Shown: positions 1-33,214 of the stretch, piece after piece
Layout: each line of letters starts with the position of its first letter
Position numbering within the stretch: position 1 is the first letter of the stretch
Assembly (NCBI GenBank): GCA_014381465.1
Contig: JACNLP010000017.1
Span: forward strand, 1 to 33,214
Length of the DNA: 33,214 nt
Reading direction: 5' to 3'
DNA from: Flavobacteriales bacterium
Lineage (GTDB): Bacteria; Bacteroidota; Bacteroidia; Flavobacteriales; BACL11
Made by a program: the position numbers and the translations under genes
The notes under the pieces: generated by a model
Databases searched by the model: none
What the model was told of the DNA's origin: nothing
Seen by the model: the letters and a program-made list of their open reading frames with translations, nothing else

Positions 1-297
1 TTTAATTAAAACAAAAAAGAACTCGCTTGATTCTAGAACCATTTTGTCATATAGTGTTAAGTTGACAGAAATTGCATTATAATCTGTTGATTCAGAAGAT
101 ATAATTTTTAGAAGACTAGATTTTCCAACACCTCTATCTCCAGAAATTATAAAGCTTTTACTTTGATTTGATATTGAGTTTCTTTTCAGTTGGTCTTTGA
201 TTCTTTTTAATAAAGTTAAATGTTTCTCTCCTACAAATAATTCTCTATTTCCTAATATTGTTCTATGAAACGGATTCGGATGTTTAAATAATGACAT
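1..297 (-). CDS. P-loop ATPase, N-terminal part (runs off the left edge)
   Basis: I translated this by hand from an ATG at 297; 99 codons stay open to base 1. The N-terminus has an NPF segment, then LFVGEKHLTLLKRI, then GDRGVGKSSL at about residues 53-62, a clear Walker A (GxxxxGKS) loop. The layout F-V-G-(R/E)-E followed some 30 residues later by Walker A is typical of STAND/Orc-like AAA ATPases that act as sensors in defence proteins. The rest of the protein, including Walker B and any effector domain, is outside the window. Its start overlaps the end of the HEPN gene by 14 nt in the same direction, so the two are probably translated together and act together. The ATPase assignment is firm; the STAND-like subtype is inference. 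Confidence 0.75.
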   Translation of the reverse strand, partial: MSLFKHPNPFHRTILGNRELFVGEKHLTLLKRIKDQLKRNSISNQSKSFIISGDRGVGKSSLLKIISSESTDYNAISVNLTLYDKMVLESSEFFFVLIK

Positions 298-1024
298 AAA
301 TTTTAGTTTTAATTTCTTTAATTAAGTTTTTATTAGAGTTGTAAAATCTTCTTAATTCAATTTTTGAGTCAGACTTACTATAAGTTAGCATGTATGAATG
401 AATTAAGTGCGATAATTTTTCAATGTCAATGTCAAGTTCTTCTAATGTTATTAAATGTGATGTGTTTTTAAAAATTTCAGTCTTAAATTCAGTTATATTA
501 TGAAAGTTTTCAATTTTTTCTAAGTTATTTGAAATGATATCTAAAATGTTTTCATGATTTTGAAGTTCAATTAATTCGTCAAAATCAACTAAGGCATTTG
601 TGACAATAGTATATACACCCTCTACAATGCTAAGTTCTCTTTTGTTAATAATTCTTGAATGGGCAATTTTATTTCTAATAGGAAATAAAATTTCTAAGTT
701 TTTCGAAATAGCTTCAATTTTAGATTGATCTAAATTTGGAAATAATTTTTTATTTTGTTTCATATTTAGGATGATAGATAAATCTGTAAATAGAATAAAA
801 TATAATTCATGAATATATTTTCCGCCTGTCCATTCTTTAATTGTTTTGCTTTTGGTTGATTTTATAGATTGAATCATTTGATTTGATAGTGGACCTTTAC
901 CGCTATTATCACTGACCCATTCCTTAGTTGGGAATCGTTTGTTAAATGTTTTGATAAGAAATTCTCTTAAAGAAATCTCTATCTCAGCAAGCATTTTATA
1001 TGCTTTAATATTATTTTCTAACAT
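284..1024 (-). CDS. HEPN-domain protein (Swt1-like), possible RNase effector
   Basis: This is a 246-residue soluble protein. The N-terminal helix (AYKMLAEIEISLREFL) resembles Swt1-like HEPN domains. RNKIAH at about residues 117-122 fits the HEPN catalytic signature R-x4-6-H with a polar residue after R, as in metal-independent RNases of toxin and defence systems. The rest is predicted helical with no other motif I recognise. I chose the ATG at 1024 rather than an in-frame TTG at 1033, because a TAAATTTG promoter box ends at 1031 and would cover the earlier start. The gene overlaps the downstream P-loop ATPase by 14 nt. Family knowledge makes a toxin or abortive-infection role plausible; RNase activity is not shown. 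It could instead be a non-catalytic HEPN protein. Confidence 0.65.
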   Translation of the reverse strand: MLENNIKAYKMLAEIEISLREFLIKTFNKRFPTKEWVSDNSGKGPLSNQMIQSIKSTKSKTIKEWTGGKYIHELYFILFTDLSIILNMKQNKKLFPNLDQSKIEAISKNLEILFPIRNKIAHSRIINKRELSIVEGVYTIVTNALVDFDELIELQNHENILDIISNNLEKIENFHNITEFKTEIFKNTSHLITLEELDIDIEKLSHLIHSYMLTYSKSDSKIELRRFYNSNKNLIKEIKTKIYVII

Positions 1025-1030
1025 ATAATT

Positions 1031-1038
1031 CAAATTTA
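1031..1038 (-). promoter_or_regulatory. -7 promoter box TAAATTTG upstream of the HEPN gene
   Basis: Read on the minus strand this is TAAATTTG, a match to the Bacteroidota -7 consensus TAnnTTTG. Only 6 nt separate it from the ATG, so the transcript would be almost leaderless. No convincing -33 element is visible. Confidence 0.4.
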
Positions 1039-1154
1039 TGCTAAATTAGTAATATAACTTATATTTTGTAATTTTTGTTAATTTGATATTATAATTCTTA
1101 CTAATAAAAGCATCTACTACCTAGTATTACTAAGTTTCCTTGTGTATCTAATTG

Positions 1155-1206
1155 TAATTGCGTGTTTACGCGCGTAAAGCACGGGTATTTATCTAGTAGG
1201 CAATTA
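1155..1206. repeat. Nested palindrome in the 344-nt gap between the HEPN/ATPase and AbiE modules
   Basis: The centre is a perfect 14-nt palindrome, TTTACGCGCGTAAA (1165-1178). It extends to CGTG at 1161-1164 and CACG at 1180-1183 with one unpaired G, and is enclosed by outer inverted arms TAATTGC (1155-1161) and GCAATTA (1200-1206). It is far more GC-rich than its surroundings. No T-run follows on either strand, so it is not a standard terminator. It could be a binding site, a replication or transfer site, or an element boundary. Elsewhere in the gap 1034-1377 I see only a short AT-rich hairpin (1354-1372) and no coding region. Confidence 0.6.
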
Positions 1207-1377
1207 AAAATACTAATTTATTTACTAGTAATTTATTATTTTAAAACACAATTAATTATATTTTATAAAATATGCTCTTGCTCATTTTTAGGCCGAATAA
1301 CCACTGCTAAAGTAGTATGATTTCCATTCAGTTTTTTTTTAAGTTTTGGCTCTATAATTTGCGGGAAATTATTTCGA

Positions 1378-2319
1378 CTAAATAAACGATATTAACTTCT
1401 TAAACGAATTAGAAATTTCTTGTTCTGTAGGAATTTTTCTGTACGCTAAAGTTGATAATTCATTCTCGTATTTTTTCTTTAGTTTTTTCCAACAGCCATC
1501 AAAGTCAATAAGAAGAGGGGAGTTGTTTAAATCTTTTTGATCCCAGTTGTTTGGTTCGTCAAATATTAGTTTGTCATGTGTTACTAATTGGTGGAAACTG
1601 TCCTTAAATCGATCTGATTCTACAAAACGAATACAATCATCATCTTGCATTAAAAAATATAAGTCGTAAAAATGTCGAATTTTGGAAGATATACCAGAAA
1701 TATAATCTTCACTAAATGAAAAGCGTATCAATGACGCTAGTTTTTCCTGTAAGGTCTGTTCCTTGCTCAATACATTTATTGAGAATGGTTGCAGTTGAAA
1801 TTTATTAATATACTCATCTTCTTTTAATTCATAAAGTAAGTCATATATAAAGCTTGTAATGCTTAGCTGGTTAAACGGAAAGGGATTGGAAAAGGCATTT
1901 ACTTCAACTATTAATTTATTTGCTTCATTCCTTGTTAAAATTGTTTTGTACTCAAATAATGACTTACGAAATTGAGAGCCTTTGCTTGTTACTCCTTCAA
2001 CATTTATTTCTGTAAGACCAATTGTAATCTCTTTTTCAACTGAGCGAATTAATGTTTTGACAGCATTATTACTTTTTCCGTCTTCATTGATAACAGCAAT
2101 ATCTACATCCTCAGAAAATCTATCAATTAAGTTATATCCTTTGGATAGGGAAGTACCACCTTTAAAAACTACTTGATTTAAATATTTGCTTTTGGATAGT
2201 TTAAATAAAACATAAGAAATCCAATAATCCTTTTCTACAAAAACTTCACTCATTTCTTTCTTATTAGCTACTGCTAAAATTAATTCCTTAAATAATTTCT
2301 TGTTTTCGTGTAATTTCAT
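1378..2319 (-). CDS. AbiEii/AbiGii-family nucleotidyltransferase toxin
   Basis: This 313-residue protein carries the signature of the AbiEii nucleotidyltransferase family. KGGTSLSKGY (about residues 53-62) holds the GGTS nucleotide-binding turn, and RFSEDVDIAV (67-76) holds the paired aspartates (D71, D73) that bind metal. In type IV toxin-antitoxin systems this enzyme is the toxin; characterised relatives transfer nucleotides to RNA substrates such as tRNA. The start overlaps the stop of the upstream antitoxin-like gene as ATGA, so expression is translationally coupled in the usual antitoxin-first order. Length fits the family. The exact target cannot be read from sequence. Confidence 0.88.
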   Translation of the reverse strand: MKLHENKKLFKELILAVANKKEMSEVFVEKDYWISYVLFKLSKSKYLNQVVFKGGTSLSKGYNLIDRFSEDVDIAVINEDGKSNNAVKTLIRSVEKEITIGLTEINVEGVTSKGSQFRKSLFEYKTILTRNEANKLIVEVNAFSNPFPFNQLSITSFIYDLLYELKEDEYINKFQLQPFSINVLSKEQTLQEKLASLIRFSFSEDYISGISSKIRHFYDLYFLMQDDDCIRFVESDRFKDSFHQLVTHDKLIFDEPNNWDQKDLNNSPLLIDFDGCWKKLKKKYENELSTLAYRKIPTEQEISNSFKKLISFI

Positions 2320-3041
2320 TTAATATTCCAGCTTTTAAGTGTTGGTAAGGTTTTCTCAGTAATATTGTACTTGTAAGTTGATATTTTATTTAGAGATTTT
2401 TTCAATATCTCTAATGCAGATTTTTTGTTTTCTTTTTCTAATAATGCTCCTAAAAGAGCTTGTGTTGATGGAGGATATTTTAAGGCTAGTTTAGCTATCC
2501 TTTCCGTTTCCTTATTGTTTAGTTTTTTAAGTATTGATAATAGCCTTATACAGGATAAATCAACAGTAGTATCAGGTATTTTCTTTATTAATCGGATTGC
2601 ATCTAAAATCCTCAATAATGGAATGTTTTCTTTTGTAATTGTATTTTTCTGTTTTATAAAAGAAATACTGAATCGTCCTCTTTTAATACTTGCTTTCGAA
2701 TCATTTCTTCCTATTTGAATTATTGAGCTTATTTGGGTTGTTAGTCCTAAAACATTAAAATATCCCATTCCTGTGGTATAACCGATAAGCTTCCCATTTT
2801 CCTCTAATAAATCTTTTACTATCTGATATTGTTCAGGCACAACATCTCCAAATTTTGTTTCCTGTTGCTTGTAATATTTACCTTTTGATAATTTAATTAT
2901 TTCACCAGAAATCACCATTCGATTTAAACACTTGATGATAGTTCCTTGAAGGTTCACATCAGAAGTAAAATCCTTGTAGGTGAAAACATAACTATTTTCA
3001 AGTTTAGCTATCTTATTGCGGATGTTATCTGATGTATTCAT
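2316..3041 (-). CDS. AbiEi-like antitoxin/regulator (DUF6088-type)
   Basis: This 241-residue protein lies directly upstream of the AbiEii toxin. The N-terminal part (NIRNKIAKLENSYVFTYKDF and on to about residue 60) looks like a winged helix: it ends with LSKGKYYK, the wing-like (L/I)xxGxY motif seen in AbiEi and DUF6088 antitoxins. The C-terminal part (from about residue 70) contains LIGYTTGMGYFNVLGL, also typical of that group. By family knowledge it neutralises the toxin and represses its own operon. I chose the ATG at 3041 over one ten codons upstream because a TATATTTG box (3059-3066) sits where the longer start would be. The family call is from pattern and context, not from a search. Confidence 0.75.
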   Translation of the reverse strand: MNTSDNIRNKIAKLENSYVFTYKDFTSDVNLQGTIIKCLNRMVISGEIIKLSKGKYYKQQETKFGDVVPEQYQIVKDLLEENGKLIGYTTGMGYFNVLGLTTQISSIIQIGRNDSKASIKRGRFSISFIKQKNTITKENIPLLRILDAIRLIKKIPDTTVDLSCIRLLSILKKLNNKETERIAKLALKYPPSTQALLGALLEKENKKSALEILKKSLNKISTYKYNITEKTLPTLKSWNIK

Positions 3042-3058
3042 GATTTGTAAAATATTTG

Positions 3059-3066
3059 CAAATATA
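3059..3066 (-). promoter_or_regulatory. -7 promoter box TATATTTG upstream of the AbiE-like operon
   Basis: On the minus strand TATATTTG followed by C matches TAnnTTTG. It lies 17 nt upstream of the antitoxin ATG and supports the shorter start. Confidence 0.45.
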
Positions 3067-3107
3067 TACAATTGTCTTGTTTTTTGGTTAATAAACTGGA
3101 CAATTTA

Positions 3108-4331
3108 TTAGTCATCAGTTCCGATAACCGCCTCTAAAGCACTATCAGTTTCTCTATTCATGAAGCTTTGCTGATAGTTTATAGTAGTTGTAATGTCGCT
3201 ATGTCTATAAAGTTTCTGTAGCATCTGTACTGGAATCTTATCTCCTGAAATGATTCCAAAAGAATGCCGTGCAATATGACAACTTAAAGTTTTAGTGATT
3301 CCTGCTTTTTTAGCAATTTTTTTCAACCATTTATTGTATTTGCTTTTAGCTGAAGTTAGTTTCCTGTAAATATCCTTATTGTCAGTTATATCAGCTTTAT
3401 TAAGTTCTGGCAATACAAAGGTGTCTAATTTATTTTTTCTAACCTTATACAGGTTTATAATGCGTTCAGCCTTAGATGTAATCTTAACTGAGCCTACTTT
3501 ATTGTTTTTTCCCATTTTATAATAGAGTCTACCATCATTTAAATCGCTCCATTTAATTCTTAACACATCTGATATTCTTGCGCCTGCAAGATAAAATGAT
3601 AGTAGAAATGAATTTCTGGCATTCCACTGAGTTGTTCCTTCTTCTAATTCACAATCCTCTAACAGTTTTATTTCATCAAGATTTAATCCAATTTTTTGGC
3701 TGTCAGGAAACTTTATCCTTACTCCATTTTCTCCAAAAGGGTAGAGGTTAGCATCAGCTATTCCTTCTCTAATGGCTCTATTGTAAAGTGTTCTTACTAA
3801 AATAAGGTGATTGACAGCAGTTCTCTCAGCTAACTTTACCTTAGTAAGAAGGTAAGTTTTGTATTTTTTAATATTAGTTACTGTGAGTTTATCAAATGTA
3901 GCATTTTCTCCAAAAAAGGATAGAAGGTGTCTTATTCTGGATTTTTCAGAGCTAACTCGAGTATATTTTTCTAATGCAATAAGTTCATTGTAAAATTCAT
4001 CACACATAGCTTTAATAGTGTAATTCCTTATGACTTTATCAAACAATCTTGCTTTTACTTCTTCAATGTCAAATGATTTTTTCTTTTCTTGTATTTGGAT
4101 AAGATAGACTTCAACCAAATTTATTTTATGAGTAATGAAGTTATTTATTCTAACTGAGTTTTCATAAGATTTTCTAACCCTATTATTTTTGGCATCCCAA
4201 TATTTTGGGTCAATATCAATTCCTAAAGTAACATATCGAGCATTCCTATTTACGGTAATTCTAATTTCAATAGGAATTTTCCCAGATTTTTTTACTTTTG
4301 CTTTTCTTGTAATTGCTTTTACATACCCCAT
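3108..4331 (-). CDS. Tyrosine recombinase (integrase) of the genomic island
   Basis: The protein is about 407 residues, the usual size for Bacteroidota tyrosine integrases. The N-terminus is an arm-binding-like region (KIPIEIRITVNRNARYVTLG) and the middle is a SAM-like core-binding region. The C-terminal catalytic domain shows the box I arginine in GARISDVLRIKW (about R252), HIARHS (H352, R355), the later histidine in YRHSDI (H377) and the nucleophile in TTINYQ (Y386). All key residues appear intact. It lies about 145 nt from a tRNA 3' fragment and reads inward, as expected for an enzyme that integrated this island. An ATG 13 codons upstream (4370) is an alternative start; I prefer MGYVKAITRK. 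Confidence 0.92.
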   Translation of the reverse strand: MGYVKAITRKAKVKKSGKIPIEIRITVNRNARYVTLGIDIDPKYWDAKNNRVRKSYENSVRINNFITHKINLVEVYLIQIQEKKKSFDIEEVKARLFDKVIRNYTIKAMCDEFYNELIALEKYTRVSSEKSRIRHLLSFFGENATFDKLTVTNIKKYKTYLLTKVKLAERTAVNHLILVRTLYNRAIREGIADANLYPFGENGVRIKFPDSQKIGLNLDEIKLLEDCELEEGTTQWNARNSFLLSFYLAGARISDVLRIKWSDLNDGRLYYKMGKNNKVGSVKITSKAERIINLYKVRKNKLDTFVLPELNKADITDNKDIYRKLTSAKSKYNKWLKKIAKKAGITKTLSCHIARHSFGIISGDKIPVQMLQKLYRHSDITTTINYQQSFMNRETDSALEAVIGTDD

Positions 4332-4413
4332 TTTATTCTTGTTTAAAAAAGTCAAACAATAGTACAACATTTTGCGTTTAAAACCACTTAAATACGATTA
4401 AATGCAATTTCAG

Positions 4414-4428
4414 GTTGTTAGTTACTAG
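4414..4428 (-). repeat. Dispersed intergenic repeat, copy 1
   Basis: Read on the minus strand this is CTAGTAACTAACAAC, an exact 15-nt match to 9478-9492. Related sequence recurs at 12889-12920. It lies between the integrase and the tRNA fragment. Confidence 0.5.
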
Positions 4429-4475
4429 GTTTATATTCAGTTGTTTATAGCGTTTTTTGAGTTTTAATTTTCATA

Positions 4476-4517
4476 TTCATAACCCTGAGGTCGGGAGTTC
4501 AAATCTCCCTCACGCTA
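4476..4517 (+). other. tRNA 3' fragment (CAU anticodon): probable island attachment site
   Basis: These bases form the 3' half of a tRNA: anticodon loop TTCATAA (CAU at 4478-4480), stem strand CCCTG, variable AGGTC, a perfect T arm (GGGAG at 4493-4497, loop TTCAAAT, CTCCC at 4505-4509), acceptor strand TCACGCT and discriminator A. The upstream bases do not supply the matching CAGGG stem or a D arm, so this is not a complete tRNA. Tyrosine recombinases often insert into the 3' half of tRNA genes and leave such a copy. With the integrase adjacent, this is best read as the right end of the island. The intact gene should lie to the left of base 1. Met or Ile(CAU) identity cannot be settled from this half. 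Confidence 0.72.
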
Positions 4518-4527
4518 CTAGATATAG

Positions 4528-4550
4528 AAGGCCCTTTAGGGTCTTTTTTT
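4528..4550 (+). terminator. Rho-independent terminator after the tRNA fragment
   Basis: Stem GGCCC (4530-4534) pairs with GGGTC (4539-4543, one G-T pair) around a TTTA loop, with flanking A-T pairs and a run of seven or more T. It is probably the original terminator of the tRNA gene. Confidence 0.7.
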
Positions 4551-4664
4551 ATTTAATAACTTTTCTATTTTTTGTTAATAATTCTATTTTAGATACATCA
4601 TTTAAAAGCGTAATTGATTGTACTTTTATCGAATATTAAAAATTAGAAGAAAAACTTACATCAA

Positions 4665-5471
4665 ATGGCAAAAATTATAGCAATTGCAAACCAAAAAGGA
4701 GGCGTTGGCAAAACCACAACTGCAATGAATTTAGCAGCAGGCTTAGGGGTTCTTGAACAAAAAGTACTTTTAGTAGATGCGGATCCACAAACCAATGCTA
4801 CTTCTGGTGTTGGGCACGACCCAAAAAATATAAAAGAAGGAATTTATGAATGTTTGCTTGGAAAAGCAAAAGCAAAAGATATAATCTTGGAAACAAAAAC
4901 GCCTAATCTCTATCTTTTACCATCTCATATCGATTTAATTGGAGCTGAACTTGAGTTAGTAAATTTGCCAAATAGAGAAAATATGATGAGAGAGGTACTT
5001 GCAGAGGTTTCACCTGATTACGATTATATTATTATTGATTGCGCTCCGTCACTTGGCTTAATTACACTAAATTCTCTTACTGCATGCGATTCTGTTATTA
5101 TCCCTATTCAGTGTGAATATTTTGCTTTAGAGGGCTTGGGAAAACTGCTAAATACTATTAAAATTGTACAACAAAGGTTAAATATAAATCTTGTAATTGA
5201 GGGGTTACTTCTTACCATGTATGATACTCGATTGCGACTTTCCAACCAAGTAGTGGAAGAAGTGAAAAAACATTTTCAGGACATGGTTTTTAAAACCATT
5301 ATCCACCGAAATGTTCGGCTTGGCGAATCGCCATCTTATGGAGAAACAATAATTATGCATGATGCAACAAGTAAAGGAGCGATAAATTACTTAAATTTGG
5401 CAAATGAACTATTGCAAAAACAAATGAAAACCAAATCTGAAACACAAGAATTGATTCAAGATAATGAATAA
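4665..5471 (+). CDS. parA: Chromosome-partitioning ATPase ParA (Soj)
   Basis: This 268-residue MinD/ParA-family ATPase has the deviant Walker A motif KGGVGKTT at residues 11-18, VDADPQ just before residue 45, and [10 protein letters not shown] in the middle. It lacks the N-terminal DNA-binding extension of plasmid type Ia ParA proteins, which fits a chromosomal Soj-type protein. With ParB it moves and separates replication origins. It overlaps parB by 8 nt and heads the conserved Bacteroidota core cluster parA-parB-DUF5683-dapB-lepB. The upstream gap to the tRNA fragment shows no clear promoter box. No parS-like site was noticed in the window. Confidence 0.96.
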
Positions 5472-6327
5472 AAAACAAAATGGCTTAGGAAAAGGATTAG
5501 GAGCAATACTCCCAATTGCAGAAAAATTTGTAGAGATTCCCCTTTCCAATATTCAGGCTAATCCTTTTCAGCCCAGAAAAAAGTTTAATCAACAAGCATT
5601 AGAAGAATTAGCTTCATCCATAAAAGAATTAGGAATAATTCAGCCTATTACAGTTCGTAAATTGGGTTTTGAAAAATATCAACTTATTTCAGGAGAAAGA
5701 AGATTTAGAGCATCACAAGTGGCAGGACTTATAAAAATTCCAGCTTTTGTGAAGGTTGCAGATGATAAAGAAATGCTTGAAATGGCTTTAGTAGAGAATA
5801 TTCAAAGGATAGATTTGAACCCTATTGAAGTGGCTTTAAGTTATAAAAGATTGATAGAAGAATGTAACTTAACACAGGAAGAATGTAGCGAAAGAGTAGG
5901 GAAAAATAGAACAACTATTACTAATTTTTTACGCATTTTAAAACTACCAGAGCAAGTGCAAGTTGGATTGCAAAATCAGAAGATTAGTATGGGGCATGCA
6001 AGGGCTTTACTATCATTAAAAGATAAACAATCACAAATTAATTTGTTTCATGATATAGTTGAAAATGGTGCTTCAGTTCGTGAAGTAGAGCAAATGGTAA
6101 GAGACTTTGCTGAAACAGATTACAAAAGAACATCAAAGGATAAAAAAGTGAGAATAGTAAACCCATTACCCTTTGACAAGCAAAGAAAAATGCATGAGTT
6201 GTCTAACTATTTAGATAGAGAAGTTCAGCTAAAAACAAACAAAAAAGGAAAAGGGAAATTGATTATTCCTTTTTCCTCTGATGAAGATTTTGAAGAGATT
6301 CTCTCCCTTATTAAAAGTAATTCTTGA
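5464..6327 (+). CDS. parB: Chromosome-partitioning protein ParB
   Basis: This 287-residue protein has the ParB N-terminal CTPase domain: [10 protein letters not shown] (about 75-84) carries the GERRxRA motif, and PFQPRKKF lies before it. Next come [14 protein letters not shown] and a helix-turn-helix ([20 protein letters not shown], about 138-157) that binds parS. The C-terminal part is basic and is probably the dimerisation domain. It overlaps parA by 8 nt. Together they load condensin and segregate origins in other bacteria. The gene ends in TGA that overlaps a TTG start for the next gene. Confidence 0.96.
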
Positions 6328-6842
6328 TATTTTTAAAACAAATAATTCTGATTATTTTTTGCATCTTTCCCCTTTTGCAGGTAAAAGCTCAGGATTTATC
6401 TAAGCCAATTCATTCCCCAAAAAAAGCTGCACTTTTATCGGCTGTACTCCCAGGACTTGGACAAATTTACAATAAGAAATATTGGAAAGTACCTATTATT
6501 TATGGAGGATTGCTTACTTCCGCATATTATATAAATGATAATAATATTCAGTATCAGCAATATAAAAAAGCATATTTATTAAGGATTGATAACAACCCTA
6601 ATACTATTGATGATTTTGTAAGCGATTATAGTAGTCGCGACTTACTTATTTTAAAAGATTTTTATAGGAGAAATAGAGAAATATCTATCCTTATTTTTAC
6701 AGGGGTTTATATCTTAAATATTGTAGATGCTTCTGTTGATGCACATCTTTTTTACTATGATGTCTCTAATGATATTTCCTTACATTTTTTACCAATCTCA
6801 ACTGCTCATTTTAATGGATTTAGTTTAACAATAAATTTATAA
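6324..6842 (+). CDS. DUF5683 exported protein
   Basis: The 172-residue product has an N-terminal signal sequence (KQIILIIFCIFPLLQVKAQ, probable cleavage after KAQ). The DUF5683 core follows: SPKKAALLSAVLPGLGQIYN, then KYWKVPIIYGGL with a hydrophobic segment, and a second hydrophobic segment with LNIVDASVDAHLF. The function of this family is unknown; it is constantly found in this parAB-dapB cluster in Bacteroidota. The only plausible start is TTG at 6324, overlapping the parB stop as TTGA, which mimics the ATGA couplings seen elsewhere here. The stop codon overlaps the dapB promoter box. Confidence 0.85.
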   Translation: MIFLKQIILIIFCIFPLLQVKAQDLSKPIHSPKKAALLSAVLPGLGQIYNKKYWKVPIIYGGLLTSAYYINDNNIQYQQYKKAYLLRIDNNPNTIDDFVSDYSSRDLLILKDFYRRNREISILIFTGVYILNIVDASVDAHLFYYDVSNDISLHFLPISTAHFNGFSLTINL

Positions 6843-6847
6843 ATTTG
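6840..6847 (+). promoter_or_regulatory. -7 promoter box TAAATTTG upstream of dapB
   Basis: TAAATTTGCC fits the Bacteroidota -7 consensus and ends 4 nt before the dapB ATG. If used, the dapB mRNA would start at or next to its start codon. Confidence 0.35.
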
Positions 6848-6851
6848 CCAG

Positions 6852-7523
6852 ATGAATATTGCAATTTTAGGAAATGGAAAAATGGGGAAGCGCATTAGCG
6901 AACTCGCCAAAGAAAAAGGACATACTATTGTTGCAGTTTCATCATCAGAAAATCCTGCACATACTTTGGATTTAATCACAGCTGATGTTGCCATAGATTT
7001 TAGCACGCCTAAGTCCGCTTTTAAAAATATTGCTCATGCAATAAACAGTGGAATACCTGTTGTTTCTGGCACTACTGGCTGGCTTAGTAAATTGGAAGAA
7101 ATAGAAAAACTTTGTACAGAGAAAGAGGGCGCTTTTCTGTATGCTTCTAATTTTAGTTTAGGGATGAACATCTTCTTTCAACTTAATAAGCAATTGGCAA
7201 CACTGATGAAAAATCAGGATTATGAAAGTAATATTCATGAAATTCATCATACCAAAAAATTAGATTCACCAAGCGGAACTGCAATTACACTAAGTGAGCA
7301 AACAAAGGAAATATCAAATATCAGACCTATAATTACTGCTGATAGAATTGATGATACTCCAGGAACACATATTATAAGTTACACATCAGGAGTTGATGAA
7401 ATAGAAATAAAACACACGGCTAAAAACCGTGATGGATTCGCAATGGGAGCAATAATTGCTGCTGAGTGGATTATTGGAAAGAAAGGTATTTTCAGTATGA
7501 ATGATGTACTGCAAATACAATAA
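6852..7523 (+). CDS. dapB: 4-hydroxy-tetrahydrodipicolinate reductase
   Basis: DapB reduces hydroxy-tetrahydrodipicolinate with NAD(P)H in the diaminopimelate route to lysine and peptidoglycan. The 223-residue protein shows the Rossmann motif GNGKMG (7-12), VAIDFSTP, VSGTTGW (71-77) and the substrate-binding segment EIHHTKKLDSPSGTA (130-144) with H132, H133 and K136 in the expected places. It is a little shorter than typical proteobacterial DapB (about 270), in line with compact Bacteroidota versions. No required motif appears missing. lepB follows after 25 nt in the same direction. Confidence 0.95.
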   Translation: MNIAILGNGKMGKRISELAKEKGHTIVAVSSSENPAHTLDLITADVAIDFSTPKSAFKNIAHAINSGIPVVSGTTGWLSKLEEIEKLCTEKEGAFLYASNFSLGMNIFFQLNKQLATLMKNQDYESNIHEIHHTKKLDSPSGTAITLSEQTKEISNIRPIITADRIDDTPGTHIISYTSGVDEIEIKHTAKNRDGFAMGAIIAAEWIIGKKGIFSMNDVLQIQ

Positions 7524-7548
7524 AAAAGAAATAAAGCGTTAAAAAAAC

Positions 7549-8835
7549 ATGAAAAATATCAAAGAAATATTAGGAACCTACTTCACTATTGTGATGTTTC
7601 TCCTTTTTACAATCGCATGGACTATATTTGTAAATGCAATAGATGGAGAATGGCTTTATTTTATTCCACTTTTTGTGGGCGATCATCTTTTTTGGCATAC
7701 TTTTAATTATACTTTTTGGAAAAAAAGAGAAAAGAAACCTAAAAAGCAGAAGAGCGAACTCAGAAGCTGGTTTGACGCAATCCTTTTTGCCGTAATTGCA
7801 GCAACTATTTTACGCACCTTTTTAATTGAAGCATACACTATTCCTACTTCCTCAATGGAAAAATCATTACTCATTGGGGATTTTCTTTTTGTAAGTAAAA
7901 TAAGTTATGGGCCTAGAGTTCCGATAACACCTCTTGCTTTTCCGCTTGTGCACCATACCATGCCATTTTTTGGTGGAAAATCATATTCTGAAAGTGTAAA
8001 ATTGCCTTACCACAGAATGAAGGGATTAAGTGATGCAAATAAAAACTCATCAATTGGAGTTGAACGAAACGATTGTGTGGTATTTAATTGGCCAGCCGAA
8101 ACCCTTGGACGACCAATCGACAAAAAAGAAAATTACATTAAAAGATGTGTAGGGCTTCCAGGTGATAAGATTGAAGTAATTGATGGACAACTAATGGTAA
8201 ATGACGCTCTCCAAGAAGAATTTGAGGGTATGAAAAATCAATTTCAGTATACTGTCAAAACAAAAGGAACTGGCCTGAATCCTAAAATATTATATGAAAA
8301 ATACGACATCACAGAGGGCGGTTATGGCAGGAATCAAAATGAATATATGCTTACTCTTACCAATAAAAGTAGAGATGCAATTGCTACTTTTCCGAATGTA
8401 GAATCAATTTCTAAAAGAGTAAAAGAAAAAAATAAATTTGAAGAATACATCTATCCGCATAGCAAGAATTTTTCTTGGAATGAAGATAATTATGGTCCTC
8501 TTATTATTCCAAAAGCAGGAATCACAATTAACTTAACAACTGAAAATCTTCCACTTTATAAAGATATAATTGAAAGATATGAGGGAAATACTTTAAAAGT
8601 GGTTGGAGGAGAAATTGTCATTAATAAAGAGGTTGCAACTTCTTACACTTTTAAAATGAACTATTATTGGCTAATGGGTGATAATAGGCACAATTCTGCT
8701 GACTCTCGTTTTTGGGGGTTTGTACCGGAAAATCATATTGTTGGTAAGGCCCTTTTTATTTGGATGAGTTGGGATAAAAACGCCAAAGGATTGAAAAAGG
8801 TAAGATGGAATCGTTTGTTTGATGGAGTCAAATAA
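7549..8835 (+). CDS. lepB: Signal peptidase I
   Basis: LepB removes signal peptides from exported proteins at the inner membrane. The 428-residue protein has hydrophobic segments near residues 12-30 and 75-92. The catalytic serine lies in IPTSSMEKSL (S102) and the general-base lysine in YIKRCVGLPGDKIEV (about K198). The C-terminal box WLMGDNRHNSADSRFWGFV completes the S26 family signature. It is long because of an insert of about 150 residues between boxes D and E, as in many Bacteroidota. The abundance of exported products in this window fits a constant need for it. It overlaps the next gene by 14 nt. Confidence 0.95.
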   Translation: MKNIKEILGTYFTIVMFLLFTIAWTIFVNAIDGEWLYFIPLFVGDHLFWHTFNYTFWKKREKKPKKQKSELRSWFDAILFAVIAATILRTFLIEAYTIPTSSMEKSLLIGDFLFVSKISYGPRVPITPLAFPLVHHTMPFFGGKSYSESVKLPYHRMKGLSDANKNSSIGVERNDCVVFNWPAETLGRPIDKKENYIKRCVGLPGDKIEVIDGQLMVNDALQEEFEGMKNQFQYTVKTKGTGLNPKILYEKYDITEGGYGRNQNEYMLTLTNKSRDAIATFPNVESISKRVKEKNKFEEYIYPHSKNFSWNEDNYGPLIIPKAGITINLTTENLPLYKDIIERYEGNTLKVVGGEIVINKEVATSYTFKMNYYWLMGDNRHNSADSRFWGFVPENHIVGKALFIWMSWDKNAKGLKKVRWNRLFDGVK

Positions 8836-9433
8836 TCAATATCTACTGCTAATATCTTATTTGGCTCCTATTGGATATTATGCCATTTTACTACAAAACT
8901 CAAATTGTGAAATTGAACAATACGAACACTTTGTAAAACAGAGTATCCGCAACAGATGCGATATTTATGGTGCAAATGGCAAGCTGACTTTAAGCATCCC
9001 AAAACAAAGAAAAGCAAGTTCCAAAACCTTAATAAAAGATATAAAAATAGCATACAATCACCCTTGGCAAAAAGAGCATTGGAAATCCATTTGCAGTGCT
9101 TATCGCTCCTCCGCTTATTTTGAATTTTATGAAGATTTATTTGTTCCATTTTATGAAAAAAATGAAACTTTTCTTTTAGATTTTAATCTGAAATTACAAG
9201 AAGTGGTGTTTAAATGTTTGCAAATAAAGGATTCTTCTACGCTTACAAAATCCTACCAAAAGAAAATCTTAAAAAACGATTTTAGAAACTCCATATTTGA
9301 AATAAAAAACACTCTAAAATACCATCAAGTTTTTGAGGACAAATGTGGCTTTATTCCTAACCTATCTATTATTGATTTACTCTTTAATTTAGGACCTGAG
9401 AGCAGTCAATACCTGCTCAATATCAAAATGTAG
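8822..9433 (+). CDS. WbqC-family protein
   Basis: The 203-residue product shows the WbqC pattern: YLAPIGYYAILLQ near the start, RCDIYGANGKLTLSIPKQ, IKDIKIAYNHPWQKEHWKSI and SAYRSSAYFEFYEDLFVPFY. WbqC proteins are linked to polysaccharide or glycan synthesis in some bacteria, but the biochemical role is not established. The ATG at 8822 is preferred to an adjacent TTG. The start lies inside lepB, so the two are probably translated together. The stop codon is followed by a near-repeat of its own end: ATGTAGCAAT occurs twice 16 nt apart. Confidence 0.85.
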   Translation: MESNNQYLLLISYLAPIGYYAILLQNSNCEIEQYEHFVKQSIRNRCDIYGANGKLTLSIPKQRKASSKTLIKDIKIAYNHPWQKEHWKSICSAYRSSAYFEFYEDLFVPFYEKNETFLLDFNLKLQEVVFKCLQIKDSSTLTKSYQKKILKNDFRNSIFEIKNTLKYHQVFEDKCGFIPNLSIIDLLFNLGPESSQYLLNIKM

Positions 9434-9470
9434 CAATACCCTAATGTAGCAATTGTCAAAAATCAAATCT

Positions 9471-9512
9471 CTAAAAACTAGTAACTAACAACTAAAAACT
9501 AGCAACTATTAG
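9471..9512 (+). repeat. Dispersed intergenic repeat, copy 2 (two 21-nt units)
   Basis: Two adjacent units begin CTAAAAACTAG at 9471 and 9492, differing mainly in the last bases. The stretch 9478-9492 is identical, in reverse, to 4414-4428. The array lies immediately before the promoter box of the carboxylase gene. Confidence 0.6.
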
Positions 9513-9520
9513 TATTTTTG
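9513..9520 (+). promoter_or_regulatory. -7 promoter box TATTTTTG for the carboxylase gene
   Basis: TATTTTTG fits TAnnTTTG and lies 15 nt before the ATG at 9536. It makes an upstream in-frame TTG (9518) an unlikely start. Confidence 0.45.
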
Positions 9521-9535
9521 ACAAAATTTTACAAA

Positions 9536-11167
9536 ATGGCAGATTTAGAATTCAATAAGAATGACGATAGTTTGAGATTATTAATCTCAGAGATGAAAAG
9601 AAAGCATGCGCTAATTGCTTTGGGTGGGGGTAAAAAGAAAATTGAAAAGCAACATGCAAAAGGAAAATTTACTGCCAGAGAGCGTATTGAATACTTAAAA
9701 GACACGGATGCTAACTTCTTAGAAATTGGTGCTTTTGTAGGAGAAGGAATGTATGCCGAATATGGCGGATGTCCATCAGGAGGTGTTGTTGCCGGCATCA
9801 CTTATGTAACAGGAAAACAATGTATTGTTGTTGCCAATGATGCTACTGTAAAAGCAGGAGCTTGGTTCCCTATTACAGCAAAAAAGAATTTGCGTTTGCA
9901 AGAAATTGCAATGGAAAACAGATTGCCAATTATCTACTTGGTAGATTCTGCTGGAGTATTTTTACCTATGCAAGACGAAATTTTTCCTGACAAAGAACAC
10001 TTTGGGAGAATGTTCCGAAATAATGCCCGCATGAGTTCTATGGGAATTACTCAAATTGCTGCCGTTATGGGCGCTTGTGTTGCGGGTGGTGCTTACCTCC
10101 CAATCATGAGTGATGAAGCATTAATTGTAGATAAAACAGGAAGTATATTTTTGGCAGGTAGTTACCTTGTAAAAGCTGCTATTGGAGAGAGTATTGATAA
10201 CGAAACTTTGGGTGGCGCTACTACCCATTGTGAGATTTCAGGCGTTACAGATTACAAAGCAAAAGATGACAAAGATGCTTTGGATAAAATCCGAAATATA
10301 ATGGATAAAATGGGGGATTCTGAAAAAGCAGGATTCAACAGAAAAGAAGCTAAAAAACCTAAGGAGGACGAAAAAGAAATTTACGGAATTCTGCCAAGAG
10401 ATAGAGCAAAACCTTACAACATTAAAGACATCATTTCTCGACTAGTTGATGATTCTGATTTTGAAGAATACAAGGAAGGATACGGACAATCCATAGTATG
10501 TGGATATGCCAGAGTAGATGGATGGGCAGTAGGAATTGTTGCCAATCAAAGAGAAATGATTAAAACCAAAAAAGGAGAAATGCAATTCGGTGGAGTTATC
10601 TATTCTGACTCAGCAGACAAAGCAGCTCGTTTTATTGCCAATTGTAACCAAAAGAAAATACCATTGGTATTCTTACAAGATGTTACTGGATTTATGGTCG
10701 GTTCCAGATCCGAACATGGTGGAATCATAAAAGATGGTGCCAAAATGGTAAATGCTATGGCTAATTCTGTAGTTCCTAAATTCACTATTATTATTGGAAA
10801 TTCCTATGGTGCAGGTAACTATGCCATGTGTGGTAAAGCTTATGACCCAAGACTAATTGTTGCTTGGCCAACTGCTCAACTTGCTGTAATGGGAGGCGCA
10901 CAAGCTGCTAAAGTTTTATTACAGATTGAAAAAGCAGGACTTAAATCTAGAGGAGAAGAAATTGACAAAAAAGCAGAAGCAAAATTATTAAAAACTATTA
11001 CGGATAGATATGATGCACAAACCTCTCCTTATTATGCTGCTTCTCGTTTATGGACAGACGCAATTATCGATCCGCTAGAAACGCGCAAAGTAATTTCTAT
11101 GGGAATTGAAGCTGCAAACAATGCACCTATAAAAGAAGCTTATAATCCTGGAGTGATACAATCATAG
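9536..11167 (+). CDS. Acyl-CoA carboxylase, carboxyltransferase (beta) subunit
   Basis: The protein has 543 residues, as expected for a biotin-dependent acyl-CoA carboxylase beta subunit of the methylcrotonyl/propionyl type. It transfers CO2 from carboxybiotin to an acyl-CoA. N-terminal carboxyltransferase motifs include GKFTARERIEYL, EYGGCPSGGVVAG, DSAGVFLPMQDEIFPDK and GACVAGGAYLP. The C-terminal domain has LQDVTGFMVG and GNSYGAGNYAMCGKAYDPR, whose glycines form oxyanion holes. It resembles methylcrotonyl-CoA carboxylase more than propionyl, so leucine breakdown is the likely pathway, but the substrate is not certain. No biotin carboxylase or carrier subunit lies nearby. A diverged copy of its last 14 codons occurs at 12853-12894. 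Confidence 0.9.
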   Translation: MADLEFNKNDDSLRLLISEMKRKHALIALGGGKKKIEKQHAKGKFTARERIEYLKDTDANFLEIGAFVGEGMYAEYGGCPSGGVVAGITYVTGKQCIVVANDATVKAGAWFPITAKKNLRLQEIAMENRLPIIYLVDSAGVFLPMQDEIFPDKEHFGRMFRNNARMSSMGITQIAAVMGACVAGGAYLPIMSDEALIVDKTGSIFLAGSYLVKAAIGESIDNETLGGATTHCEISGVTDYKAKDDKDALDKIRNIMDKMGDSEKAGFNRKEAKKPKEDEKEIYGILPRDRAKPYNIKDIISRLVDDSDFEEYKEGYGQSIVCGYARVDGWAVGIVANQREMIKTKKGEMQFGGVIYSDSADKAARFIANCNQKKIPLVFLQDVTGFMVGSRSEHGGIIKDGAKMVNAMANSVVPKFTIIIGNSYGAGNYAMCGKAYDPRLIVAWPTAQLAVMGGAQAAKVLLQIEKAGLKSRGEEIDKKAEAKLLKTITDRYDAQTSPYYAASRLWTDAIIDPLETRKVISMGIEAANNAPIKEAYNPGVIQS

Positions 11168-11169
11168 AT

Positions 11170-12744
11170 TTATTCTAAAATTATCCTTTTTTCTACAACT
11201 CCACCTTCATAGATATAAAATAAAGGCATATTTTTCTTTGGGAATGTTTCTCTTCCTAGCACATCTACTATTTTTAATAACTTCTTTTTTACTATTTCTG
11301 ATGGAAAAGGAATAATTGAAGTGGATAAAGAGGAAATAGCAACATTAAGAGAATAAGGAAATAATACAATATTTGTACTAGATGTATCTTTCCTCATTTT
11401 AATGTAAGATATACTATCTATGGTAGAAAATAGAGAATCTGAAGTCCATTTTTCCCAACTAATATTTCCATTTATTATATTATTTACATTCACCTCAATC
11501 GTATCCTCCGATATATTACTAAGAATAATCACCTCATCAGTAGAGTTCTCAAATTTCCAACCAAATAATTTAGGAAAAGCAATAGAAGTCATCAATCCGC
11601 TACTATTAGGATACTCTACTGAATCAATTAATAATTGAGGAATTTCTATTCTGGTAGCAGTTATCATATCTGATAAATGTTCATTCCAAATTGAAGCGAA
11701 CAGCCCAGTAGATTTTTTTCTGAAATCATTGTCAGTATCCAAAGCGTCAAAATTCTGAATTATTCCACCTACATTATGTAACAACATCATTTCTACTAAA
11801 TTATTCGACATCAACATATTATTCATTGCAGACAGAATTAGAACATGAGCCCAAGTATTAGTATACCGTAAATCATGGGTTTTGTCGAATAGGTTATATT
11901 CCGTTACCCATATCTCATAATCCTGCAGCTTACTTATTGTATCCTGAAAACACCTCCATTTTTCATTTTTAGGAATATGATAAAAAGGATATGCTAGAAT
12001 TTCTTGAGTTGTAAATAATGTATCTACATCTTTCAAATAAAGATAAGGATGCCAAACCAAAGCATCTACTGAATCTAACATATTATAAATACTATCATTC
12101 CAATGGTTTACTCTTGGATTAGATGACCCTGTATTACCACCTACAACAGCTATTTCAGCATTTGGTAGTATTGATTTTATAGAATCAATATACAGAGAGC
12201 ATTCTCTTGCATAATCTCCAGCTGTTGGATATTTCATTATCTTAAAAATATTATTATGATTTATCTCACTACCTAGTTCTACTTTATTAATAACAACACC
12301 ATCATTTATTGCATTTCGTAATGCTTGTGACTGAATAACAACATTCGAACTCATCATATTCATAATAAATAGGCCTTCAGAATCAATTTGATCTAACGCT
12401 TCCTGAAATCTTATTAGCCTAATATCTATTGTATCAAAAGAATACCACCCAGCATTCATAATATAAATGGTATCTGTTATTGCTGTATCTAATACAGATT
12501 GAGGAAAGAACCACCCATTATCCCAATCCCAAAAATTTGCAGCTGTCGCTCCAGGATATCGTAATATATCTGGATGCATGCTTGCTACTGAATCATTAAA
12601 AACTGAATCTACCCATGAAGGACCTCTTACAGTGTTTCCATTAAAACCTACATCAGGTACTGAGCGACTAAAAGTATCTAATTGAAGAACAATTTGACCT
12701 TCAGTAAAAAATGGAAATAGCAAGATGAATAAAATCTTTCTCAT
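11170..12744 (-). CDS. Secreted glycoside-hydrolase-like protein with T9SS type A tail
   Basis: The 524-residue protein has a signal sequence (KILFILLFPFFTEGQ) and ends with VDVLGRETFPKKNMPLFYIY and VEKRIILE, a classic T9SS type A sorting tail, so it should be exported and anchored at the cell surface or released. The body looks like a TIM barrel: RYPGATAANFWDWDNGW near the N-terminus, KVELGSEINHNN with a possible acid/base E160, ALVWHPYLY, and IWVTEYNLF with a possible nucleophile E282. These positions recall clan GH-A enzymes such as arabinofuranosidase or heparanase relatives, but I cannot name a family or substrate. Its stop is 2 nt from the end of the convergent carboxylase gene. It appears to be an insertion (see the duplicated carboxylase end). 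Confidence 0.75.
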   Translation of the reverse strand: MRKILFILLFPFFTEGQIVLQLDTFSRSVPDVGFNGNTVRGPSWVDSVFNDSVASMHPDILRYPGATAANFWDWDNGWFFPQSVLDTAITDTIYIMNAGWYSFDTIDIRLIRFQEALDQIDSEGLFIMNMMSSNVVIQSQALRNAINDGVVINKVELGSEINHNNIFKIMKYPTAGDYARECSLYIDSIKSILPNAEIAVVGGNTGSSNPRVNHWNDSIYNMLDSVDALVWHPYLYLKDVDTLFTTQEILAYPFYHIPKNEKWRCFQDTISKLQDYEIWVTEYNLFDKTHDLRYTNTWAHVLILSAMNNMLMSNNLVEMMLLHNVGGIIQNFDALDTDNDFRKKSTGLFASIWNEHLSDMITATRIEIPQLLIDSVEYPNSSGLMTSIAFPKLFGWKFENSTDEVIILSNISEDTIEVNVNNIINGNISWEKWTSDSLFSTIDSISYIKMRKDTSSTNIVLFPYSLNVAISSLSTSIIPFPSEIVKKKLLKIVDVLGRETFPKKNMPLFYIYEGGVVEKRIILE

Positions 12745-12764
12745 AGAAAGGTAATAATTATTTT

Positions 12765-12772
12765 CAAATATA
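12765..12772 (-). promoter_or_regulatory. -7 promoter box TATATTTG for the T9SS glycosidase-like gene
   Basis: On the minus strand TATATTTG matches the consensus exactly and lies 20 nt upstream of the ATG at 12744. Confidence 0.45.
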
Positions 12773-12852
12773 TAAAATAGTAACTAGTATTCAATAATCA
12801 AATATAGAAATTATAAAACTCTAACCTTTCTAGAGAAAACACTAATTACAAA

Positions 12853-12894
12853 CCTATAAAAGAAGTATACAATCCTGGGATAATACAAAGTTAG
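12853..12894 (+). pseudogene. Diverged copy of the 3' end of the carboxylase gene
   Basis: These 42 nt match 11126-11167, the last 14 codons of the carboxyltransferase gene including stop, at 33 of 42 positions by eye. Translation gives PIKEVYNPGIIQS-stop against PIKEAYNPGVIQS-stop. Changes are synonymous or conservative, as if it came from a functional homologue. Upstream, similarity fades within about three codons. The gap 12745-12975 otherwise contains only this, the dispersed repeat and the promoter box of the neighbouring gene. Confidence 0.75.
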
Positions 12895-12920
12895 TTGTTG
12901 GTTATTAGTTGCTAGTTGCC
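12889..12920 (-). repeat. Dispersed intergenic repeat, copy 3
   Basis: On the minus strand it reads as CTAGCAACTAAT followed by AACCAACAACTAACT, related to the 21-nt units at 9471-9512 (shared CTAGCAACTA). It directly follows the carboxylase-end remnant. Confidence 0.45.
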
Positions 12921-12975
12921 AGGAAACAAATAAAAGATGTCACCTCTATCAAAAGCAAATCGTAATCCTAAAGAT

Positions 12976-13992
12976 TTACAATTCAGTAAACCGTTTCATT
13001 CCTTTTATCTTATTCTTAAAAAGAATACTCCAATTTACTTTTCCAACTAATTTTCTTTTCTGCTTAATATTTTGGCGTTTCGCCATTAATTTAGGGATAG
13101 CAAAGTAGAAAGCAAAGTGTGCTTTTGCAATAGCTAACAAATGGAAGAACCCATTTGTTTGTTTTAAAAAAGTTATAGCGGCAACTGCATCTAAAACAAG
13201 GCGAATAGGAATAATAACAAATAAAGAGGAGAGATGTAAGTTTTTAAAAAGCATTTTTAGGTTATTCCTAAAGTTTAGATGTGTTTTGAAAGCAGAGCCT
13301 GTGTTTAGCGTACCGCCACCAACATGATAAACCATGGATTTTGGCTCTACCATAATTTTATAGTCAATATTTTTCAATCGCCAACAAAGGTCAATTTCTT
13401 CTTGATGGGCAAAAAAGTCATTATCAAAACCACCAACTTCCCAGAAGCACTTTGCCCTTACAAAAAAGCAAGCTCCTGTTGCCCAAAACACTTCTGTTGT
13501 ATCATTGTATTGTCCTTTATCTTCTTCTAATTCATTAAAAATTCTTCCTCTACAAAACGGATAACCTAAATTATCAATAAATCCACCACTAGCACCTGCA
13601 TATTCAAATTTTGTTCGCTTATTATAGTCTAATAATTTGGGTTGGCAAGCCGCAATTTTATCATCAGAATCCATTAAGTTAATAATAGGAGAGAGCCAAT
13701 TTTCTGTTACTTGAATATCAGAATTAATAAGCACAAAATAGTCAGCAGAAATTTGTTTTAATGCATCATTATATCCTCTAGCATACCCGCCATTACTAGC
13801 ATTAATAATAATTTTTACAGTAGGGAAGTGGCTTTTTACAAAAGCAACCGAATCATCAGTAGAAGCATTGTCAGCTATAAAAACAGTAGCTTCTTGGCTA
13901 TGATTAACCAAGTTAGGTAGGAATTTTTCTAACCATGCCTTTCCGTTCCAATTAAGAACTACAACAGCTGTTTTTATCTTTTGTGTTTCCAT
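12976..13992 (-). CDS. Family 2 glycosyltransferase, membrane-associated
   Basis: The enzyme transfers a sugar from a nucleotide donor, probably into a surface glycan. GT2 motifs appear in order: VVVLNWNG (10-17), IADNASTDDS (39-48), NASNGGYARGYNDAL (64-78), the metal-binding LINSDIQV (N90-S91-D92) and FAHQEEIDLCWRLK (194-207), the acceptor-base region of rhamnosyltransferase-like members. A hydrophobic stretch around 250-275 suggests membrane association. I used METQKIKTAV as start; ATGs 5 and 7 codons upstream are possible. The start overlaps the acyltransferase by about 19 nt, so the genes form one minus-strand operon. Confidence 0.88.
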   Translation of the reverse strand: METQKIKTAVVVLNWNGKAWLEKFLPNLVNHSQEATVFIADNASTDDSVAFVKSHFPTVKIIINASNGGYARGYNDALKQISADYFVLINSDIQVTENWLSPIINLMDSDDKIAACQPKLLDYNKRTKFEYAGASGGFIDNLGYPFCRGRIFNELEEDKGQYNDTTEVFWATGACFFVRAKCFWEVGGFDNDFFAHQEEIDLCWRLKNIDYKIMVEPKSMVYHVGGGTLNTGSAFKTHLNFRNNLKMLFKNLHLSSLFVIIPIRLVLDAVAAITFLKQTNGFFHLLAIAKAHFAFYFAIPKLMAKRQNIKQKRKLVGKVNWSILFKNKIKGMKRFTEL

Positions 13993-14828
13993 CTTCTGTG
14001 CGACCATAACCATTGGCTAGGGTTTGCTTTTATTTGTTGTTCCAAACGCTCAAAATAGCATTTTGTTATTTCACTTTCAGTTGTGTTTTTTGGAGTTCCT
14101 TCCAAAACCTCAAAAGTAATATTATATTTTCCATTACTTATTTTTTGCATATCACAAAATACTACTGGATAATTCATTTTTTTTGCAATCCTTTCTGCTC
14201 CCATAAAAACAGGAACTTCTTTTTTAAAAAATGACAACCATTTTGTTGTTTCGTTCACTACAGGATTTTGGTCTGCAATTATTCCAATTATTTGGCAATC
14301 ATCTTTCGTTTTAAGAATGTAGCGCATGCTTTCTTCCATACTTACTGCAATTGCTCCAAACTTTGTTCTTGCCGTTTTTAATAATTCATTAAACACTTTA
14401 TTATTAAGTGGTTTGTAAATGCCGACTACCTTTTGTTTAGCAATAATAGAGAGTTTTTGTCCAATCCATTCCCAATTATTAAAATGTCCAAACACTATAA
14501 TTATAGTCTGGTTATCTTTAGCGAAATTATCAATTAATTCTGGATTTGTAATAGTTACTCTGTTATTAATAAATGATTTACTAGCCGTTAGCATTTTGAT
14601 GATTTCCATTATTAAATTAAAGAAATGTTTAAAGAAGAATTTTCTAATTTGCTTAATCACTATTTCTGATTTTTTTGGAAAAGCTAGCTTCAAATTACTA
14701 TCAACAACATCATATCGATATTTAAAAATATAAGCATTGAAATAATATAGTTTTATTGCAACCACCCTTAAAAGCATAAAAGGGCAGATGGATAGAAACT
14801 TTAAAAATAAAACTAGAACCTTACTCAT
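13974..14828 (-). CDS. LpxL/HtrB-family lysophospholipid or lipid A acyltransferase
   Basis: This 284-residue protein is the size of lipid A late acyltransferases. It has a hydrophobic N-terminal anchor (VLVLFLKFLSICPFMLLRVV) and the catalytic H-x4-E motif in FGHFNNWEW (H115, E120). Downstream are IIADQNP and the C-terminal PSQWLWSHRRWK, characteristic of LpxL/HtrB proteins. It probably adds a secondary fatty acid to lipid A at the inner membrane; other acyl acceptors are possible in Bacteroidota. It starts directly after the stop of the GWxTD gene with no gap, and overlaps the glycosyltransferase, which suggests a joint role in envelope synthesis. Confidence 0.88.
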   Translation of the reverse strand: MSKVLVLFLKFLSICPFMLLRVVAIKLYYFNAYIFKYRYDVVDSNLKLAFPKKSEIVIKQIRKFFFKHFFNLIMEIIKMLTASKSFINNRVTITNPELIDNFAKDNQTIIIVFGHFNNWEWIGQKLSIIAKQKVVGIYKPLNNKVFNELLKTARTKFGAIAVSMEESMRYILKTKDDCQIIGIIADQNPVVNETTKWLSFFKKEVPVFMGAERIAKKMNYPVVFCDMQKISNGKYNITFEVLEGTPKNTTESEITKCYFERLEQQIKANPSQWLWSHRRWKHKR

Positions 14829-16259
14829 TTATCTTGGATTGATATAATTATTGATAAAATCATCTCCAAAAGTAGGATTGTCGCTTTGTTTTAATTTATC
14901 GTTCCATTCTTGGCTGCTTACCTCTCCTTCCACATTAGAGTAAGTAAGCCGATAATCCTGAATTCCCAAATGTTCATTTACAAATACAAACTTCCTATCA
15001 GATTGATGTTCTAATTTGTAATAATGCCAAATTTCATAAGGAAGATTTGCAGAAGAATTATCTACTTTATGCCGACTATTTGGTGCACCATATTGCAAGA
15101 AAACCCTTCCTCTATCAGTTCTGTAACCAGCAATGTTTGCATTTTTAAATTCTTTATTTACGCTTTTGACTGCTGCAAGGTATTTTTCCCATTCCTTATC
15201 TGGTTGATAAAGATTTCTTCCTTTCCAAAAGTTCAGAAAATATTTTTGCATTAATAGTAAATTATTATATTTTTTTTGGTTATCAGCAAAAGTAATTTCT
15301 AGTGATGATGAGATTGGGTAGAGATAGCTGATAAAAAGTAAGATACTGTCTATTTTTGTTATTTTTTCAACAAAAGTCCCTGCAATATCTACACTACTTA
15401 TGTCATTTATGCTTTTATCATGCCTTTTTCCACTTCTTTGAAAGAATAGTTTCTTTTTTAAAACTGAATTATTGTTTGTATCTTTTATCTCACAAACTAA
15501 ATTATAATTTCCTGTTGGAAGTTTCTCAATAGGAAAAGTGTAAAGATTGGTTTGCAAATCTATTATATTCATTCTTTTCGATTTTGTAAAATCAAACAAA
15601 GCTACATTAGTTTCAAAAGTTTCAATATAAGTGTTTAGTAAATACCTTTTAGAAGATGAGAAATACTTATGGGTATTATAAATTTCAAAATAAAAAGATA
15701 AGTTATTTTGATAAGGAGGGAAGAAATTTGAGGTGTAAGGGATAAGATCATAACCGCTTTTTGAAAGTTTGTTTTCAATCTTTGTCTTTGAATATTTTTC
15801 AATCAATTGAATGTCAGAAAATGCCAATTCGTCCTCTTTGAAATCGATTATTATTTTTTGAGAATGCTCAAGCATGTCATTAGTAGAATTATTATCTTTT
15901 ACTTTTATAGTAAGGAAATACTCTCCATTTGGAATTGCTATTCTTTGCTGGTCGATAAAAAGAAGATTATTAAAAATACTATCATCAAAGTATGGGCTTT
16001 CAAGCGTGTAATGATTGTTATAAATTAATGATTCTTCCTTGTTTAATTCTATATAAACATCCAATTTTCCTTGATATTTTTTACTATCGCCTTTTATTAA
16101 TTGAATGCTGTTTGCTTCAAAAGAAAGATAAATTTCAATATAAGATTGCTCATTTGGAGTGTTAAAATTAGCAGTGTAAAGGAATCCTTTTAAGGATTGG
16201 CTTCTGCAAAACAATACTGAGCAAGAAAGAAAAAGAAAAAACAAGAGTTTAATTTTCAT
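14829..16259 (-). CDS. GWxTD-domain exported protein
   Basis: The 476-residue protein begins with a signal sequence (KLLFFLFLSCSVLF). The C-terminal part contains FWKGRNLY and then GYRTDRGRVFLQYGAP from about residue 378, the G(W/Y)xTDRGR...YG core of GWxTD domains, followed by PYEIWHYY and FVFVNEH. GWxTD proteins are frequent in Bacteroidota and related phyla, and their function is unknown. The N-terminal two thirds is beta-rich with no recognised motif. It is the first gene of a minus-strand operon with an acyltransferase and a glycosyltransferase. A cysteine near the signal end lacks a good lipobox, so lipidation is doubtful. Confidence 0.82.
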   Translation of the reverse strand: MKIKLLFFLFLSCSVLFCRSQSLKGFLYTANFNTPNEQSYIEIYLSFEANSIQLIKGDSKKYQGKLDVYIELNKEESLIYNNHYTLESPYFDDSIFNNLLFIDQQRIAIPNGEYFLTIKVKDNNSTNDMLEHSQKIIIDFKEDELAFSDIQLIEKYSKTKIENKLSKSGYDLIPYTSNFFPPYQNNLSFYFEIYNTHKYFSSSKRYLLNTYIETFETNVALFDFTKSKRMNIIDLQTNLYTFPIEKLPTGNYNLVCEIKDTNNNSVLKKKLFFQRSGKRHDKSINDISSVDIAGTFVEKITKIDSILLFISYLYPISSSLEITFADNQKKYNNLLLMQKYFLNFWKGRNLYQPDKEWEKYLAAVKSVNKEFKNANIAGYRTDRGRVFLQYGAPNSRHKVDNSSANLPYEIWHYYKLEHQSDRKFVFVNEHLGIQDYRLTYSNVEGEVSSQEWNDKLKQSDNPTFGDDFINNYINPR

Positions 16260-16340
16260 AATGCTAAACTAATAAAATTAGATGAAATATATTGCAAAAA
16301 AAATAAACGATAAAACGATTTTAAGATTGTTAAATATTTT

Positions 16341-16348
16341 TATTTTTG
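16341..16348 (+). promoter_or_regulatory. -7 promoter box TATTTTTG for tRNA-Ser
   Basis: TATTTTTGC matches the consensus and lies 11 nt before the mature 5' end of tRNA-Ser. Confidence 0.5.
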
Positions 16349-16359
16349 CTGCCACTTTT

Positions 16360-16444
16360 GGAGAGATGGCAGAGTGGTCGAATGCACTGGTCTTGAAAAC
16401 CAGCGTACAGCAATGTACCGGGGGTTCGAATCCCTCTCTCTCCG
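16360..16444 (+). tRNA. tRNA-Ser (UGA)
   Basis: The 85-nt cloverleaf is complete: acceptor GGAGAGA pairs with TCTCTCC (16437-16443), and a D arm with TGGTCGAA is present. The anticodon stem is CTGGT/ACCAG with loop CTTGAAA (anticodon TGA). A long variable arm (CGTACAGCAATGTACCG) and T loop TTCGAAT complete it. The class II variable arm and the anticodon agree on serine. CCA is not encoded (GCA follows). Confidence 0.97.
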
Positions 16445-16449
16445 CAAAT

Positions 16450-16480
16450 AAAAAGCCCAGCAATTTGTTGGGTTTTTTTA
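16450..16480 (+). terminator. Rho-independent terminator after tRNA-Ser
   Basis: CCCAGCA (16456-16462) pairs with TGTTGGG (16466-16472, one G-T pair), followed by seven T. It lies 6 nt past the tRNA. Confidence 0.85.
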
Positions 16481-16557
16481 TTAAGATGTAAAAAACCACT
16501 AATCAACTAGTAAAAGTTGCCTTATTTTTTTTTAGTATTATTATCAGAAAAAAAAGT

Positions 16558-16565
16558 TAAATTTG
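16558..16565 (+). promoter_or_regulatory. -7 promoter box TAAATTTG for the GldM-SprB-SprF operon
   Basis: TAAATTTGC fits the consensus and lies 17 nt before the ATG at 16583. It is the only convincing promoter for the four-gene operon. Confidence 0.5.
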
Positions 16566-16582
16566 CAGGCAAACAAGTTTGA

Positions 16583-18139
16583 ATGAAATCTCCAAGGCAA
16601 AGGTTAATTAATATGATGTATTTGGTGTTGTTAGCATTATTAGCACTCAATATTCAAGTTGATTTTATTGATGCATTTTTTGATTTAAGTACATCTATTG
16701 AACATACGGTTGAAAAGTTAGATAAAGAGAAATCACAAAGAATTCGTTCTATTCAGGAGGTATATAGTATTGATTCTCTCACTTATAGTAACTCTTTTTT
16801 AAAATCTTCTAAGGCAATTACAATAGCAAGCAATGCTACCAAATCTATTGAGGAATTGCAAAGACTTCTTATTTCAAAAACTGGTGGCTATAATCAGTAT
16901 GGTTATCCAAAAAATTCTATTGATACAAAAATTCCTGATTTTGTGCTTTTACAAAAAAGTGGAGCAACCGATTTGAAAAATCTTTTATTTAGCACTAAAA
17001 AAGAAATGTTGCTATTACTTGAGAAAGACTATCGTTATTTATTAGATAGTATCTATGCTACATCTGATTATATAGTGAATTCTCGTGGGATAAAACTTAG
17101 ATGGGAAGAATATCATTTTAACAATTTGGCTTTAGGTGGTTCTTTAGCAATTTTAAGTGGATTTAAAAAAGATGTGAAAATGATGGAGTCAATTATTCTA
17201 AACCATTATCAGAATGAAATATTTGGAAGGCTTACATCTTTTATTGCTCCTGATATTATTGGTGATTCTGCTAAAATTGAATTGGGTTTAGCAAATAATA
17301 AGTCCTATAAGATAGGAGATAAAATAAGGATTCGTTTACAGATCCCTAATCGGAATAAATTGGATAGTGCTGAAATATTTTTGCTTAATCAATACAATAA
17401 AAAGGTGGAGGATGTAAAAATCAATAAACAACAAAATGAGTTGTTTTATACTGCAAAAGATGCTGGAAATTATAAGGTTATTGCAAATTTGATTTATAAA
17501 AACAAGAAGAATATCAAAACAATTAGTAGCAAATTTAATATTGTAAGCAAGGATAATATTTCTTATATTACTATTGATAATATCATAAAATCTAAGAATT
17601 TTAATATTCTGTTTTTGGGGGTAAACAATAATATTTCAATTAAGCATCCATTGTATGATTTGTCAGAATTAAATATTACCACAAGCAATGGGAGTATTAA
17701 AAAAGATGGGGTAGAATATAATTTGATGCCAAGTAGAACTGGTTTTTCTTTTGTAAGAGTGTATCATAAAGATAAAAAACTTGCCGAAAGAAAATTTTTA
17801 GTGATGAATTTGCCTGATCCTACAGCAGTTATTAATAATTCTACCCTTAGCGAAACCTCATTAAAACTATTTAAAATACAAAGCGGAATTACGCTTAAAA
17901 TTGCTGATTCTGATTTGCAGAATGCTTACCAAATAAAAAGTTTTAAATTACAAAGATATGATATAAAAGGAAATCGTATTTTTGAAGGTGAAAACATATC
18001 TGCTTTTTTCTCAGGAGATGTGTTAAATCAAGTAAGAAGTGCAAAGGTTGGAGATAGTTATATTTTTAATCAAATATTAGTGAAAAGTAATGATGGGAGA
18101 AGTAGAATTATCCCTTCTTTAGTGCTAGAAGTAAAATGA
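16583..18139 (+). CDS. GldM/PorM-family protein (T9SS or gliding component paralogue)
   Basis: The N-terminus KSPRQRLINMMYLVLLALLALN is the hallmark of GldM/PorM: a short basic segment then one transmembrane helix (about 10-27), with the rest in the periplasm. At 518 residues it matches GldM length. In T9SS, GldM pairs with GldL to form the proton-driven rotary motor and reaches to GldK/GldN. None of those partners is encoded here; instead this gene heads an operon with an SprB-type adhesin and an SprF protein. It may be the counterpart of SprC in Flavobacterium, or a GldM paralogue dedicated to this adhesin; I cannot decide without alignment. It overlaps the next gene by 4 nt (ATGA). Confidence 0.8.
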   Translation: MKSPRQRLINMMYLVLLALLALNIQVDFIDAFFDLSTSIEHTVEKLDKEKSQRIRSIQEVYSIDSLTYSNSFLKSSKAITIASNATKSIEELQRLLISKTGGYNQYGYPKNSIDTKIPDFVLLQKSGATDLKNLLFSTKKEMLLLLEKDYRYLLDSIYATSDYIVNSRGIKLRWEEYHFNNLALGGSLAILSGFKKDVKMMESIILNHYQNEIFGRLTSFIAPDIIGDSAKIELGLANNKSYKIGDKIRIRLQIPNRNKLDSAEIFLLNQYNKKVEDVKINKQQNELFYTAKDAGNYKVIANLIYKNKKNIKTISSKFNIVSKDNISYITIDNIIKSKNFNILFLGVNNNISIKHPLYDLSELNITTSNGSIKKDGVEYNLMPSRTGFSFVRVYHKDKKLAERKFLVMNLPDPTAVINNSTLSETSLKLFKIQSGITLKIADSDLQNAYQIKSFKLQRYDIKGNRIFEGENISAFFSGDVLNQVRSAKVGDSYIFNQILVKSNDGRSRIIPSLVLEVK

Positions 18140-20211
18140 AAAAAGTAATTATATTTATAGGTATTGTTTTAGCGACATTTTTATTGTCAGCTCAAGAAAA
18201 ACATATTAGTGGATTCTATAATAATAATCTCACTTTTTATCCTGATACCACTTACATTATTGATTATCACACTAGAATAGGGAGTGATGCAACTTTAAAA
18301 ATCCTTGCTTCTACAAAAGTGCTTTTTGCCAGTGGTGCTTCACTTGTAATTAATGGTAATTTAGACATTGTTGGCAAGCCAAATAAAATGGTAATCATGA
18401 AAAGTAAAGATATGGATTTTCAAGGTATTGGTTTACTTCTTAGTGGCTATAAAGGAACTTATATAAATATTGAATTTTGCAAAATGACGGATTTACTTAT
18501 TCCTCTTACTTTTTCTGATGGATGGTATAGAGAAAGCGTTATAATTCAAAATAATATTTTTACGAATATCTCGGCTCAACCTGGAGTGAAAATAGGTAGT
18601 TTGAGTCAGATTTATTCAGGAGCATCATGTGTTTTTGATTTTTCACAAAATAATTTTACTAATAATAATGCAACTATTTACATTGAACCACTTGAAGATG
18701 ATGTAATGCAATTGAATTTTAGTAACAACTTATTAAGCTCTAATGTGCTGATTGGGAAGGATATTTCTAACCCAATGAACGCGACTTTTAGTGGGTATTT
18801 TGATCAAAGAGATAGAATGAATATAATTTCTTTTATTGATAATACTATTGTAAATAATGTAATGCTTTCAGGTGTTAGAGATAATGATGTTCATCAGCTT
18901 AATATTGGTATTAGTGGTTCGGGAGAATCCTTTGAGATTAGTCGGAATTTTTTAGGTGAAAAATCAAATTCGGATGCTTCCTTAATTCATTTTTTTCAAA
19001 ATGATAAATTACCTCTTATACTACTTACTAATTTACTTGATACACCATCAGAAAAAACACATGCTCATGTTTGGAAAGTACGATTTAAAACTACTGAAAA
19101 TTGGACTGATATGTTGAATTATTGGCAATTTCCAAATGTTAATTCTAATGAAATTTCTTTTGAGTTATATTATAATAGAGAGGTAAGTATCCCGCCCAAT
19201 TTTACTATTCCATTTAAGTATTATAATAATCAGAAAAATGAAATTTCAGTAATTGAATTTACACCTTATAATGTGAGTTATACTTCTAATGTTTTAAGTT
19301 TTCAATTACAGAAAACATCCAAATTAAAAAATATTGATAATGGGGCTTTTATTTTCCCTATTGCTACTGATTCTGATGGTTTTAATTCTCCAGAACTTAC
19401 TTTAGGAAATCTGCAAAAGGTTATTTTGTTTGAGCATGGTTTACTTGATTCTTATCAGCAAAAAGAAGAAGAAAAAAAGAAAGTAATAAACCCAGATAAG
19501 CCTCAAGTAGTAGAATCTAAAAAAGTAAAGAAAAATAAAGAAATTTCAATTGGGTTTTTGCTTGGGGCTTCTTTGTATTCTGGTGATTTGAACTCAAGTT
19601 TAAGTCAAAATAATCATTCTTATTTTGGTATGTCAGTAAATCAGCAGTTATCAGATGAGATGTCTTTAAGATTAGAAATAGCATCAACAAGAATTAGTGG
19701 TAATTCAGATGATTTTAAGAACTTTTCTTTTTCATCTGAAATAGCAGAATTTAATTTGTTAGCCACTTACAAATTAAATCAATTTTCATTTTTTAATATT
19801 AGTCCTTTTATATTTTTGGGAGCATCTTATATTCATCATCAGCCAATGAGTAATTACAATAATTTTACCTATGACCTGCAAACATTATCTACAGAAGGGC
19901 AAGAAGAACCTTATGCATTAAATTTGTTTGCTATTCCTGTAGGGTTTGGGTTTCAAAGTAGAATTTCTAAGAAATTGACAATTGGTATTCAAGCTCGTTT
20001 TAGAAAAGTTTTTTCTGATTATTTGGATGATGTAAGTGGGGCTTATGCCAATTATGATGACATTTTAAGTAATAGTGGGGAAGTTGCAGCATATTTTTCT
20101 GATCCTTCAAGGGCAGCTTATGATTATCAAAAAAATGAAACAAGAGGAAATCCTTTTGATAAGGACACTTATTCTACTATACTAATAAGTATAAGCAAAA
20201 CAATAAAATGA
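18136..20211 (+). CDS. Beta-helix plus outer-membrane beta-barrel protein
   Basis: The 691-residue product has a signal sequence (KKVIIFIGIVLATFLLSAQ). Residues of about 25-280 have the repeating N/G-rich short strands of a right-handed beta-helix (NNIFTNIS, NNFTNNNATIYI, DNTIVNNVML). A charged linker near 455-485 (QQKEEEKKKV...VVESKKVKKNK) follows. The C-terminal ~200 residues (IGFLLGASLYSGDLN, LRLEIAS, FNLLATYKLNQFSF, VGFGFQSRISKKLTIGIQARFRKVF) look like an outer-membrane barrel of the DUF6089 type. It overlaps both neighbours by ATGA, between the GldM-like gene and the adhesin. It may correspond in position to SprD. Its function is unknown; a role in passing or anchoring the adhesin at the outer membrane is inference. 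Confidence 0.68.
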   Translation: MKKVIIFIGIVLATFLLSAQEKHISGFYNNNLTFYPDTTYIIDYHTRIGSDATLKILASTKVLFASGASLVINGNLDIVGKPNKMVIMKSKDMDFQGIGLLLSGYKGTYINIEFCKMTDLLIPLTFSDGWYRESVIIQNNIFTNISAQPGVKIGSLSQIYSGASCVFDFSQNNFTNNNATIYIEPLEDDVMQLNFSNNLLSSNVLIGKDISNPMNATFSGYFDQRDRMNIISFIDNTIVNNVMLSGVRDNDVHQLNIGISGSGESFEISRNFLGEKSNSDASLIHFFQNDKLPLILLTNLLDTPSEKTHAHVWKVRFKTTENWTDMLNYWQFPNVNSNEISFELYYNREVSIPPNFTIPFKYYNNQKNEISVIEFTPYNVSYTSNVLSFQLQKTSKLKNIDNGAFIFPIATDSDGFNSPELTLGNLQKVILFEHGLLDSYQQKEEEKKKVINPDKPQVVESKKVKKNKEISIGFLLGASLYSGDLNSSLSQNNHSYFGMSVNQQLSDEMSLRLEIASTRISGNSDDFKNFSFSSEIAEFNLLATYKLNQFSFFNISPFIFLGASYIHHQPMSNYNNFTYDLQTLSTEGQEEPYALNLFAIPVGFGFQSRISKKLTIGIQARFRKVFSDYLDDVSGAYANYDDILSNSGEVAAYFSDPSRAAYDYQKNETRGNPFDKDTYSTILISISKTIK

Positions 20212-23200
20212 AAAGATTAATCCTAATTATATTATTGCTTTGTATTTGGAGAATTTCTTTTTCTCAATGTACTCCTTATCAAGTTTTTGTTACAGGAATG
20301 GATGTGTCTTGCAATGGCTATAATGATGGGAGTATTTTTATTGATTCTGTTGGTGGAACTCCTCCTTATCAGTATTTTTGGCAAGGACCAAGTAGTTTTA
20401 ATTCTAATAATGGAAATATCTCATCTTTGTTTCCAGGCACTTATCAACTTACAGTAGTAGATTCTAATAATTGTCAATCAATTTCTACAATTGTAGTTAT
20501 AAATGAGCCAAACTTTAATATAAATTTAAACTCAACAAATATAAGTTGTAATGGACATAATGATGGAAGTATATCTGTAAATATAAATGGAGGAATTTCA
20601 CCTTTTAATTATAATTGGAATCCTGCAAATACCAATTCATCTACTATAAACAGCTTACCAATAGGAACTTTTAATGTAATAGTTACAGATGCAAATGGAT
20701 GTGTTAAAAATGATTCAGTAGAACTCACCCAACCAGATTCACTCCTTATAGCTCTTGATTTCTCAATTGATGTAAGTTGTAATGGAGCAAGTGATGGAGA
20801 TATTAAAATTAGTCCAATTGGAGGCGCTCCTCCATATCAGTATTTTTGGGTAGGGCCAAACAATTATGTGAATCCTAATAATACAATGAGGATTAGTTTT
20901 CTATTTGCTGGAACTTATACGGTAACTATTACCGATCAAAATAATTGTCAGAATAGTTTGAATGTAAATATTTCTGAGCCACCTGCTCTTTCTCTATCCT
21001 CAACTATTCAAAATATTAGTTGTTTTGGCAATCAAGATGGGAATATAAACATTAATGCAAATGGAGGAACACCTCCTTATTCCTATTTGTGGAATAATGG
21101 AGATACACTTACTTTTATTGATAGTTTGTTTCAAGGGAATTATTCTGTAGAGATTACTGATAATAATAATTGTCAGTTTCAGCAACAATTTCAAATTACC
21201 CAGCCAAATCCTTTGTCAGCTGCCTCTTTGGTTTCTAGTGTTTCATGCAATGGAGATAATAGCGGAGCGATAAATTTGACAACAACTGGAGGGACTTCAC
21301 CCTATTTTTATAATTGGGTTAATGGTGCAACTACAGAGGATATTTCATCTTTAAATACAGGAAACTATACAGTAATTATTGCTGATGCAAATTCTTGTAT
21401 TATTACTGATTCGTTTTTTGTTTTGGAACCACCACCACTTGTTTTTTCTGTTGATAGTATTTCGGATGTAAATTGTTTTGGACAAAATAATGGATTTGTG
21501 CAAGTTTCTTCTGTTGGAGGAACTTTGCCTTATTCTTACTCCTGGTCAGATACAACATTAAATGATTCAATGAGAAATAATCTTTTTTCAGGAACTTATA
21601 CTTCTTATTTACAAGATAATAATGGCTGTACAGATAGTTTGCTTCTCACTATAAATCAAGCAGCTGAGATATTGATAAATGCTAGTATTTTTCCACATCT
21701 TTGTAATAATGATAGTAGTGCAGGTATCTTAATAAATACAACTTCAGGAGGAATAGGGAGTTTATCTTTTAACTGGACAAATGGCACAACAAATACTCAG
21801 TTAAATAATTTGTTTGAGGATTCATTATCTGTAGTAGTTTCCGATTCTGTGAATTGTAGTAAGCAATTTGATTTTCTGCTGCCACAACCACAACAAATAA
21901 GCATAAATTTTAATGCATCCTCTGTTTCTTGTAACGGCTTTTCAGATGGCATGATTACTACTATAGTATCTGGAGGAGTTGGGATGTATCAATATTTATG
22001 GTCCACTAATGATACCACTCCTGTAATTTCTAATCTTGTTCAAGGGAGTTATCTTTTAAGTATTACCGATAGTAATAATTGCTTTTTTTCTGATAGTGTA
22101 ATAGTAAGTTCCCCTTCTGTATTGCTTTCGGTTTTTTCAACAAATAATTCAGTGAGTTGTAATGGTATAGCTGATGGTGTTTTAGGTATTAATACAACTG
22201 GCGGAACGCCTCCTTATCTTTACGATTGGTCAAATGGAAGTAGTGGAAATATGCAAGATTCTTTAGTTGCAGGAAATTATATAGTAACTACTACTGATGC
22301 TGAAAATTGTATTACTACAAATTCTGCTAATATTACAGAACCTAATCAGATAAGCACTCTTGTGCAAACAATTGATGTAGCTTGTTATGGAGGAAGTAAT
22401 GGTGAAATTCAACTGGGTATAAGTGGTGGAACTCCTCCATTTACTCATAATTGGTCTAATGGCGATAGTGCTGAAGATATTATTGTTTCTGCTGGCGTAT
22501 ATATTGATTCAATAACGGATAATAATGGTTGTAAAACTATTGTAGTTGATAGTGTTTCCCAGCCACAAATAATAAATGTATTGCCTCAAATAACTAATGT
22601 AAGTTGTTTTGGAAATAATGATGGAGATATTAATTTAGTTGTAAATGGTGGTGTTTCACCTTTTACATTTAATTGGGCTAGCGGGCAAACAACAAATAAT
22701 ATAGACAGTTTGATAGCCGGTATGTATATTGTTCAGCTTACTGATTTTAATAATTGTAGCGTTCTAGATACTTTTGAGCTGACTGAGCCATTTTCTGCAA
22801 TTTCACTTTCTTCAATATTAACCAATACTTCTTGTTATGGTTCTTCTGATGGAGAAATAAATATTTCTGTAATTGGAGGGCTTGCTCCTTATCAGTATTT
22901 ATGGAGCAATAATAGTATTACTGAGGATATTTCAAACCTATTAGCAGGAAATTATTCTGTTACGATTTCTGATAGTAATGGATGTACAGAAATTCAATCG
23001 TTTGTTATTTCTCAACCAGATTCTATTGATGTAATTGTAAGTACAAATAATGTAAGTTGTAATGGAGGAAATGATGGGGCTGCTACTACAAATGTAAATG
23101 GTGGTTATTCTCCATACCAATACAATTGGTCCAATGGAGGTGTGTTAAATCAAACTACGACTCTTGTTTCTGGAAATCATTCAGTAATTGTTACTGATTC

Positions 23201-24860
23201 AAATAATTGTAGCAAATCGACATCTTTTATTATATATGAACCCACAATTTTATCGGTAAGTATATCTACTTCTAACATTTCCTGTTTTGCTGCAAATGAT
23301 GGTGTTTTAACAGCAGCAGTTTCTGGAGGTACAACTCCATATACAGTTAGTTGGTCTAATGGAGAAAACTCCTTAACTGCAGATAGTTTAATTGATGGAT
23401 TATATTCTGTAAATATTTTAGATAGTAATGGTTGTAGTGTTGTAGGCTTTGGAATAATACAAGAGCCAGATGAATTACTATATTCCTCTGTAGTTACGGA
23501 TGTTAAATGCTTTGCAGGAAATGATGGGATGATTGATTTATCAGTAAGTGGAGGTTCGCCACCTCTTAGTTTTTTATGGTCTAATCTTTCTACTGTACAA
23601 GATTTAAATTCTGTTCCAGCAGGCAGCTATTCAGTAATAGTTACTGATAATAATAATTGTCAAATAATAATTACTGATACCATAAATGAGCCAACTGCTC
23701 CAATCTCAATATCTTCAATAATAAAAGATGTAGATTGCTTTGGAGCAAATAACGGAATGATTGATTTGACAATAAATGGGGGGATATCTCCTTATACTTT
23801 TATTTGGTCTAATGGATTTAATTCTGAGGATATTTCTTCTCTTTCTCCGTCTTATTACTCAGTAGTAGTTTTAGATGCAAATAATTGTTCTGAGAATTAT
23901 GCAGAAACAATTGGCTCAGTTGCAGAGATTGCTATAACACCTACTATTAAAGATGAGAGTTGTCCTGGCTCAAATGATGGAGAAATTACAATTCAAATCA
24001 GTGGAGGGATAAGCCCTTATTCGATTTTTTGGATAAATGGAGATACAACAAATCAACTCTCTAATTTAAGTGCGAATTTATATAATGTGAGTATTAGCGA
24101 TTCGGTAAATTGTTCTTCCACTAAAAATATTGAAGTAAAGGCAGGACAATCTATTCTGTTGAATTCTCAAATTCAGGATTTGAAATGCTTTGGTGATTCA
24201 TCAGGAAGTATCTCTATAAATATACTAGGAGGTGTTTCTCCTTATGATATTATGTGGGATGATGGAGACACTTCTATTTTTAGGACAGGTTTACTTAAGG
24301 GACAATATACTGTTTATGTTACGGATTCTGCTGGTTGTGAGTCGGAGGTTGTTTTTAATATTGATCAGCCACAGCCATTGGATATTAGTATTTATGGCGA
24401 TAACGCTTCTTGTACCGGAATTAATGATGGAAATGTTTATACTGATGTTTCTGGCGGAACATCTCCGTATTTTTATTTGTGGAATAATGGAACTAATGCA
24501 GTTGATTTATTATCTGTTATTCCCGCCACTTATAATGTAGAAATTACCGATAGTAATCTATGTAAAATAAAAGCAAGTTTTCAAGTATTGATTGATGAGG
24601 ATTGTGTAAATATTTCTACTGCTTTTACGCCAAATAATGATGGAGTAAATGATTTTTGGGTAATTAAAAATATAGAAAATTTCCAAAATGTTCAAGTTTC
24701 AATTTTTGATGCAAATGGTTTTGTGTATTTTTCATCTTCTAATTATGATAATAGCTGGGATGGGCAATATAGAGGAAAAAATATAAAGTCAGGAACATAT
24801 TATTTTTATGTAAAAATAGAAACTGAAACATTTACAGGCTCAATTACAATTGTAAGATGA
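20208..24860 (+). CDS. SprB-repeat surface adhesin with T9SS type B tail
   Basis: The protein has 1550 residues: a signal sequence (MKRLILIILLLCIWRISFSQ), then 19 repeats of roughly 70-80 residues, each opening with a motif like VSCNGxNDGxI and continuing GGTPPYxYxW, SL..GxY.VTITDxNNC. This is the SprB repeat of gliding-motility adhesins. The C-terminus (CVNISTAFTPNNDGVNDFW to the end, about 90 residues) is the gliding-motility-associated type B sorting domain used by T9SS. It is much shorter than SprB of Flavobacterium johnsoniae (over 6000 residues). It probably acts as a cell-surface adhesin, moved if the cell glides. The SprF protein directly downstream (ATGA overlap) is the expected export partner. 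Confidence 0.93.
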   Translation: MKRLILIILLLCIWRISFSQCTPYQVFVTGMDVSCNGYNDGSIFIDSVGGTPPYQYFWQGPSSFNSNNGNISSLFPGTYQLTVVDSNNCQSISTIVVINEPNFNINLNSTNISCNGHNDGSISVNINGGISPFNYNWNPANTNSSTINSLPIGTFNVIVTDANGCVKNDSVELTQPDSLLIALDFSIDVSCNGASDGDIKISPIGGAPPYQYFWVGPNNYVNPNNTMRISFLFAGTYTVTITDQNNCQNSLNVNISEPPALSLSSTIQNISCFGNQDGNININANGGTPPYSYLWNNGDTLTFIDSLFQGNYSVEITDNNNCQFQQQFQITQPNPLSAASLVSSVSCNGDNSGAINLTTTGGTSPYFYNWVNGATTEDISSLNTGNYTVIIADANSCIITDSFFVLEPPPLVFSVDSISDVNCFGQNNGFVQVSSVGGTLPYSYSWSDTTLNDSMRNNLFSGTYTSYLQDNNGCTDSLLLTINQAAEILINASIFPHLCNNDSSAGILINTTSGGIGSLSFNWTNGTTNTQLNNLFEDSLSVVVSDSVNCSKQFDFLLPQPQQISINFNASSVSCNGFSDGMITTIVSGGVGMYQYLWSTNDTTPVISNLVQGSYLLSITDSNNCFFSDSVIVSSPSVLLSVFSTNNSVSCNGIADGVLGINTTGGTPPYLYDWSNGSSGNMQDSLVAGNYIVTTTDAENCITTNSANITEPNQISTLVQTIDVACYGGSNGEIQLGISGGTPPFTHNWSNGDSAEDIIVSAGVYIDSITDNNGCKTIVVDSVSQPQIINVLPQITNVSCFGNNDGDINLVVNGGVSPFTFNWASGQTTNNIDSLIAGMYIVQLTDFNNCSVLDTFELTEPFSAISLSSILTNTSCYGSSDGEINISVIGGLAPYQYLWSNNSITEDISNLLAGNYSVTISDSNGCTEIQSFVISQPDSIDVIVSTNNVSCNGGNDGAATTNVNGGYSPYQYNWSNGGVLNQTTTLVSGNHSVIVTDSNNCSKSTSFIIYEPTILSVSISTSNISCFAANDGVLTAAVSGGTTPYTVSWSNGENSLTADSLIDGLYSVNILDSNGCSVVGFGIIQEPDELLYSSVVTDVKCFAGNDGMIDLSVSGGSPPLSFLWSNLSTVQDLNSVPAGSYSVIVTDNNNCQIIITDTINEPTAPISISSIIKDVDCFGANNGMIDLTINGGISPYTFIWSNGFNSEDISSLSPSYYSVVVLDANNCSENYAETIGSVAEIAITPTIKDESCPGSNDGEITIQISGGISPYSIFWINGDTTNQLSNLSANLYNVSISDSVNCSSTKNIEVKAGQSILLNSQIQDLKCFGDSSGSISINILGGVSPYDIMWDDGDTSIFRTGLLKGQYTVYVTDSAGCESEVVFNIDQPQPLDISIYGDNASCTGINDGNVYTDVSGGTSPYFYLWNNGTNAVDLLSVIPATYNVEITDSNLCKIKASFQVLIDEDCVNISTAFTPNNDGVNDFWVIKNIENFQNVQVSIFDANGFVYFSSSNYDNSWDGQYRGKNIKSGTYYFYVKIETETFTGSITIVR
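20298..24590 (+). repeat. 19 coding repeats of the SprB adhesin
   Basis: The repeat unit averages about 228 nt (76 residues). Conserved points are Cys at the start and Cys at the end of each unit, NDG, GG(T/I)xPY and a Trp. The seventh unit (FPHLCNNDSSAG) is the most divergent. Units differ at many positions, so the array is old rather than a recent expansion. Confidence 0.88.
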
Positions 24861-25720
24861 TAAGAAAAATAAAAATACTAATTTTATTTCTTGGATTTGT
24901 CTTTTCATCTTTTTCACAAACTGAATTCTCGGGGCTGCAATATATTTTTAATCCGAGTATAATTAATCCTGCGGCTATTACTACTAAAAACATGAGTTTG
25001 CAAATGTATTATAGAAATCAACTCTCTGGAATTGAGCAAGCTCCGCAAACTCAGTTTATTTCTTTTAAAGCAAGTTTAGAACCAACAACTTCTATTTTAG
25101 TAGGATTGCACAATACTACCGCAGGGCCATCATCAATCGGTGGAATTCAGTTAGGATTTGCTCATATTATCAATCTCAAAAAGGTTAAATTATCTTTTGG
25201 CTTACAAGGAGAATTAAGAAGAATGATGTTAGATGAAACAAAGTTTGTATTAGAACAAGAAAATGATGATGCAATAAGCTATAATCTGCAAAAAAGAATA
25301 AATGCACAATCATCAGCTGGAGTTTATTTGCTGGCCAATAAGTGGAGTATTGGTTTTTCAACTTTTAATCTAATAAACAATAAAGATGTTTATACAAAAA
25401 TTATAAATAAAGAAAAATATCTTAGTTTTAATATTTATGCCGACTATTCTTATTCTTGGAAAAATAAAATAAAATTTATACAATCAATAATGTTTGAAAA
25501 AGATGATATCAAACCATCAAAGATTGATATAAATTTTATTACAAAATTTAATGATAGAATAAATCTTGGAGTAACTTACAGTACATTGAAATCAATAGCT
25601 GTTATATTAGGAATTCAGAGTAATCAATTAGAAATTAATTATATACATACAATCCCTAATTCTTCAACTTCAAATTTCTTAAAAGGCACTAATGAATTAC
25701 TATTAATTTATAAGTTTTAA
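24857..25720 (+). CDS. PorP/SprF-family T9SS outer-membrane protein
   Basis: The 287-residue protein has a signal sequence (IKILILFLGFVFSSFSQ) and the PorP/SprF N-terminal hallmark LQYIFNPSIINPAA followed by MYYRNQLSGIEQAPQTQ. Beta-strand patterns of an outer-membrane barrel continue to the end. SprF-type proteins are needed for export and surface attachment of type B cargo such as SprB, and are usually encoded next to their cargo, exactly as here. It overlaps the adhesin gene by 4 nt and is the last gene of the operon. A 5-bp A/T-rich hairpin with T-run just after the stop could be a weak terminator. Confidence 0.92.
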   Translation: MIRKIKILILFLGFVFSSFSQTEFSGLQYIFNPSIINPAAITTKNMSLQMYYRNQLSGIEQAPQTQFISFKASLEPTTSILVGLHNTTAGPSSIGGIQLGFAHIINLKKVKLSFGLQGELRRMMLDETKFVLEQENDDAISYNLQKRINAQSSAGVYLLANKWSIGFSTFNLINNKDVYTKIINKEKYLSFNIYADYSYSWKNKIKFIQSIMFEKDDIKPSKIDINFITKFNDRINLGVTYSTLKSIAVILGIQSNQLEINYIHTIPNSSTSNFLKGTNELLLIYKF

Positions 25721-25755
25721 AAAGATGACTTTTATTCTTTTTTACTATAATTGTT

Positions 25756-25763
25756 TATATTTG
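25756..25763 (+). promoter_or_regulatory. -7 promoter box TATATTTG for the first Crp/Fnr gene
   Basis: TATATTTGC is an exact consensus match 13 nt before the ATG at 25777. Confidence 0.5.
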
Positions 25764-25776
25764 CAAAAATTAAACC

Positions 25777-26487
25777 ATGACCAATAAAGCAGAAATACCT
25801 AATTGTGAAGATTGTAAAACAAGAGGTAAATCTATATTTTGTGATTTAAAAAGTGATGAATTAGCCGATCTTTCATACAACAAAGGATGTAGTTCGTATA
25901 AAAAAGGACAAGTTATTTTTTATGAAGGAAGACGCCCAACAGGGCTTTATTGCATAAATAAAGGAAAAGTAAAAATTGCAAAATTGGGTGAGGAAGGTAA
26001 AGAACAAATTGTTCGCCTTGCTAGGGAAGGAGACATACTTGGTTATAGATCGTTAATTGGTGGAGATGCTTATTCTGCTTCTGCTGAAACGCTTGAAGAA
26101 ACAAGTGTTTGTTTTATTCCAAAAGAAGCAATTTTCAATTTGATTCGTCAAAGCCCAGAATTTTCAATAAAGATTATTGAATTAGTTTCTAAAGATTTGA
26201 AATCAGCAGAAAATAAAGTTACTGATTTAGCACAGAAACATGTGCGTGAAAGAGTAGCGGAAGCTTTGCTTATGTTAAAGGAAACTTATGGATTGGAAGA
26301 TGATGAGCAAACTTTAGGTGTAGCACTTACTCGTGAGGTTTTAGCGAACATTGTAGGTACGGCTACTGAAACTGTAATCCGGTTATTATCTGAGTTAAAA
26401 AAAGATGAAATAATTGCTTTGGAGGGCAGGAAAATTAAAATACTCAATCATAAACAACTTATTCGTACTGCAAGTATTTACGACTAA
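25777..26487 (+). CDS. Crp/Fnr-family transcription regulator 1
   Basis: The 236-residue regulator starts with a cysteine cluster CEDCKTRGKSIFC (C10, C13, C22). A cyclic-nucleotide-type sensor fold follows (KKGQVIFYEGRRPTGLYCIN, GKVKIAKLG, REGDILGYRSLIGG). Then come a long dimer helix and a DNA-binding helix-turn-helix near 183-212 (LTREVLANIVGTATETVIRLL). The cysteine cluster suggests iron-sulphur or redox sensing as in FNR, although spacing differs from the Escherichia coli protein. It sits beside a second regulator of the same type and near a NorCB-like operon, so control of respiratory or nitric-oxide genes is plausible. The ligand is not known. Confidence 0.9.
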   Translation: MTNKAEIPNCEDCKTRGKSIFCDLKSDELADLSYNKGCSSYKKGQVIFYEGRRPTGLYCINKGKVKIAKLGEEGKEQIVRLAREGDILGYRSLIGGDAYSASAETLEETSVCFIPKEAIFNLIRQSPEFSIKIIELVSKDLKSAENKVTDLAQKHVRERVAEALLMLKETYGLEDDEQTLGVALTREVLANIVGTATETVIRLLSELKKDEIIALEGRKIKILNHKQLIRTASIYD

Positions 26488-26504
26488 AATCACTTTTCAA
26501 TTTT

Positions 26505-26518
26505 ATGATATAAGTCAT
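26505..26518. promoter_or_regulatory. Candidate Crp/Fnr operator upstream of regulator 2
   Basis: ATGATATAAGTCAT has inverted ATGA/TCAT halves separated by 6 nt, the layout of Crp/Fnr sites. It lies about 40 nt upstream of the start expected from the GAAATTTG box at 26541-26548. That box departs from TAnnTTTG at its first base. Evidence is one site only. Confidence 0.3.
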
Positions 26519-26533
26519 TGTTTTATCTTTTTA

Positions 26534-26566
26534 CTTAAGTGAAATTTGCAACATAATTTACTTAAG
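26534..26566. repeat. Inverted repeat over the promoter of regulator 2
   Basis: CTTAAGTGAAATT (26534-26546) and AATTTACTTAAG (26555-26566) are near-perfect inverted arms around an 8-nt loop, overlapping the weak -7 box and ending 6 nt before the ATG. It could be an operator or a leader hairpin. Confidence 0.5.
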
Positions 26567-26572
26567 AAAAAT

Positions 26573-27271
26573 ATGACACGAAATAATATTCCCAATTGTA
26601 CAAAATGTAAAAACATGAAAACATCTGTTTTTTCGGGCTGTTTAATTGATGAAAAAGTAAACATCTCAAATCTAAAAAAGTTCAAAAACTTTAAAAAAGG
26701 AGAATCTATTTTTAATGAAGGAGAAAATGCACAGGCAGTTTTTTACATTTATGATGGGAAAGTTAAAACACTAAAAAAGGATAAAACAGGAAAAGAACAT
26801 ATTATTTCTTTTGCAAAAAATGGAAATTTATTAGGACTGCATGCAATAATTAACGATACAAAATTTAATGCTACTGCAATTACTCTTGAAGATACTAGCG
26901 TTTGTTGTATCTCCAAAGATGATTTTTTAAATTTGATAAAAGAAGATAAAAATGCTTTTATGCGTGTAATGAAACTTTTGTGCTATGATGCTGATACAGT
27001 AGAGAAAAGAGTGCTGAGTATAAAACATCTATCGGTCACCCAACGATTGGTAGAGGGACTTTTGTTACTTCAACAAACTTTTGGGAAGGACAAAAATAAC
27101 TTTATAAATATATCTTTAAAAGATATTGAGCTTTCAGGATTAACAAGTGCTAATAAAATAGTAACTCGCAACTTAGTGAAAAAAATGAAAGAACAACAAT
27201 TAATAGATGTTGTTGCTGATAAAATAAGTATTTTAAACACCAATAAGCTAAAAGGTATTTTAAGAAATTAA
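26573..27271 (+). CDS. Crp/Fnr-family transcription regulator 2 (divergent paralogue)
   Basis: The 232-residue protein is a paralogue of the preceding regulator: CTKCKNMKTSVFSGC at the start (C9, C12, C23), sensor fold KKGESIFNEGENAQAVFYIYDGKVK, and GNLLGLHAIIND. The DNA-binding part is less canonical (LKDIELSGLTSANKIVTRNL) than in regulator 1, so DNA specificity probably differs. The ATG at 26573 is preferred over an in-frame TTG at 26546, which lies inside the upstream inverted repeat. It is separated from regulator 1 by 85 nt holding two candidate regulatory sites, so it is probably transcribed separately. Confidence 0.87.
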   Translation: MTRNNIPNCTKCKNMKTSVFSGCLIDEKVNISNLKKFKNFKKGESIFNEGENAQAVFYIYDGKVKTLKKDKTGKEHIISFAKNGNLLGLHAIINDTKFNATAITLEDTSVCCISKDDFLNLIKEDKNAFMRVMKLLCYDADTVEKRVLSIKHLSVTQRLVEGLLLLQQTFGKDKNNFINISLKDIELSGLTSANKIVTRNLVKKMKEQQLIDVVADKISILNTNKLKGILRN

Positions 27272-27278
27272 TAATCCT

Positions 27279-27286
27279 TAATTTTG
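27279..27286 (+). promoter_or_regulatory. -7 promoter box TAATTTTG for nadAB
   Basis: TAATTTTGC matches TAnnTTTG and lies 23 nt upstream of the TTG start of nadA. TTTTGC here and GCAAAA at 27295-27300 form a short inverted repeat. Confidence 0.42.
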
Positions 27287-27309
27287 CACTTTATTGCAAA
27301 AAATCATTA

Positions 27310-28239
27310 TTGGACATCATAAATAAAATATCAAAGTTAAAGCAAGAAAAGAATGTGATAATTCTTGCTCATTATTATCAATTACCAGAGGTGCAAGATA
27401 TTGCCGATTTTGTAGGAGACAGCTTAGATTTATCACAAAAAGCAGTAAAAACAGATGCTGATATTATAGTATTTGCTGGTGTGCATTTTATGGCTGAAAC
27501 AGCAAAAATTCTTAATCCAAATAAAAAAGTATTAATACCTGATATGGATGCAGGATGTAGTTTAGCGGACTCTTGTCCGGCTGATAAATTAAGCGAATTT
27601 ATTGAGAAAAATCCTGGCCATAAGGTTATTTCATATATTAATTGTTCTGCAGAAGTAAAAGCAATTAGCGATATTATTTGCACTTCATCTAATGCTTTGC
27701 AAATAATTAAATCTATACCAAAAGATAAGCCAATTATTTTTGCTCCCGATAAGAATTTAGGCAGATATCTTGAGATTAAAAGTGGTAGAGAAATGCTAAA
27801 ATGGGATGGAACTTGCCTTGTTCATCAAGAATTTTCTGCTGATAAAATAAGGGAAATCAAACAAAAATATTCTGATGCAAAAGTTATTGCTCATCCTGAA
27901 TGTAGTTCGTATATGTTAGAGCATGCCGACTTTATTGGTTCTACTTCAGCACTATTAAAATTCAGTAAAACAGATATTTCTTCAACTTATATTGTTGCTA
28001 CCGAAACAGGGCTTATTTATCAGATGAAAAAAGAAAATCCTGAAAAAAAGTTTATTCCAGCCCCTGTTACAGGCAGTTGTGTTGCTTGCCAAGAATGCCC
28101 ATACATGAAAAAAAATACAGTTAAAAAAATATATGACTGTATAAGGAATGAAACCCCTGAGATTTTAATGGAAGAATCCTTAAGAGTTAAAGCATTCTCG
28201 GCTGTGGAAAATATGCTTAAATTTTCAGCAAAAAAATAA
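27310..28239 (+). CDS. nadA: Quinolinate synthase
   Basis: NadA condenses iminoaspartate with dihydroxyacetone phosphate to quinolinate, using a [4Fe-4S] cluster. The 309-residue protein has VIILAHYYQLPEVQD (16-30), GDSLDLS, MDAGCSLADSC (C83), AHPECSSYM (C198) and GSCVACQECPYM near the C-terminus, giving the three cluster cysteines. The start is TTG at 27310, giving MDIINKISKLKQEK, the usual short leader; no upstream in-frame ATG exists close by. It overlaps nadB by one base (TAATG), so the two enzymes, which hand on an unstable intermediate, are co-translated. Confidence 0.95.
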   Translation: MDIINKISKLKQEKNVIILAHYYQLPEVQDIADFVGDSLDLSQKAVKTDADIIVFAGVHFMAETAKILNPNKKVLIPDMDAGCSLADSCPADKLSEFIEKNPGHKVISYINCSAEVKAISDIICTSSNALQIIKSIPKDKPIIFAPDKNLGRYLEIKSGREMLKWDGTCLVHQEFSADKIREIKQKYSDAKVIAHPECSSYMLEHADFIGSTSALLKFSKTDISSTYIVATETGLIYQMKKENPEKKFIPAPVTGSCVACQECPYMKKNTVKKIYDCIRNETPEILMEESLRVKAFSAVENMLKFSAKK

Positions 28240-29792
28240 TGATTACAGATGTATTGATAGTTGGTTCTGGAATTGCAGGACTTAGCTATGCTTTAAAATT
28301 AGCCGAAAGAGCTCCTAATTTAAAAATTACCATTATTACAAAATTAGATGAGTCGGAAGCCAATACCAAATATGCACAAGGAGGAATAGCTGCAGTTACT
28401 AATTTAAAAAATGACTCTTTTGAAAAACACATAAACGATACACTAAAAGCTGGAGACGGGTTATGTGATAAACAAGTTGTAGAGCATGTAGTTAAAAATG
28501 CCCCTAAAAGAGTATCCGAACTTGCAAAATGGGGTGTTTGTTTTGATAAGAAAAATAAAAGTCAGTACGATTTAGGAAAGGAGGGAGGGCACTCTGAAAA
28601 CAGAATTATTCACCATAAAGATTTAACAGGACTACAAGTTCAAAATTCATTGTTAGAACGAATTCATGAAGCTCCAAACATTAATATTTTTACTCATTTT
28701 TTTGCTATTGATTTAATAACCGAACATCATTTAGGAAAAAATCTTGCTTATGGAGATAAGGATATTTCTTGTTACGGACTTTTTGCCTTGAATATCCATT
28801 CTGAAAAAATAGTAAAAATTTTAGCAAAAGTTACTTTGTTGGCAACAGGAGGGGCAGGGCAAGTGTATAAATACACTACTAATCCTGCAATTGCAACTGC
28901 TGATGGTATAGCAATGGCTTATAGGGCAAAAGCTACTATTAATAATATGGAGTTTATACAGTTTCACCCAACTGCCTTATACAACCTGGGAGAGAACCCA
29001 GCTTTTTTAATTTCGGAAGCTGTAAGAGGAAAAGGGGCTGTATTGAGAACAAAAAAGGGGAATCTTTTTATGCAGAAATATGATAAAAGAGAGTCTTTGG
29101 CTACTAGAGATATTGTTGCCAGATCAATTGATAGAGAGCTAAAAACAAGTGGAGATAATTTTGTTTTTCTGGACTGTAGTTCTATTTCAGATTTTGAAAC
29201 ACACTTCCCAAATATTTATAAAAAATGCTTATCTATAGGGATAAATGTTCCAGAACAGTGGATTCCTGTTGTGCCTGCAACTCATTATTTATGTGGAGGA
29301 ATTCAAACTGATATTTCTGGAAAAACTAACATTAATAATTTATATGCTTGTGGGGAGTGTGCTTGCACAGGATTGCATGGAGCTAATCGCTTAGCTTCCA
29401 ATTCGCTTTTAGAAGCATTGATTTTTTCTCATAATTGTGCTGAGGACACTTTTAAAATTATTGATAAATTAACTATTCCAAATAATATTCCTGATTGGGA
29501 TTCTAAAGGAGTTGTAAAAACCCAAGAACAGATTTTAATTCAGCATAATATTCAAGAAATTAGAAGTGTAATGACTGATTATGTAGGGATTATCCGTTCT
29601 GATTTCAGATTAAAAAGAGCTCTTAATCATATAAAAATAATTTATGAGGAAACAGAAATGTTGTATCAAAACAATGCTCTTTCATTATCGCTTTGCCAAC
29701 TAAGAAATTTATCGACAGCTGCTTATATCATTGTTCAACAATCATTGTTAAGAACAGAGAATAAAGGGACTTTTTTCAACCTCAACCTTTAG
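28239..29792 (+). CDS. nadB: L-aspartate oxidase
   Basis: NadB is a FAD enzyme that oxidises L-aspartate to iminoaspartate, the first step of NAD synthesis. The 517-residue protein has the FAD dinucleotide motif VGSGIAGLSYA (8-18) and TKYAQGGIAAV. It also has HHKDLTGLQVQ, FIQFHPTALYN and LATRDIVARSID, typical of the succinate dehydrogenase/fumarate reductase flavoprotein family. Near residue 370 is ACGECACTGLHGANRLASNS. The C-terminal helical domain is present, so the gene appears complete. It is the second gene of the nadAB operon. Confidence 0.95.
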   Translation: MITDVLIVGSGIAGLSYALKLAERAPNLKITIITKLDESEANTKYAQGGIAAVTNLKNDSFEKHINDTLKAGDGLCDKQVVEHVVKNAPKRVSELAKWGVCFDKKNKSQYDLGKEGGHSENRIIHHKDLTGLQVQNSLLERIHEAPNINIFTHFFAIDLITEHHLGKNLAYGDKDISCYGLFALNIHSEKIVKILAKVTLLATGGAGQVYKYTTNPAIATADGIAMAYRAKATINNMEFIQFHPTALYNLGENPAFLISEAVRGKGAVLRTKKGNLFMQKYDKRESLATRDIVARSIDRELKTSGDNFVFLDCSSISDFETHFPNIYKKCLSIGINVPEQWIPVVPATHYLCGGIQTDISGKTNINNLYACGECACTGLHGANRLASNSLLEALIFSHNCAEDTFKIIDKLTIPNNIPDWDSKGVVKTQEQILIQHNIQEIRSVMTDYVGIIRSDFRLKRALNHIKIIYEETEMLYQNNALSLSLCQLRNLSTAAYIIVQQSLLRTENKGTFFNLNL

Positions 29793-29810
29793 TTTTCTTT
29801 TCTGTTTAAT

Positions 29811-29818
29811 TATCTTTG
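29811..29818 (+). promoter_or_regulatory. -7 promoter box TATCTTTG for the NorCB-like operon
   Basis: TATCTTTGC fits the consensus and lies 22 nt before the ATG at 29841. No clear Crp/Fnr dyad is visible upstream in the short gap after nadB. Confidence 0.45.
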
Positions 29819-29840
29819 CATCTTTTTAAAAGAATTTAAC

Positions 29841-30260
29841 ATGAAGATGATATTGCCGATTAAAATATTACTTTTTATTATTCTAGCTTATTTTGTTTAT
29901 AGTTTTGCTATTTACAATCAAGTAATGCATACAGAAGTGGCAAGAAAATCTATATCTCCTTTAGCTGTTAAGGGAAAAGATGTTTTTCAGAAATTTAATT
30001 GTATTTCTTGTCATCAAATTTATGGTTTAGGTGGCTATATTGGTCCTGATTTAACAAATACAATATCAGAGAAAGGAGAGGCGTATGCAGAAGCGTTTCT
30101 AAGAAATGGAAGTTTAAGAATGCCTAATTTTAACCTGAATGATACTCAGGTGGAAGCTCTTATTGAAATGTTAAAAGCTGTAGATTCTTCAGGTTCATTT
30201 CCTGCAAAAGATTTTGATGTAAGCTGGTATGGAACAATTCAGAAAAAAGAAAAAGAATGA
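29841..30260 (+). CDS. NorC-like membrane-anchored cytochrome c
   Basis: The 139-residue protein has one N-terminal membrane anchor (about 6-25) and a single haem c domain: CISCH at 54-58, then the NorC-like stretch GLGGYIGPDLTN, and the distal methionine in LRMPNF (M94). This is the arrangement of NorC, which feeds electrons to NorB. It overlaps the next gene by ATGA, so the two form a complex-encoding pair. The electron donor role is inferred from family and linkage. A dedicated donor to a different terminal enzyme remains possible, because the partner has an altered active site. Confidence 0.82.
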   Translation: MKMILPIKILLFIILAYFVYSFAIYNQVMHTEVARKSISPLAVKGKDVFQKFNCISCHQIYGLGGYIGPDLTNTISEKGEAYAEAFLRNGSLRMPNFNLNDTQVEALIEMLKAVDSSGSFPAKDFDVSWYGTIQKKEKE

Positions 30261-31627
30261 GGAAATCAATAGGATTATCTTTTGTGTATTTGGCATTAGT
30301 ATCTCTTTTGGCAGCATTATTTTTTGGATGTATAGGGGCGTTTCAATATATCATGCCAGAACTTTTAAGGGATTCTTTTCCATTTTACAAGATAAGACCG
30401 CTTCATGTTTCCTTAATTGTTGCATGGATATTTCTAGCATCAGTTGGTGGAATCTACCATGCATTACCAAGGATATTGCAAAAACCTCTTTATAGTAACA
30501 AATTAGCTATTTGGCATTATTGGATATTTCTTATTACAGGAGTAGTAATAATTATTAGTTATCTTTTTGGCTATTTTGGAGGCAGAGAATATTGGGCGTT
30601 TTCACCTATTTTGGCTATCCCAATTATTATCTCCTGGTTTTTTTTGATAATCAATTTTTTTACTACTATAAAAGGATATAGGATAGAGCTTTGTGAAGAT
30701 AAAAATGGAACATCCAAACTTGTTTGGCCGGTTTATATTTGGATGTGGGCAACAGGGATAATCTTCTTTTTTCTCACTTTTATAGAGGCATACCTTTGGC
30801 TTATCCCTTATTTTAGAGAAAATATTATTGGAGAGCTTACTGTACAATGGAAAGCTTATGGCTCGCTTGTTGGTTCATGGAATATGCTTGTGTATGGTTT
30901 AGCTATTTATGTGATGGAAAAGACAAGTGACACCAGAATATCATCTATGCCGCTTACTTATAGTTTGTTTTTTCTTGGTTTTATTAATTTGCTTTTAGGA
31001 TGGTCGCATCATATTTATATTATACCTGCTGCAAAATGGATACGGCTATTGGGCTATGCTATAAGTATGACTGAGCTTATTGTTTTAGCCAAGATTATTT
31101 GGGATTGGAAAGGGATTCTAAAACAAGGCAAGAAACATATTCATTCTATTCCATATCGATTTTTACTTTCTTCTGATTTTTGGATAATAACTAATCTTAT
31201 TGTAGCGATTATTATTTCAATTCCGGCTATTAATATTTATACTCATGGTACTCATATTACTGTGGCTCATGCTATGGGAAGTACAATAGGAATTAACACC
31301 ATGATTCTGCTTGCATCTATTTTTTATATGGTCTCAGAAAACAGAAAAGAAGATTATAGTGAAACGGAATTAAAACTGATTTATAGGGGTTTCTGGCTTA
31401 CAAATATTTCATTAGCAATTTTCTGGACTACCCTTATTGCATCTGGAGTTGTAAAAAGCTATTATACTTTAGAAGATATGCCTTTTCAGCAAATAATGAA
31501 TTCTCTTCATTCTTACTTTATAGTTTTTGCAATTTCTGGTATGTCACTTTTAATAGGGATAGTGATGATTGTAATTCCTCTTCTTAGTAAGTTGTCAGCT
31601 AATCAATTAGCTGAAAATGAGCAGTAA
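30257..31627 (+). CDS. NorB-like haem-copper oxidase-family subunit with altered ligands
   Basis: This 456-residue protein has about 12 hydrophobic segments and the NorB/cbb3 subunit I layout. The low-spin haem ligand H50 is in RPLHVSLIVAW, the metal-site pair H251-H252 in LLGWSHHIY, and the high-spin haem ligand H338 in THGTHITVAHAMG. Two expected features are missing. NorB normally has H-x3-E (HLWVEG-type) in the sixth helix, but here the equivalent region reads YGSLVGSWNMLVYG, with no His or Glu. The second haem ligand of the usual H-x-H is Met (HAM, M340). It lies next to a NorC-like cytochrome, so nitric oxide reduction is the first guess, but the chemistry may differ. The C-terminus overlaps the convergent tryptophanase gene by 29 nt. 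Confidence 0.72.
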   Translation: MRKSIGLSFVYLALVSLLAALFFGCIGAFQYIMPELLRDSFPFYKIRPLHVSLIVAWIFLASVGGIYHALPRILQKPLYSNKLAIWHYWIFLITGVVIIISYLFGYFGGREYWAFSPILAIPIIISWFFLIINFFTTIKGYRIELCEDKNGTSKLVWPVYIWMWATGIIFFFLTFIEAYLWLIPYFRENIIGELTVQWKAYGSLVGSWNMLVYGLAIYVMEKTSDTRISSMPLTYSLFFLGFINLLLGWSHHIYIIPAAKWIRLLGYAISMTELIVLAKIIWDWKGILKQGKKHIHSIPYRFLLSSDFWIITNLIVAIIISIPAINIYTHGTHITVAHAMGSTIGINTMILLASIFYMVSENRKEDYSETELKLIYRGFWLTNISLAIFWTTLIASGVVKSYYTLEDMPFQQIMNSLHSYFIVFAISGMSLLIGIVMIVIPLLSKLSANQLAENEQ

Positions 31628-32978
31628 AATGTCTTAGGAATTTTGGTTCTTTTGTAATTTTAATTCCTTTTGCTTTACTTTTTTCTTTTACTAATCTCTC
31701 AAAAACTTCAATTGCATAATCTATATGAGATTGTGTGTAAACCCTGCGTGGAATAGCTAACCTCACTAAATCCATAGGAGCTGGAATTAAGCTTCCGTTC
31801 TCATCATATTTGCCGAACATAACTGATCCAATTTCTACACTTCTTATCCCGCCTTTTAAATACAAATCGCAAACTAATGCTTGCCCTGGGTATTGCTTAA
31901 CAGGAATATGATTGTAAAACGCTTTTGCATCAATATAAACGGCATGACCTCCTATAGGTATCATTACAGGTACACCCATTTCTTGTAATTTATTTCCTAA
32001 ATAAGTTGTGCTTACAATTCTGTAATGTAAATAATCAGCATCAAAAACTTCCTCTAAACCAATAGATAATGCCTCCATATCTCTACCACTTAAACCCCCA
32101 TAAGTTGTAAATCCTTCAGTAATAATTAGAAGATTGGTACACTCCTGTGAAAGTTTTTTATCATTTAAAGCTAAAAATCCACCCATATTTACAATTGCAT
32201 CTTTTTTTGCACTCATTGTGCATCCATCAGCCAATGAAAACATTTCTTGTGCTATTTGCTTATAGGTTTTATCCTTATATCCTTTTTCTCTTTGTTTTAT
32301 AAAGTAAGCATTTTCAGCAATTCTGCAGGCATCAAGAATAAAAAGAATGCCATGTTTTTTACAAAGATCACTTACTTCCTTAGCATTTTTCATACTTACT
32401 GGCTGTCCGCCACCACTATTATTGGTAACTGTTAAAATTACTGCTGCAATGTTTTTAACTCCTTTTTGTTTAATTATTTCTACTAAAGTAGGGATATCTA
32501 AATTTCCTTTAAAAGGATGATTAATAGCAGGATCTCTTCCTACTTCTGTCAAACAATCAATAGCTTCTGCTCCTGAGAATTCGATATTAGCTCTAGTAGT
32601 ATCAAAATGAGTATTGCTAATAAAAGTTTTATCTTTTCCTCCAATATATCCATATAAAATCCTTTCTGCAGCACGCCCCTGATGCGTTGGTAAAACATAT
32701 TTATATCCCGTTAAATCTTGAATCGTATGTTCCATTTTCTCCCAACTTCTTGCTCCTGCATAAGATTCATCTCCTTGCATTATTCCGGCCCATTGTGCCG
32801 AACTCATAGCAGATGTTCCGCTATCGGTAAGTAAATCTATTATTACATCTTTTGCTTTAAGCAAAAAAGGATTAAATTTTGCTTTCTTTAAGTACTGTAA
32901 TCTTTCTTTTTCGGTAGTCATTCTTATTGGCTCTACCATTTTAATCCTAAATGGCTCAATGATTGTTTTATATGTCAT
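31599..32978 (-). CDS. tnaA: Tryptophanase (tryptophan indole-lyase)
   Basis: This PLP enzyme splits tryptophan into indole, pyruvate and ammonia. The 459-residue protein matches the beta-eliminating lyase family throughout: EPFRIKMVEP, IDLLTDSGTSAMS, PTHQGRAAE, NSGGGQPVS, and the PLP lysine in MSAKKDA (K259). Tryptophanase rather than tyrosine phenol-lyase is favoured by HFDTTR (D126, where phenol-lyase has T) and by IRSVEIGSVMFG, where phenol-lyase has an Arg in VRSMERG. No tnaC-like leader peptide or tnaB permease is visible in the 206-nt gap upstream. A TATTTTCG box (32999-33006), one mismatch from consensus, could be its promoter. Confidence 0.93.
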   Translation of the reverse strand: MTYKTIIEPFRIKMVEPIRMTTEKERLQYLKKAKFNPFLLKAKDVIIDLLTDSGTSAMSSAQWAGIMQGDESYAGARSWEKMEHTIQDLTGYKYVLPTHQGRAAERILYGYIGGKDKTFISNTHFDTTRANIEFSGAEAIDCLTEVGRDPAINHPFKGNLDIPTLVEIIKQKGVKNIAAVILTVTNNSGGGQPVSMKNAKEVSDLCKKHGILFILDACRIAENAYFIKQREKGYKDKTYKQIAQEMFSLADGCTMSAKKDAIVNMGGFLALNDKKLSQECTNLLIITEGFTTYGGLSGRDMEALSIGLEEVFDADYLHYRIVSTTYLGNKLQEMGVPVMIPIGGHAVYIDAKAFYNHIPVKQYPGQALVCDLYLKGGIRSVEIGSVMFGKYDENGSLIPAPMDLVRLAIPRRVYTQSHIDYAIEVFERLVKEKSKAKGIKITKEPKFLRHFTAHFQLID

Positions 32979-33184
32979 TTTTTGTAATTATTAAAATGCG
33001 AAAATACATTGTTTGAAGTAGAAATTATATGATTTTTGTTTTAATTATAAATTGAACTTGCAGCTGAATAGGTGAGAAAGTTAGAGCTAATTAAGATAGT
33101 TCATAGCCCTATTGATTTTAAATTAATAAATTGTTTTTATTGTTATTATTATTATTGCATATATTAACTTTTAAATTTATTAAA

Positions 33185-33214
33185 ATGAAAAAATTCTGGT
33201 TAAGTGTTTTATTA
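33185..33214 (+). CDS. Start of an exported protein (cut by the right edge)
   Basis: ATG at 33185 opens MKKFWLSVLL, the start of a typical signal sequence, and stays open to the window end. A TATTATTG stretch some 30 nt upstream is one mismatch from the -7 box. The product cannot be named. The rest of the gap 32979-33184 shows nothing but AT-rich sequence. Confidence 0.5.
   Translation, partial: MKKFWLSVLL

Follow-up and report, generated by a model that had tools for sequence, protein, structure and literature searches.

What does a GldM-type protein do at the head of an operon for a surface adhesin? In the type IX secretion system, GldM and PorM form the stalk of the GldLM/PorLM motor; in the canonical motor two copies of GldM are located inside a GldL pentamer, and the assembly is driven by the proton motive force. 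In this study, we analyzed a stretch of 33,214 nucleotides (hereafter the window) from a Flavobacteriales bacterium (contig JACNLP010000017.1 of assembly GCA_014381465.1). A previous, sequence-only reading had described an operon of four genes joined by three ATGA overlaps and lacking GldL, GldK, and GldN. The open reading frames and the 4-bp overlaps (at 18136, 20208, and 24857) were confirmed; they tie four genes of the same strand (16583-25720, +), and the window as a whole yielded no gldL, gldK, or gldN.

Genes of the operon and their housekeeping counterparts

The operon consists of the following genes:

16583..18139, + strand: gene 1, gldM', a divergent GldM/PorM paralogue of 518 aa
18136..20211, + strand: gene 2, a porG-like fusion of 691 aa
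20208..24860, + strand: gene 3, an SprB-type adhesin of 1550 aa
24857..25720, + strand: gene 4, a PorP/SprF-type carrier of 287 aa

A tRNA-Ser(TGA) gene (16360-16445, +) lies directly upstream, and no second copy of its 3' end was detected within the window. A single match to the Bacteroidota-type TAnnTTTG box was identified at 16558, upstream of the operon. The region right after the operon (25777-31627, +) starts with two Crp/Fnr-type regulators, followed by nadA/nadB-like genes (assigned by eye), and includes a NorC/NorB-like pair of cytochrome c and COX1-family genes. A small mobile island (284-4370, -), adjoining parA/parB-like genes (also assigned by eye), holds a tyrosine integrase (3108-4370; PF00589), an AbiEii toxin-type gene (1378-2319) with its DUF6088 partner (2316-3071), and a 249-aa gene without identification.

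Gene 1 matched the GldM profile TIGR03517 with 138.5 bits over profile positions 6-519, a score below the equivalog cut-off (180 bits), which marks it as a homologue not filed as a GldM equivalog. An N-terminal membrane helix and periplasmic domains D1-D4 were recognized by Pfam and Foldseek: GldM_1st (PF12081, 53.9 bits) and GldM_4th (PF12080, 34 bits) exceeded their cut-offs, GldM_3rd (PF21602, 24.4 bits) fell just below its cut-off of 25.2, and no Pfam model matched D2 separately. The helix region reads SPRQR..INMMYLVLLALLALN, and D1 carries the motif TGGYN[EQ][FY]GYPK. A profile built from canonical GldMs only was matched with 141 bits (E 1.2e-41) by residues 36-518, which exclude the membrane helix, and with 80.6 bits by residues 216-518; shuffled and reversed controls gave no match to this profile. 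The similarity is thus not limited to the membrane helix, an outcome that the first reading had named as a refutation. PDB sequence matches were to PorM/GldM only, the N-terminal part and D3-D4 being matched separately, and the top Foldseek PDB matches of a low-confidence fold model (mean pLDDT 60) were PorM (7cmg) and GldM (6ey4). The assignment of gene 1 as GldM-type was therefore upheld by profile, Pfam, sequence, and fold matches, and the protein is a true, full-length GldM homologue.

Gene 2 encodes a signal peptide, a beta-helix (residues ~20-300), a probable Ig-like domain (~310-425), a Lys/Glu-rich linker, and a PorG/DUF6089-type barrel (~470-691). Residues ~470-690 matched the PorG profile NF052316 (85.3 bits, under the equivalog cut-off of 130 bits) and the Pfam family DUF6089 (32.8 bits, above the cut-off of 23.2). 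The barrel is 33% identical over 189 aa to the PorG of the same genome (E 3e-20), with which it shares a DYLDD(V/I)S signature. In the model, residues 20-300 of the N-terminal part fold into a right-handed beta-helix (pLDDT 86-92 at best), and VIA-align gave Z-scores of 13-16 to tailspikes and polysaccharide lyases, matches to a generic fold that are uninformative on function. Foldseek alone gave no significant match with the fusion model, and the barrel was poorly modelled (pLDDT <30). The earlier description of gene 2 as a beta-helix followed by a barrel is therefore correct, the former by model and the latter by its PorG/DUF6089 matches; the PorG-like nature of the barrel, which that description missed, is the most informative part of the operon. 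Both ends of an even-stranded barrel are periplasmic, so the N-terminal beta-helix/Ig-like part should also be located in the periplasm.

Gene 3 contains 18 SprB repeats (PF13573), a CHU_C domain (72.6 bits), and a TIGR04131 match (67.3 bits), and its product is an SprB-type adhesin with a type B T9SS sorting domain (CTD). Gene 4, directly after this CHU_C adhesin gene, matched PorP_SprF (PF11751) with 154.8 bits; both genes thus agree with their earlier assignment as SprB/SprF-type. The gene 4 product ends at its last strand (..LLLIYKF) and has no cysteine in the whole protein.

The source bacterium possesses gliding-type machinery. A canonical porP-gldK-gldL-gldM-gldN cluster was identified on a separate contig (C83), so GldM' is not the only GldM of the genome, a check that the first reading had proposed. 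A canonical PorG is located on C4, six PorP/SprF paralogues were identified in the genome, and a partial GldJ, truncated where its contig stops (C51:80-685), scored 238 bits over positions 7-216. The PorP/SprF paralogues on C51 and C41 (L079:733-1722 and L080:3991-4938) have cysteines in their C-terminal tails (..TISCPSF and ..KHYCPRYL); the gene on C51 adjoins gldJ, and its product may be a track-linked carrier. In addition, a protein of 682 aa (G000:C63:28689-28988; L075:3202-5250, -) begins with a barrel that is weakly PorG-like (47.6 bits).

Distribution of GldM' and of additional GldM copies

In the phylogenetic tree the GldM' proteins form one clade, separated from every canonical GldM (SH-aLRT 100), with a long groundwater branch; one row counted as ungrouped is a duplicate of an SP95 sequence. 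A recent duplication of the bacterium's own GldM was considered as the origin of GldM' and rejected, as the own GldM falls among the sequences of its family, whereas GldM' lies outside them. Four GldM' sequences were found in three genomes from three families: that of the window, Flavobacteriales bacterium SP95 (PAYR01000011.1; copies a and b), and a groundwater Bacteroidetes genome (JACPUW010000044.1). Searches by protein or profile covered overlapping samples of 246 genomes of the order, 395 of the class, 52 of the bacterium's own family, and 395 of the phylum, as well as 10 + 3 further genomes; no members beyond the three genomes were detected in the order, class, phylum, and three-family samples. 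The motif TGGYN[EQ][FY]GYPK is present in the window GldM', SP95 copy b, and the groundwater GldM'. A scan of 84,980 species with the exact motif, which relatives without the motif would escape, returned the two other GldM' genomes and four unrelated Chitinophaga genes.

The PorG fusion is the next gene after GldM' in all three genomes, and the two other fusions align over their length with that of the window (36% and 24% identity). The SP95 operon reads gldM'-gldM'-porG'-adhesin-sprF (tandem copies at L074:3266-6404); its adhesin has 20 SprB repeats and is followed by PorP/SprF. In the second SP95 copy the PRQ motif before the membrane helix is missing, and the tandem copies look as if they worked as a heterodimer. 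The groundwater locus (L082:7973-10097) reads gldL'-gldM'-porG', followed by a sensor-kinase gene, and its GldL' (PF22827, 86.6 bits) retains the TMH2 glutamate (LTTEAVIFL). No adhesin or SprF was found beside the groundwater pair. An adhesin and SprF thus adjoin GldM'-PorG' in two genomes and an own GldL in one; the conserved core is GldM' plus the PorG fusion, and the cargo link is not universal. On these comparisons, the distinctive feature of the operon is a separate, deep GldM clade that is always paired with a downstream PorG fusion. The individual parts are known; their arrangement is a novel and rare variant (three genomes). The patchy distribution of the gldM'-porG' module suggests transfer or repeated loss. 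With regard to a mobile origin of the operon, the PorG fusion had no plasmid match, the GldM' motif was on no viral contig, and the base composition is not aberrant.

The sequence-only reading had assumed that GldM is normally encoded with GldL. We examined 20 neighbourhoods of GldMs in Bacteroidia genomes that were chosen for having several GldM copies and do not represent a census. This assumption fails for extra copies, since none of the 14 assessable loci provided a separate GldL for the extra GldM; two further loci end at contig ends. In some genomes gldKLMN is followed by gldM2-gldN2, and in others the extra gldM is solitary (loci L097-L100, which are gldKLMN clusters, and L104, L106, L107, L109-L111, and L113). 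Such extra GldMs are common, and the missing GldL is therefore not the surprising feature of the operon. They are canonical in sequence, retaining 34-42 of 43 conserved columns outside the membrane helix and 20-24 of 24 in the GldL-binding helix, and the neighbourhoods examined revealed no PorG-like gene next to them. It is possible that extra GldMs are exchangeable stalks on one GldL ring.

Mechanistic clues and alternative explanations

The fourth periplasmic domain, D4, is the part of PorM that meets PorN (GldN). Between three and seven of eight conserved D4 columns are kept in the GldM' proteins, more in SP95, and this partial conservation means that GldM' may still act on GldN. It has been shown in Flavobacterium johnsoniae that TMH2 of GldL binds the membrane helix of GldM (PMC8986121). 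This helix region has 24 strongly conserved GldM columns, of which 18 are retained in the window GldM', 17 in SP95 copy a, 10 in SP95 copy b, and 9 in the groundwater protein, while all GldM' proteins keep 17-21 of 43 conserved columns outside the helix. Fisher tests gave modest p-values (0.01 for the window protein and 0.04 for SP95 copy a, uncorrected; 0.02 for the window versus the groundwater protein). Retention is lowest (9/24) in the GldM' that has its own GldL' and best where no GldL gene adjoins. Retention of the helix in the window GldM', which has no adjacent GldL, is the pattern expected from docking on the housekeeping GldL. Conservation of the helix suggests that two copies of GldM' may be located inside a proton-driven GldL pentamer.

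PorG is essential for type IX secretion, and its role in the mechanism was called unknown until a 2025 report of a disulfide to the GldK/PorK track (PMC12635249); SprF and PorG are both held on the GldK track via disulfides of C-tail cysteines (PMC12635249). In the genome studied here, GldK retains the KGCF cysteine and the canonical PorG ends in TTKCNY, so that both carry the residues of the reported link. The C-tail cysteine is missing in all three PorG fusions (the tail is absent or cysteine-free) and in both SprFs. Gene 4 lacks the Cys-X-Cys of gliding-type SprF, which is CPC in F. johnsoniae. Cysteine-free PorP carriers are also encoded on C47 and C52 of the same genome, so that loss of the cysteine is only suggestive as a sign that no track disulfide is formed.

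The explanation that we tentatively prefer, and to which we give somewhat less than an even chance, is that the operon adds to the energy chain of type IX secretion/gliding a stalk/PorG branch that is dedicated to one cargo and driven by a shared GldL. GldM' would be located in the inner membrane, replacing or beside the housekeeping GldM, inside a GldL pentamer encoded elsewhere. Its periplasmic arm would carry proton-driven motion to the outer membrane by way of the PorG-like protein encoded with it, in which the periplasmic beta-helix probably receives this motion. The target of the branch would be the adhesin-SprF pair encoded alongside: the branch would help the adhesin to exit from the translocon and/or would move or retain it at the surface, and it would dispense with the cysteine link by which canonical SprF and PorG are held on the GldK track. 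The sequences establish the identities of the proteins, the operon, the conserved pairing of GldM' with PorG', the separate gldKLMN, and the missing C-tail cysteines; use of the shared GldL, contact between GldM' and the PorG fusion, and action on this adhesin are the steps we infer. A dedicated link from motor to adhesin, as proposed in the first reading, stays the preferred view. It is doubtful, if conceivable, that all of the following apply: GldM' partners directly with the PorG-beta-helix protein, the two bring the force of the shared GldL to the outer membrane while bypassing the GldK/GldN track, they serve one adhesin, and stalks are interchangeable on a common GldL ring.

The retained GldL-binding helix would also be expected if GldM' formed a heterodimer with the housekeeping GldM, or substituted for it in some motors, and still drove the GldKN track, the operon then tuning a shared machine. 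The partly retained D4 residues, more so in SP95, fit this arrangement, as does the finding that extra GldMs without GldL are common and in some cases adjoin a second GldN. However, the arm of GldM' is far more diverged than that of ordinary extra GldMs (17 of 43 columns versus 34-42), and GldM' is always paired with a PorG fusion, not with a second GldN; we therefore consider this arrangement unlikely, though worth serious attention. A static bridge between the inner and outer membranes, formed by GldM' and PorG' and anchoring a non-moving adhesin or organizing an export site with no transfer of energy, would be in line with a GldM that spans the periplasm, a carrier without a track-linking tail, and a beta-helix, a domain common as a binding scaffold. 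It appears improbable to us, since the groundwater GldL' retains the TMH2 glutamate, pointing to a working motor, and the window GldM' retains the motor helix. The rarity of the module, found in three genomes, could be taken as the mark of a relic or chance association, that is, a decaying gldM/porG pair travelling with an ordinary SprB/SprF cassette; yet no frame is interrupted in any of the three families, the order and overlaps of the genes are retained, neither the GldM' motif nor Cys165 of the fusion varies, and the four genes are translationally overlapped, which makes such an origin very improbable.

A natural operon of GldM and a PorG fusion minus the track-link cysteines suggests that a functional partnership between GldM and PorG is possible. 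Should several GldM variants use a common GldL ring, the stalks of the motor would be exchangeable, a question made general by the many extra GldMs without GldL in Bacteroidia.

Comparison with known systems

The gene order had been likened to sprC-sprD-sprB-sprF of F. johnsoniae. The F. johnsoniae sequences were located by an exact match to sprC primer 1294 (PMC9870892). SprC (483 aa) contains Ig-like domains and CHU_C and is by Pfam a type B CTD cargo, and SprD (1588 aa) has an N-terminal PorP_SprF barrel, which by Pfam makes it a PorP/SprF-family carrier. No similarity of either protein to genes 1 and 2 was detected by blastp. Homology of genes 1 and 2 to SprC and SprD was therefore rejected, and the resemblance holds for the sprB-sprF half and fails for the sprC-sprD half. 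SprC is reported to move on the gliding track (PMC12635249), which fits SprC as a surface cargo. As in F. johnsoniae sprB-sprF, an SprB-repeat adhesin is followed by a PorP/SprF carrier; however, F. johnsoniae SprB is far longer than the window adhesin, and its SprF ends in ..SNCPC.. whereas that of the window has no cysteine.

Unlike PorG (Fjoh_1692/PG0189), the gene 2 barrel sits behind a periplasmic beta-helix/Ig-like part of ~400 aa, and none of the three fusions has the C-tail cysteine. Like GldM/PorM, the window GldM' has a single N-terminal membrane helix bearing the PRQ..INMMYLVL motif, detectable D1, D3, and D4, and a full-length alignment; unlike them, its gene adjoins a PorG fusion and an adhesin, not GldL, GldK, or GldN, and the protein is 22% identical to the bacterium's own GldM. 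It shares the lack of a neighbouring GldL with orphan and tandem extra GldMs, but in contrast to these canonical copies it keeps 17 of the 43 conserved columns outside the helix.
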